Of a stretch of 42,329 nt of DNA, positions 1 through 42,329 are shown one piece after another. The notes under the pieces are model-generated. The model searched no databases, was not told where the DNA came from, and saw only the letters and a program-made list of their open reading frames with translations. The stretch is from a virus. Each line of letters starts with the position of its first letter. Within the stretch, counting starts at the first letter, position 1. The stretch spans positions 1 to 42,329 of the IMG/VR virus record IMGVR_UViG_3300042453_000903. One strand, given 5' to 3'. Both the position numbers and the translations under genes were made by a program.

Positions 1-78
1 GCATCTGTGGCCCCACCTGTTTCGGCTCATCCGTTCCTGTCGGCCCGCTCTCGTCATGGGAGAGCAGGTTGCGGGAGC
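1..78. repeat. Terminal direct repeat, left copy
   Basis: These 78 bases are identical to the last 78 bases of the window (42252-42329). The methyltransferase reading frame runs from the right end into the left end without interruption when the copies are merged. This is what a circular or circularly permuted molecule gives after assembly; a true 78-bp terminal repeat is possible but less likely, because the repeat falls inside a gene. Confidence 0.95.
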
Positions 79-754
79 GGCTGGCTACGGTTGGCTCGAC
101 GGAGTGCGAACTGACCTGGCGGGAGAAAGTTACGCCTGCCGGGGCGTCGATATCCCGGCTTGCTCCGTCGACGCGCCGCACATCCGCAGCCGCCTCTACT
201 GGGTCTCCGTGGCCGACGCCGACGCGGATGGACGCGGCGGGGTCGAGGCGGCACGGCTACATGAACGACGGCCGCCCGCGCGCCGCGACGAACCAGCGCC
301 GGGAAACGTTGACCGGGCACAGCGGCACGACGCTGACGGACGCGGCGCATCTGTCGATCTCGGAATGGCCCACCCCGACCGTGGCTTGGGCGAATGGCGG
401 CCAGACAAGCCGCAGCGGCGACCGGAAGGGCGAGATGCTGATCGGCGGGCTGGTGCGGTCGACATGGCCGACGCCGACGTCGCTGGCGAAGGGTACGAAC
501 GAGTACAACGGGGCGGGCAACAGCGCGGGGCTGGTAGCGATCCGCAAGCACGCGATGGCACCTTCTGGTCCGACGCAGTCTGGCTCACCGGGGCAGACGG
601 AAAAGCGCGGCGCGCTCAACCCGGCCTTCCCCTGCTGGCTCATGGGATACCCGGACGAGTGGGACGCCTGCGCGCCTACGGCAACGCGATCGTCCCGCAG
701 GTCGCGGCTGAAGTGATCCGCGCGTTTATGGACAGTTGCGGAGGTGATCGGTGA
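1..754 (+). CDS. DNA (cytosine-5-)-methyltransferase, C-terminal part (gene split by contig ends)
   Basis: This is the 3' part of a gene that begins with GTG at 41965 and crosses the contig junction; the joined product would be 346 aa. It transfers a methyl group from S-adenosylmethionine to cytosine C5 in DNA. Visible here are the motif VI equivalent GEQV (residues about 116-119 of the joined protein; many relatives have ENV) and a motif VIII-like APHIRSRLYWV. The C-terminal GNAIVPQVA near residue 323 is motif X. The middle (about residues 165-290) is rich in D, A, G and R and replaces a typical target-recognition domain. No restriction enzyme is recognised next to it, so it is probably an orphan that masks phage DNA or marks host sites. 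The stop overlaps the next start (GTGA). A second open frame over the same DNA also looks family-like; see findings. Confidence 0.9.
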   Translation, partial: HLWPHLFRLIRSCRPALVMGEQVAGAAGYGWLDGVRTDLAGESYACRGVDIPACSVDAPHIRSRLYWVSVADADADGRGGVEAARLHERRPPARRDEPAPGNVDRAQRHDADGRGASVDLGMAHPDRGLGEWRPDKPQRRPEGRDADRRAGAVDMADADVAGEGYERVQRGGQQRGAGSDPQARDGTFWSDAVWLTGADGKARRAQPGLPLLAHGIPGRVGRLRAYGNAIVPQVAAEVIRAFMDSCGGDR

Positions 755-1122
755 TCACCAGCGAAGCCACCTGGGCGCGCGCCGACATCCCGTGGCGCGA
801 GGATCACCTGCAGATGGCGGTCTCGACCGTCCTGCGCCGGCAAGGCATCGTGTTCGCTGCCGACCAGAACGAGGGCCGGCGCAGCCCGCGCGACGGCGCG
901 CGCCGCAAGGCGATGGGCATGACCGCGGGCGAGCCTGACCTGCGGATCTACCTGCCCGGCGGGCGCGTCCTGTTTGTCGAGCTCAAGACGAAGCGCGGAC
1001 GACTGTCCGACGCGCAGGAGTGGCGGCAGGAGCAGCTGCGCGCGCTGGGCCATCGCGTCGAGACGGTCTACGCGGCGACGCCGTCTGAGGCGGTCATCAA
1101 GGTTCTGGCGCTGCTGACCTAG
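751..1122 (+). CDS. VRR-NUC domain nuclease
   Basis: A 123-aa protein starting at GTG 751, inside the methyltransferase stop (GTGA) and preceded by GGAGG at 739-743. The sequence EPDLRIYLPGGRVLFVELKTK (a few residues longer than the core) gives the PD-(D/E)XK signature, with D63, E77 and K79, and length matches stand-alone phage VRR-NUC proteins. Such nucleases cut branched or Holliday-type DNA structures. Directly upstream of the packaging genes, a role in resolving concatemers before packaging, or in recombination, is plausible but inferred. Translational coupling to the methyltransferase suggests one transcript. The family call is firm; the substrate is not known. Confidence 0.85.
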   Translation: MITSEATWARADIPWREDHLQMAVSTVLRRQGIVFAADQNEGRRSPRDGARRKAMGMTAGEPDLRIYLPGGRVLFVELKTKRGRLSDAQEWRQEQLRALGHRVETVYAATPSEAVIKVLALLT

Positions 1123-1160
1123 CCAGGTTCCCGCCGTTGCCCGGCGTTGCTATTTTGTCA
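1123..1160 (+). promoter_or_regulatory. Bipartite repeated element, copy 1 (candidate late promoter)
   Basis: CCAGGTTCCC at 1123-1132 begins right after the nuclease stop. Exactly 18 bases later comes TATTTTGTCA (1151-1160). The same two blocks with the same spacing occur at 4891 and 22516, each time just after a stop codon and before the next gene. Taking TATTTT as a -10 hexamer puts CCAGGTTCCC over the -35 position, which suggests a promoter needing a phage activator or a non-standard sigma. It would drive the packaging genes. Confidence 0.5.
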
Positions 1161-1186
1161 CGCACGCGAACCTGCGAGGTGACGAG

Positions 1187-1234
1187 ATGGGCAAGAAGGG
1201 CGGCAGCAAGAAGGGCGGCCGGCGAGGCTACTGA
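1187..1234 (+). CDS. Very short basic peptide (15 aa)
   Basis: The ORF reads MGKKGGSKKGGRRGY. It is preceded by GAGG (about 1177-1180, GCGAGGTGACGAG before the ATG) and its stop overlaps the next start as TGATG at 1232-1236. Nearly half of its residues are K or R and most of the rest are glycine. It may be a real DNA- or RNA-binding micropeptide, or a leader ORF that couples translation to the next gene. No known family is recognised. The coupling and ribosome binding site are the only support. Confidence 0.4.
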   Translation: MGKKGGSKKGGRRGY

Positions 1235-1497
1235 TGGCGGCGACGCGCAAGCGTGGCCGGCCGGCCGGTACGGCGGGCGCGAAGACGGTGTCGCTGAAGG
1301 CCGCGATCATGGCGGCGTTCAGTCGCGCCGGCGGCGCGTCCTACCTCGAGCGGCTCGCGCGCAATGACCCGCGCAGCTTCGTCACCCTGCTGTCGAAGCT
1401 GGTGCCTGCCGAGGTCAAGTCAGAGGTCGAGCACAAGGGCTCGGTGACGATCTCCGTCGTCACGGGGATCGACCGCGCGCCGGGTGATCCGACGTGA
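1234..1497 (+). CDS. Candidate small terminase subunit
   Basis: An 87-aa protein with a basic N-terminus (RKRGRPAGTAG) followed by a helical segment, GGASYLERLARNDPRSFVTLLSKLVPAEV. This resembles the core of short proteins encoded directly before large terminases in podovirus-like genomes. The end carries GSVTISVVTGI. It starts at ATG 1234 overlapping the micropeptide stop, and its stop overlaps the terminase start (GTGA, 1494-1497). A small terminase would recognise the packaging site and deliver DNA to the large subunit. Position and the family-like core support that role, but the protein is shorter than most small terminases, so the call is tentative. Confidence 0.5.
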   Translation: MAATRKRGRPAGTAGAKTVSLKAAIMAAFSRAGGASYLERLARNDPRSFVTLLSKLVPAEVKSEVEHKGSVTISVVTGIDRAPGDPT

Positions 1498-2792
1498 ACG
1501 TGGCCGCGCATACCGGCTACCAGCCGCACGTCCACCAGGTCGCGATCCACCGCGCGATGAAGCGGTTCAGCGTGCTTGTCTGCCATCGCCGGTTCGGCAA
1601 GACGGTGCTGGCGATCAACTCGCTGATCGACGCAGCGCTGCGCTGCACGCGCCCCAATGGGCGCTTTGGCTACGTCGCGCCCTACCTCAAGCAGGCCAAG
1701 GCGATCGCGTGGCTCTACGTCCTGCAGTACGGCATGAGCGTGCCGGGCGCGCGCAAGTCCGACGGCGAGCTCTGGGTCGAGTTTCCCAACGGAGCGCGCG
1801 TCACGCTCTACGGCGCCGACAACGCCGAGGGACTGCGCGGCCTCTACCTCGACGGCGTCGTCCTCGACGAGGTCGCCGACATGCGGCCCAATGTCTGGGG
1901 CGAGATCGTCCGGCCGGCGCTCGCCGACCGCAAGGGCTGGTGCCTGTTCATCGGCACGCCCAAGGGGCTCAACCTCTTCCACGAGCTCTACACTCAGGCG
2001 CAGTCGGACCCCTCCTGGTACGCAGGCCTGTACCGCGCCGACGAGACGCGCCTGCCCTGGCTCGACGACGAGGAGCTCGAGCTCGCGCGGGCCTCGCAGT
2101 CCGAAGCTCAGTACCGGCAGGAGTGGCTCTGCGACTTCGCCGCCGCGACCGACAACACGCTGATCACGATCGACATGGTGTCGGACGCCACGCGCCGGAC
2201 GATCCATCCGGCCGAGGTCGCCGGCGCGCCGCTGATCATGGGCGTCGACGTGGCGCGCTACGGCGACGACCGCAGCGTGATCGTCCAGCGCCAAGGGCTG
2301 ATCGCGCACGAGCCCGAGGTCTTTCGCGGCGTCGACAACATGACGCTGGCCGCGCACGTCGCCGACCGGATCGCGCGTTACAAGCCCGACGCAGTCTTCG
2401 TCGACGCGGGCCGCGGCGAGGGCGTGATCGACCGCCTGCGCCAGCTGGGACATGCGCCGGTCGAGGTGAACTTCGGCGGCTCGCCGCTGTCGGCGCGCTA
2501 CGCGAACAAGCGCGCGGAGATGTGGGACGCGATGGCCGAGTGGCTGCGCGCGGGCGCGATGCTGCCGGCGCACGCCGAACTCAAGGCCGACCTGTGCGTG
2601 CCAACCTACCGCATGAACCGAGCCGATCGCTTCGAGCTCGAGAGCAAGGACGACATCAAGAAGCGCGGGCAGAAGTCGCCGGACCTGGCCGACGCGCTCG
2701 CGCTCACTTTCGCGATGCCCGTCGCGCCGCGCGCGGCGTTCGGCCAGCGCGCCTCGCACACGATGGTCTCGGACTATGACCCGTTCACCTGA
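1494..2792 (+). CDS. terL: Terminase large subunit (packaging ATPase and nuclease)
   Basis: A 432-aa packaging motor from GTG 1494. The N-terminal ATPase has a Walker A variant HRRFGKT (31-37), Walker B VVLDEV with D125 and E126, and a coupling motif IGTPKG near 153-158. The C-terminal RNase H-like nuclease has acidic residues in GVDVARYGDD (D252), VFVDAGRGEG (D304) and SPDLADALAL (D397, D400). The length is typical. It translocates DNA into the prohead through the portal encoded downstream and cuts concatemers. Whether it cuts by headful or at a cos site cannot be told; the permuted assembly is compatible with headful packaging. Confidence 0.95.
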   Translation: MNVAAHTGYQPHVHQVAIHRAMKRFSVLVCHRRFGKTVLAINSLIDAALRCTRPNGRFGYVAPYLKQAKAIAWLYVLQYGMSVPGARKSDGELWVEFPNGARVTLYGADNAEGLRGLYLDGVVLDEVADMRPNVWGEIVRPALADRKGWCLFIGTPKGLNLFHELYTQAQSDPSWYAGLYRADETRLPWLDDEELELARASQSEAQYRQEWLCDFAAATDNTLITIDMVSDATRRTIHPAEVAGAPLIMGVDVARYGDDRSVIVQRQGLIAHEPEVFRGVDNMTLAAHVADRIARYKPDAVFVDAGRGEGVIDRLRQLGHAPVEVNFGGSPLSARYANKRAEMWDAMAEWLRAGAMLPAHAELKADLCVPTYRMNRADRFELESKDDIKKRGQKSPDLADALALTFAMPVAPRAAFGQRASHTMVSDYDPFT

Positions 2793-2958
2793 GCACGACT
2801 GGCAGCCGCCGCCGGCCGGGCAGGGGACGCTCGCCGTCTGCGCCAAGTGCGGCGCTCGCCGGCGCCCGCCGGCGACTGCCGAGCCCTGCGACTACGCCCG
2901 CGCGCTGCATCCCGCGCCGGCGCGAGCGACCGAGTACGACCCTCACGAGGAGCGATGA
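2776..2958 (+). CDS. Small hypothetical protein with a CxxC motif
   Basis: A 60-aa ORF that overlaps the terminase 3' end by 17 bases and whose stop overlaps the next start (ATGA at 2955). VCAKCGARRRPP followed by PCDYARAL gives three cysteines, which could form a small zinc site. The N-terminus is proline-rich. Its tight overlap on both sides argues for translation. No function is recognised; it could assist packaging or head assembly given its neighbours. Confidence 0.55.
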   Translation: MTRSPEHDWQPPPAGQGTLAVCAKCGARRRPPATAEPCDYARALHPAPARATEYDPHEER

Positions 2959-3182
2959 CCATGTGCATGTCGAGCCCCAAGGTGCCGGCGCCGCCGCCGC
3001 CCCCGCCGCCGCCGCCCGAGCTCCCGAAGGAGATGGACGTCGCAGCGCGGACCGCGCGCTCGAACGAGCGCCAGCGCGCCGCGCTGGCCGCCGGCCGGGC
3101 GTCGACGATCCTGACCGGGCCGCTCGGCGCGAGCGACACGGCGGCGACGACCGCCGCCGGCAAGACGCTCCTGGGGCAGTGA
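2955..3182 (+). CDS. Small virion-region protein with a polyproline run
   Basis: A 75-aa protein from ATG 2955 (ATGA overlap with the upstream stop). An ATG at 2961 is an alternative start that would give MCMSSPK. It carries nine consecutive prolines near residues 13-21, then a helical segment and a C-terminal RASTILTGPLG...KTLLGQ. The RGRASTILT...KTLLG ending is familiar from short proteins beside portal genes in many podovirus-like phages. Its role is unknown; a head or connector accessory is plausible. The proline run may need EF-P for efficient translation. Confidence 0.7.
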   Translation: MTMCMSSPKVPAPPPPPPPPPELPKEMDVAARTARSNERQRAALAAGRASTILTGPLGASDTAATTAAGKTLLGQ

Positions 3183-3183
3183 C

Positions 3184-4890
3184 ATGAACCGGCGCGAGCA
3201 TTTCGAGCGACGGAAGGCGGCGCTCGTCAACGAGCGCGCGTCGTTCATCACGCACTACCGCGAGCTGTCAGACTGGATCAGCCCGCGCCGCGGGCGGTTC
3301 TTCGTGCAGGACCGCAACAAGGGCGACAAGCGCAACGCGCGGATCATCAACTCGTCGGCGACGATGGCGCTGCGCACGCTGTCGAGCGGCATGATGGCGG
3401 GCATCACCTCGCCGGCCCGACCGTGGTTCCGGCTCGCGACGCCCGACCGGGACATGATGGAGTTTGGCCCGGTCAAGATGTGGCTGGCCGCGGTCGAGAC
3501 GCGCATGCGCGAGGTGTTCGCGGGCTCGAACATCTACAACCAGCTGGCCGTGCTCTACCGCGAGCTCGGGCTGTTCGGCACCGGGTGCATGACCGTCCTC
3601 GAGGATTTCGACGACGTCATCCGCATCTACAACCACACGGCCGGCAGCTACATGATCGGCCAGTCGTCGCGCCTCCAGGTCGACACGCTCTATCGCGAGT
3701 TCGACATGACCGTCGGCCAGGTCGTGTCGCAGTTCGTGTTCGGGGGCCAGCGCAACGCGAAGCCGGACTGGAGCGTCGCGTCGCCGTCGATCAAGAACCT
3801 GTGGGACCGCGGCAGCGTCGACAGCTGGGTGACGGTCGTGCATGCGATCGAGCCCAACGACGAGCGCGACCTGGGCATGAAGGACGCGCGCAACAAGCCC
3901 TATCGCTCGGTCTATTACGAGATCGGCGCCACGGGCGACACGATGCTGCGCCAGTCGGGCTTCGACGAGTTCCCGGCGATGGCCCCGCGCTGGGACGTGA
4001 CCGGCGAGGACATCTACGGCACCGACTGCCCAGGCATGACGGCGCTGGGCGACGTCAAGGCGCTGCAGATCGAGGAGAAGCGCAAGGCTCAGGCGATCGA
4101 CAAAATGTCGAACCCGCCGCTCTCCGGGCCGGCGACGCTGCGCAACGTGCCGGTGTCGAGCCTGCCCGGCGGGCTCACGATCTACGACCAGGGCGAGCGG
4201 CAGGCGCTGGCGCCGGTATACCAGGTCGATCCGCGCATCCAGGAGCTCATGCTCGACATCCAGCGCACCGAGCAGCGGATCGAGCGGGCCTTCTACGCCG
4301 ATTTGTTCTTGATGCTCTCGATGTCCGATCGGCGGCAGATCACGGCGCGCGAAGTCGAGGAGCGCCACGAGGAAAAGCTCTTGATGCTTGGGCCGGTCCT
4401 CGAGCGCTTGCACAACGAGCTCCTCGACCCGCTGATCGACCGGACCTTCGCCGTCATGCTGCGCGCGTCGACCGACGGCAACGGGCGCTGGCTTGATCGC
4501 GCGGTGATCCCCGAGCCGCCGCAGGAACTGCGCGGCGTCGACCTCAAGGTCGAATACATCTCGATCCTGGCGCAGGCGCAGAAGGCGGTCGGCACGGTCG
4601 GGATCGAGCGCATCGCCGGCTTCGTCGGTGGCATCGCGGCGCTCAACCCCGAGGTCGTCGACAAGCTCGACCTCGACCAGATGGTCGACGACTACGGCGA
4701 GCTCACGGGCGTCAGCCCCAAGCTGGTGCGGCCCGACGACGACGTCGTCGCGCGCCGCGCGCAGCGCGCCAAGCAGGTGGCCGCGCAGCAGGCGATCGCG
4801 CAGGCGCAGCCGATGGCAGAGACCGCGAAGACGCTGGCCGAGGCCAAGCCGGACGGCGAGGACATGCTGTCCCGGCTGACCGGTCTGTGA
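3184..4890 (+). CDS. Portal (head-to-tail connector) protein
   Basis: A 568-aa protein starting two bases after the previous stop. The N-terminal region, with HYRELSDWISPRRGRFF, then NSSATMALRTLSSGMMAGITSPARPWFRL, is characteristic of the podovirus head-to-tail connecting protein family. The size fits (usually 500-580 aa). Twelve subunits should form the ring through which DNA passes, on which the terminase docks and on which the tail is built. The C-terminus is helical and alanine/glutamine-rich (about 515-560), as expected for the barrel end. Confidence 0.93.
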   Translation: MNRREHFERRKAALVNERASFITHYRELSDWISPRRGRFFVQDRNKGDKRNARIINSSATMALRTLSSGMMAGITSPARPWFRLATPDRDMMEFGPVKMWLAAVETRMREVFAGSNIYNQLAVLYRELGLFGTGCMTVLEDFDDVIRIYNHTAGSYMIGQSSRLQVDTLYREFDMTVGQVVSQFVFGGQRNAKPDWSVASPSIKNLWDRGSVDSWVTVVHAIEPNDERDLGMKDARNKPYRSVYYEIGATGDTMLRQSGFDEFPAMAPRWDVTGEDIYGTDCPGMTALGDVKALQIEEKRKAQAIDKMSNPPLSGPATLRNVPVSSLPGGLTIYDQGERQALAPVYQVDPRIQELMLDIQRTEQRIERAFYADLFLMLSMSDRRQITAREVEERHEEKLLMLGPVLERLHNELLDPLIDRTFAVMLRASTDGNGRWLDRAVIPEPPQELRGVDLKVEYISILAQAQKAVGTVGIERIAGFVGGIAALNPEVVDKLDLDQMVDDYGELTGVSPKLVRPDDDVVARRAQRAKQVAAQQAIAQAQPMAETAKTLAEAKPDGEDMLSRLTGL

Positions 4891-4928
4891 CCAGGTTCCC
4901 TTGTGATTTCGTCAATGGGAGAATGACA
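4891..4928 (+). promoter_or_regulatory. Bipartite repeated element, copy 2
   Basis: CCAGGTTCCC (4891-4900) directly follows the portal stop codon; 18 bases later is GAGAATGACA (4919-4928), 8 of 10 identical to the block at 22544. If this is a promoter, transcription would start only a few bases before the ATG at 4934 and would lose the GGGAG ribosome binding site at 4917-4921. This copy may therefore act in another way, such as a protein-binding or processing site, or give leaderless mRNA. Confidence 0.45.
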
Positions 4929-4933
4929 GCGAG

Positions 4934-5266
4934 ATGGTCGAACGGGTGGCAGACGAGAAGCCCTACGACGCGGGCGATGTCGAAGCCGTCCAGTCGGCGC
5001 GCAGGCGGGCCAAGGTGGCCCGCGACAGCGAGCTCGGCGAGCTCCGCGTGCTGCTGGGAACGGAAGGCGGTCGCAACGTCCTGTGGCGGATCCTCAGTCG
5101 GTGCGGGATCTACGCGCCGAGCCACACGGGCGACGGCGAGACGGCGTGGCGCGAGGGCAAGCGCGCGATCGGACTGTGGCTCCTGGCCGAGATCCAGGCG
5201 GCCGATCGACGTGGCTACCTCACGATGATGGACGAAGCGTTGACAAAGGAGCAACCCGGTGGCTGA
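4934..5266 (+). CDS. Bbp19-like phage protein
   Basis: A 110-aa protein. The pattern AKVARDSELGELRVLLGTEGGRNVLWRILSRCGIY followed by GKRAIGLWLLAEIQAADRRGYLTMM matches the Bbp19 family named after Bordetella phage BPP-1 as I remember it. These short helical proteins lie between portal and scaffold/capsid genes; their role in the head is not settled. GGGAG at 4917-4921 is the likely ribosome binding site. It overlaps the next gene by 8 bases, so the two are probably translated together. Confidence 0.75.
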   Translation: MVERVADEKPYDAGDVEAVQSARRRAKVARDSELGELRVLLGTEGGRNVLWRILSRCGIYAPSHTGDGETAWREGKRAIGLWLLAEIQAADRRGYLTMMDEALTKEQPGG

Positions 5267-5912
5267 CGAAACGACGACCAGCACCGCACCGAATTCCGAG
5301 ATCCCGGCCGGGCAGGCCGCGGATGCCGCGACGACCGCGCCTGCGGCCGCAGCGGCGAAGCCTGCAGACGACCAGTCGCAGGCGGATGGCACCGTGCTGA
5401 CGGCCAAGGACGGCGACAAGGCCGACAAGGCGTCCGACGCGGTGCCCGACACCTACGCGGAGTGGAAGCTCCCCGAGGGCGTCGTGCTCGACCAGGCCAT
5501 CGTCGAGAAGGCGACCCCGATCTTCAAGGAGCTCGGGCTGTCGCAGGACAAGGCGCAGAAGCTGGTCGACCTGTTCGCCGACGCACGCCGGCAAGCCGCC
5601 GAGCAGCAGACCGCGGTCTGGACCGAGACGCAGCAGAAGTGGGTGAACGAAGCGAAGGCCGACAAGGAGTTCGGCGGCGAGAAGTTCGACGAGAACGTCG
5701 CCGTCGCGCGCAAGGCCATCGACCGTTTCGGCTCGCCCGAGCTCAAGGCCGCTCTCGCGGCGACGGGTGCCGGGAACCATCCCGAGTTCATCCGCTTCGC
5801 CATGAAGGTCGGCCGCGCGATTTCCGAGGACAGCACGATGGTCAGCGGCGGTTCCGCCGCGGGCAAGCGCGATGCCGCGGAAATTCTCTTCGGTTCCACG
5901 ATGACAAAATGA
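5259..5912 (+). CDS. Candidate capsid scaffolding protein
   Basis: A 217-aa acidic protein from GTG 5259. The first 65 residues are low-complexity (A, T, D, K, P). The middle, from WKLPEGVVLD to about residue 140, is helical and charged, including FKELGLSQDKAQKLVDLFADARRQAAEQQ. Position immediately before the major capsid gene, composition and coiled-coil-like helices are typical of scaffold or head-morphogenesis proteins in BPP-1-like and related phages. No protease motif is visible. Scaffold is an inference from context and composition. Confidence 0.65.
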   Translation: MADETTTSTAPNSEIPAGQAADAATTAPAAAAAKPADDQSQADGTVLTAKDGDKADKASDAVPDTYAEWKLPEGVVLDQAIVEKATPIFKELGLSQDKAQKLVDLFADARRQAAEQQTAVWTETQQKWVNEAKADKEFGGEKFDENVAVARKAIDRFGSPELKAALAATGAGNHPEFIRFAMKVGRAISEDSTMVSGGSAAGKRDAAEILFGSTMTK

Positions 5913-5929
5913 CAACGGAGGCTTGACCA

Positions 5930-6928
5930 ATGGCTACCCTGAGCGTGACGAACCCCACCCTGCTCGACCTGGCGAAGGCCAGCGACCCCGACGGCAAGAT
6001 CGCCGCGGTCGTCGAGATCCTCAACGAGACCAACGAGATCCTGGCGGACATGTCCTGGATGGAGGGCAACCTTCCAACCGGGCATAAGACGTCGATCCGC
6101 ACCGGTCTGCCGGCCCCGACCTGGCGCAAGCTCTACGGCGGTGTCGCCCCGAACAAGGGCACGACCGCGCAGGTCACCGACACCTGCGGCATGCTCGAGG
6201 CCTACGCCGAGATCGACAAGGCGCTGGCTGACCTCAACGGCAACACCGCCGCGTTCCGGCTGCTCGAGGATCGCGCGCACGTCGAGGGCATGAACCAGGA
6301 GATCGCCGACACGCTGTTCTACGGCAACGAGGGCACCGAGCCCGAGGCCTTCACCGGTCTCGCTCCGCGGTTCAATTCCTCGACGGCCGCGAACGGCGAG
6401 AACGTGATCAAGGCCGACGGCTCGGGCACCGACAATGCGTCGATCTGGCTGATCTGCTGGGGCCCGAACACCTGCCACGGCATCGTGCCCAAGGGCTCGA
6501 AGGCCGGCATCCAGGTGAACGACAAGGGTCTCGTGACGATCGAGAACGCCGACGGCTCGGGCGGCCGCATGGAGGCCTACCGCACGCACTACCGCTGGGA
6601 CGCCGGGCTGACCGTGCGCGACTGGCGCTACGTCGTGCGCATCTGCAACATCGACAAGTCGAACCTCACGAAGGACGCGACGTCCGGCGCGGACCTGCCC
6701 GACCTCATGTACCAGGCGATGACCCGCCTGCCGTCCATGTCGCTGGGCCGCTGCGCCTTCTACCTGTCGCGCAACACGCTCTCGTTCCTGCGCCGGCAGA
6801 TCAGCGCCAAGGTGAAGGACAGCACGCTCACCCAGGAGAACGTGGGTGGGACGTGGGTCGAGCGCTTCCAGGGCATCCCGCTCCGTCGCGTCGACGCGCT
6901 CGCCGCCGACGAGGCGCTGGTGTCGTAA
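5930..6928 (+). CDS. Major capsid protein (BPP-1 Bbp17-like)
   Basis: A 332-aa protein with a clear GGAGG ribosome binding site at about 5916-5921. The N-terminus LTVTNPTLLDLAK-like (here LSVTNPTLLDLAKASDPDGKI) followed by VVEILNETNEILADMSWMEGN and TGHKTSIRTGLPAPTWRKL is characteristic of the HK97-fold capsid proteins of BPP-1-type podoviruses. The length fits. It forms the icosahedral shell on the scaffold from the previous gene and is stabilised by the cement protein from the next. Confidence 0.9.
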   Translation: MATLSVTNPTLLDLAKASDPDGKIAAVVEILNETNEILADMSWMEGNLPTGHKTSIRTGLPAPTWRKLYGGVAPNKGTTAQVTDTCGMLEAYAEIDKALADLNGNTAAFRLLEDRAHVEGMNQEIADTLFYGNEGTEPEAFTGLAPRFNSSTAANGENVIKADGSGTDNASIWLICWGPNTCHGIVPKGSKAGIQVNDKGLVTIENADGSGGRMEAYRTHYRWDAGLTVRDWRYVVRICNIDKSNLTKDATSGADLPDLMYQAMTRLPSMSLGRCAFYLSRNTLSFLRRQISAKVKDSTLTQENVGGTWVERFQGIPLRRVDALAADEALVS

Positions 6929-6955
6929 CGGTCAGCTGAGAAAGGAACCAGGACC

Positions 6956-7399
6956 ATGATCCTCGACGAACGCACCGAGTTTGCCGACGCCACGGCGCTC
7001 GGCACCGCCGGCACCGGCCGCCAGCTGGTCGGAGACGTCATCGACACGGGTGGCGACGGCGTCAACTACATCGACAACCTCTGGCTCGAGATCCAGGTGG
7101 ACACGTCGGTGACGTCCGCGGGCGCCGCGACCGTCTCGTTCGAGCTCGTCTCGGACGCGGCCGCCGCGATCGCCACGGACGGCAGCGCGTCGCTGCACTT
7201 CAAGTCGGCCGACATCGGGAAGGCGACGCTCGTCGCCGGCTACGAGGCGGTCTGCGTGCAGCTGCCCAAGGGCGTCTACGAGCGCTACCTGGGCATCATC
7301 GCCAACGTCGGCACCGCGGCGCTCACGGCCGGGAAGATCAACGCCTTCCTGACGCCGAACCCGTCCGCGATCCGCGCCTTCCCCGACGCGACCAACTGA
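6956..7399 (+). CDS. Capsid cement protein (Bbp16-like)
   Basis: A 147-aa protein with an AAAGGA ribosome binding site just before its start. It opens MILDERTEFADATAL and is then mostly predicted beta strand (TAGAATVSFELVSD-type segments, with YLGIIANVGTAALTAGKINAFL near the end). This matches the Bbp16 cement protein family of BPP-1, which trims the capsid surface as a jellyroll. Its place directly after the capsid gene supports the role. Confidence rests on motif memory plus gene order. Confidence 0.8.
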   Translation: MILDERTEFADATALGTAGTGRQLVGDVIDTGGDGVNYIDNLWLEIQVDTSVTSAGAATVSFELVSDAAAAIATDGSASLHFKSADIGKATLVAGYEAVCVQLPKGVYERYLGIIANVGTAALTAGKINAFLTPNPSAIRAFPDATN

Positions 7400-7410
7400 G
7401 CAGCTGAGCC

Positions 7411-7590
7411 ATGAAGGTGAAGCTGCGCCAGGTCTGGTTCTCGCCCGAGGGCGGCCGCTTGCGGCCGAACAAGGTCCACGAGGTGCCGGACGCATGGGCG
7501 AAGCAACTGCCGCGCACGGCCGAGGTGGTGGAGCCCCCGCGGGCTCCGCTGCCCCAGCCGGCGCCGGCGGTGCAGGCGAAGAAGCAGTGA
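7411..7590 (+). CDS. Small hypothetical protein closing the capsid operon
   Basis: A 59-aa protein starting 11 bases after the cement gene stop. It is basic at the N-terminus (MKVKLRQVWFSPEGGRLRPNKVHEVPD) and proline/alanine-rich at the C-terminus. A short opening of this type (a beta strand, then a proline-bounded motif ending in a C-terminal tail) is common in small head-region proteins, but I cannot name a family. A strong terminator follows three bases after the stop, so it is the last gene of the head transcript. Confidence 0.6.
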   Translation: MKVKLRQVWFSPEGGRLRPNKVHEVPDAWAKQLPRTAEVVEPPRAPLPQPAPAVQAKKQ

Positions 7591-7592
7591 CT

Positions 7593-7621
7593 GGGCGGCG
7601 GCTTCGGCCGCCGCCCATTTT
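7593..7621 (+). terminator. Rho-independent terminator with a UUCG loop
   Basis: A perfect 10-bp G+C-only stem (GGGCGGCGGC, 7593-7602, with its complement at 7607-7616) closed by the very stable TTCG loop. It is followed by ATTTT (7617-7621). It separates the capsid operon from the tail operon. Confidence 0.9.
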
Positions 7622-7638
7622 CTGGAGCGTGAACCGCG

Positions 7639-8241
7639 ATGGCGACGATCAGTTCAGTCAAGATCGCGAACATGGCGCTCGACTACATCGGCGCCGACGC
7701 GACGATCGAGAGCCTGACCGAGGCCTCGCCGACCGCGAAGATCTGCAATCGCTGGTACGACTGGTCGCGCGTGCAGACGCTCGAGGCCTACAACTGGAAC
7801 TTCGCGCGCAAGCGCAAGGCGCTCGCAGTCCTCGAGACCAACCCCTACGACGACTGGGCCTACCGCTACGAGTACCCGTCGGACTGCATCCGCGCGCGCG
7901 AGATCGTCAACCCGCTCGGTCCCTATTCGGACGTCGTGCCGTTCTCCGTCGTGTCGACCGACGACGGCCAGACGACGTCCATCCTGACCGACATGGAAGA
8001 GGCGACGCTCGCCTACACCTTCGACGTCACCGACCCTTCGAGGTTCACGACGCTGTTCGTCGACGCGCTGGCCTGGCGCCTCGCCTCGCGCATCGCGTTC
8101 TCGCTCACGGGCAAGGCGGACCTGGCCAAGTTCGCCATGCAATCCTACCAAGCGCACGTCGCGCAGGCCGCAGGGGCCAATGGCACCGAGGGCTTCGATC
8201 GCGGGCCGCGCGAGGCGGCCTGGGTGCGAGGGCGGGAATGA
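7639..8241 (+). CDS. Tail tubular protein A-like head-tail adaptor
   Basis: A 200-aa protein. The N-terminal ISSVKIANMALDYIGA, the RWYDWSRVQTLEAYNWNFARKR segment and YRYEYPSDCIRARE are typical of the T7 gp11-like adaptor family. It forms the ring below the portal onto which the tail nozzle is built. Length matches the family. Its stop overlaps the start of the following micro-ORF (ATGA). It is the first gene after the terminator; a promoter between 7622 and 7638 is not evident, so transcription may read through or begin upstream. Confidence 0.85.
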   Translation: MATISSVKIANMALDYIGADATIESLTEASPTAKICNRWYDWSRVQTLEAYNWNFARKRKALAVLETNPYDDWAYRYEYPSDCIRAREIVNPLGPYSDVVPFSVVSTDDGQTTSILTDMEEATLAYTFDVTDPSRFTTLFVDALAWRLASRIAFSLTGKADLAKFAMQSYQAHVAQAAGANGTEGFDRGPREAAWVRGRE

Positions 8242-8351
8242 TCATCTGGCGGCATCTGCTGCCCTGGCACGGCGTGTCTGCTGAGACCGAGGCCGTCTAC
8301 TGGTCGACGCTGCTGCTGTGGTGGGATCACACGCTGGAGGTCACGCAATGA
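8238..8351 (+). CDS. Micro-ORF, 37 aa, tryptophan-rich
   Basis: This ORF starts with an ATGA overlap on the adaptor stop and ends with an ATGA overlap on the next start, the best evidence that it is translated. The sequence begins MIIWRHLLPWHGVS and contains YWSTLLLWWDHTLE, giving five tryptophans in 37 residues and an amphipathic or membrane-seeking helix. No family is recognised. It may only couple translation of its neighbours. Confidence 0.5.
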   Translation: MIIWRHLLPWHGVSAETEAVYWSTLLLWWDHTLEVTQ

Positions 8352-10633
8352 CCCGGCTGATCCAGCCGAGCTTCGCCGCGGGCGAGATCGGGCCGGCGCT
8401 CTATGGCCGGGTCGACGTGTCGAAGTACGCGGTCGCGCTGCGCACCGCGAAGAACGTCTTCGTGCGGCCGCATGGCGGCGTCGCGAACCGCGCGGGCTTG
8501 CGCTACGTCGGGCCCGCGCGCGCGCACAATGCCAAGCCGCGGCTGATCCCTTTCCGGTTCTCGACGACCCAGACCTACGTCCTCGAGTTCACCGACCTGC
8601 GCATGCGGGTGATCAAGGACGGCGGCCACGTCCTCGAGGCGGCCAAGGCGATCACCGGAGCCACGCAGGCAAACCCAGTGGTGATCACGTCGACGGCGCA
8701 CGGGTTCTCCAACGGCGACGAGGTCTACATCACGAGCGTGGCCGGCATGACCCGGCTGAACGGCCGACGCTTCAAGGTCGCCAACGTCGCGGCGAACACG
8801 TTCGAGCTCACGGACCAGGTCACCGGGGCCAACGTCGACGGCACGGGCTTCGCGGCCTGGACGTCCGGCGGCACGGCTGCGCGCGTCTACACCCTGACGA
8901 CGCCATACGCCCAGGCCGACCTGGCGACGCTCAAGTTCGTGCAGAGCGCTGACGTGATGACGCTTGTGCATCCGTCCTACGACCCGCGCGAGCTCTCGCG
9001 CACGGGGCACGCTGCGTGGTCGATCGCGACCATCACCTTCGCGCCGTCGATCGCCACGCCGACGGGCTGGTCTGGCAGCGGCACGGCGGGAAGCGAGACC
9101 TACAAGTACCGGATCACTGCGGTGAAGTCCGAGACGTTCGAGGAGAGCCTGGCGCAGGACGTCACGGTTGCGAGCGTGGCGGCGCTGTCGAGCACGAACA
9201 AGATCACGCTGACGACCGGCGCGCCGACCACGGGCGCGGCGAAATATTCGGTCTACCGCCAGAAGAACTCTGGCCTCTACGGCTTCATCGGCTCGACCGA
9301 GGGCACGACCTTCGTCGACGACAACGTCGCGCCAGACACCGAGCAGACGCCGCCGACAGCGCGCAATCCGTTTTCGGCGACCGGGGACAAGCCCGGCGCG
9401 GTCACCTACTACGAGCAGCGGCGGGTCTTTGGCGGGTCGAACAACAAGCCGGACACCAGCTACTACAGCCAGACCGGCAACACCGCGAACATGAGCGTGT
9501 CGGATCCAACGCGCGACGACGACGCGATCACGGCGACGCTCACCGCGCGCGAGGTCAACCAGATCCGGCATTTCGTGCCGCTCAACGACCTGATCGTGAT
9601 GACGTCGGGTTCGGAGTGGCGCGTGTCTGCCGGCAGCGACAGCGGGTTCTCGGCTGCCACGCTGCGCCAGCGCCCGCAGTCATACTGGGGCGCGAGCCAC
9701 GTTCCGCCGATCGTCGTCGGCAACACGGTGCTGTTCGTGCAGGACCGCGGCAGCATCGTGCGCTCGCTCGCCTACGCGCTGGAGAGCGACGCCTATGACG
9801 GCGCCGACCTCACGATCCTGGCGCCGCACCTGTTCGAGAACCGCACGATCTCGGAGTGGGCCTACGCGCAGATCCCGCACTCGGTGATCTGGGTCGTGCT
9901 GTCGGACGGGACGGCGCTGTCGCTGACCTGGAACAAGGAGCAGCAGGTCGTCGCGTGGTGCCGCCACGAGACCGACGGCTTCTTCGAGAGCGTGGCCTCG
10001 ATCCCCGAAACCGCCGACAACGAAGACGCGGTCTACTTCGTCGTGCGCCGGACGATCAACGGGCAGACCGTGCGCAACGTCGAGCGCCTCGACAAGCGGC
10101 TGGTGACGGCGGTCGAGGACGCCTTCTTCGTCGACTGCGGCGCGACCTACTCGGGCGCTGCGGCGACCGTGATCTCTGGCCTCGATCACCTCGAAGGCCG
10201 CGCGGTGGCGGTGCTGGCCGACGGCAACGTCGTGGCCGGGAAGACCGTGGCGAACGGCGCGATCACGCTGCCGCGCGCGGCGACGAAGGTGCATGTCGGG
10301 CTGGCCTACACGTCGGACATCGAGACGCTCAACCTCGAGCTCTCGATGCGCGGCATGCCGACGGCGCAGTCGATCAACAAGAAGATCTCCCGCGTGTCGG
10401 TGCGGTTCCAGCGTTCGCGCGGCCTGTTCATCGGGCCCGATTTCGACGCGCTGTCGGAGATGAAGTGGCGCGAGAACGAAGACTACGGCGAGGCGACGCA
10501 GCTGCTGACCGGGGACAAGGACCAGCACCTGCTGCCATCGTGGAACACGAACGGGCGGATCGCCATCCGGCAGAGCTACCCGCTGCCGATGGAGATCCAG
10601 GCGGTGATCCCCGATGTCGACTTCGGCGGCTGA
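8348..10633 (+). CDS. Large tail protein, probable tail tubular protein B (nozzle) analogue
   Basis: A 761-aa protein. I take ATG 8348 (MTRLIQPSFAAGEIGPALYGR), which overlaps the micro-ORF stop and has GGAGG upstream, rather than a longer upstream extension. The opening, followed by YAVALRTAKNVFVRPHGGVANRAGLRYVG, is common to large tail proteins lying after the adaptor gene in many short-tailed phages. About residues 100-180 form a beta-rich domain of the FCCH-like type (ITSTAHGFSNGDEVYI). Order and length (T7 gp12 is 794 aa) suggest the nozzle role. The end overlaps the next gene by 20 bases. Confidence 0.75.
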   Translation: MTRLIQPSFAAGEIGPALYGRVDVSKYAVALRTAKNVFVRPHGGVANRAGLRYVGPARAHNAKPRLIPFRFSTTQTYVLEFTDLRMRVIKDGGHVLEAAKAITGATQANPVVITSTAHGFSNGDEVYITSVAGMTRLNGRRFKVANVAANTFELTDQVTGANVDGTGFAAWTSGGTAARVYTLTTPYAQADLATLKFVQSADVMTLVHPSYDPRELSRTGHAAWSIATITFAPSIATPTGWSGSGTAGSETYKYRITAVKSETFEESLAQDVTVASVAALSSTNKITLTTGAPTTGAAKYSVYRQKNSGLYGFIGSTEGTTFVDDNVAPDTEQTPPTARNPFSATGDKPGAVTYYEQRRVFGGSNNKPDTSYYSQTGNTANMSVSDPTRDDDAITATLTAREVNQIRHFVPLNDLIVMTSGSEWRVSAGSDSGFSAATLRQRPQSYWGASHVPPIVVGNTVLFVQDRGSIVRSLAYALESDAYDGADLTILAPHLFENRTISEWAYAQIPHSVIWVVLSDGTALSLTWNKEQQVVAWCRHETDGFFESVASIPETADNEDAVYFVVRRTINGQTVRNVERLDKRLVTAVEDAFFVDCGATYSGAAATVISGLDHLEGRAVAVLADGNVVAGKTVANGAITLPRAATKVHVGLAYTSDIETLNLELSMRGMPTAQSINKKISRVSVRFQRSRGLFIGPDFDALSEMKWRENEDYGEATQLLTGDKDQHLLPSWNTNGRIAIRQSYPLPMEIQAVIPDVDFGG

Positions 10634-11084
10634 TTTCGGCGTGCGCCGGGCGACCCCGGCGGACGCAGTCGACCTGGCGCCCCGGCTGCGGCGCGCCGAC
10701 GTGGATGAGGTCTGGGCGGCGTCGGGCAGCGGGCCGAATGACGCGCTCCTGCGCGCGGTCGAGGCCGGCAGCTGGGCGGGCACGGTCGACGGCGAGGTCG
10801 AGGCGATCTTCGGCACGCATCCCATGACGCTGCTGGGCGACGTCGGCTGCATCTACCTGCTGGGCTCGGACGCGATCGAGCGCCACGCCCGGCCGTTCCT
10901 GCGCATGAGCCGGCGCTACGTCCAGGCCGTGCGCCAGGATTACGGGGTGTTGATGAACTGGGTCGACGCCCGCAATGCGGCGTCGGTCAGGTGGCTTCGC
11001 TGGCTGGGGTTTGCGATTATGTCACCGGCGCCATTCGGCCCGTTCGGGCTGCCTTTCCATAGGTTCGAGATGCGTCATGTGTGA
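10614..11084 (+). CDS. T7 gp13-like / GNAT-fold virion protein
   Basis: A 156-aa protein. The N-terminal FGVRRATPADAVDLAPRLRRADVDEVWA and the C-terminal NWVDARNAASVRWLRWLGFAI give a GNAT acetyltransferase-like outline, the pattern of the phage gp13/DUF2833 group encoded between tail nozzle and internal core proteins. In T7, gp13 is needed for virion morphogenesis. Whether acetyl transfer occurs here is unknown. It overlaps both neighbours (20 bases upstream, 8 downstream). Confidence 0.75.
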   Translation: MSTSAADFGVRRATPADAVDLAPRLRRADVDEVWAASGSGPNDALLRAVEAGSWAGTVDGEVEAIFGTHPMTLLGDVGCIYLLGSDAIERHARPFLRMSRRYVQAVRQDYGVLMNWVDARNAASVRWLRWLGFAIMSPAPFGPFGLPFHRFEMRHV

Positions 11085-11688
11085 GCCCATCACTGCAACT
11101 GCGGCCGCTGGATCGGCGGCAGCCGCCGGCACAACCGCAGCCGCGACTGCTGCGGCGGCCTCGCCCTGGCTGACCTACGGGTCGCTCGGCGCGTCGCTGC
11201 TGTCGACGGCGGTCGGCGTCTACGGCCAGGTGCAGTCTGGCGCGGCGGCGGCGGGGCAGGCGCGCTACCAGGCGCAGGTCGCGGAGAACAACCGGATCAT
11301 CGCCGAGCAGCAGGCGAGGGACGCCGAGATGCGCGGCCAGATGGCCGAGGACGCACGCCGGCAGCAGACGCGCATGCTGATCGGCCGGCAGCGCACGGCG
11401 CTCGCGGCCAACGGCATGCTCGTGGATGACGGCTCGGCGCTCGACATCACCGGGGACACCGCCGCGCAGGGCGAGATCGACGCGCTGACGCTGCGCGCCA
11501 ACGCCGCGCGCGAGGCCTACGGCTACCGCGCGCAGGGTTCCAACTTCATGGCCGACGCCGGCCTGCAGCGCGCGCGATCGGCTGCGGCCGGGCCGGCGGC
11601 GCTGGTCGGGGCGGGTGCGACGCTGCTGTCCGGCGCCGGCACGGTGGGCGATCGCTGGCTCACCTATCGCCGCTACGGGATGATCTGA
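11077..11688 (+). CDS. Internal virion protein (T7 gp14-like)
   Basis: A 203-aa protein starting at ATG 11077 (MCEPITATAAAG), which overlaps the previous stop; a longer upstream reading is unsupported. The first 60 residues are alanine-rich with a hydrophobic stretch (LTYGSLGASLLSTAVGVYG). A long helix (about 65-120) follows, then a signature-like LIGRQRTALAANGMLVDDGSALD. This is the pattern of gp14-type internal core proteins that leave the virion and line the channel across the outer membrane during DNA entry. It ends by overlapping the next start (TGATGG). Confidence 0.75.
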   Translation: MCEPITATAAAGSAAAAGTTAAATAAAASPWLTYGSLGASLLSTAVGVYGQVQSGAAAAGQARYQAQVAENNRIIAEQQARDAEMRGQMAEDARRQQTRMLIGRQRTALAANGMLVDDGSALDITGDTAAQGEIDALTLRANAAREAYGYRAQGSNFMADAGLQRARSAAAGPAALVGAGATLLSGAGTVGDRWLTYRRYGMI

Positions 11689-13433
11689 TGGCCCGCGTCC
11701 CGCAGCTGACCGACGCGGTGGCGCTGCGCCCGGTCGAGGCGCCCTACCAGCGCATCAACACGACGGTCGACGATTTCGGGATGGGCGCCGCGCGCGCGGC
11801 CGACATGGCCGCGCAGCGGATCGACCGTTTCGGCGACACGCTGGCTCGGCGCGCGGTCGAGCTCCAGATCGAGGACAACGAGAACGACGCCAAGCGCATG
11901 GACGTGGAGCTGTCCAAGCGCATCAGGTCGATCGGCTTCGGCGACGGCACCGCGCAGAACCAGGGCTACTACGCGCTGCGAGGCCAGGCTGCGATCGACG
12001 CCTTCCCCGACGTGCGCGAGCAGGTCGAGCGCGCCAAGGCCGAGGTGCTGGGCACGGCGCGCAACCAGCGCTCGCGCGACCTGTTCGCGCTCAAGGCCGA
12101 GGAGCGGGTGTCGTCGAAGCTCGAGGGCGCGACGCGGCACCTCATGGGCGAGCGGCGCACGGCGGCCGACAACCTGTCGCAGGCGCGCCTCAACGAAGCG
12201 GTGGACGACGCCGCGGCGAACTACACGAACCAGAACAAGATATTGGAGTCGATGGCCGTCGCGCGCGCCGAGATCGCCAGCATGGCTGAGCGCAACGGAT
12301 GGTCCCCCGAGGTCGCGGCGTCCAAGCTGCAGGAGGCGCGCAGCGCGATCCACAAGACGGTGATCGAGGCGGCGCTCGACCGCGCGCCCGGCTATGCGTC
12401 GTCGTACTACCAGGCGAACAAGGCCGACATCGACGGCCGGGAGCGCGCCAAGCTGGAGAAGGCGCTCGAGGCCTCGAGCATCCGCGGCGCGGCGCAGGCG
12501 GCAGAGGATCGGATCATGGGGCAGGGGCTGTCCGAGGCCGACGCTCTTGCCGAGGCGCGCAAGATCCGCGATCCCAAGCTGCGCGACGAAGCGGTGCAGC
12601 GCGTGACCATGCGCTACGGCGAGATCGCGCGCGTCGAGCAGCGCGAAGAGCGCGCCGTGCGCGACCGCGCGTGGCAGTCGCTCGTCGGCGGGTCGAAGGT
12701 CGACGACATCCCGGCGGCCGACCTGGCGCGCATGGATGGCACGACGATTTCCGCGATGCGCGCGTTCGAGGATCGCAGGTCGAAGGAAGGCCGCGGGTTC
12801 GCGCGGGTCGACGACCCTGCGACCGACGTGAAGATCCACCGGCTGTTCATGGACGACAAGGTGGCCTTCGCCGGGTACGACATGACCCAGCACTACGGCC
12901 AGCTGACCGAGGATCGCGTGCGCTACTGGCAAGCCCTGCAGCGCAGCGTCGACAGCCGGGCCGAGAAGGACGCGCAGAAGACGACCAGCTACGCGCTGGG
13001 CGATCGCATCGCCAAGACCTACCTCGACGCGGCGAAGATCCGCTACGGCGAGGGCACGCCCAAGAAGCAGGCCGAGCAGTCGCAGCGGGTGTTCGAGCTC
13101 GTGCGCGGCGTGGCCGACCAGTTCGCGGCGCAGGGCAAGCGGCCGACCGCCCAGGACTTCGACCGCGCGCTCAAGGAGCTCTTCCTCGATGGCACGCTCG
13201 TCGGCAGCGGCACGTTCTACGACGACAGGGTCAAGGCCTTCGAGGTCGTCGGCACCGAGCGGGCGCGGCAGTTCCAGCTGCGCGACGTGGCGGCCCAGAA
13301 GCAGCGGATCAGCGAAGTGACCGGCGTGCCGGCCGGCGAGGTCGAGAAGATCGCCAAGGCGCTGCAGAACGCGCGGCAGCCGGTGACGGCTGCCAACATC
13401 AAGAAGCTCTGGGAGGCCGGCAGTGGCCGATGA
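11688..13433 (+). CDS. Internal virion protein (T7 gp15-like)
   Basis: A 581-aa, mostly helical, charged protein following the gp14-like gene with a one-base overlap. It has coiled-coil-rich segments with many A, E, R and K residues, including LARRAVELQIEDNENDAKRMDVELSKR near residue 50. Order (gp13-, gp14-, gp15-, gp16-like), size and composition point to the core protein that forms the periplasmic part of the ejection conduit. No catalytic motif is seen. The 3' end overlaps the giant gene start by 11 bases. Confidence 0.65.
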   Translation: MARVPQLTDAVALRPVEAPYQRINTTVDDFGMGAARAADMAAQRIDRFGDTLARRAVELQIEDNENDAKRMDVELSKRIRSIGFGDGTAQNQGYYALRGQAAIDAFPDVREQVERAKAEVLGTARNQRSRDLFALKAEERVSSKLEGATRHLMGERRTAADNLSQARLNEAVDDAAANYTNQNKILESMAVARAEIASMAERNGWSPEVAASKLQEARSAIHKTVIEAALDRAPGYASSYYQANKADIDGRERAKLEKALEASSIRGAAQAAEDRIMGQGLSEADALAEARKIRDPKLRDEAVQRVTMRYGEIARVEQREERAVRDRAWQSLVGGSKVDDIPAADLARMDGTTISAMRAFEDRRSKEGRGFARVDDPATDVKIHRLFMDDKVAFAGYDMTQHYGQLTEDRVRYWQALQRSVDSRAEKDAQKTTSYALGDRIAKTYLDAAKIRYGEGTPKKQAEQSQRVFELVRGVADQFAAQGKRPTAQDFDRALKELFLDGTLVGSGTFYDDRVKAFEVVGTERARQFQLRDVAAQKQRISEVTGVPAGEVEKIAKALQNARQPVTAANIKKLWEAGSGR

Positions 13434-16400
13434 CGTCGACTATGACGCGCTCGCTTCGAGCCTGTTTCCCCAGCCCAAGGGCAAGCCGGACACCTCCCCG
13501 GCCGGGCCGGCGCCCGGCGACACCGACTACGACAAGGTGCTGCGCGACCTGACCGCAGGCCAGGCGGGCGCCAACCTCCGCGCGGTGCAGGGGCTCAACC
13601 CTGACCAGGCGGCGCGCGCGCAGGCGCTGTCGCGCGCGAGCGGCCTGCCGCTGCCGGCGGTCGAGGGCGCCGAGGACCAGGTCGAGGGCGAGGTACGCAG
13701 GCAGGCGGCCGAGGCCGCGCTGCAGGGTGCGCCGCGCGTCCAGATGTTCTTCTCCAACCCTGACTTCGCCAAGGTGGCGCACGACGACGCCGAGACGCTC
13801 AGCTGGCTCGAGCGCACCTGGGCGAAGATCCGCGACACGGCGGTCGAGGAGGCCGAGGGCGCGGCCAAGGGGTTCCGCCGCGGCATGATCACGACCGACC
13901 TGCGCGACGTCGGCCGGCGGCTGTTCTGGGGGCAGGCGACGCCCGAGGACGAGGCGCGCGTGGGCGAGCTCGAGAAGGCGCAGGAGCAGCTGGAGACCGA
14001 CGCCTACCTGTCGGCGGCAGGCGAGCAGATCCCGATCATGGGGTCGATCCTGGGCAAGGCGCTGCAGCGCGGCCTGCAGACCGGCATGGCCTTCGGTGGC
14101 GGTGCTGCCCTGCTGGGCCAGCTGGGCCCGCAGGCGGCGCTGCCCGAGGAGCTCGTGACGGTGCCGGCGGCGACCGCGACCGGCTTGGCGGTCGGCGGGC
14201 GGGCCGGGGCGCTCGAGGCCGCGTGGGAGCTCGAGACCTATCTGGCGTTCATCGAATACCGCGGGCTCAAGACCTCCGACGGCAGGCCCCTCGACAACGA
14301 CGTGGCGCGCGGCGCAGCCATGCTGGCCGGGACGGTCAACGCCGGCCTCGAGGCCTACGGGCTGTCGGCGATCCTCAAGCGCGTGCCGGGCGTCGCCGAG
14401 CTCGCGCAGCTGGGCGGGCGCAAGAAGGTGGCGGCCGCGATCGGCCAAGCCGCGGCGACCAGCCCTAGCTTCGCCGCGACGCTGGCGACCTTCGGCAAGC
14501 GCTATGCCGAGGGCATCGCGATCGAGAGCCTGACCGAGATGCTGCAGGAGCTTTCGACGGCGGCCTTCGCCGAGGTCGCCAAGATGGCCGACGGCGGTGC
14601 TTTCAAGGGGGCGGGCCTCGAGGACACGGTCGAGCGCGTGATCGACGCCGGCGTGCAGGCGGCGAAGGCGACGTCCGTGCTCGGGCTGCCGGGCCCGGCC
14701 ATGCAGGCTATGGCCGACCGCAGGAGGGCCACCAAGGCCGCCAGGGACGCGGAAGCGATCAGGGAGGCCGGAGATGCGGCCGACCTCTCCAAGCTCGCCC
14801 AGCGCGATCCTGAGCGCTTTGGCGAGGTGACCGGCGCCGTCCTGCGCGACCAGGGCGTTGACACAATCGCAATTCCGGCTGCCGCGCTGCAGGAGTTCTT
14901 CCAGGGCGCGCCCGAGGGCGGCGAGCAGGCGGTCGACCAGGCCACGCTCATGCGGAACCTGGGCGTGACCGACGAGCAGATGGCCGAGGCGCTGGCCGTG
15001 GGCGGCGACGTCCACATGACGCCCGAGGCCTTCGCGCAGCACATTCTCACAAACAAAGCCACGCGCGCCGGACTGACGGAGCACGTCCGGCTGGGCGTCG
15101 ACGGCATGACCGAGGCCGAGGCGAAGGAGTGGGAGGCCACGGGGCTCAGGGAGTCCATCGACGACATGGCCTCGCTGCTCGATTCGATGGAGAGCGGCAG
15201 GCGGGTCGAGGCCGCTCGGATCGAGACCGAGGTCGAGCGCATGATGATGGCCGCGGGCGAGGCGCGCGACACGGCGCGCTACGCCGCTGTCCTGACCGCC
15301 CAGCGCTACGCGGTGCGCGCCGAGCGAGCCGGGGTGTCGCCGCTCGAGCTCTGGCAGCAGGACAACCTGCGCATCGAGCGCGTGGGCGAGGCCAGCCGGG
15401 TCGTCGACGAGATCGACATCATCCTCGACAAGGCGCGCTCGCCGGACACGCTGCGTCTGCCCAAGACGCCGATCCTCGACATGCTGGCGCGCACGGGCGT
15501 CGACCCCAACTCGCCGCTTGCCGGCGAGCTCAAGGCGCTGGGCGTCACGGCGAAGACCCGGCCGGGCCTGTTCAAGGTCGGCGGGCGCCAGGCGGCAGAC
15601 AACCTGCCGTTGGCCGAAATGCCCTGGTTCACCGCCGACGAGGACGACGGCACCGGCAACTACGTCTCCGAAGCCGCGATCCTGGCGGCGGTGCGCGACG
15701 AGCTCGCGGGCAACCCGCGGCGCACGGCCGACGAGCAGACGCGCCTCGACGGTCGCGAGAACGACATCCGCAACCTCGAGGCGGACATCGAGCGCTACAA
15801 CGAGATGAGCGGCAACGCGCTGTCGATCGTGACGAGCTCGGCGGCCGAGATCCGCGACGCGCTGCAAGAACTGGCCGACCTTGAGGCGCGTGCGTTGCAG
15901 GGTTCGGGGCCGTCTTTCGACCAGACGGCGGATCAGTCGACGCAAGAGCAGCCGACCCAGATCCAGGCGTCAGCGGCGGCCCGGCCGACCGTGGTTTCAG
16001 CTAGCGTTGAGAACGCGGCCGCGTTCGACGGCGGGGCGTCGGAGATTTCGACATCACGCAAATGGGACACTGGCAGGCAGCTGAAGCTGGCGATGCAGGA
16101 GGCCGTGCTAGCCGCAGCGCGCGCGGCTGGCGTCAATCTGTCTTCGACCAGCCAAGAGACCAAAGCGTACCTCGCGAGAATGGTGGTGCGCGACGCGCTC
16201 GCCTCGCTCAAGACCAACGACAACGCCGTCGGCTGGTATGATCTGAAAACGCGCCAAGCGCTCGCTGTCATGGCGCTGGTGCATCCCGAAATTGCCACCG
16301 ACGAAAATGCCAGGTTTGCCTTCACATGGGCGCTCGCGGTCACCTCGAACGGCCAGCGTGTCGACGCCAATTTTGAGCTAGCGCAGAAGGTCTACGAGCG

Positions 16401-19400
16401 CATGAAGGCCGACCCGCAAGGTCGGATGCCGACAGACATCAAAGCTGGCAACGCGCAGAAGGCCATCAACAAGTCTCTGGAGCTCTACAACGAGCTGCGC
16501 GAAGCGTGGGGCGCGGACAACCTGCGGCGTTTCATGTTGTCCGATTTTTCGGTCGGCGAGATTTCGGCGATCGACAAGGATCTGACGCCAACGGGCGAGT
16601 GGTCCGAGCAGGTCGTGCGTGGCGCTGCGATACTTGGACCCAAGATCGGCAACGGGTTCTTCTCGAACCTCTACGGGTACTTCGACGCACTGACGATGGA
16701 CCGCTGGCTGGTCAGGTCTTGGGGCCGGTGGACAGGGACGCTGGTCGAGATCGACAGGATAGGCGTCTTGCGATCGCGATCGCGCCTGCGCGAGGCGATC
16801 GTCGGGCTGGACGTTGGAGACTTGGCGGCGAGGCTGCGCGCGGTTACGCGAGAGGGGAAACGCGGCGCGGTGCTGGAGGTCAAGCCGACAGATCGAGAGA
16901 ACCTGATCGCTGCCCTTGAGGGAATGGGGGAAGGCCCGAGCGATGCCCAGATCGACGCATTGTCGGCGTCGATCGCTAGGGCGTCCATGACGCCGCAGTT
17001 CCGCGACGCTATGGCGCTGGTGCCGGGTGGCGACGAGTTGCGCAAGTCTGGCAACAGCCTCGCCAAGTTTCTTGACGGCCAGAAGGAGCAGCCTGCCGGC
17101 CCCGGCGAGCGCGTGCTGATCCGCGAGGTGTTTGCGGACGCGCTGGGCCAGCTGCGCCAGCAGCCCGGCCTCCAAGGGCTGACGATGTCCGACCTACAGG
17201 CCGTGCTTTGGTACGCGGAAAAGAGGCTCTACGAGACCGCCAAGGAAGACGCCGTCGTCGGGGACGAGGCGGTTGAGCAGGGGCAAATTACGGGCTATGG
17301 TGACGACGAGGCTCCAGACTACGCGAATGCTGCGGCAGCAGTGGCGCGTGCGGCTGGTGTCTCCGAGCGCCGGATCAAGGCGGCGCTGAAAAGGGAAGAA
17401 GATGGACGCGCAGCAGCAGCACGATCTGGCAATGCTCAAGCGGCGCAAGGTGTCGCCGGGCAGCCGACAGAAGCTCGAGGCTTCGTTGGCCGAGAAAGGC
17501 GCCGGTTCATCGAAACTCGCGCCGTCTATCGGGCACGATCCAATCGCGACGGCGATGAGAAACCATCCTGGTCTTACGAGGGAAAAGGCCGAAGAGATGG
17601 CGGAGGCGTTCGGCTTCTAGTTCGCAGGCGCGGGCTAGGCGTCACGGTCGCGACCGAGTGGTCGCCAGGACGGAACCTCGCCAACACCTTCCGCGCCAAT
17701 GGCATGAAGGCGCCAACCTATTACGAGTTGGCGCAGGGCGACGCGCAGAACGCTGAAAGGTTCGCAGCTGCTATTGCAGCTGCAAGCTCGTCGCATGGTT
17801 TTGGCGCCGCGGTCTATGTGTATCCGGCGCAAGACTACGCCAACATGCGGCTTTTCCTGTCTGAAGACGGCAACGCCGGTTTCGCACTCAAGGCCGACGG
17901 CGACATCGTTTCAGTGTTTGGAGCAAGAGGGTCCGGCACCGGGCGCGCGACGATGGAACTAGCCGTCGCTGCAGGTGGACGAAAGCTCGACGCCTTCGAC
18001 ACGATGCTGCCGGAGTTCTATAGCGCGCACGGGTTTCGGGCCGTCTCCAGGCTTACATGGGACGACGAGCAGGCGCCAGCGAACTGGGACAAGCAGAAGT
18101 TCGGCGAATACAACAACGGCGAGCCCGACGTCGTCTTCATGGTGTACGACCCAACCTGGCAGGGTGAATACGCCAGGACTGACGGCAAGAGGTTCTCTGG
18201 CAGGAACGCCTACGGCAGGGCTGTGCAAGCCCAAGCATCGCAGACGATCGCGCCGGCGACGTTCGAGCAGTCCGGCGCGCCACGCGAGCGCGGCGTCTTC
18301 GCCGACGTCGAAGACCAGCTGGACGCTCTGGCGCAGGACATCGACGGCATCCGTGACGGCGAGTTCGACCCGGCCGCAGCGCGCAAGGTGCTCGACAAGC
18401 TGAGCGACGCCGACCGCGACGACCCCCGCGCGCGCATGCTGGATCGCGCCCTGCTGTGGCTCGACGGCCAGATCGACGCCGACCAGGACGCGGTCGCAGA
18501 GGAGATCGCGACGGTCCTTGAGCAGGCGCGGCAGATCGGCGAGATGCGCGCGGGCATGTCGGCGGCGGCGGGGCGTGGAACGCTCGAGCAACCCGCCCGC
18601 GGCTCGATCCAGTTCAACCCCGGCCAGATCATCATCCGGCTGGGCGCTGGTGCCGACCGGTCGACGTTCCTGCATGAGAGCGGGCACCTCTACCTTGAGC
18701 AGCTGCGCGCCGACGCTGCTGCCTATGGGGCCGGGCGCCCGCAGCTGGCGCAGGATCTCCAGACGGTCAATGACTGGTTCGCGTCCAATGCTGGCGCGAT
18801 CCGCCAGGAGGCGATCGCCTACGCGCGCAAGGCCGGCGACGCCGTGAGCGTGACGACGCTCGAGGCCATGACCGACGACCAGGTCGAGGCGATGGCGAAG
18901 GCTGGCGGTCTTGCCGGCATGCCGCGCACGGCATCGCCCGACGGCCACCTGGCGCGCGCCGCGCACGAGCAGTGGGCGCGCGGCACCGAGGACTACTTCC
19001 GCACCGGTTTGGCGCCGAGCGTGGCGCTGCAGGACGCCTTCAACAGGTTCCGCGCGTGGCTGGTGTCGATCTATGCCGCGCTGCGGCGCAGGCTTGGCGC
19101 CGAGCAGCTGTCCGTTCGGTTCTCGCGCGAGGTCAGAGAGGTCATGGACCGCATGCTCGCGACCGACGAGGAGATCGCGCTTGTCGAGCAGCAATACAAC
19201 CTGCGCGCCATGTTCGCCTCTCCCGAAGAGGCCAGCATGTCCCCCGAGCGCTTCGCGGCTTACCAGGCCGCGGTGATGGCGGCGGGCGAGGCTGCGCGCA
19301 CCGAGCAGCTGCGCCGGCACATGCGCGAGGTCGAGCGCGAGAAGGCGGCGTGGTGGCGAGAGGAACGGGCCAAGCTGCGCGAGGAGGTCGCGGCCGAGGT

Positions 19401-22400
19401 GCGCGCGAGGCCGGTGTTCCTCGCCATCCACGCGCTGGCGGCGGGCAAGATGCCCGACGGCCAGCCCCTGCCGGCGGGGCTGGTGCAGCCGCGCATGAGC
19501 CGCGAGGCGGTCGTGGCGCTGCTCGAGAACCAGAAGTCGCTGTCGAGGCTGCCGCGGGTGAAGGGCCGCACGGTCTACGCGACGGCCCAGGGCGAGAGCG
19601 GCTCGCACCCCGACGTCGTGGCGTCCTTCTACGGGTTCGACAGCGGGCGCGACATGCTCATAGCGATGATGAACACGAACGGCGTCGAGACGACGATCGA
19701 CCGCGAGACCGACGAGCGGATGCGCGAGCGGCACGGCGACATGCAGGTCGACGGCACGGCGGTCGACAAGGCGGTCGAGAGCGCGCACACGGACAAGCGC
19801 GGCGACGTCCTGATCGCCGAGCTCAACGCGCTGCAGAGCGGCGGCGGCACGAAGCTGAAGCCCGCGTTCCTGCGCCAGTGGGCGCGCGAGCGCATCGCCG
19901 GCCGGAAGGTTTCCGAGCTCCAGCCGCAGCGTTTCCTGATGGCCGAGCGCAAGGCTGGGCGCGCTGCCGACCGGGCGCTGGCGTCGGGCGACCGCACCGA
20001 GGCGCTCAAGGCCAAGTTCCAGCAGGCGCTGAACTTCTACATGGCGCACGAGGCCTACAAGGCGCGGGCCGAGATCGAGAAGGCGGTCGACTACCTGTCC
20101 GGCTTCACGCGCGCCGCGGCCAAGTTCCCGGCGCTCGAGGCCGGCTACGTCGACCAGATCCGCACGATCCTCGACGCCTACCAGCTGGGGCCGCAACTGA
20201 TGGAGCGCACGCGCGTGCGGCTTGAGATGCAGGCGGTGCTGGACTGGATCGAGCGCCAGCGCCAGGACGCGGGCGCGACGATCGAGATGCCGCAGCGGAT
20301 CATCGACGCGGACGAGCGGACCAACTACCAGGCGCTCACGCTCGACGAGTTCCGCACGCTGCGCGACACGATCAAGAACCTGGAGGCGCAGGGGCGGCTC
20401 GCGAAGACTGCGCTGATCGACGGCGAGGAGTTCGCCATCTCCGAGATGGCGAACGATATTGCCGCGAGCGCTGAGCGCAACCCGCAGCTGCCACGCATGG
20501 CGCGCCGCGCCGTCGAGCAGAACCCCGGCGTCCTCGACCGCGCGCGCAGCAAGCTCGCATCGTTCGACGCCGCGCTGCGCAAGGTCGAGCTACTCGTCGA
20601 GCAGGTCGACGGCCAGCGCATGGGGCCGCTCTGGAGGTTCCTGTTCAAGCCGTTCGCTGACGCGGAGGCCGCGCGCAAAGACATGACGCTGCGGGTGACG
20701 CAGCGGGTCATGGACGCGATCGACAACCTGCCGACGCGCTCTCGCCTGGCCGAGCGCATCACGGTCCCGCTGCTCGGACGGACGTTCGCGCGATCGGACC
20801 TGATCATGATGGCGCTCAACGTCGGAAACGAAAGCAACTTCGAGAAGATGATCGAGGGCTCGGAGAAGGACGTCACCGATGGTGCGACGCCGTTCACGGT
20901 GGCCGGCGTCGACGAGGCGCTCGCCAACCTGACGGCCGAGGAGTGGACCTTCGTGCAGGAGGTCTGGGATGCGTTCGAGGCGATGTGGCCCCAGGTGCGC
21001 GAGGTCTACCGCCGCGAGAACGGCGTCGCGCCCGAGCGCGTCGATGCCCGCACGATCGAGACCCGCTACGGGCAGTCGCTGCGCGGCGGCTACTTCCCGA
21101 TGATGTACGACCCCTCGCGCTCTGTGCAGGCGCGCGACATCGAGGGCAAGACGGCGCTCGAGGCGATGCAGTCGACGGTCGTGCGCGCGTCGGTCAACTC
21201 CAGCATGACCAAGGCGCGCACCGGGTTCTCGGCGCCCGTGCTGCTCGACATCACGGCGCTGCCCAACCATATCGAGCGCACTGCGCACTTCATCACGCAC
21301 TACGAGCCCGTGCGCATCGCGCGCAAGCTGCTGGCTCGCCAGCGCGTGGTGCGCGCGCTCAACAACCGCGTCGGGCCCGAGCTCTACGACACGCTCAAGG
21401 CCTGGGTGCAGGAGCTCGCGGCGAACGGCCAGCCGGTGGCGCCGACGTCGATCGGCGGCCGGCTCGTCGAGGCCATGCGCCGCAACGCGACCGTGGCGAT
21501 CATGGGCCTGAGCTACACGACGATGGTCGCGCAGGTGTTCGGCCTCGCCAACTCGATCGACGCGCTGTCGCGCACGCCCGGCGGCGGGTACTCGCCGCGG
21601 CGCGGCACGACCGCGATGCTGGGCGGGCTGGTGCGCTACCTCGCGTCGCCCGCGCAGGTGCGCGCGCAGGTCTTCGCGGCGTCTGGCGAGATGCGGCACC
21701 GGCTGCAGAACACCGACCGCGACATCCGCCACGCGCTGCAGCAGCTGTCGGGCAAGCGCGGGGCGTGGTCCCAGATGCAGCGCTTCAGCCTGATGGGCAT
21801 TGCCGGCATCCAGCTCTACATGGTCGACTTGCCGACGTGGCTCGCGGCCTATGACCAGGCCATCGCGCGCGGGGCGACGACCGACGAGGCCGTCGACGCC
21901 GCCGACAACATCCTGCGCACGAGCCAGACCGCCGGCGGGATCAAGGATCTCGCGGCGATCCAGCGCGAGCGCGGCGTGATGACCGCGCTGACCATGTTCT
22001 ATTCGTACTTCAACCTGCTCTACAACCTGCAGCGCCAGGCGCTGGGCAACGTGCGCGGCGTGCGCGACGTGCCGCAGCTGGCCGCGCGGGCGTTCATCCT
22101 GATGGCGGTGCCCATCATGGTCGACGCGCTCGTCAAGCGGCAGGGGCCGGACGAGGACAAGGAAGAGACGCTGGCCGGCTTTCTGGCGGCGAAGGCCGCG
22201 GTCTACGCGATGTCGTCGCTGCCGTTCCTGCGCGACCTCGCCGGGCTGGCCGAAGGGTTCGGCTACAAGCCGACCCCGCTCGACGGGTTCGGCAAGGCGC
22301 TGGGGGCGTCCGTCAAGGGCATCGCCGAGGCGATCGACAACGGCGAGCTCGACGCCAAGGCGCTCAAGGCGCTGGTGTCGGCGCTCGGGTTCGGGGCCGG

Positions 22401-22509
22401 CGTGCCGGCGACGCAGGTCAACCGGGTGATCTCGGCGGCCGACGCGATGTTCGAGGGTGAAGACGTGGGCGTCTACGACTTCCTCGCGGGACCGAAAAAG
22501 GACAAGTAG
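13423..22509 (+). CDS. Giant internal virion (ejection) protein with metallopeptidase motif
   Basis: One uninterrupted ORF of 3028 aa from GTG 13423 (GGGAGG at about 13411). It occupies the T7 gp16 position, the largest core protein. Residues 1-830 are helical and include glycine/alanine-rich hydrophobic segments around 205-260. Residues about 850-1605 are an inserted module (separate entry). HESGH at 1751-1755, in STFLHESGHLYLEQL, is a zinc-metallopeptidase HExxH motif as found in large polyvalent phage and element proteins. The region after about 2000 is long and helical; the last third contains MTALTMFYSYFNLLYNLQRQ and a hydrophobic AFILMAVPIMVDAL, typical of C-terminal large-polyvalent-protein domains. 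It probably enters the host with the DNA; the peptidase could cut peptidoglycan-associated or cytoplasmic targets. Linkers SFDQTA, TFEQSGAP and TLEQPARGS separate the modules. Confidence 0.85.
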   Translation: MADDVDYDALASSLFPQPKGKPDTSPAGPAPGDTDYDKVLRDLTAGQAGANLRAVQGLNPDQAARAQALSRASGLPLPAVEGAEDQVEGEVRRQAAEAALQGAPRVQMFFSNPDFAKVAHDDAETLSWLERTWAKIRDTAVEEAEGAAKGFRRGMITTDLRDVGRRLFWGQATPEDEARVGELEKAQEQLETDAYLSAAGEQIPIMGSILGKALQRGLQTGMAFGGGAALLGQLGPQAALPEELVTVPAATATGLAVGGRAGALEAAWELETYLAFIEYRGLKTSDGRPLDNDVARGAAMLAGTVNAGLEAYGLSAILKRVPGVAELAQLGGRKKVAAAIGQAAATSPSFAATLATFGKRYAEGIAIESLTEMLQELSTAAFAEVAKMADGGAFKGAGLEDTVERVIDAGVQAAKATSVLGLPGPAMQAMADRRRATKAARDAEAIREAGDAADLSKLAQRDPERFGEVTGAVLRDQGVDTIAIPAAALQEFFQGAPEGGEQAVDQATLMRNLGVTDEQMAEALAVGGDVHMTPEAFAQHILTNKATRAGLTEHVRLGVDGMTEAEAKEWEATGLRESIDDMASLLDSMESGRRVEAARIETEVERMMMAAGEARDTARYAAVLTAQRYAVRAERAGVSPLELWQQDNLRIERVGEASRVVDEIDIILDKARSPDTLRLPKTPILDMLARTGVDPNSPLAGELKALGVTAKTRPGLFKVGGRQAADNLPLAEMPWFTADEDDGTGNYVSEAAILAAVRDELAGNPRRTADEQTRLDGRENDIRNLEADIERYNEMSGNALSIVTSSAAEIRDALQELADLEARALQGSGPSFDQTADQSTQEQPTQIQASAAARPTVVSASVENAAAFDGGASEISTSRKWDTGRQLKLAMQEAVLAAARAAGVNLSSTSQETKAYLARMVVRDALASLKTNDNAVGWYDLKTRQALAVMALVHPEIATDENARFAFTWALAVTSNGQRVDANFELAQKVYERMKADPQGRMPTDIKAGNAQKAINKSLELYNELREAWGADNLRRFMLSDFSVGEISAIDKDLTPTGEWSEQVVRGAAILGPKIGNGFFSNLYGYFDALTMDRWLVRSWGRWTGTLVEIDRIGVLRSRSRLREAIVGLDVGDLAARLRAVTREGKRGAVLEVKPTDRENLIAALEGMGEGPSDAQIDALSASIARASMTPQFRDAMALVPGGDELRKSGNSLAKFLDGQKEQPAGPGERVLIREVFADALGQLRQQPGLQGLTMSDLQAVLWYAEKRLYETAKEDAVVGDEAVEQGQITGYGDDEAPDYANAAAAVARAAGVSERRIKAALKREEDGRAAAARSGNAQAAQGVAGQPTEARGFVGRERRRFIETRAVYRARSNRDGDEKPSWSYEGKGRRDGGGVRLLVRRRGLGVTVATEWSPGRNLANTFRANGMKAPTYYELAQGDAQNAERFAAAIAAASSSHGFGAAVYVYPAQDYANMRLFLSEDGNAGFALKADGDIVSVFGARGSGTGRATMELAVAAGGRKLDAFDTMLPEFYSAHGFRAVSRLTWDDEQAPANWDKQKFGEYNNGEPDVVFMVYDPTWQGEYARTDGKRFSGRNAYGRAVQAQASQTIAPATFEQSGAPRERGVFADVEDQLDALAQDIDGIRDGEFDPAAARKVLDKLSDADRDDPRARMLDRALLWLDGQIDADQDAVAEEIATVLEQARQIGEMRAGMSAAAGRGTLEQPARGSIQFNPGQIIIRLGAGADRSTFLHESGHLYLEQLRADAAAYGAGRPQLAQDLQTVNDWFASNAGAIRQEAIAYARKAGDAVSVTTLEAMTDDQVEAMAKAGGLAGMPRTASPDGHLARAAHEQWARGTEDYFRTGLAPSVALQDAFNRFRAWLVSIYAALRRRLGAEQLSVRFSREVREVMDRMLATDEEIALVEQQYNLRAMFASPEEASMSPERFAAYQAAVMAAGEAARTEQLRRHMREVEREKAAWWREERAKLREEVAAEVRARPVFLAIHALAAGKMPDGQPLPAGLVQPRMSREAVVALLENQKSLSRLPRVKGRTVYATAQGESGSHPDVVASFYGFDSGRDMLIAMMNTNGVETTIDRETDERMRERHGDMQVDGTAVDKAVESAHTDKRGDVLIAELNALQSGGGTKLKPAFLRQWARERIAGRKVSELQPQRFLMAERKAGRAADRALASGDRTEALKAKFQQALNFYMAHEAYKARAEIEKAVDYLSGFTRAAAKFPALEAGYVDQIRTILDAYQLGPQLMERTRVRLEMQAVLDWIERQRQDAGATIEMPQRIIDADERTNYQALTLDEFRTLRDTIKNLEAQGRLAKTALIDGEEFAISEMANDIAASAERNPQLPRMARRAVEQNPGVLDRARSKLASFDAALRKVELLVEQVDGQRMGPLWRFLFKPFADAEAARKDMTLRVTQRVMDAIDNLPTRSRLAERITVPLLGRTFARSDLIMMALNVGNESNFEKMIEGSEKDVTDGATPFTVAGVDEALANLTAEEWTFVQEVWDAFEAMWPQVREVYRRENGVAPERVDARTIETRYGQSLRGGYFPMMYDPSRSVQARDIEGKTALEAMQSTVVRASVNSSMTKARTGFSAPVLLDITALPNHIERTAHFITHYEPVRIARKLLARQRVVRALNNRVGPELYDTLKAWVQELAANGQPVAPTSIGGRLVEAMRRNATVAIMGLSYTTMVAQVFGLANSIDALSRTPGGGYSPRRGTTAMLGGLVRYLASPAQVRAQVFAASGEMRHRLQNTDRDIRHALQQLSGKRGAWSQMQRFSLMGIAGIQLYMVDLPTWLAAYDQAIARGATTDEAVDAADNILRTSQTAGGIKDLAAIQRERGVMTALTMFYSYFNLLYNLQRQALGNVRGVRDVPQLAARAFILMAVPIMVDALVKRQGPDEDKEETLAGFLAAKAAVYAMSSLPFLRDLAGLAEGFGYKPTPLDGFGKALGASVKGIAEAIDNGELDAKALKALVSALGFGAGVPATQVNRVISAADAMFEGEDVGVYDFLAGPKKDK
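15990..18230 (+). other. Inserted polyvalent module inside the giant virion gene
   Basis: Within the giant frame, about residues 856-1605 differ from the flanks. Codon third positions carry visibly more A and T, and the domains are those of mobile-element polyvalent proteins. The first part contains VGWYDLKTRQALAVMALVHP and later GPKIGNGFFSNLYGYFDALT, which resembles the DUF7178-type domain as I remember it. The second part, with LFLSEDGNAGFALKADGDIV and KLDAFDTMLPEFYSAHGFRA, looks like an N-acyltransferase-type effector domain. Similar FEQ-type linkers lie at both ends, suggesting insertion by recombination at linker DNA. Functions are unknown; injected effectors are an inference. Confidence 0.6.
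17402..17620 (+). CDS. Nested ORF (72 aa) in a second frame of the giant gene
   Basis: An ATG-started ORF in the +1 frame relative to the giant gene, preceded by AAAAGGGAAG (about 17389-17398), a good ribosome binding site. The product begins MDAQQQHDLAMLKRRKVSPG and ends AMRNHPGLTREKAEEMAEAFGF, a balanced, soluble composition. It resembles short hypothetical proteins that I associate with DUF7178-type genes in phages and plasmids, where they would be separate ORFs. The giant frame over the same bases is arginine/glycine-rich, as expected when another frame is constrained. Either both are translated or this is a relic of a formerly separate gene. Confidence 0.5.
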   Translation: MDAQQQHDLAMLKRRKVSPGSRQKLEASLAEKGAGSSKLAPSIGHDPIATAMRNHPGLTREKAEEMAEAFGF

Positions 22510-22515
22510 CCGAGG

Positions 22516-22553
22516 CCAGGTTCCCGCGGTGGCGGGCGGCGGATAGATTGACA
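22516..22553 (+). promoter_or_regulatory. Bipartite repeated element, copy 3 (candidate late promoter)
   Basis: CCAGGTTCCC (22516-22525), 18 bases, then TAGATTGACA (22544-22553), same spacing as the copies at 1123 and 4891. If TAGATT is the -10, transcription would begin near 22556 and leave TGAGG before the tail fibre ATG at 22573. The right part also overlaps TGACATTCTCGCAA (22549-22562), 12 of 14 identical to the repeat beside the ribbon-helix-helix gene at 41328. Confidence 0.5.
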
Positions 22554-22572
22554 TTCTCGCAATGAGGTCGCC

Positions 22573-23646
22573 ATGACGGTCCTGTCGCAAGCACGGAAGG
22601 TCACCTATCAGGGCAACGGGGTGGCGAGCTCGTTCTCGTTCTCGTTCTCGGTCTACGCCTCGACGGACCTGGTCGTGACGAAGCTCGACAGCGCAGGGGT
22701 CGAGACCGTGCTGACCGAGGGCGCCGGGACCGGCAACTACTCGGTGACGGTGGCTTCCTACCCCGGCTCGGGATCCATCACGTTCCCGGCGAGCGGCGCG
22801 TCGCGACTGGCGAGCGGAGAATACATCACGATCAAGCGCGTGCTGACGCTCGAGCAGGCGACCGACCTCGACAACCAGGGCGGCTACTTCCCCGACGTCC
22901 AGGAGACGGCGCTCGACAAGCTCCTGATCATCGACCTGCAGCAGCAGGAGGAGATCGACCGCGCGATCAAGTTCCCCGTGTCGGACGGCGCGCTGTCCAC
23001 TCAGTTCCCGGCGGCGGCGCAGCGCGCCAGCAAGTTCGCAGCGTTCAACGCGGCGGGCGAGCCGATCGCGGCAGCAGGCGTCACGGGCGTGCCGGTGTCG
23101 GCGTTCATGGCGAACGTCCTTGACGACGCCACGGCGGGCGCGGCGCGCACGACGCTGGGCTCGGGCGCAACCGGCGACGCCCTGTTCACGGCCGCGAGCG
23201 CTGGCGCGGCGCGCACGACGCTGGGTGCGGGCGCGACGGGCGACGCTCTGTTCACCGCAGCGAGCGCGGCGGCAGCGCGCACGACGCTGGACGCTGCTGC
23301 GTTGAGCCAGTCGCAGTCGTGGGGCGCCGGCCAGACGCCGCTGACCGCGACGCTGACGGACGCGGCGACGGTGAACTGGGACATGGCGACGGCGCAGGTC
23401 GCCGCGGTGACGTCCGCGGCCGCGCGCACGTTCGCGGCCCCGACGAACCAGGTGGCGAACAGGTTCTACGCGCTGTCGATCACCAACAGCGGAGGGGCGT
23501 GGGCGCATGCGTTCAACGCGGCGTTCATCTTCGACACCAACGACGGCACGCCGGGCTCGTTCCCGGCGAGCGGGCGCCTGCATCTGATCTTCCGCAGCGA
23601 CGGCACGAACCTGCGCGAGTGGGGCCGCCGGCAGGTGGCGTCCTAA
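22573..23646 (+). CDS. Tail fibre protein with T7 gp17-like N-terminus
   Basis: A 357-aa protein. Residues 1-150 (MTVLSQARKVTYQGNGVASS, then GEYITIKRVLTLEQATDLDNQGGYFPD-type text and ETALDKLLIIDLQQQEEIDRAI) match the T7 tail fibre N-terminal domain that anchors a fibre to the tail. Next come AARTTLG repeats (about 188-240) typical of fibre shafts. The C-terminal 100 residues form a beta-rich end. It probably serves as an adaptor for the larger receptor-binding protein encoded one base-overlap downstream (TAATG). Confidence 0.88.
   Translation: MTVLSQARKVTYQGNGVASSFSFSFSVYASTDLVVTKLDSAGVETVLTEGAGTGNYSVTVASYPGSGSITFPASGASRLASGEYITIKRVLTLEQATDLDNQGGYFPDVQETALDKLLIIDLQQQEEIDRAIKFPVSDGALSTQFPAAAQRASKFAAFNAAGEPIAAAGVTGVPVSAFMANVLDDATAGAARTTLGSGATGDALFTAASAGAARTTLGAGATGDALFTAASAAAARTTLDAAALSQSQSWGAGQTPLTATLTDAATVNWDMATAQVAAVTSAAARTFAAPTNQVANRFYALSITNSGGAWAHAFNAAFIFDTNDGTPGSFPASGRLHLIFRSDGTNLREWGRRQVAS
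23137..23292 (+). repeat. 66-bp tandem repeat in the tail fibre gene
   Basis: Two full 66-bp units (23137-23202, 23203-23268) and a partial third encode GAARTTLGxGATGDALFTAASA. The AARTTLG motif is widespread in trimeric fibre shafts. Repeat number could change by slippage or recombination, altering shaft length. Confidence 0.85.
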
Positions 23647-25949
23647 TGCTGTCGCCAGAGTTCCTCGCGATCGGTGGTGGCTCCTCGAGCTACCAGATCC
23701 AGAACTCGCTGCGCTTTCGCGCGAGCAACAGCGCGTACCTGTCGCGGACCAGCGGCGCGTCCCCGACCGATCAGAAGAAGGTCACCTACTCGGCGTGGAT
23801 GAAAGCCGCGCCGACGCTTTCGTCGGGATCGCAGGTCGCGCTGGTTTGCACGACCGGCAACGCCGGCATGATCGCGTGGAACATCTCTGGCTACGGGGGC
23901 CGCCTCTTCACTCGAGCCGACGCGAACGACGTGCAGTTTGCGTGGCTGGCGCGCGACCCCAGCGCGTGGTTCCACCTCGTGGTCACCATCGACACGACGC
24001 AGGCCACGGCCAGCGACAGGATCAAGGCCTGGCTGAACGGCGTCGCGCTCGTCTACCAGAGCGGCACCTACCCGACGCTGAACTCCAACACCACGCTGAA
24101 CCCGGCGTCGACCGCGATGCGGCTGATGTCGGACATCGTCAACGGAACCTACCTCGACGGCCACCTGACGCACGTCCACCTGATCGACGGCCAGGCGCTG
24201 ACGCCGAGCTCGTTCGGCAAGACCGACGCGATGACCGGCGAGTGGGTGCCGATCCGATATTCCGGCACCTACGGCACGAACGGGTTCCGGCTGGCGTTCG
24301 AGGACGCGACGACGACCGCGACGATCGGCAACGACAGCAGCGGCAACGCCAACAACTGGACGAGCAGCGGCATTTCGGTGACCGCAGGCACGACCTTCGA
24401 CCAGATGCTAGACACGCCGACGTTGAATTACGCGGTGATGAACCCGCTCGACCTGAGCGGCACGGCCGCGACGTTCCAATGGGCCAACCTACAGGTCACG
24501 CGCAGCGGCGCGTCGTTCGCGCAGGCGTACTCGTCGATCGCGATGACGAGCGGCAAGTGGTATTTCGAGATGACCGCTGGCGCTGACGTCGCGAACTTGG
24601 ATGCCGGCCTGATCACCGGCACGACGAACCCTGCGGCCAACCGATACCTTGGCCAGGACGCCTACACCTATGCCTACGCAACGTCCGGGCAGAAGGTGAA
24701 CAACGCGACGTCCTCTGCGTATGGCAACTCGTGGACCAGCGGAGATGTCATCGGCGTCATCCTCGACGCCGACGCCGGAAAGCTCTGGTTTTCCAAGAAC
24801 GGCACAGTCCAAGCCAGCGGCGACCCGGTCGCGGGGACCAATGCTGCGTTCACCGGCTTGACGGGTCCGTATCGTTTCGCGGTGGACGTCGAGAACGGCG
24901 GCATCTGCGACGTGAACTTCGGCCAGCGCGCCTTCGCCTACTCGCCGCCATCGGGCTTCGTCGCGCTCAACACCGCGAACCTCGCGGCGCCGTCGATCAA
25001 ACGGTCGCGCCAGTATTTCGACGCTCGGCTTCGCACCGGCACGGGCGCTGCGGCCAGCGTGTCCGACCTCGAGTTCGCGCCCGACCTTGTGTGGATCAAG
25101 AGCCGCTCGGCGGCGACGACGCACAACCTCTTCGACACCTCGCGCGGCGCGCAGAAGGGCATCCAGAGCACCGGGCCGAATGCCGAATACACCGACGCAA
25201 ACAGCCTGTCGGCGTTCGCCTCGAACGGCTACTCGCTCGGCAGCGACGCCTCCAGCCGCGGCGTCAACGTCAGCGCCGCGACCTATGTCGACTGGGCTCT
25301 GAAGAGTGGCTCGGCGCCAGGCTTCAACGTCACGCTCTACACGGGCAACGGTGGCGGCGCGCGCAACATCGCCCACGGTCTCGGCGTCGCGCCGCAGTTC
25401 CTGCTGGTGCGTGGGCGCGATGCTCGCGTGTGGGCCGGCTACCACAAAAACATGACGAGCGCGGCCTACTACCTCGACCTTGGCGCCGCGGCGGCCGAGG
25501 CGCTCGACACCACGATGTTCGACAGCACCGCGCCGGACGCCTCCAACTTCCGCGTCGGCTCCTACAACAACGCGAACCTGGTCAACTACCTCGCGTACCT
25601 CTTCACCGAGGTGCCGGGCTTCTCGCGCATCGGCGTCTACACCGGCAACAACAACACGGACGGGCCGTTCGTGTGGTGCGGCTTCAAGCCCAAGTTCGTG
25701 ATGGTGAAGGCGCGCGATGTCGCCACCGGCTGGTTCATGGCCAACCCGTCAGGCTCCGCCAACGAGGTGATCCAGCGCGTGTTCTCCGACAGCGCCGGCG
25801 CGGAAGCGTCGAACACCTACGGCCTCGACCTGCTGGCCGGCGGCTTCAAGGTCCGCGCGCCGACCGGCTACAGCCTGAACAATTCGGGCAACAGATACCT
25901 GTTTATCGCTTTCGCCGACGTCCCCTTCAAATACTCGAGGGCTCGCTGA
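23646..25949 (+). CDS. Receptor-binding tail protein with LamG- and SPRY-like domains
   Basis: A 767-aa protein from ATG 23646 (TAATG overlap). Residues about 15-215 form a concanavalin A/LamG-like sandwich (SAWMKAAPTL, WFHLVVTIDTT, LTHVHLIDGQALTPSSFG). Residues about 230-440 form a SPRY-like domain (SGKWYFEMTAG, GDVIGVILDADAGKLWFSKNG). The C-terminal 320 residues contain three related units starting FAPDLVWIKSRS, VAPQFLLVRGRD and FKPKFVMVKARD, which I associate with the DUF7483 domain of phage receptor-binding proteins. It should decide host specificity by binding surface polysaccharide or protein. No enzymatic motif is seen. Confidence 0.8.
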   Translation: MLSPEFLAIGGGSSSYQIQNSLRFRASNSAYLSRTSGASPTDQKKVTYSAWMKAAPTLSSGSQVALVCTTGNAGMIAWNISGYGGRLFTRADANDVQFAWLARDPSAWFHLVVTIDTTQATASDRIKAWLNGVALVYQSGTYPTLNSNTTLNPASTAMRLMSDIVNGTYLDGHLTHVHLIDGQALTPSSFGKTDAMTGEWVPIRYSGTYGTNGFRLAFEDATTTATIGNDSSGNANNWTSSGISVTAGTTFDQMLDTPTLNYAVMNPLDLSGTAATFQWANLQVTRSGASFAQAYSSIAMTSGKWYFEMTAGADVANLDAGLITGTTNPAANRYLGQDAYTYAYATSGQKVNNATSSAYGNSWTSGDVIGVILDADAGKLWFSKNGTVQASGDPVAGTNAAFTGLTGPYRFAVDVENGGICDVNFGQRAFAYSPPSGFVALNTANLAAPSIKRSRQYFDARLRTGTGAAASVSDLEFAPDLVWIKSRSAATTHNLFDTSRGAQKGIQSTGPNAEYTDANSLSAFASNGYSLGSDASSRGVNVSAATYVDWALKSGSAPGFNVTLYTGNGGGARNIAHGLGVAPQFLLVRGRDARVWAGYHKNMTSAAYYLDLGAAAAEALDTTMFDSTAPDASNFRVGSYNNANLVNYLAYLFTEVPGFSRIGVYTGNNNTDGPFVWCGFKPKFVMVKARDVATGWFMANPSGSANEVIQRVFSDSAGAEASNTYGLDLLAGGFKVRAPTGYSLNNSGNRYLFIAFADVPFKYSRAR

Positions 25950-26350
25950 TGCGCTTCGAATTCCCAGACGGCCAACTCGTCATGCTCGACCGCGCCTTCG
26001 TGCGCGAGGGCACGCAGTACCCGGCCGAGTGGCTGCGGCAGATGTCGCCCGCCGACCGCTCCGCATGGGGCCTCGTCGAGGTGCCCGAGCCCGTGGCGCC
26101 CGTGACGCCGGCGCCGCCGAGCATCCCAGCGTCGGTGTCGCCGCGCCAGGCGCGCCTCGCGCTGCTCGCCGCCGGCAAGCTCGACGCTGTCGAGGCCGCG
26201 GTGAAGGCGGGACCGGCGGCCACGCGCATCGCGTGGGAATACGGCCTCGAGATCCGCCGCGACGACCAGCTCGTGGTCGATCTCGCTGCCGCCCTCAACC
26301 TGAGCGACGCGGAGGTCGACGACCTGTTCCGCGCCGCTGCGGCTTTGTGA
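25949..26350 (+). CDS. Small tail-region protein following the receptor-binding gene
   Basis: A 133-aa protein from ATG 25949 (TGATG overlap). It opens MRFEFPDGQLVMLDRAFVREGTQYPAEW..., a form common in small proteins after tail fibre genes. A proline-rich linker (about 50-66) leads to a helical domain (RQARLALLAAGKLDAVEAAV and IRRDDQLVVDLAAALNLSDAEVDDLFRAA) also common in phage fibre-associated proteins. A chaperone or accessory role for fibre assembly is inferred from position. Confidence 0.7.
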   Translation: MRFEFPDGQLVMLDRAFVREGTQYPAEWLRQMSPADRSAWGLVEVPEPVAPVTPAPPSIPASVSPRQARLALLAAGKLDAVEAAVKAGPAATRIAWEYGLEIRRDDQLVVDLAAALNLSDAEVDDLFRAAAAL

Positions 26351-26357
26351 GGGCGCC

Positions 26358-26597
26358 ATGACCGAGCAGGCAATCCTGACGCACGCGCAGGAGATCGGAG
26401 CGCTCAAGGCCGAGGTGGGCAACATGAAGGCGCGGCTCGAGGAGATGGACGCGAAGCTCGACCAGCTCGTTGAGGCGGCGAACATGGGGAAGGGTGCGTG
26501 GTGGATGTCGGTCAAGGTCGGCGGCGTCCTTGTCACCGCGAGCGCCGGCATCGCGTGGATCTGGCAGCACCTCGGCCAGCTCGTCGGAGGCCGGTGA
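26358..26597 (+). CDS. Haemolysin XhlA/holin-like membrane protein
   Basis: A 79-aa protein with an N-terminal coiled coil (LTHAQEIGALKAEVGNMKAR through DAKLDQLVEA) and one C-terminal membrane segment (SVKVGGVLVTASAGIAWIWQ). This is the architecture of XhlA-type or phage-holin-associated membrane proteins. It precedes the secreted small protein with an ATG overlap at 26597. It probably acts in host lysis; a second, different holin-like protein is encoded at 28328. Confidence 0.7.
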   Translation: MTEQAILTHAQEIGALKAEVGNMKARLEEMDAKLDQLVEAANMGKGAWWMSVKVGGVLVTASAGIAWIWQHLGQLVGGR

Positions 26598-26878
26598 TGC
26601 GCGCGCTCCTGATCGCCGCGGCCCTCGCCCTCCTGCCGGCGGCGGCGGCGGCGCAGGAGCCCGTCTGCGCGCGCGCCGAGCTGCTGCGGCAGGCGCTCTC
26701 GGGTGAGTACGGGGAGATGCTGGTCGCGACCGCCGCGGCGTCCGGCGGCACGACTGTCGAATGGTGGGCCGCGTCGAAGGGCGCGCGCACATGGACGATG
26801 TTGGTGATCGGTCAGGACGGCCGCGCCTGCGTTGCCGCCATGGGCGGACTGTTCGCGTTCGCCGGGCGGGGTGCCTGA
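26597..26878 (+). CDS. Secreted small protein
   Basis: A 93-aa protein with a clear signal peptide (MRALLIAAALALLPAAAAAQ, cleavage probably after AAA). The mature part has two cysteines (in EPVCARAELL and GRACVAAM) that could form a disulfide, and a WWAASKGARTWTMLVIGQDG segment. Similar small periplasmic proteins occur in alphaproteobacterial prophages as I remember, without a known job. A role at the envelope during lysis or superinfection control is possible. TGATG overlaps join it to both neighbours. Confidence 0.65.
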   Translation: MRALLIAAALALLPAAAAAQEPVCARAELLRQALSGEYGEMLVATAAASGGTTVEWWAASKGARTWTMLVIGQDGRACVAAMGGLFAFAGRGA

Positions 26879-28050
26879 TGCCCTATCCCCGCCTGTCTGC
26901 CGACGAAGCCACCCGCCGGATCGAGGCGATCGAGCAGGCGCTGCGCGAGGGCCACACGCCGCCGGGCCAGCCCGGCAAGTTCGGCCAGCGCAACGCCGTC
27001 GCGATGGGTCTCATGCGCTGCGGCGTCAAGGCCAACACGTCGGCCGATGTCGTCACGCGCATGGAGGAGGCGGCGGGCCGCAAGATCAACTGGGCGCTCT
27101 ACCCCGGCCCGCGCTTGGCGTTCGACGCGCCGACGCCGAGGTTCGACCCGCCGCACATTCCCGACGCGGACGTCCCGGTCGAGGAGCTCATCGAGAAGCT
27201 TGAGCGCAACTACAAGCGCCGCGCGGAGCACAAGGCCGCGAAGACCTGGGCGCGCTTCACCCTGCGCGACGACGGACCCTACTGCCTCGCGGTCGTCGGC
27301 GACCCGCACCTCGACGATCCCGGCACCGACTGGGGCCTGCTGCGCCAGCACCACGAGCTCCTGCGCCGCGACCATGTCCACGGCGTGTGCCTGGGCGACG
27401 TCGTGAACAACTGGGCCGGCCGCTTGCAGCGTCTTTACGCCGAGCAGGAGGTCACGCGCACGCAGGGCTGGAAGCTCGCGCAGTGGTTCTTCGCGACGGT
27501 GCCTTGGTTGGTGATCGTCAAGGGCAACCATGACCTGTGGTCGAGCTCGCACGGCACGGGCGACCCGCTCGACTGGATGTCGCGCGGCGCGGCCATGCTC
27601 GAGGACTGGTCCGCTCAGTTCGAGGTCGCGACGCCCGCCGGCCATGCCACGCGCATCTGGGCGGCGCACGATTTCAAGGGCACCAGCATCTACAACCCGC
27701 TGCACGGGCCGATGCGCGCGGCGAAGTTCAGCGGCGGCGAGGCCGACGTCTACGTCGCGGGCCATCAGCATCACTGGGAACTGTTCGCCGGCGAGGACGC
27801 CAACAAGTCGGCGCGCCCGTTCTGGCTCGCGCGAGCGCGCGGCTACAAGTTCCTCGACGCCTACGCCGACCAGCATCAGTTCGGCAGCCAGAAGCACGGC
27901 GCGACGATCGGCATCGTGGTCGATCCGACGCGCGAGGGGCCGGCGGGCCTGCACTGCTACGCCGACCTGGCCGAGGCCGTCGACGTCATGGAGTGGAAGC
28001 GCGCACGAGCGGGAGGCGGCAATGCCAAAGCGGCGCGGCGGGTACGATGA
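26878..28050 (+). CDS. Calcineurin-like metallophosphoesterase
   Basis: A 390-aa protein. The metal-binding motifs appear in order: GDPHLDD (141-147), GDVVNN (173-178), GNHD (216-219), AAHDFKG near 264 and GHQHH (295-299). The N-terminal 120 residues form a helical domain with QPGKFGQRNAVAMGLMRCGV that looks like a DNA-binding or recognition segment. The substrate is unknown; phage members may act on nucleic acids or nucleotides. The gene sits oddly between tail and lysis genes. Confidence 0.85.
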   Translation: MPYPRLSADEATRRIEAIEQALREGHTPPGQPGKFGQRNAVAMGLMRCGVKANTSADVVTRMEEAAGRKINWALYPGPRLAFDAPTPRFDPPHIPDADVPVEELIEKLERNYKRRAEHKAAKTWARFTLRDDGPYCLAVVGDPHLDDPGTDWGLLRQHHELLRRDHVHGVCLGDVVNNWAGRLQRLYAEQEVTRTQGWKLAQWFFATVPWLVIVKGNHDLWSSSHGTGDPLDWMSRGAAMLEDWSAQFEVATPAGHATRIWAAHDFKGTSIYNPLHGPMRAAKFSGGEADVYVAGHQHHWELFAGEDANKSARPFWLARARGYKFLDAYADQHQFGSQKHGATIGIVVDPTREGPAGLHCYADLAEAVDVMEWKRARAGGGNAKAARRVR

Positions 28051-28255
28051 CCCCGACTGGGCGGAAGCGGCGGCGCATGTTGGTGAGTGCATGCAAGGGT
28101 CGATCTCCGAGCTCCGTTCTTCGGATCCGCCGGGCCGTCCGTTTGAGCCGCGCCGCCAGCCGATCGGCTTCTGCATCGACCCCGAAGCGTACCGCGCCGC
28201 TCGCGGCGGTCGTCGCCGTCGTCGCGTGGCTGCGGCACGACGAACCGATCCCTGA
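28022..28255 (+). CDS. Small hypothetical protein (first of two overlapping frames)
   Basis: A 77-aa ORF with GGGAGG upstream (about 28012-28017). It overlaps the phosphoesterase end by 29 bases. The opening MPKRRGGYDDPDWAEAAAHV, with FEPRRQPIGFCIDPEAYRAA after it, looks like natural protein; the last 15 residues (RRRRRVAAARR) look like read-through of another frame. No family is recognised. The most natural reading is that the coding signal moves to the next frame near 28205. Confidence 0.5.
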   Translation: MPKRRGGYDDPDWAEAAAHVGECMQGSISELRSSDPPGRPFEPRRQPIGFCIDPEAYRAARGGRRRRRVAAARRTDP

Positions 28256-28331
28256 CGGCTGGCGCGTGGCCGCGCAGCGTCTCACTCACCACCACCGCTA
28301 CAGCGTCCTCATCGAGCAGGTGCAACCATGA
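28047..28331 (+). CDS. Overlapping small ORF, coding signal in its second half
   Basis: A 94-aa ORF starting with an ATGA overlap on the phosphoesterase stop and ending with an ATGA overlap on the holin start. Its first 55 residues are arginine/serine-rich and look like out-of-frame text. From about 28195 on (VVAWLRHDEPIPDGWRVAAQ, then HHHRYSVLIEQ) it reads like the C-terminus seen in small phage proteins. It may be expressed from an internal non-ATG start, or be the second half of the 28022 protein after a frameshift. Confidence 0.35.
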   Translation: MTPTGRKRRRMLVSACKGRSPSSVLRIRRAVRLSRAASRSASASTPKRTAPLAAVVAVVAWLRHDEPIPDGWRVAAQRLTHHHRYSVLIEQVQP

Positions 28332-28726
28332 TCGCAGCGCTCATCCCCATTCTCGGCCCGCTTCTGGGCCAGGTCGTGAAGTCGGTCTTCCCCAATGCCG
28401 AGGACGAGCTGAAGCGCCTCGAGCTGCAGAACCAGATCCAGCTCGCTCTGATCAACAACTCGGCCGCGATCGAGACCGCGGCGGCGTCGATCGTCCGCGC
28501 CGAGGCCGAGAGCGAGCATTGGCTCACGGCGTCGTGGCGGCCGATCCTCATGCTGGTGTTCGGCGCGCTGATCGTGGCGCGCTGGTTCGGCTTGACCGCG
28601 CCGGGCATCACCGAGGCCGTCGAGCTGAAGCTCTGGAGCATCCTTGAGGTCGGCATCGGCGGATATGTGATCGGCCGCTCGGTCGAGAAGGCGGCGCCCG
28701 CTGTGGCGGCGGCGCTGAAGAAGTGA
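28328..28726 (+). CDS. Holin-like protein (3TM GTA/phage holin type)
   Basis: A 132-aa protein. The order is an N-terminal hydrophobic helix (MIAALIPILGPLLGQVVKSV), a charged helical segment, then TASWRPILMLVFGALIVARW and WSILEVGIGGYVIGRSVE. The SWRP-plus-membrane-helix arrangement is typical of the three-transmembrane holin family found in phages and gene transfer agents. It should form membrane lesions that let the endolysin reach the cell wall. The stop overlaps the endolysin start (GTGA). Confidence 0.85.
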   Translation: MIAALIPILGPLLGQVVKSVFPNAEDELKRLELQNQIQLALINNSAAIETAAASIVRAEAESEHWLTASWRPILMLVFGALIVARWFGLTAPGITEAVELKLWSILEVGIGGYVIGRSVEKAAPAVAAALKK

Positions 28727-29097
28727 CGCTCACGGATCGCGACCGGCGGCGTCTCGCCGGCGTCCACCCAGACCTCGTGCGCGTGATCGAGCGCGCGGCG
28801 CGCGACGGCGCTGTCCAGTTCATTGTGACCGAGGGGCTGCGCACCGAGGCGCGGCAGCGCGAGCTCGTCGCCGCGGGCGCCTCGCGCACGATGCGCAGCC
28901 GCCACCTGACCGGCCACGCTGTCGACCTGGCGGTGACGGTGGGCGGCGAGGTGCGATGGGACTGGCCGCTCTACACGAAGCTGGGCGCGGCGGTGAAAGC
29001 GGCAGCCGCAGCCGAGCGCGTGGCGATCGAATGGGGCGGGGACTGGCCGAGGTTCCGCGACGGCCCGCACTTCCAGTTGACCGAAGTGAACCGTTAA
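28723..29097 (+). CDS. Endolysin, M15-family peptidase
   Basis: A 124-aa protein from GTG 28723. SRHLTGHAVDLA (59-70) and GPHFQL (114-119) give the zinc ligands H61, D68 and H116 of VanY/L-alanyl-D-glutamate peptidases, with E103 in AIEWGGDW as the likely catalytic base. It cuts peptide bonds in peptidoglycan. There is no signal sequence, so it needs the holin encoded just upstream. It ends the late rightward gene run. Confidence 0.92.
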   Translation: MTLTDRDRRRLAGVHPDLVRVIERAARDGAVQFIVTEGLRTEARQRELVAAGASRTMRSRHLTGHAVDLAVTVGGEVRWDWPLYTKLGAAVKAAAAAERVAIEWGGDWPRFRDGPHFQLTEVNR

Positions 29098-29177
29098 GGA
29101 TCCGTTTCCGCTGGCAGCGAGATTACGTCGCAGGAATTGCTCAACGATCCGTGCATCGGCACTAGGATCAGGGAGCC

Positions 29178-29549
29178 ATGAAAACAAGAACGATCCCCAT
29201 CGTCGCCCATCTCGACGCTGATGGCGTCGAGCGTTCAACCAGCTACATCGTGACGCGCGCGCGGATCTCGCCTGTCGCGCGCCCGGCACGCGAGCCCATC
29301 GCCGTGATCGTCGAGGTCGCGGGCATGGGTCGGTTCTACGCGCTGGCAGACGCCGGCCAGCGCATGTCGCCGCAACTGTGCCGGACGCCTGCGTTGGTCG
29401 AGCTCTCTGGCGGCAGGCTATCCGTCGGCTGGCTGGTCCCGCGTCGGCGCGACAAGTTCGACGTCGTCCGGCTGTTCGGCGGCGCGCCGCTGCACCGGGC
29501 GGTCGCGATCGACGCGGCCATGCCGATCGTCTCGATCCTGACCTGCTGA
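29178..29549 (+). CDS. Hypothetical protein convergent with the integrase
   Basis: A 123-aa protein with GGGAG (about 29171-29175) before the ATG. The text (MKTRTIPIVAHLDADGVERS, then IAVIVEVAGMGRFYALADAG) is beta-strand rich with no recognised domain. Its last 132 bases overlap the 3' end of the integrase on the other strand. The 80 bases between it and the endolysin hold no clear signal. It could be a late morphon of unknown role. Confidence 0.5.
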   Translation: MKTRTIPIVAHLDADGVERSTSYIVTRARISPVARPAREPIAVIVEVAGMGRFYALADAGQRMSPQLCRTPALVELSGGRLSVGWLVPRRRDKFDVVRLFGGAPLHRAVAIDAAMPIVSILTC

Positions 29550-30641
29550 CATCCTGGCGGCGATCAGGTCGCCGGCCGCGCGAGCGGCGGCGGTCCCGGC
29601 CTCCTCGAGCAGGTGGGCGTAGCCCTTCGTGGTCTGCGCCGACCTGTGCCCGAGGAGCTCGCCGATCTGGTGCAGGCTCACGCCGGCGGCCAGGGCGGCG
29701 CTCGCGAAGCTGTGCCGCAGGTCGTGCATGCGCAGGTCGGGGCAGCCCGCGGCCTCGCGCACGGCAACCCAGCACTTGTGCGGGCAGTCGATCCCCGTGA
29801 TCGTGCCGCCGCGCACGCGGGGCAGGGACCGCAGGACCGCGATCGCTTGGGGCGGCAGGTGGATGACGCGCTCGCTGCCGTCGGCGTCGGCCTTGTGCTC
29901 GCGCAGGCGGATCGTGCTGCCGTGGACGTCTGACCAGCGGGCGCGGGCGATCTCGCCGCGGCGCGCGCCGGTCCAAATCAGGAGCCGGATGAAGGCGACC
30001 GCCTGCGGGTAGCGCGCCTGCCGGACGTCGAGCGCGGCCGCGATCCGGCGCGCCTCGTCGACCGTCATGTAGCGGCGCCGCCGGCGCTCGCGGTTCCGCT
30101 CGACGCCTTGGCACGGGTTCGGGCCGGGGTGCCATTGCCAGCGGCGCACGGCCAGGCTCATGGCCTTGGACAGGCAGGCCAGCGCGCGGTTGGCGGCGAC
30201 GCGCCGGGGGATGGCGGCGTGCCACACCACGACGTCGCCGTGCGTCAGGTCGGCGACCTTGGTGGTGCCGAGCCTTGGCCGGATCCAGCGGGCGATGACG
30301 CTGCGGTCGCCGGCTGCGCTCTTCTTCCGGTCGCCGTGCTCGGCCTGGTAGCGGTCGAGGAGCTCGGCCACGGTCGGCGCGGCGCGTGCGGCCTGGCGCT
30401 CGGCGGACGGATCCTCGCCGGCGGCCACGCGCTCGAGCATCTCGCGCGCGATGGCGCGCGCGCGGGCCTGCCGGATGGTCGGCCAGTCTCCGATGCGGGG
30501 CCGGCGCTGGGCGCCGCGCCTGCTGCGGTAGTAGAGAAACCAGGTGCGCCGGGCGCCGCGCACGCGCAGCTGCAGGCCCGGCACCTGCTCGTCCTTGAGC
30601 GTCGCGCCGTCCGGCGCGGCGAGGATTTCTGGGTCACGCAT
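29418..30641 (-). CDS. int: Tyrosine-family site-specific integrase
   Basis: A 407-aa protein transcribed leftward. It has an arm-binding N-terminal domain (ATLKDEQVPGLQLRVRGARR), a core-binding domain (about 85-180) and a catalytic domain with R227 in TGARRGEI, a lysine near 250, H306 and R309 in HDLRH, H332 in LLGHRS and Y341 in TTKGYAHL. It recombines attP (30777-30823) with a host tRNA-Phe gene. Most relatives end soon after the tyrosine helix; here about 43 extra charged residues overlap the opposite-strand gene, suggesting loss of an earlier stop. No strong ribosome binding site is seen. Confidence 0.93.
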   Translation of the reverse strand: MRDPEILAAPDGATLKDEQVPGLQLRVRGARRTWFLYYRSRRGAQRRPRIGDWPTIRQARARAIAREMLERVAAGEDPSAERQAARAAPTVAELLDRYQAEHGDRKKSAAGDRSVIARWIRPRLGTTKVADLTHGDVVVWHAAIPRRVAANRALACLSKAMSLAVRRWQWHPGPNPCQGVERNRERRRRRYMTVDEARRIAAALDVRQARYPQAVAFIRLLIWTGARRGEIARARWSDVHGSTIRLREHKADADGSERVIHLPPQAIAVLRSLPRVRGGTITGIDCPHKCWVAVREAAGCPDLRMHDLRHSFASAALAAGVSLHQIGELLGHRSAQTTKGYAHLLEEAGTAAARAAGDLIAARMSAGQDRDDRHGRVDRDRPVQRRAAEQPDDVELVAPTRDQPADG

Positions 30642-30891
30642 GGTGGTCTATTTTTCGCGGCTGGGTCACGGCTGGGTCACGGCTGTTCGTTGTCATGCGT
30701 GAACAGCATACATCCAGTTTCGTTGAGTATCAGCCATTTATGGGCGGGCGTGTCCCGCCGTTACCCGTCCCGGCCAGACTGAAAATCGCAGTGTCGCTGG
30801 TTCGATTCCGGCCCTGGGCACCATTACTTTTCAATAGCTTAGCGCGACCCGCCCGATGCAGCCGAAAGGCGCTGGGTCACAACTGGGTCAC
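30629..30891. repeat. Integrase arm-type repeats, CTGGGTCAC x5
   Basis: The 9-mer CTGGGTCAC occurs at 30629, 30661 and 30672 on the integrase side of the att core and at 30872 and 30883 on the other side. The two pairs each have an 11-base period, one helical turn. This matches arm-type integrase sites flanking a core, as in lambda attP. One copy overlaps the integrase start codon. A 7-bp inverted repeat (GCTGTTC 30682-30688 with GAACAGC 30701-30707) and a GGCGGG/CCCGCC hairpin (30743-30759) lie between the left arms and the core and could bind accessory proteins. Confidence 0.8.
30777..30823 (+). other. attP core: 3' half of tRNA-Phe (GAA)
   Basis: The stretch runs from the anticodon loop (CTGAAAA, anticodon GAA) through a T arm (GCTGG TTCGATT CCGGC) and acceptor strand CCTGGGC to A-CCA at 30820-30823. 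There is no matching 5' half: the bases before 30777 do not pair with the anticodon stem. This is the usual attP design, in which integration rebuilds the host tRNA. The implied host tRNA-Phe has acceptor 5' strand GCCCAGG and anticodon stem TGCGA. Confidence 0.88.
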
Positions 30892-30901
30892 GGAAACGAA
30901 A

Positions 30902-30930
30902 GGGGCGCCTCGCATGACACGAGGCGCCCC
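30902..30930 (-). terminator. Hairpin terminator after the excisionase gene
   Basis: A perfect 11-bp stem (GGGGCGCCTCG 30902-30912 with 30920-30930) and a 7-base loop. Reading leftward it is followed by TTTCGTTTCC, a partial T tract. It would stop excisionase transcripts before attP and the integrase. Confidence 0.7.
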
Positions 30931-30963
30931 GACGGCTTGCGGGAGGGAGGGAACCGCCGCCGT

Positions 30964-31158
30964 CTACGCGCGCGTGTGCGCGCGCTCGAACTCCTGCACG
31001 AATTGCACGGGGTAGAGGACGGTGCGGCCGACCTTGACGAAGGCCGGGCCCTTCCCCTGCGCGCGCCAGTTCGACAGCGTGCCGGCGCTCTTGTGCCAGC
31101 GGCGCGCCAGCTGGTCGGGGGTCAGGTGCTCGGGCTGCTGCTCTGCCGTGTCCATCAT
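30964..31158 (-). CDS. xis: Excisionase-like MerR/HTH protein
   Basis: A 64-aa protein with one winged-helix-type domain: EHLTPDQLARRWHKSAGTLS is the helix-turn-helix, followed by NWRAQGKGPAFVKVGRTVLYP, the usual wing of excisionase-like proteins. Two ATGs at the start (31158 and 31155) are possible; GAGG precedes both. Its location beside attP suggests it is the recombination directionality factor; a transcription regulator is the alternative. Confidence 0.78.
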   Translation of the reverse strand: MMDTAEQQPEHLTPDQLARRWHKSAGTLSNWRAQGKGPAFVKVGRTVLYPVQFVQEFERAHTRA

Positions 31159-31183
31159 GTCCTCGCGTGACGAAGTCGCAACG

Positions 31184-31211
31184 AGGATAGCGGATCGTGC
31201 GGTTCCGTCAA
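31184..31211 (-). promoter_or_regulatory. Leftward promoter for the excisionase gene
   Basis: On the minus strand, TTGACG (31206-31211) and TATCCT (31184-31189) are separated by 16 bases. They lie between the repressor stop and the excisionase start, so the excisionase can be transcribed separately from the repressor. Confidence 0.5.
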
Positions 31212-31230
31212 CCTGACAAGTCGGCGCCGG

Positions 31231-31842
31231 TCACGGCCGGATCCAGAGGACCGGCGCGGCGCTCGCGACGCGCATGTCCTCGAGCAGCCCGCCGCCAGGC
31301 AGCAGCAGGTTGTGCGCGCCGTCGGCGTAGCCGCGGCGCAGCGTGCCGAGGTGTCGCGTGCCGGCGCTGTCCTCGACGATCGCGAGCCTGCCGGCGACGA
31401 GCTCGGCGGCGACGGCGCGCGAGGGCTGGAAGAACAGAACCCATCCGTCCATGAAGTCGAGCGCGCTGCCGGCGGTCTGGGCGCGCACCGCGACGACGTC
31501 GGCGGGCAGGGCCGGGTGGCCCTCGACGGACACGCTGCTCTTGTCGAGCCGCACGATCATGCGCGCGTCGACGCTGCCGACCATGCGCACCCTGGTCGGT
31601 GCCGGCGCGGAGCCGGGGCGCGCGGCGATGCGCACGCCCGCATGGGCCAGCACCTCCGCGACGTCAACGCCGAGGAAATCCGCTATCTCCTGAGCCTGCG
31701 GCAGCTGCAGCCGGCGGCGGCCGTCGAACAACAGCGACACCGCGCTAGCGTCGATGCCCATGTGCTGCGCGAGCGCGCGCTGCGTAGTCTTGCGAGCGCG
31801 CAGTTGCGCGGTGAACCAGTCCTTGTCGACCTTCGTCTTCAT
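31231..31842 (-). CDS. CI-like phage repressor
   Basis: A 203-aa protein. I take ATG at 31842 (MKTKVDKDWF); a TTG start 12 codons upstream is possible. Residues 15-60 form an XRE-type helix-turn-helix (TTQRALAQHMGIDASAVSLL). The C-terminal 120 residues look like the S24/LexA beta fold (GWVLFFQPSR, GRLAIVED, HLGTLRRGY), but I cannot find the catalytic serine in a GDSM context or a clear lysine, so self-cleavage may be absent. It faces an operator-rich gap with the early promoter on the other side, the standard immunity layout. Confidence 0.85.
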   Translation of the reverse strand: MKTKVDKDWFTAQLRARKTTQRALAQHMGIDASAVSLLFDGRRRLQLPQAQEIADFLGVDVAEVLAHAGVRIAARPGSAPAPTRVRMVGSVDARMIVRLDKSSVSVEGHPALPADVVAVRAQTAGSALDFMDGWVLFFQPSRAVAAELVAGRLAIVEDSAGTRHLGTLRRGYADGAHNLLLPGGGLLEDMRVASAAPVLWIRP

Positions 31843-31882
31843 GCCCTGACGGTGTCCACGCTCGGTCCCGCAAGTCAACGAA

Positions 31883-31915
31883 TCATCACGCTTAAGCCTG
31901 ATGACAAATTGTCAT
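31883..31915. promoter_or_regulatory. Operator palindromes in the immunity region
   Basis: A 22-bp near-perfect palindrome (TCATCA-C-GCTTAAGC-C-TGATGA, 31883-31904; only the two C positions fail) overlaps a perfect 15-bp palindrome ATGACAAATTGTCAT (31901-31915). The latter abuts the -35 of the rightward promoter. These are the likely binding sites of the repressor and, possibly, an antirepressor. Confidence 0.75.
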
Positions 31916-31944
31916 TGACAGAACCGCACGGGGGCGGCTATAGC
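31915..31944 (+). promoter_or_regulatory. Rightward early promoter (PR)
   Basis: Consensus TTGACA at 31915-31920 and CTATAG/TATAGC at 31938-31944, spacing 17-18. Transcription would begin near 31950, giving a leader with a small CCCGCC/GGCGGG hairpin (31955-31971) before the first early gene. The -35 shares a base with the 15-bp palindrome, so repressor binding should block it. Confidence 0.75.
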
Positions 31945-31982
31945 GTCATCCATGCCCGCCGCGGTGGCGGGAGAAGAGGGAG

Positions 31983-32348
31983 ATGACGATGTTGCAACGG
32001 AGCCAGAAGGTCGCGAGCGTCAAGCGGAAGATCGCCGAGATGCGCGCGCGCAGGTCGACCGCCCCGGTGCTGGAGATGGTCGCACCGCCCGCGCCGGAAG
32101 CCGGCCCCGCGAGCTACACGATGCGCGTGGGTGGCAAGGTCTACGAGGTCGCGTCGCTCGCTGACGCCTCGCGCATGTTCTGCGCCGCGCGCGACGCGCA
32201 CGGTGAGGGCGCATCGCGCACGCCGACGCCGGTCGTGCTGCGCAACGGTGTTGAGTGGGGGCACGTCTCCTACAACGGCAAGGTCTGGTCGTGTCTGCCC
32301 GGCGAGTGGATGCCGGACGACGCGCCGGTCTTCAACCCCTACGCCTGA
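31983..32348 (+). CDS. First early gene, hypothetical
   Basis: A 121-aa protein with GGGAG before ATG 31983. The first 40 residues are basic and helical (MLQRSQKVASVKRKIAEMRA), and the rest has YTMRVGGKVYEVASLADASR, a beta hairpin plus helix. The position opposite the repressor is where cro genes lie, but no helix-turn-helix is evident. It may be an early regulator or anti-host protein. Function unknown. Confidence 0.65.
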   Translation: MTMLQRSQKVASVKRKIAEMRARRSTAPVLEMVAPPAPEAGPASYTMRVGGKVYEVASLADASRMFCAARDAHGEGASRTPTPVVLRNGVEWGHVSYNGKVWSCLPGEWMPDDAPVFNPYA

Positions 32349-32354
32349 CCTCGA

Positions 32355-32396
32355 CGCTTCCGGCTGCGGCTCGTGCGCGGGCCGCAGCAGGAAGCG
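32355..32396 (+). terminator. Long hairpin between early genes (candidate terminator or attenuator)
   Basis: A 16-position stem (32355-32370 with 32381-32396) with one G/A mismatch and a 10-base loop. It lies seven bases after the stop of the first early gene. There is no T tract, so it may be a pause or attenuation site, a processing signal or an antitermination target rather than a simple terminator. Confidence 0.5.
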
Positions 32397-32425
32397 CCGG
32401 GATGCGGCCTTCAGAAAGGGAACCA

Positions 32426-32884
32426 ATGACCAACCGACTGACCATCGACACGATCAGCACGACCCCGATCGGGCAGCTGATCCATACCCCGGTCGACCAG
32501 CTGGCGATGCTGGCCGACGACATCGCCGAGCTCGAGGAGAAGGCGAAGACCGCCAAGCGGCACCTCAACATGCTGGTGCGCGCCAAGTTCGCCGACGAGC
32601 TCGGCACCCATGTGCTCGGCACCAAGCGGATCCCGGTCGACGGGATCGACGTCGTCGTGAACCTGCCGAAGAACGTGGCCTGGGACCAGGACGCGCTGCG
32701 GGCGATCGAAGAGAGGACCGACCAGTGGGGCAAGCCGCTCTGGGCCTACATGGAGATCAAGCGCTCCGTGGCCGAGAAGGTCTACGAGACCGCGGACGAG
32801 AGCGCCAAGGGGCTGCTGCAGTCGGCGCGCACGGTCAAGGCCGGCGCGCAGTCGGTCAAGTTCGAGCGCAAGGGGGCGAACTGA
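32426..32884 (+). CDS. Early hypothetical protein upstream of the recombinase
   Basis: A 152-aa protein with AAAGGG before ATG 32426. The middle is a coiled coil (VDQLAMLADDIAELEEKAKT) and the C-terminal half has FADELGTHVLGTKRIPVDGI and WAYMEIKRSVAEKVYE. This type of protein often lies before Sak4-like recombinase genes in phages. It may assist recombination or DNA binding. The stop overlaps the next start (TGATG). Confidence 0.6.
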   Translation: MTNRLTIDTISTTPIGQLIHTPVDQLAMLADDIAELEEKAKTAKRHLNMLVRAKFADELGTHVLGTKRIPVDGIDVVVNLPKNVAWDQDALRAIEERTDQWGKPLWAYMEIKRSVAEKVYETADESAKGLLQSARTVKAGAQSVKFERKGAN

Positions 32885-33654
32885 TGGCCGTCTCGCTCAA
32901 GTCCCTGCAGCGTGGCGCGGTGGCGAAGGCGCCGCGCATGCTGATCTACGGCGTCGCCGGCATCGGCAAGACGACGCTCGCGGCCGGCGCGCCGGCGCCC
33001 GTCGTGCTCCAGACCGAGGACGGGTTGGGCACGCTCGACGTGCCGGCGTTCCCGTTGGCGAAGACGTTCGGCGACGTGATGGACGCGCTGCAGTCGCTCG
33101 CGACCGAGGGCCACGAGTTCAAGACGCTGATCGTCGACAGCCTCGACTGGCTCGAGCCGCTGATCTACGCGCACACATGCGCCGCGAACAAGTGGGGGTC
33201 GATCGAGGATCCCGGCTACGGCAAGGGCTACGTTGCCGCGCTGGCGTTCTGGCGCGACTACATCGCGGGCATCAACTACCTGCGCGACGAGGTCGGCATG
33301 ACCATCGTGCAGCTGGCGCACTCGCAGATCCGGCGCTTCGAGAGCCCGGAAAGCGAGCCCTATGACAGGTACGAGCTCAAGCTGCAGAAGCACGCAGCGT
33401 CTTTGGCGATGGAGCACAGCGACTGCGTGCTGTTCGCCAACTACCGGGTCGGCGTGACGAAGTCGCAGGCCGGGTTCAACAAGTCCGTGGCGCGCGCCAT
33501 CGGGTCCGGCGAGCGCGTCATCAACACGAACGAGAGGCCCGCGTGGCTGGCGAAGAACCGCTACGCGATGCCGGACCAGATCCCGATGCCGCGCGAGGGC
33601 GCCTGGTCGCTGCTCGCGCAGCACATTCCCTTCTTCAACCAGGGCAAGGAGTGA
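32884..33654 (+). CDS. Sak4-like AAA ATPase (single-strand DNA recombinase)
   Basis: A 256-aa protein with Walker A GVAGIGKT (23-30), Walker B TLIVDSLDWL (D85) and the size and layout of the AAA_24/Sak4 group, RecA-core proteins that anneal single-stranded phage DNA. The downstream DUF669 protein and Cas4-like nuclease complete a typical recombination set. It is likely to repair and recombine replicating DNA. A host RecA substitute role is inferred. Confidence 0.85.
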   Translation: MAVSLKSLQRGAVAKAPRMLIYGVAGIGKTTLAAGAPAPVVLQTEDGLGTLDVPAFPLAKTFGDVMDALQSLATEGHEFKTLIVDSLDWLEPLIYAHTCAANKWGSIEDPGYGKGYVAALAFWRDYIAGINYLRDEVGMTIVQLAHSQIRRFESPESEPYDRYELKLQKHAASLAMEHSDCVLFANYRVGVTKSQAGFNKSVARAIGSGERVINTNERPAWLAKNRYAMPDQIPMPREGAWSLLAQHIPFFNQGKE

Positions 33655-33659
33655 CGACG

Positions 33660-34181
33660 ATGGTGGCTCTCAACTTCAACGCGGCGAACGTGAAGCCCAA
33701 GGACGAGATCGAAGTCCTGCCGCCGGGCGACTACACCGTGATGATCGTCGCGAGCGAGATGCGCGAGACGAAGGACGGCACGGGCCAGTACCTCTGGCTC
33801 GAGATGGACGTGACCGAGGGCGAGGCCCAGGGGCGCAAGCTCTGGGACCGGCTCAACCTCATCAACAAGAACGCGAAGGCGGCCGAGATCGCCGAGCGCA
33901 CGCTCTCGAGCATCTGCCACGCGGTCGGCAAGCTGAACGTGGCCGACAGCGAGGAGCTCCACGGCTGCACGCTGGTCGCCAAGATCAAGGTCAGGCCGGG
34001 CCAGGGCGACTACGGCCCGAGCAACGAGGTCGCGAACTACCGCGCGGCGGCCGGCGGCCAGGTCGTGCAGATGCAGCGCGCGGCGCAGCCGGCGCAGCAG
34101 GCGCCGGTCCAGCAGGCCGCGCCGGCCAGGGCGGCGGCACCGGCCAAGGCGGCCGGCGCGACCCCGCCGTGGCGTCGGTGA
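33660..34181 (+). CDS. DUF669-family protein, probable SSB-like partner
   Basis: A 173-aa protein from ATG 33660. VLPPGDYTVMIVASEMRETKDGTGQYLWLEM and NLINKNAKAAEIAERTLSSI are hallmarks of the DUF669 family, which has an OB-like core and usually accompanies Sak4 recombinases. The C-terminal 45 residues are a disordered Q/A/P tail ending in TPPWRR, comparable to the C-terminal tail of single-strand-binding proteins but not acidic. The stop overlaps a micro-ORF (ATGA). Confidence 0.82.
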   Translation: MVALNFNAANVKPKDEIEVLPPGDYTVMIVASEMRETKDGTGQYLWLEMDVTEGEAQGRKLWDRLNLINKNAKAAEIAERTLSSICHAVGKLNVADSEELHGCTLVAKIKVRPGQGDYGPSNEVANYRAAAGGQVVQMQRAAQPAQQAPVQQAAPARAAAPAKAAGATPPWRR

Positions 34182-34297
34182 TGACGAAGACGCAACCCGA
34201 GCGCGCGTGGGACGATCCCCTCTGGTGGTCGGCCACGCGCGCCATCCTCAAGGCGCTCGCGAGGGGAGAGACATGGCACCCATCCCGCCGCGCGTGA
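34181..34297 (+). CDS. Micro-ORF, 38 aa, in the recombination operon
   Basis: A short ORF joined by ATGA to the DUF669 gene stop and overlapping the next gene by 25 bases. The product begins MTKTQPERAWDDPLWWSATR and ends in a basic tail. Similar short WDDPLWWSATR-type openings occur in small phage proteins, so translation is plausible. It also places a terminating ribosome near the AGGGGAGAG site of the next gene. Confidence 0.5.
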   Translation: MTKTQPERAWDDPLWWSATRAILKALARGETWHPSRRA

Positions 34298-35175
34298 ACG
34301 ACACGCGCAGCCTGATCTTCCGCGCAATCGCGGAGCGTCAGGAAGACAGCCGACGCGCCCACCTGGGCGCGTCGGTGATCGGCCGGCAGTGCGAGCGGCA
34401 GCTGTGGTATAGCTTCCGCTGGGCGCTGACGGTTCGCCATGACGGGCGGCTGCTGCGGTTGTTCTCGCGCGGACACCTCGAGGAGCCGCGCATCGTCGCC
34501 GACTTGCGGCGCATCGGCATGACGGTCATGGACGTCGACCCCGACAGCGGGCGGCAGTGGACCGTGCGCGATGCCGAGGGGCATTTCGGCGGGTCGATGG
34601 ACGGCGTCGGGCTGGGCGTGCCCGAGGCGCCGGCGACCTGGCACCTGCTCGAGTTCAAGACGCACTCGGCGAAGTCCTTCGCGGACCTGCAGAAGAAGGG
34701 CGTGCAGGGCAGCAAGCCCGAGCACTACGCTCAGATGCAGGTCTACATGCACCTCGCGTCGCTGACGCGCGCGCTCTACATCGCCGTCAACAAGGACGAC
34801 GACGACCTGCATTGCGAGCGCGTCCACTACGACGCGGGCGAGGCGATCCGGCTGGTGGAGAAGGCCCGGCGGATCGTGCGCGCGGACGGCCCGCCGCCGC
34901 GCATGTCGGAGGATCCGGCCTTCTACCTGTGCCGCTGGTGCGACTACCGCAACCTGTGCCACGGCGCCGACCTGCCCGAGCGCAACTGCCGCACCTGCAT
35001 GCACTCGACGCCGGTCGACGGCGGCGCCTGGGCGTGCGCGCTGGGCCACGACATGGGCACCGGCCGCGAGGCGCTGCCATGCCATCGTTACATTCCAGGG
35101 CTGGTGCCGCGCGAGCAGGTCGACGTGCGCGGCGACACGGTGATCTATGACGGCTGGGAGGACGACGGGCGATGA
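34273..35175 (+). CDS. Cas4/RecB-like PD-(D/E)XK nuclease with iron-sulphur cysteines
   Basis: A 300-aa protein with AGGGGAGAG before ATG 34273. GASVIGRQCERQLWY (H/R-type motif with C40), D110 in GGSMDG, E127 and K129 in LLEFKT and Q155/Y158 in AQMQVYMH trace the exonuclease core. C220, C223 and C229 in LCRWCDYRNLC, with C40, match the Cas4/AddB iron-sulphur site. More cysteines (C239, C242, C255, C270) follow and may form a second site. It should degrade DNA ends to give single strands for the Sak4-like recombinase. Confidence 0.85.
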   Translation: MAPIPPRVNDTRSLIFRAIAERQEDSRRAHLGASVIGRQCERQLWYSFRWALTVRHDGRLLRLFSRGHLEEPRIVADLRRIGMTVMDVDPDSGRQWTVRDAEGHFGGSMDGVGLGVPEAPATWHLLEFKTHSAKSFADLQKKGVQGSKPEHYAQMQVYMHLASLTRALYIAVNKDDDDLHCERVHYDAGEAIRLVEKARRIVRADGPPPRMSEDPAFYLCRWCDYRNLCHGADLPERNCRTCMHSTPVDGGAWACALGHDMGTGREALPCHRYIPGLVPREQVDVRGDTVIYDGWEDDGR

Positions 35176-36755
35176 TCGACCTGCGTCCATACCAGCGCGC
35201 CTCGATCGACGCGCTCTACGACTACTTCATGCGCGAGAGCGGCAACCCGTTGATCGTGCTGCCGACGGGCACGGGCAAGTCGGTGGTGATCGCGGAGTTC
35301 ATCCGCGGCGTGTTCGAGGCCTGGGCCGACAGCCGGGTGATGATGCTCACGCATGTGCGCGAGCTCATCGCGCAGAACTACGCGGCGCTGGTCCGGCACT
35401 GGCCCGACGCGCCGGCGGGGATCTACTCGGCAGGGCTCGGGCGGAAGGACGTCGGGCAGGCGATCACCTGCGCCGGGATCCAGTCCATCTGGCGGCGCGC
35501 CTACACCGTGCAGCGCTGCGACCTGATCATCGTCGACGAGGCGCACCTGATCCCGCGTGACGCCGGCACCATGTACGGCAAGTTCCTCGCCGACATGCGC
35601 CAGATCAACCCGGCGCTCAAGATCATCGGCTTCACCGCGACGCCCTACCGGCTCGACAGCGGCATGCTGCACCAGGGCGAGGGCCGGATGTTCGATTCGA
35701 TCGCCTACGAGATGTCGATCCTTGAGGCCATCCAGCAGGGATACCTGACCGAGGTGAGGCCGAAGGAGCCGCGCACCAAGCTCGACGTGTCGAAGGTCGG
35801 CACCTACGGCGGCGAGTTCATCCAGAAGCAGCTGGAGGCAGCGGTCGACGTCGACGAGATCACGCGCGCGGCGGTCGAGGAGATCGTCGCGCACGGCCAG
35901 GACCGCGGCTCGTGGCTGGTGTTCTGCGCCGGCGTGCGGCACGCATGGAACGTCCGCGATGCGATCCGCGAGCGGGGCATCAGCTGCGAGGCGGTGACCG
36001 GCGAGACGCCCGGCCCCGAGCGCGACCGGATCCTGGGCGCGTTCAAGTCGGGAGCCTTGCGCGCGATCACCAACATGAGCGTGCTCACGACCGGCTTCGA
36101 TGCGCCAGGCGTCGACCTGATCGCGGCGCTGCGGCCGACCAAGTCGGCTGGCCTGTGGGTGCAGATGGTTGGCCGCGGCACGCGGCTCGCGAGCGGGAAG
36201 GACGACTGCCTGCTGCTCGACTTCGCGGGCAACTGCCGGCGCCACGGGCCGATCGACCGCATCAAGGTGTCGGCGCCGGGCGAAAGCGAAGGCAACGGCG
36301 AAGCGCCGGTCAAGGTGTGCCCGGTCCCTGAGTGCTCGACGATCGTGGCGACGGCGACGCGCGTCTGCCCGAATTGCGGCCACGAGTTCCCCGCGCCCAA
36401 GCCCAAGCTCGCGCACGAGGCCGCGACGGACGCGGTGCTGTCGACGCAGATCCGCGACACCTGGTGCGACGTGAGCGAGGTCAGATACGCGCTGCACGCG
36501 AAGATGGGCGGCACGCCGTCCATGCGGGTCGAATACCTGTGCGGCATGGTCATGCACCGCGAGTGGATCTGCGTCGAGCACGCGGGCTACGCGAGGCAGA
36601 AGGCGGTCAGCTGGTGGCAGAAGCGCGCGCCGGGCCAGCCCGTTCCGAAGACCGTCGCCGAGGCGCTGCTCGTGGCCGACAGCCTGTCGACGCCGCGCCG
36701 GATCGCGGTGCGCCCCGCCGGCAAATACACCGAGATCGTGCGCTATGACTGGTAG
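35172..36755 (+). CDS. Superfamily 2 DNA helicase
   Basis: A 527-aa protein with Walker A PTGTGKS (31-37), DEAH (122-125), TATP (155-158) and motif VI QMVGRGTR (331-338). C383, C388, C399 and C402 form a zinc ribbon near the C-terminus. It belongs to the DEAD/DEAH-type helicases common in phage replication/recombination modules and probably remodels forks or branched DNA. Its ATG overlaps the nuclease stop (ATGA). Confidence 0.9.
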   Translation: MIDLRPYQRASIDALYDYFMRESGNPLIVLPTGTGKSVVIAEFIRGVFEAWADSRVMMLTHVRELIAQNYAALVRHWPDAPAGIYSAGLGRKDVGQAITCAGIQSIWRRAYTVQRCDLIIVDEAHLIPRDAGTMYGKFLADMRQINPALKIIGFTATPYRLDSGMLHQGEGRMFDSIAYEMSILEAIQQGYLTEVRPKEPRTKLDVSKVGTYGGEFIQKQLEAAVDVDEITRAAVEEIVAHGQDRGSWLVFCAGVRHAWNVRDAIRERGISCEAVTGETPGPERDRILGAFKSGALRAITNMSVLTTGFDAPGVDLIAALRPTKSAGLWVQMVGRGTRLASGKDDCLLLDFAGNCRRHGPIDRIKVSAPGESEGNGEAPVKVCPVPECSTIVATATRVCPNCGHEFPAPKPKLAHEAATDAVLSTQIRDTWCDVSEVRYALHAKMGGTPSMRVEYLCGMVMHREWICVEHAGYARQKAVSWWQKRAPGQPVPKTVAEALLVADSLSTPRRIAVRPAGKYTEIVRYDW

Positions 36756-37146
36756 GCAGCGCGGCACGCAGATCATGCGGCGGATCCACGCCTGGGCGGT
36801 CGAGCACGGCCGCGAGTTCGACGTGCGCGATGTCGCCGTCTTCGCGCCGCGCCAGACTGTGCGCTCGCTGGGCAATTCGATCCGCTGGCTCGAGCGCTAC
36901 GGGATGCTCGAGCAGGTCGGGACGGTCGAGCGCGCTGGCGTCTACGGCTCGACGATCTATCGCTTCCGCGCGGTCATGGGCGTCGAGTTCCGATCCCATG
37001 TGCGCCAGCACCGGAAGCTCGGCGACCCCGAGGCCGCATGGGCGCGGCTCATGGGGGACAAGCGCTTCGAGGACCAGGCAGAGGGGCCGGCTCGCGGGCG
37101 CGCACCATCAAGGCCCCCGACGGTGAACCCGTCGGCATACTCGTGA
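36745..37146 (+). CDS. Hypothetical winged-helix-like protein
   Basis: A 133-aa protein starting inside the helicase 3' end. TQIMRRIHAWAVEHGREFDV and QTVRSLGNSIRWLERYGMLE look like a winged helix, followed by TVERAGVYGSTIYRFRA as the wing. The C-terminal 40 residues are proline/arginine-rich and probably disordered. It could be a replication regulator or a late-gene activator. No named family. Confidence 0.6.
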   Translation: MTGRQRGTQIMRRIHAWAVEHGREFDVRDVAVFAPRQTVRSLGNSIRWLERYGMLEQVGTVERAGVYGSTIYRFRAVMGVEFRSHVRQHRKLGDPEAAWARLMGDKRFEDQAEGPARGRAPSRPPTVNPSAYS

Positions 37147-37169
37147 CAGAACCACAACGGAGAACGACG

Positions 37170-37496
37170 ATGGCTACCAAGGCAGGCGAGATCCTCGAGA
37201 CGGCACGGCAGCTGGTGGACGGCGACCGCGCGCGCACGCACGGCGACAAGATGGAGAACCACGCCTGCATCGCGGCGCTGTGGAGCGCTTACCTGCGCCT
37301 GCAGCTGCATCGCAGCGGCGTCGACGTGCCTGGCGCGATCGTCGACCCGCTCGACGTCGCGACGATGATGCTCCTTCTGAAGGTCGCGCGCACGGTCTCG
37401 GGCGGCGAGCACAACCCCGACAACTACGTCGACGCCGCCGGCTATGCCGCGGTCGCCGGCGAGATCGCGGAGCGCTGGCACGCCCTGCGCCAGTGA
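37170..37496 (+). CDS. DUF6378-like protein
   Basis: A 108-aa protein. I take ATG 37170 (MATKAGEILETARQ); the upstream extension of this frame lies over the preceding gene. LVDGDRARTHGDKMENHACI, AALWSAYL and NPDNYVDAAGYAAVAGEI fit the DUF6378 family as I remember it, small helical phage proteins related in outline to MazG-type folds. Function is not established. The stop overlaps the next start (GTGA). Confidence 0.75.
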   Translation: MATKAGEILETARQLVDGDRARTHGDKMENHACIAALWSAYLRLQLHRSGVDVPGAIVDPLDVATMMLLLKVARTVSGGEHNPDNYVDAAGYAAVAGEIAERWHALRQ

Positions 37497-37780
37497 TCTG
37501 CCTGCGCTGCGGTCGCGACGCGCGGGTGTTCGTGACCGATCCCGAGTGGCGCTACCCGCGCACGTTCTGCACCTACAGATGCATGGAGAATGGACAGATG
37601 GTTGACCCGACGATCCACGAGAAGGACGCGATCAAGGCCGCAGGCGTGGCGGTCGGACAGTACCTGGACGAGCTCGGCCAGACCGACGTCGCGCAGCTGA
37701 GCGGAGAGCAGTTCGACATGCTCATTGAGGTCGCCGTCACGGCGTTCACCGAGAGCATGCAGAACGCGCCGCCGTTCTGA
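37493..37780 (+). CDS. DUF6511-like zinc-binding protein
   Basis: A 95-aa protein from GTG 37493. CLRCGRDARVFV at the start and RTFCTYRCM give four cysteines, a small zinc knuckle of the DUF6511 type. The rest is acidic and helical (GVAVGQYLDELGQTDVAQLS). ATGA-type coupling on both sides. Role unknown. Confidence 0.7.
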   Translation: MICLRCGRDARVFVTDPEWRYPRTFCTYRCMENGQMVDPTIHEKDAIKAAGVAVGQYLDELGQTDVAQLSGEQFDMLIEVAVTAFTESMQNAPPF

Positions 37781-38019
37781 TGGCACGCCCTGATCCGCCG
37801 ATGAGGCGAAGCTGCAGGCAGCGCGGATTGGAAGCGCTGCTGGACGCTATGGACGCCTTCAACGATCGAGACGCTCCTGGTCGCAAATGGTTCGCGAGCG
37901 AGCGCTGGCCCGACGCGCACGTTCAGTCGTCGATGAACATGGAGGTCTCGATCCCATCTCGCAGGCGCGTGCCGCTCGGCAACGGCGCGTGGCGCGCAAC
38001 ACGGATTGAGGGAAGCTAG
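37780..38019 (+). CDS. Small basic hypothetical protein
   Basis: A 79-aa ORF joined to the previous gene by TGATG. The text (MARPDPPMRRSCRQRGLEAL, then ASERWPDAHVQSSMNMEVSI) shows no known motif. It has a moderate ribosome-coupling signal only. It may be a short accessory gene. Confidence 0.45.
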   Translation: MARPDPPMRRSCRQRGLEALLDAMDAFNDRDAPGRKWFASERWPDAHVQSSMNMEVSIPSRRRVPLGNGAWRATRIEGS

Positions 38020-38022
38020 GAC

Positions 38023-38262
38023 ATGAGCAAGGTCTACGAGGAATTCGGCGTCGATGTCCTGCGCGACTCCGAAAACGCAGGCCCGACCGCAGCCGAGGTC
38101 CGCATGGCGCAGGAGATCGAGCGCCTCCGCGCGGCGCTACGCTTCTACGCGGAACCGTATAAGTATACCGACATACACGGAGATGACGTTCAGGTGCCAG
38201 ATTTTTATTCCGAGACAGATTTCGGGGAAACGGCTCGCTTGGCGCTAAAGGGCAAGTTATGA
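38023..38262 (+). CDS. Small phage protein (paralogue 1 of the low-GC island)
   Basis: A 79-aa protein with AGCTAGGA before ATG 38023. The second half, IERLRAALRFYAEPYKYTDI to ETARLALKGKL, is a common pattern in short phage accessory proteins. The C-terminal ARLALKG recurs in the next gene, so the two appear related. From about 38150 the DNA becomes AT-richer. Function unknown. Confidence 0.65.
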   Translation: MSKVYEEFGVDVLRDSENAGPTAAEVRMAQEIERLRAALRFYAEPYKYTDIHGDDVQVPDFYSETDFGETARLALKGKL

Positions 38263-38579
38263 GCGACGATGAAATCATTGAATTGATTACCCAGCTTCGC
38301 GCTATGTCGCGCTGCGAGCACGAGGACATGACTGTAGTGTCCGATGCTGCTGATGCAATGCATGAGATGATGTCTCGAATTGCAATCTTGCAAAAGGCTC
38401 TACAGCCTTTGGCAGATATGTATCTTTTTCCAGACGATTTCGGCGCGGACATGGCTGCTAATATTAGAGAGGATGTGGACTGGGATGAAACTACAAACGA
38501 CGAGGCTAATTGTGCGGAAGGAATTCGTCGAGGACACATTCGTGCTGCTCGACTTGCATTGAAAGGAGTATTGCTGTGA
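38259..38579 (+). CDS. Small phage protein (paralogue 2 of the low-GC island)
   Basis: A 106-aa acidic protein overlapping the previous gene by ATGA. LQKALQPLADMYLFPDDFGA and GHIRAARLALKGVLL align in outline with the ALRFYAEP...ARLALKG of the preceding protein. The DNA is clearly lower in G+C than the flanks, a sign of recent acquisition. Function unknown. Confidence 0.65.
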   Translation: MSDDEIIELITQLRAMSRCEHEDMTVVSDAADAMHEMMSRIAILQKALQPLADMYLFPDDFGADMAANIREDVDWDETTNDEANCAEGIRRGHIRAARLALKGVLL

Positions 38580-38812
38580 AGGATATTGTAGAGCGTCTCT
38601 TAACAGAAAACTCGATGCACTCTTATTATGATTCACCAGCAATTCAATTGGACGCAGCGAGGGAGATCACCCGCCTCCGCGCCCGCGTCGAGGTGCTGGA
38701 GCGGGCGTGCCGACTGATCGAAGGCGACCCAGACCCTCACGCGGTGGCCGAATGCATCGGCTGCTATCGCCACTCGCGGCTCGCGTACCACGCGCTGGAG
38801 GCCAAGCCATGA
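38576..38812 (+). CDS. Small phage protein with a leucine-rich helix
   Basis: A 78-aa protein from GTG 38576 (GTGA overlap). The first 25 codons are AT-rich, while AAREITRLRARVEVLERACR and onward are high-GC, so the composition boundary lies inside the gene near 38660. This looks like a recombination joint. The helix could be a coiled coil. The stop overlaps the primase start. Confidence 0.6.
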   Translation: MKDIVERLLTENSMHSYYDSPAIQLDAAREITRLRARVEVLERACRLIEGDPDPHAVAECIGCYRHSRLAYHALEAKP

Positions 38813-41037
38813 GCCTCCCCGACCTCCGCAACGTCGCCCAGGTCTACGCGCACGAGCGCGGCTGGTCCGTGTTCCCGGTCCACGGCGTCGTGGCCGGGCG
38901 CTGCACCTGCGGCAGCGCGACGTGCGGGAACCCCGGCAAGCACCCGGTGCCGTCGAACGGGCTGAAGGCGGCGACGCGCGACCCGCGGCAGATCAATCTC
39001 CTGTTCCGGCCGGGCCACAACCTGGCGATCGCGACGGGCGAGGCGTCCGGCTTCTGGGCGCTCGACATCGACGGCGCGGCCGGCGAGGCCAGCCTCGCGG
39101 CGCTCGAGGCCGAGCACGGGCAGCTGCCGCAGACGCTGGTGCATTTCACCGGAAAGGGAAAGCACCTGTTCTTTCTCTGGAAAGAGCCGGTCAAGAACAG
39201 CGTGCGCCAGCTGGGAGACGGCCTCGACGTGCGGGGCGACGGCGGCTACATCGTCGCCGCGCCGTCGGTCCATGCCAGCGGGGCGCAGTACCGGTTCGCC
39301 GACGCGGCCGCGCCGATCGCCGAGGCGCCGGCCTGGCTCGCGGGCCTCGTGGCGAAGAAGGCGCCGCCGCCGGCGGTGCCGGTCGAGCGCTACGTCGAGC
39401 CCGAGCACGACCTGAGCCAGGACCAGGTCGAGCATATGCTCGGCTACCTGCACCCCGACTGCGACTACCAGACATGGCTTGAGGTCGGCATGGCGCTGCA
39501 CGCCGGCGCCTACCCGGTCGCGACCTGGGACCAGTGGTCTGCCGGCGGGCAGAAGTACCGGGCGGGCGAGTGCCATCGCAAGTGGCGGGGGTTCCGGCAC
39601 GGCGGCGCGATCACGATGGGCACGCTCTGGCATCACGCGATGCAGGCGGGCTGGCGGCCCGAGCCCTCGCGGCCGGTCCTGCTGGCCGGGCCGCACCCGG
39701 CGGCGGCGTTCCTCGACAAGCTGCGCCGGCGGGTCAACCCGCCGACGCGCCGGCTGCGCGGCGCGGCCGCGCCTGGCCGGCTGCCCTTCAACCCGCTCGA
39801 GCTCCCCGGCCCGATCGGCGAAACCGTGCGGTGGATCGTCGGCTCGGCTATCCGGCCGCAGCCTGAGCTCGCGCTCGCCAACGTCTTCGCCGCGCTGGGC
39901 GCGGTGTTCGGCCGGCGCTATGCCAGCGAGTGGGACACCCGCACGAACCTCTACGTCGTCGGGATCGCCGGCACGGGCAGCGGCAAGGATCACAGCCGCA
40001 AGGCGGTGAAGAAGCTGCTGGCCGCGGCGGGCCAGCATCACCTGCTGGCCGGGGACAGCATCGTGTCCGGCGCTGGCCTGCTGCGCGGCCTCCACGGGCA
40101 GCCGTGCCAGGTGCTGCACCTCGACGAGTTCGGGATGCTGCTGCGGGCCATCACGCAGGAGGACGGGCCGGCGCACCTGCGGTCGATCGCCAAAGCGCTT
40201 CTCGAGCTGTTCTCGAGCTCGGGGTCGATCTTCCACGGCGGGCACTACGCGAGCGGGGACGTCGAGCCGATCGTGATCGACCATCCGCATCTGTGCATCT
40301 ACGCCACGACGGCGCTCGAGACCTACCGCGAGGGGCTGACCCGGTCGGCCATCTCGTCGGGCGAGCTCAACCGGTTCCTCGTGATCCCGGCGGTCGACGA
40401 CCTGCCGCGGGCGTCGCGGTCCATCTCCGACGTCCAGCCGCCCGAGCGCCTCGTGGCGCAGTGGGCCGCATTTGGGGCTACGATCGCGCCAGGGCAGGGG
40501 AACCTAGTCGGGGTGGGGGGCAAGGCCTCCGCGCCCCCTTCGCCCATCCTGGTGCGCTGGGCGGGCGTCCTTGACCGCATCCACGACATCGGGGACCGGG
40601 CGGACGACGTCGTGCGCGCGGCTCAGAAGACCGGGACCGGCGGGATCTGGACGCGCTACCGCGAGCAGGTGCTCAAGCTCGCCATGATCCAGGCCATCGC
40701 GCGCAACCCGGCGGTGCCGATCATGGAGGACGCCGACCTCGACCTGGCCGAGGCCATCGTGCGGGCCTCGTGCGAGTACGTCGCGCACCTCGCAGCGGAT
40801 CACCTCGCCGACAACCGGCACGAGCGGACGGTGAACCAGGTGCTCGACATCCTCCGCGCTGCGGGCGACTGGGTGACAAAGTCACAATTGTCGCGGCAGC
40901 TGCGGGGCCTGTCCGGCAGGGACCGGGCGCAGATCCTCGACGACCTGGTCAACGTCCAGGAGGTGGTCGAGATGCGGGTCGAGCGGTCGTCGGCGGGCCG
41001 GCCGGTCCACCACTACAGGCTCGCGGCGGGAAACTAG
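38809..41037 (+). CDS. Primase-helicase (PrimPol N-terminus, DUF3987-like helicase)
   Basis: A 742-aa protein. Residues 10-185 form a bifunctional primase/polymerase domain: zinc ligands in GRCTCGSATCGNPGKH (31-45), the catalytic DID (86-88) and VRGDGGYIVAAPSVH (141-155). A PriCT-like segment (LSQDQVEHMLGYLHPDCDYQ, about 202-221) follows. The helicase part has Walker A GTGSGKD (388-394) and Walker B LHLDEFG (D439, E440). Such fused proteins prime and unwind phage DNA at the origin. The gene lies directly before the origin candidate at 41037. Confidence 0.9.
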   Translation: MSLPDLRNVAQVYAHERGWSVFPVHGVVAGRCTCGSATCGNPGKHPVPSNGLKAATRDPRQINLLFRPGHNLAIATGEASGFWALDIDGAAGEASLAALEAEHGQLPQTLVHFTGKGKHLFFLWKEPVKNSVRQLGDGLDVRGDGGYIVAAPSVHASGAQYRFADAAAPIAEAPAWLAGLVAKKAPPPAVPVERYVEPEHDLSQDQVEHMLGYLHPDCDYQTWLEVGMALHAGAYPVATWDQWSAGGQKYRAGECHRKWRGFRHGGAITMGTLWHHAMQAGWRPEPSRPVLLAGPHPAAAFLDKLRRRVNPPTRRLRGAAAPGRLPFNPLELPGPIGETVRWIVGSAIRPQPELALANVFAALGAVFGRRYASEWDTRTNLYVVGIAGTGSGKDHSRKAVKKLLAAAGQHHLLAGDSIVSGAGLLRGLHGQPCQVLHLDEFGMLLRAITQEDGPAHLRSIAKALLELFSSSGSIFHGGHYASGDVEPIVIDHPHLCIYATTALETYREGLTRSAISSGELNRFLVIPAVDDLPRASRSISDVQPPERLVAQWAAFGATIAPGQGNLVGVGGKASAPPSPILVRWAGVLDRIHDIGDRADDVVRAAQKTGTGGIWTRYREQVLKLAMIQAIARNPAVPIMEDADLDLAEAIVRASCEYVAHLAADHLADNRHERTVNQVLDILRAAGDWVTKSQLSRQLRGLSGRDRAQILDDLVNVQEVVEMRVERSSAGRPVHHYRLAAGN

Positions 41038-41310
41038 GGAAATTTCCCATTTAATTCCCGTTTAAGAACGAGCCGCAAGCCGTTGATGACAAAAGCGAAA
41101 CGACTTTTTTCCCATAATTCCCGCCCCAGAGAGGATACAGCAAGGGGGGAAGAGGGGTGTGACAGAAAAGCAACACAAGTAGAGGCTAGGGAAAGAAAGG
41201 AAAGAATAGGATCTAATATATTAATTTCTATTATATATAGTTGATTTCATTGACTGATTTCGCTGTCGACTTTTTTCCCGACCCATATGGGAACTGGCTG
41301 GAACTGGCGG
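41037..41310. other. Candidate replication origin
   Basis: This non-coding stretch is the most AT-rich part of the window (about 41205-41265, with TCTAATATATTAATTTC and TTATATATAG). A 13-bp direct repeat CGACTTTTTTCCC (41101-41113 and 41267-41279) flanks the AT-rich part. Perfect palindromes GGGAAATTTCCC (41037-41048) and CCCATATGGG (41282-41291) lie at the two edges, and GGAACTGGC is repeated at 41290 and 41300. TTCCC is repeated throughout. With the primase-helicase directly upstream, this is where replication most likely begins; it could also hold early-gene control sites. Confidence 0.6.
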
Positions 41311-41326
41311 AAGAAAGTCTAGGCAC

Positions 41327-41376
41327 TTGACAATCTCACAATGCGACGCATGATCGCGGTCGTGACAATCTCACAA
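41327..41376 (+). promoter_or_regulatory. Promoter with paired operator repeats for the RHH gene
   Basis: TTGACA (41327-41332) and CATGAT (41349-41354) with a 16-base spacer predict a start near 41361. The 14-mer TGACAATCTCACAA occurs twice, over the -35 (41328-41341) and at the start site (41363-41376), 35 bases apart. The downstream ribbon-helix-helix protein is the likely binder, giving autorepression. Confidence 0.65.
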
Positions 41377-41388
41377 GGAGGCGAGGAC

Positions 41389-41547
41389 ATGAGCGAGGCG
41401 AAGGTGAGCGTGGGGACGCTGCTGTCGGTGGACGAGGCCAAGCGCCTCGACGACCTGGCGGCGCTGACCAGGGACAGCCGGGCGGCGGTGATCCGCCGGG
41501 CGGTGCGCGAGCTCTGCGAGCGCGAGCTCGAGGAGCCGGGCCGATGA
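41389..41547 (+). CDS. Ribbon-helix-helix (CopG/Arc-type) regulator
   Basis: A 52-aa protein. I take ATG 41389, which has AAGGAGG at 41375-41381; an in-frame ATG at 41341 would overlap the promoter -10. KVSVGTLLSVDEAKRLDDLA gives a beta strand plus helix A, and AALTRDSRAAVIRRAVRELC helix B, the compact RHH fold. It would bind as dimers to the TGACAATCTCACAA repeats upstream. It is the first gene of the run leading into the methyltransferase. Confidence 0.8.
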   Translation: MSEAKVSVGTLLSVDEAKRLDDLAALTRDSRAAVIRRAVRELCERELEEPGR

Positions 41548-41723
41548 AGCCGCTGCACTACGCGCCGACGGTCGCGCAGACACCGGCCACGCTGCGCAGC
41601 CGGATCGCGCTGCGCGTCGAGCTCGCCCGCGACCTCGACCCCGAGAGCATCGGACACCTGCTGGCGCACCAGAGGATCGCGGACCTCGAGCGCCAGCTGG
41701 CGGCGATGGAGGGCGCGCGATGA
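41544..41723 (+). CDS. Small helical hypothetical protein
   Basis: A 59-aa protein linked by ATGA overlaps to both neighbours. The text (LRSRIALRVELARDLDPESI, then HQRIADLERQLAAMEGAR) is helical with a short coiled coil. Probably real because of the coupling. No function recognised. Confidence 0.55.
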   Translation: MKPLHYAPTVAQTPATLRSRIALRVELARDLDPESIGHLLAHQRIADLERQLAAMEGAR

Positions 41724-41968
41724 GCCCGTACCTGTACCGCCCGGTGCGCACGCTGGTCGAGGCCATCCGCGACCGGCACATCGAGCGCGAGGCGGCCGGC
41801 GATCGCAGCCGCGAGCACGTCGAGCGCGGCCTGCTGCTGGCCGAGGTCGACAAGCTCCAGCGCGAGCTCGACGAGCGGCCGGGGGTCGTGACCCTGGTCG
41901 CTCCGGTGCTGGCGCTGTCGCTGTGCTTCGGCGTCTGGGGCGCGGCGCTGGCTTGGGTGGTGCGGTGA
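41720..41968 (+). CDS. Small protein with a C-terminal membrane segment
   Basis: An 82-aa protein from ATG 41720. An N-terminal charged helix (VEAIRDRHIEREAAGDRSRE, then LAEVDKLQRELDERPG) is followed by one transmembrane segment (VVTLVAPVLALSLCFGVWGA) near residues 55-78. It has the outline of a tail-anchored inner-membrane protein. The stop overlaps the methyltransferase start (GTGA). Its role is unknown. Confidence 0.6.
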   Translation: MSPYLYRPVRTLVEAIRDRHIEREAAGDRSREHVERGLLLAEVDKLQRELDERPGVVTLVAPVLALSLCFGVWGAALAWVVR

Positions 41969-42329
41969 CCGCCTACTACAACGAGATCGACCCCTTCGCG
42001 GCGCAATGGCTGCGGAACTTGATCGCTGCGGGGCTCATCGCGCCGGGCGACGTGGATGAACGGAGCATCGTGGATGTCCAAGCCGGCGACCTCGCAGGCT
42101 ACACGCAGTGCCACTTCTTCGCCGGCATCGGCGGCTGGTCATACGCAGCTAGAATTGCTGGGTGGCCCGACGATCGACCGCTCTGGACCGGCTCGTGCCC
42201 GTGCCAGCCGTTCTCGGTTGCCGGCCAAGGCCTTGGCGTCGACGACCCAAGGCATCTGTGGCCCCACCTGTTTCGGCTCATCCGTTCCTGTCGGCCCGCT
42301 CTCGTCATGGGAGAGCAGGTTGCGGGAGC
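41965..42329 (+). CDS. DNA (cytosine-5-)-methyltransferase, N-terminal part (continues at base 1)
   Basis: The gene starts at GTG 41965 inside the upstream stop and runs off the contig end, continuing at base 1. The opening TAYYNEIDPFAAQWLRNLIAAG is the one found in phage-borne C5 methyltransferases. Motif I HFFAGIGGWS (50-59) binds S-adenosylmethionine and motif IV PCQPFS (79-84) holds the catalytic cysteine C80. GEQV (116-119) lies in the repeated end segment. The N-terminal half thus looks fully active. Confidence 0.92.
   Translation, partial: MTAYYNEIDPFAAQWLRNLIAAGLIAPGDVDERSIVDVQAGDLAGYTQCHFFAGIGGWSYAARIAGWPDDRPLWTGSCPCQPFSVAGQGLGVDDPRHLWPHLFRLIRSCRPALVMGEQVAG
42252..42329. repeat. Terminal direct repeat, right copy
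   Basis: Identical to bases 1-78; see the left copy. Removing one copy leaves a closed unit of 42,251 bp. Confidence 0.95.

Follow-up and report, generated by a model that had tools for sequence, protein, structure and literature searches.

A small gene very probably embedded in the +1 frame of a giant polyvalent phage gene and conserved in many related phages

Does a 72-codon reading frame that lies inside a much larger phage gene encode a protein of its own? This question is raised by a locus in the window studied here, which is the whole stretch of DNA that was analysed, a virus record of 42,329 bases with a G+C content of 0.69. Ten ORFs of the window were scanned against PHROGs and gave, in the listed order, terminase, connector, major head protein and tail protein, followed by an internal virion protein family, an endolysin family, the giant ORF that contains the small frame, and tail-fibre families. 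We read this gene order as podovirus-like. The giant ORF comes after the internal virion protein family gene and the endolysin-family gene, and from this order its product is probably a virion or ejection protein. It belongs with the polyvalent (LPD) proteins, as it holds an LPD22 domain above the cut-off together with phrog_9880 and phrog_2563 parts (Table 1). The phrog_9880 matches cover the giant on either side of a cassette that is described below, ending near 15384 and restarting near 18952. Three antisense ORFs (13399-15945, 17959-20196 and 20590-23583 on the minus strand; 848, 745 and 997 aa) lie opposite or partly opposite the giant gene. These are probably shadow frames driven by the G+C content.

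Table 1. Coordinates of the giant ORF, its modules and the embedded gene in the window.
Feature	Coordinates	Strand	Details
Giant ORF	13423..22509	+	3028 aa; polyvalent; LPD22 and phrog_9880 matches
LPD22 domain (PF18834) of the giant	13564..13836	+	E 1.2e-17; 64.3 bits, cut-off 28.6
Transferable cassette (upstream domain, embedded gene, acetyltransferase-like module)	15868..18240	+	common to the giants of L039 and L033
Upstream domain of the giant	16054..17403	+	about 440 aa, mostly helical; at least 565 relatives; model pLDDT 90.8
Shine-Dalgarno-like AAAAGGGAAG of the embedded gene	17389..17398	+	dG -5.3; ATG at 17402
Embedded small gene (very probable)	17402..17620	+	72 aa; ATG start, TAG stop; +1 frame of the giant ORF
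Acetyltransferase-like module (phrog_2563) of the giant	17752..18144	+	E 5e-16; just past the embedded gene

The ORF was found where the earlier note had placed it, running from ATG to TAG in a second frame of the giant ORF, and its product terminates in NHPGLTREKAEEMAEAFGF. The ribosome binding site that had been noticed before the ATG is present, though modest for this window, where 26% of 488 ATGs have a Shine-Dalgarno sequence as strong. The R/G-rich character ascribed to the giant frame over the ORF was likewise seen: arginine and glycine make up 36% of the residues there versus 17% in the entire giant protein. When synonymous codons were resampled with the giant protein kept, the nested frame was open in 78% of the trials (P 0.78). 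Because of this openness and the ordinary Shine-Dalgarno sequence, the evidence from the window alone does not lift the ORF beyond chance. The unremarkable openness would suit a shadow ORF, never translated and arising as a side effect of a linker rich in R and G within a gene of high G+C content.

Homologues were sought in other phages. Tblastn of the 72 aa against 50,697 phage records returned a single match, in Limnohabitans phage DC33, where the homologue likewise lies within a giant CDS and in the same relative frame. Successive scans of viral contigs gave 6, then 42 and then 61 loci, with many contigs repeated. The giant frame was open across the small ORF in all 42 viral loci that were examined, some of them clipped by contig ends. 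Two of these are exceptions in the extent of the giant frame, which in L040 stops where the overlap ends and in L037 opens only just ahead of the small ORF. In the latter (1012-1503) a deletion of the domain end and the small-ORF start joins both in the nested frame, which is either a real variant or an assembly fault. Among the further 19 loci, 15 were nested in the same frame, including L100 with a giant-frame stop like that of L040; L101 and L102, also among the 19, are distant members in the same frame. L103 and L104 were dropped as unrelated, their tail-like match being within an ORF that is HNH-like by eye (2769-3218 and 4247-4696, respectively) and whose end resembles the small-protein tail (MKRHPGLTREEALEM).

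The search was extended by way of the upstream domain, which has at least 565 relatives in viral contigs. A +1-frame small ORF followed the domain in each of the best 80, which were kept, and all 56 of those that were inspected with sequence had such an ORF of at least 35 aa near the domain end. From a search led by L182, 80 loci were kept and 79 analysed, 71 of which had a +1-frame ORF of at least 35 aa. The other eight lacked a start giving that length: L236 and L291 are clipped by contig ends, and L249, L252, L253, L257, L287 and L288 have the motif in the +1 frame, though the range searched contained no start for an ORF of 35 aa. L101, whose upstream domain is 25% identical to that of the window, led to 30 loci of its type; 29 were analysed (L326 is clipped) and all 29 were positive, and the other 50 loci of this search (match identity 26-30%, many contigs met before) were left out of the count. 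A +2-frame ORF at that place was found in none of the 164 loci tested (0/56 and 0/108). As contigs recur between searches, the locus counts do not sum to distinct phages.

Several variants were met on the way. Two GenBank phages with the domain (L105 and L106) have a different small +1 ORF after it, with Shine-Dalgarno dG values of -12.0 and -11.0. Longer embedded ORFs of 124-135 aa occur in L183 (4801-5172), L225-L234, L240, L254, L269 and others; these have an AGGAGGT-type Shine-Dalgarno sequence, no GLT tail and, in some cases, TTG starts. In 288 genomes of the phylum of G001 there were three weak matches (E 0.0012-0.0026) inside frames of about 930 aa.

Homologues of the 72-aa sequence are thus found in viral contigs, nested in the same place and frame: wholly inside another ORF and with both frames open, save for L040/L100 and L037. 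The earlier note had also worried about an indel. As both frames are kept in many contigs and in phage DC33, an indel or assembly error in the window is disfavoured and was rejected as an explanation.

It was then asked how the two frames are held by selection. For the synonymous-change analysis 38 loci were taken, of which 32 were left after dereplication; the measure is the share of codons that differ though the amino acid is the same, by bin. In a diverse set (14 loci, 91 pairs) giant-frame synonymous change was 0.47-0.70 in the bins outside the ORF and 0.43, 0.25, 0.37 and 0.28 in the four bins that touch it, rising again to 0.55 in the bin that follows. The corresponding values for the DC33-type set (18 loci, 153 pairs) were 0.15, 0.09, 0.12 and 0.06 over the ORF and 0.10-0.52 outside; here the edge is less sharp, with low values also in the bin preceding the ORF (0.12) and in the two final bins (0.14 and 0.10).

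Codon resampling was applied to 15 chosen loci. With the giant proteins kept, the nested-frame z was 5.6-11.1 in all 105 pairs, and with the nested proteins kept, the giant-frame z was 2.5-10.5. Across the nested ORF the median z was 7.4 and the minimum 4.4, and the frame was free of stops in 15/15 loci. In the same frame, median z values of -0.1 to 1.4 were obtained for eight control windows of the giant. Single close pairs in the control windows reached z values of 5.5-10.9. Over the overlap, the +2 frame, which is non-coding and has stops in 14/15 loci, had a median z of 4.0. Since these values are also raised, kinship and plain nucleotide conservation give part of the signal. Deep pairs (12 x 9 loci) were analysed too. 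In the nested alignment they favour the nested frame, with a median z of 5.5 versus 2.9 for the giant frame. When aligned on the giant protein only, the overlap had a median z of 4.8 and exceeded 3 in 101/108, versus 0.2 and 0.6 in the flanking controls.

The earlier note had proposed a look at synonymous-site constraint in both frames, and purifying selection was indeed found in both. In 23 non-overlapping pairs the nested dNN/dNS was 0.54 (bootstrap 0.45-0.63) and the giant dNN/dSN 0.78 (0.60-0.92). Over all pairs, whose counts are not independent as the loci are related, the values for nested and giant frame were 0.47 and 0.28 below 8% divergence, where the giant frame looks more constrained, 0.37 and 0.55 at 8-20%, and 0.60 and 0.65 at 20-35%. 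On these sequence comparisons both frames behave as coding, with the nested frame held tighter except in close relatives.

These results bear on two readings in which no protein is made. A mere shadow ORF has become extremely improbable. The conservation of the nested frame exceeds what the giant protein accounts for, there is selection against nested amino-acid change, and the frame is open too in relatives with a G+C content of 0.42-0.50 (the group of L006, L033, L039, L041 and L094). Moreover, chance openness per locus is only 0.13-0.61 in L006, L033, L039, L041, L080, L087 and L094. On the codon resampling, the controls, the dual-frame selection and the deep pairs, chance was rejected as the source of the ORF. 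The second reading holds that the DNA or RNA itself is constrained, by an RNA structure or a regulatory or packaging site. Such a site would lower synonymous change too, and the raised z of the +2 frame over the overlap agrees with it, but the stop and the reading frame are retained despite length changes (71-82 aa), the deep pairs are similar at the amino-acid level and nested-synonymous changes are tolerated more than nested-nonsynonymous ones. We consider it just as improbable as the shadow ORF.

If the nested frame is translated, how do ribosomes reach it? Automatic start choice in the 80 best loci gave 68 ATG, 2 GTG and 10 failures; several choices were wrong and were corrected by eye. 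By hand, 43 starts were curated as ATG or GTG (38 ATG, 5 GTG), a tally that is partly by construction because the starts were picked as such. A Shine-Dalgarno dG of -5 or below preceded 29/43 curated starts versus 470/2855 other nearby ATGs in the same frame (Mann-Whitney p 1.3e-8, not corrected for kinship). Of the 14/43 curated starts with a dG above -5, five are in the L006/L033/L039/L041/L094 group and nine elsewhere.

With a programmed +1 frameshift, part of the ribosomes on the giant frame would move into the nested one and terminate at its stop, and the 72 codons would give a truncated giant a different C terminus. A +1 shift would reach the nested frame, which stands at +1 relative to the giant in the loci seen; the deletion in L037 joins the domain to the nested frame, and in six loci of the L182 search the motif is present but a suitable start is lacking. 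Against this, conservation in the family starts at the hand-curated ATG or GTG, and Shine-Dalgarno sequences are enriched at the homologous starts. By our tally the automatic start lies 0-6 codons past an in-frame stop in 48/80 loci, which leaves scant room for a frameshift. Furthermore, a copy in a bacterial genome (L045, see below) retains the small ORF without the giant frame, and no common slippery sequence was seen by eye in the upstream stretches that were inspected. The pattern of start sites seems to suit internal initiation better, and frameshifting is regarded as very unlikely.

Since it is conserved in many related phages, the embedded ORF very probably encodes a real, unannotated protein. 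We put the probability at roughly 0.9 that it is a true gene embedded in the +1 frame, with its own internal start and a small helical product of about 70 aa beside the giant polyprotein. The suggestion that a separate protein may be made is in this way strengthened by the homologues, the conserved frame and the conservation of start and Shine-Dalgarno sequence at the level of the group. Ribosomes would initiate independently at the nested ATG (GTG in some relatives) within the giant mRNA and make the small helical protein in addition to the giant polyprotein. Read in the giant frame, this stretch encodes an R/G-rich linker that joins two modules. The small protein would accumulate and may act with the giant: made together with it, the small protein might, for instance, be a chaperone for the modules that its gene straddles or might inhibit them, before or during ejection.

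The small protein of the window had no family match in Pfam, PHROGs, NCBIfam or PADLOC, and its best match among PDB sequences had an E value of only 1.4. The structure model has four short helices at low confidence (pLDDT 72.8, pTM 0.27). An Rz1-like o-spanin identity was rejected, as the lipobox cysteine is missing: none of the 37 aligned small proteins (window and 36 relatives) has any cysteine.

The start of the embedded gene coincides with the end of the upstream domain. For the copy of this domain in the window there was no Pfam or NCBIfam family above the cut-off and no PHROG, and Foldseek against the PDB gave nothing at E <= 0.001. In a second-look alignment the best solved structure was PaMx11 gp46, a 5-PmdU/DNA-base glycinyltransferase (Z 7.9, rmsd 4.8, 216 aligned), at a Z that helical models often reach; the next unrelated structure had a Z of 5.2. 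Predicted viral proteins related to the domain carry names that include large polyvalent, ART-PolyVal-like and RelA/SpoT, and one relative, the domain copy of L183, aligns over 53 residues with phrog_3842, a family of unknown function (E 1.7e-4). The earlier note had likened the small protein to those found with DUF7178-type genes, a likeness that proved weak. The upstream domain of L182 matches DUF7178 (PF23802) weakly over 37 residues, but at 13.8 bits, under the cut-off of 27, and the domain of the window has no match. DUF7178 was also found in 0/5 of a further record set at E <= 10, and the literature search yielded nothing on it.

On its other side the embedded gene is followed by the acetyltransferase-like module, relatives of which in Streptomyces phages carry the annotation 'acetyltransferase' and which has relatives in many phages outside this context. 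Blastp of whole giants aligned window residues 823-1606 with L039 and 816-1587 with L033 at 47% identity, with no other match at E 1e-3. As these otherwise different giants share only that part with the giant of the window, the upstream domain, the embedded gene and the acetyltransferase-like module are deemed a transferable cassette.

The two halves of the small gene face the two modules. The N-terminal half ('AQQxHD') lies directly past the upstream helical domain, and the C-terminal half ('GLT...GF') directly before the acetyltransferase-like domain, with which it travels. The latter was scored with a tail profile made from A7 and a module profile made from 8 seeds in 188 loci, of which 7 were clipped and 181 scored. 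Tail and module were both present in 97 loci and both absent in 77; seven loci had the module only and none the tail only. Of these seven, L151 does possess the tail, lengthened by extra residues, and L182 and L220-L224 end in a variant of it. In a previous count of 83 loci with a cruder pattern, both were present in 64, neither in 12, the module only in 7 and the tail only in 0. Such co-travel is expected, since one stretch of DNA encodes both. The linkage is compatible with the putative immunity or partner role of the small protein that the earlier note had raised, yet it also follows from the overlap itself. PADLOC had no match for the small protein of the window or its two flanking domains. 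We regard it as a speculative and rather unlikely possibility that the small protein is an obligatorily co-made partner of the giant, one half matched to each flanking domain, and that it keeps the enzymes folded or silent, both in the cell that produces the phage and in the virion. If this were true, an injected giant weapon and its safety device would be written on the same DNA and could not be separated or mispaired by recombination.

How the arrangement arose was considered as well. The earlier note had offered a fusion of three former genes. In that case the upstream-domain, small and acetyltransferase-like genes were once separate, and the giant frame later came to cross the small gene in a different frame. 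The cassette is modular, being the sole part that the L039 and L033 giants share with that of the window, and the acetyltransferase-like module has relatives in other contexts in many phages; the nested frame is better conserved in the 23 independent pairs and the deep pairs, and in L040 and L100 the giant frame stops where the overlap ends. In L040 (9001-9866) and L100 (6001-6246) the small ORF extends 10 residues past that stop, and L040 has its acetyltransferase-like part on an ORF of its own (9291-9866), a natural split variant. This split looks secondary because L040 closely matches the fused L039, and in close pairs it is the giant frame that is more constrained.

A scan of genome contigs yielded L045 and L046. 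In L045 (8977-9222), from a Spartobacteria MAG of which another contig has a giant, the small gene is intact and stands alone, while the giant frame is interrupted. Near it, a sigma-factor-like ORF and a terminase-small-like ORF were recognised by eye, and there is also a tRNA-Arg (6995-7071). The broken giant frame still resembles giants (z 3.7-6.4). L045 was therefore rejected as a stand-alone ancestor: the giant-frame peptide is retained in it, which makes it a secondary copy derived from a giant. L046 (9001-9114), from a Lacunisphaera MAG, is a 37-aa N-terminal fragment of the small gene with stops in the giant frame, and ARAGORN found no tRNA beside it. No unfused ancestor was found among the loci examined. 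Overprinting of a pre-existing linker accounts for the data too, and we give the three-gene fusion somewhat less than an even chance.

Embedded +1 genes are already a known kind. The model is Rz1 within Rz, the two-component spanins of lambda and T7 (PMC6139136), likewise a small phage gene wholly within the +1 frame of a larger one and often missed by gene callers. Rz1 differs in that it is a lipoprotein of the lysis pathway within the gene of its membrane partner; the host gene here lies in the structural region and encodes a giant polyvalent protein, with the overlap at a module junction. According to a survey of virus genomes, +1 overlaps have a median length of 14 nt (PMC8903798), so that a fully embedded gene of 219 nt is long for its kind. 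The giant, which holds LPD22, resembles the polyvalent proteins of phages and conjugative elements with their LPD families, in which GNAT domains are known and for which solo GNATs are reported with late structural genes (PMC5512222). The terms 'overlapping' and 'internal initiation' are absent from the main text of that paper, as is the word 'overlap' from the main text of the DC33 paper (PMC12195039), and among the listings and abstract openings returned by a literature search no description of the embedded gene was found. In three annotated relatives (DC33, MW202640 and MW202722) the feature tables show only the giant CDS at the locus.

This embedded-gene family, conserved across many environmental phages, thus appears to be missing from annotation, because it is located inside a much larger gene. 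As an isolated phage, Limnohabitans phage DC33, carries the embedded gene, the idea is testable. If the gene is what it appears to be, giant phage polyproteins can conceal second proteins at module junctions. The locus would then be a natural example of dual-coding constraint in dsDNA phages and may offer a route into the function of polyvalent ejection-type proteins.

Follow-up and report, generated by a model that had tools for sequence, protein, structure and literature searches.

On the minus strand of the window (the whole analyzed stretch of 42,329 nucleotides) the genes for a CI-like repressor, an excisionase-like protein (xis) and an integrase (int) follow one another in this order, with a predicted phage attachment site (attP) between xis and int, so that the two genes sit at its opposite sides (Table 1). 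The integrase combines a catalytic domain (PF00589) with an arm-binding domain (PF13356), and its residues R227, H306, R309, H332 and Y341, the catalytic R-H-R-H-Y set, were invariant in the alignment. An in-frame TAG two codons 5' of the ATG fixes the start of int. The word CTGGGTCAC occurs here in five exact copies, all on the plus strand and spanning 263 bp, with no sixth exact copy in the 42-kb window. Three copies lie to one side and two to the other side of a 47-nt tRNA-Phe 3' half; the period within each of the two pairs is 11 bp, and the first copy starts 32 bp before the second. No 9-mer formed such a cluster in 60 Markov-1 surrogates (random sequences with the dinucleotide make-up of the window), in which the maximum was three copies per 263 bp. 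An exact word scan of the window confirmed what a preliminary description had reported on the number and coordinates of the sites, their 11-base phasing and the 47-base tRNA half. It had also let one site cover the integrase start codon, which has to be corrected: this site (30629-30637) occupies codons 2-5 and thus falls inside the coding start of int, and one base separates the ATG (30639-30641) from the site.

Table 1. Features of the int-attP-xis-cI region (window coordinates)
Feature	Position	Strand	Basis
Integrase gene (int), tyrosine recombinase, 407 aa	29418..30641	-	PF00589, PF13356, phrog_1 integrase
Extra (fifth) arm-type site	30629..30637	+	Exact CTGGGTCAC; over int codons 2-5; no separate counterpart in G001
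19-nt AT-rich segment TGGTGGTCTATTTTTCGCG	30641..30659	-	Touches int ATG; exact copy upstream of xis in G001
P-arm site 1, conserved pair	30661..30669	+	Exact CTGGGTCAC; same register in G001; equivalent pairs in relatives
P-arm site 2, conserved pair	30672..30680	+	Exact CTGGGTCAC; 11 bp from site 1; G001 and relatives
IHF-like site H (TATCAGCCATTTA)	30728..30740	+	Exact WATCARNNNNTTR; G001 at same distance from core
attP core: tRNA-Phe 3' half, anticodon stem to CCA	30777..30823	+	Exact in 50 genome contigs; identical in G001
Predicted 7-bp strand-exchange region, anticodon loop CTGAAAA	30779..30785	+	Inferred from shared block in integrated relatives
IHF-like site H' (TTTCAATAGCTTA)	30829..30841	+	One mismatch to consensus; between core and P' pair
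P'-arm site 1	30872..30880	+	Exact CTGGGTCAC; G001 and relatives
P'-arm site 2	30883..30891	+	Exact CTGGGTCAC; 11 bp from P'-arm site 1; G001 and relatives
Terminator hairpin ending xis transcript	30902..30930	-	Strong stem and T-rich tail; between xis and P' arm
Excisionase-like gene (xis), 64 aa HTH	30964..31158	-	PF12728; phrog_66 excisionase and transcriptional regulator
Candidate xis promoter TTGACG-16-TATCCT	31184..31211	-	Promoter scan; G001 has TTGACG-16-GATACT at same place
CI-like repressor gene, upstream of xis	31231..31842	-	HTH families; phrog_4 and phrog_3949 repressors

Two IMG/VR contigs are closely related to the window. Both the sister phage G001 (L010; IMGVR 3300042305_000436), which is mostly 82-84% identical to the window in nucleotides (about 82%) and has an integrase 86% identical in amino acids, and G002 (mostly 94-98% nucleotide identity) are circular permutations of the window, indicating that the attP is present here in its unintegrated form. 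Likewise, the attP is intact with both arms, so that the window represents the circular or packaged phage rather than a prophage end. The G001 phage shares the genome plan, the cI-xis-attP-int order, the core, the pair positions relative to the core and the 11-bp phasing, and differs in the arm word, in the number of sites and in the start codon of int (GTG). All four of its arm words read CTGGTCAC in place of CTGGGTCAC, and this joint change of every copy is expected if one protein reads them. It lacks a 32-bp segment and therefore has four sites, so that the first site of the window is the extra one. The tRNA half is identical in both phages while the flanks differ. The identity extends over 11 further bases (58 nt in total), and we considered a longer core; the extra bases are better explained by the H' IHF-like site. 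The G002 contig ends at window positions 29633 and 33892, either side of the int-attP-xis-cI region, which might mean that this region varies or exists in more than one state in the sample.

Only one exact match to the IHF consensus WATCARNNNNTTR exists in the window; it lies at 30728, with the P pair on one side and the core on the other. Both IHF-like sites have counterparts in G001 at equal distances. Across 23 attPs, 34 IHF-like matches with at most one mismatch were observed, against 6.7 expected from shuffled segments, and many relatives keep a constant spacing from the tRNA T-loop to the H' match behind it. H and H' are consensus matches at conserved positions between the arms and the core, and putative IHF sites.

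The same layout recurs in far more distant phages. A search with an integrase alignment yielded 80 IMG/VR loci, to which two later searches added more, and the 520 bases upstream of int were scanned in the relatives for word pairs with an 11-bp period. About 25 elements, with integrases 33-53% identical to that of the window, carry two pairs of one word at this period, arranged as a tandem pair, usually a recognizable tRNA half, often an IHF-like site, and a second tandem pair. Several hundred segments of these loci served as controls, and a single one, from L096, reached a comparable score; this match may be the displaced attP of the locus itself. Seen from the int strand, the words include TGCGACCAG, TGCTACCAG, TGCTTCCAG, TGCGACCTG and GTGACCCAG; they are equal or nearly equal inside one attP and differ from phage to phage. 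The cores start near the anticodon loop and, by reading the anticodon, belong to tRNA-Asn, -Lys and -Thr in the phage set and to tRNA-Met, -Lys, -Thr, -His and -Phe in the genome set. The distances between the P and P' pairs (208-211, 219-220, 227-231, 242-243, 246 and 261 bp) fall near whole helical turns, with a Rayleigh p of about 2e-5 for all values and of 0.014 for unique values, the latter being the fairer figure because the elements are related. Most relatives with at least 44% integrase identity have xis past the P' pair and on the same strand, so that the attP divides it from int; in some relatives it is 0.7-1.5 kb off, and in more distant ones it is found elsewhere. A literature search for an attP lying between int and xis returned nothing under those words.

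Two members of this set deserve mention for their deviations. Upstream of int in L115 the core is cut after the anticodon region and there is no P' pair, reflecting either a deletion or an assembly joint. In L221, unlike in other members, the P and P' pairs differ in their word (GCATGACC and GTGCTACC), and this attP has possibly been caught in transition. The word CTGGGTCAC itself also turned up outside the family. Its pairs in L003, L005, L007 and L008 have no integrase-like neighbor and look like chance, and those in L004/L006 and L002/L009 belong to other integrases and were rejected as kin of the window attP. In L002 (1328-1521) and L009 (1415-1609) the 11-bp pairs flank a different tRNA core, and the integrases are only distantly related; the shared word could stem from convergence or from a common arm domain.

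The 47-nt core, GACTGAAAATC...CACCA, was found exactly in 50 genome contigs, each time inside an intact tRNA-Phe gene with the matching 5' half GCCCAGG; the tRNA-Phe gene that the preliminary description had proposed to search for thus exists. All named contigs are from Alphaproteobacteria (Roseomonas and relatives, Magnetospirillum, Hyphomicrobium, Aquabacter and others). This exact match, together with the duplication of the half in an integrated relative, identifies the core as the sequence of a chromosomal attB, which integration would restore. The further expectation that the core would help to find the host held for the class, Alphaproteobacteria, but not for one host, since 50 contigs share the same 47-mer. 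Structural genes of the phage have distant relatives in alphaproteobacterial genomes (a portal-like protein in G413 is 63% identical), and tetranucleotide use and GC content (69%) come closest to Falsiroseomonas and Elioraea, which is weak evidence; we predict the host to class, with Acetobacteraceae as the best guess. In the G413 prophage 18 kb separate the terminase gene from a tRNA-Phe gene, and it was considered as a host case; it was rejected because the genes after this tRNA are all host-like and an arm pair is absent there. The 58-nt sequence including TTACTTTTCAA had no match in 84,980 species genomes, and the 50 contigs bearing the 47-mer all lacked TGGGTCAC within 600 bp of the tRNA. 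No integrase relative with E<1e-60 was found in 398 genomes of the G003 family (Roseomonas), a search that had no positive control and proves little. The same tRNA-Phe gene holds prophages with other integrases and GTCCCACT repeats in L014, L015, L016, L026 and L066, and is therefore a shared integration site in Alphaproteobacteria.

Integrated relatives, with integrases only about 36-40% identical to that of the window, were found in two genomes. In a Rhodospirillales genome (G010) a complete tRNA-Phe gene (C4:105292-105367) has the pair GGGTATCAC/GGGTATCGC behind it; 13 kb further on lie an integrase gene, a pair of two GGGTATCAC copies and a tRNA-Phe 3' half with the sequence of the window core from its second base onward, so that the half is duplicated at both ends of the element. 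In an Acetobacteraceae genome (G012) the target is tRNA-Met: its 3' half is duplicated over 44 nt, and the 10-kb element has three sites per end. The ends of both elements are as predicted: the tRNA and a P' arm at one, and int, a P arm and the 3' half at the other. Their shared block starts at the anticodon loop or one base earlier, which suggests the strand-exchange region given in Table 1. The preliminary description had asked after prophages with the same left and right ends; searches of the species genomes, the 47-mer contigs and the G003 family revealed no genome with this phage integrated, but G010 has a distantly related integrase in the same tRNA-Phe gene with the same anatomy. It also brings together the two things on which that description had made its reading depend, namely this tRNA half and related prophage DNA beside it. 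No clear xis was recognized at the tRNA end of the G010 or G012 element, and the separation of xis and int in the prophage is therefore a prediction.

Together, the sister phage, the layout in the relatives and the integrated relative strongly support the reading as an attP whose core comes from tRNA-Phe and whose repeats are arm sites of the integrase, and we consider it very probable that a temperate phage of podovirus-like type, with an alphaproteobacterium as host, has its attP at positions 30629-30891. Sequence comparison shows the anatomy of the site and its conserved geometry, as well as intact tRNA genes of hosts that match it and a relative with the attL/attR structure. The notion of five phased arm sites needs qualification: four sites in two pairs are conserved, and the fifth is an addition missing from the sister phage. 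The site is of a known kind, ordinary in mechanism and well preserved. The N-terminal arm-binding domain of the integrase would bind the CTGGGTCAC sites and its other domains the core inside the tRNA-Phe half. By bending the DNA at H and H', IHF could let the P and P' pairs act together across a distance of about 20 helical turns. Crossover in the host would take place at the anticodon loop of its tRNA-Phe gene, which the phage core would restore, leaving the tRNA, the P' arm and xis at one end and int, the P arm and the displaced tRNA 3' half at the other. Because the attP lies between xis and int, integration should place these genes at opposite prophage ends.

Phage lambda has arm sites flanking the core, IHF sites between arms and core, and an Int with a separate arm-binding domain. 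The window resembles it in having arms on both sides of the core, a tyrosine integrase with an arm-binding domain and IHF-like sites in between. It differs in that lambda has the order attP-int-xis, a target outside tRNA genes and an unequal arm arrangement, whereas the attP of the window divides xis from int. The target of ICEMlSymR7A, an element of Mesorhizobium, is a tRNA-Phe gene. This alphaproteobacterial element shares the number of arm-type sites with the window: five lie in its 283-bp attP, and its IntS lowers the expression of its own gene (PMC11963761). Unlike the window, it is an ICE with the arm consensus TGKTGGTATC, and its rdfS gene is in the conjugation operon, away from the attP. 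The KplE1 (CPS-53)/HK620 module of Escherichia coli, with IntS and TorI, has int beside its own arm sites and a tRNA target, like the window, a likeness of module layout. Int and xis on opposite sides of the attP, a mark of KplE1-type modules, are found in the window too. IHF is used in KplE1, whereas IHF-like sites are read in the window; the KplE1 target is argW, and autorepression is shown there and inferred here. KplE1 has an int promoter that overlaps att; intS is under repression by both IntS and TorI, and its transcript is separate from that of the excisionase gene (PMC2951348).

Placed between xis and int, close to the start of int and next door to genes for a CI-like repressor and an HTH protein, the CTGGGTCAC repeats could in principle be repressor operators or Xis binding sites, with the tRNA half alone serving as attachment core. 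This is very unlikely given that pairs of the same orientation flank the core on both sides, at fixed distances and in phages with different cores, that the word changes together in all copies and varies among phages, and that integrated relatives without a clear xis still have the pairs. Even less credible, to the point of near dismissal, is that the tRNA half plays no part in integration and is left over from a phage tRNA gene or from transduced host DNA. Pieces of tRNA can occur in phages, and ARAGORN found no complete tRNA in the window, but the half runs from the anticodon stem to CCA like those of other attPs, is identical in G001 despite differing flanks, and is duplicated at both ends of the integrated G010 element.

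On the reading of the repeats as integrase arm sites, the integrase bound beside the int start might repress int. The precedents of KplE1 and ICEMlSymR7A make this plausible (PMC2951348, PMC11963761), the sites at 30629-30680 lie next to and inside the int start, and the promoter scan recognized no convincing int promoter upstream of int, which counts against it; we regard the chances of autorepression as about evenly balanced. The same promoter result fits a different control, in which int would be co-transcribed with xis or cI in the circle and switched off when integration cuts the transcript, arm binding by the integrase playing a minor part. The order cI, xis, attP and int on one strand agrees with this, as does the upstream, same-strand position of xis in most relatives with at least 44% identity. 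A strong terminator with compensating changes stands between xis and the attP, however, and int of KplE1 has its own promoter inside att (PMC2951348), so we think co-transcription rather unlikely, though well ahead of the operator and relic explanations. In G001 the terminator stem is retained with altered bases, including a U-G pair possible only in the minus-strand RNA, and transcription of xis thus probably stops short of the attP. With a candidate promoter of its own and a terminator facing the attP, xis appears to be transcribed separately from int; read-through from xis to int may still occur in the circular form. The copy of TGGTGGTCTATTTTTCGCG in the G001 contig (24042-24060; L089) lies upstream of the xis promoter, in opposite orientation relative to the window. 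We rejected this segment as a widespread operator: its 16-mer occurs in nine contigs, of which G001 is the only known relative.

Within the arm-binding domain, the position of Q45 in the window integrase is Glu or Gln in most members. All 14 rows with Glu have CG at word positions 3-4 (TGCGACC-type words from the int strand), and 13 of 16 rows with Gln have CT or TG there (Fisher p 5e-6, kinship disregarded). Two rules were registered before new data were seen. Glu with G held in four of four new integrases, one of which (L216) equals a known one; Gln with T at arm position 4 was dropped, as two of the four new cases contradicted it. The independent changes on the tree are too few for significance, and the link between residue 45 and word choice is a lead only. 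We suggest tentatively, and with some doubt, that the clade records changing arm-site recognition, with the helical frame fixed, all copies within an attP changing jointly and residue 45 helping to pick the word.

For a lineage of uncultivated alphaproteobacterial phages, the window provides an attP that is complete and open to comparison; it links the phage to a tRNA-Phe target, and the relatives add cases in which an attP divides the excisionase gene from int. A family in which the layout is fixed and only the arm word and the tRNA vary may help to decode arm-site recognition, and its natural integrase/attP pairs make both recognition and the helical-spacing rule testable. Elsewhere in the window, an open frame of 3028 codons (13423-22509) matches phrog_9880, a family with no assigned function, and sits in a podovirus-like structural region with a head-tail adaptor (phrog_332) and a tail protein (phrog_376).
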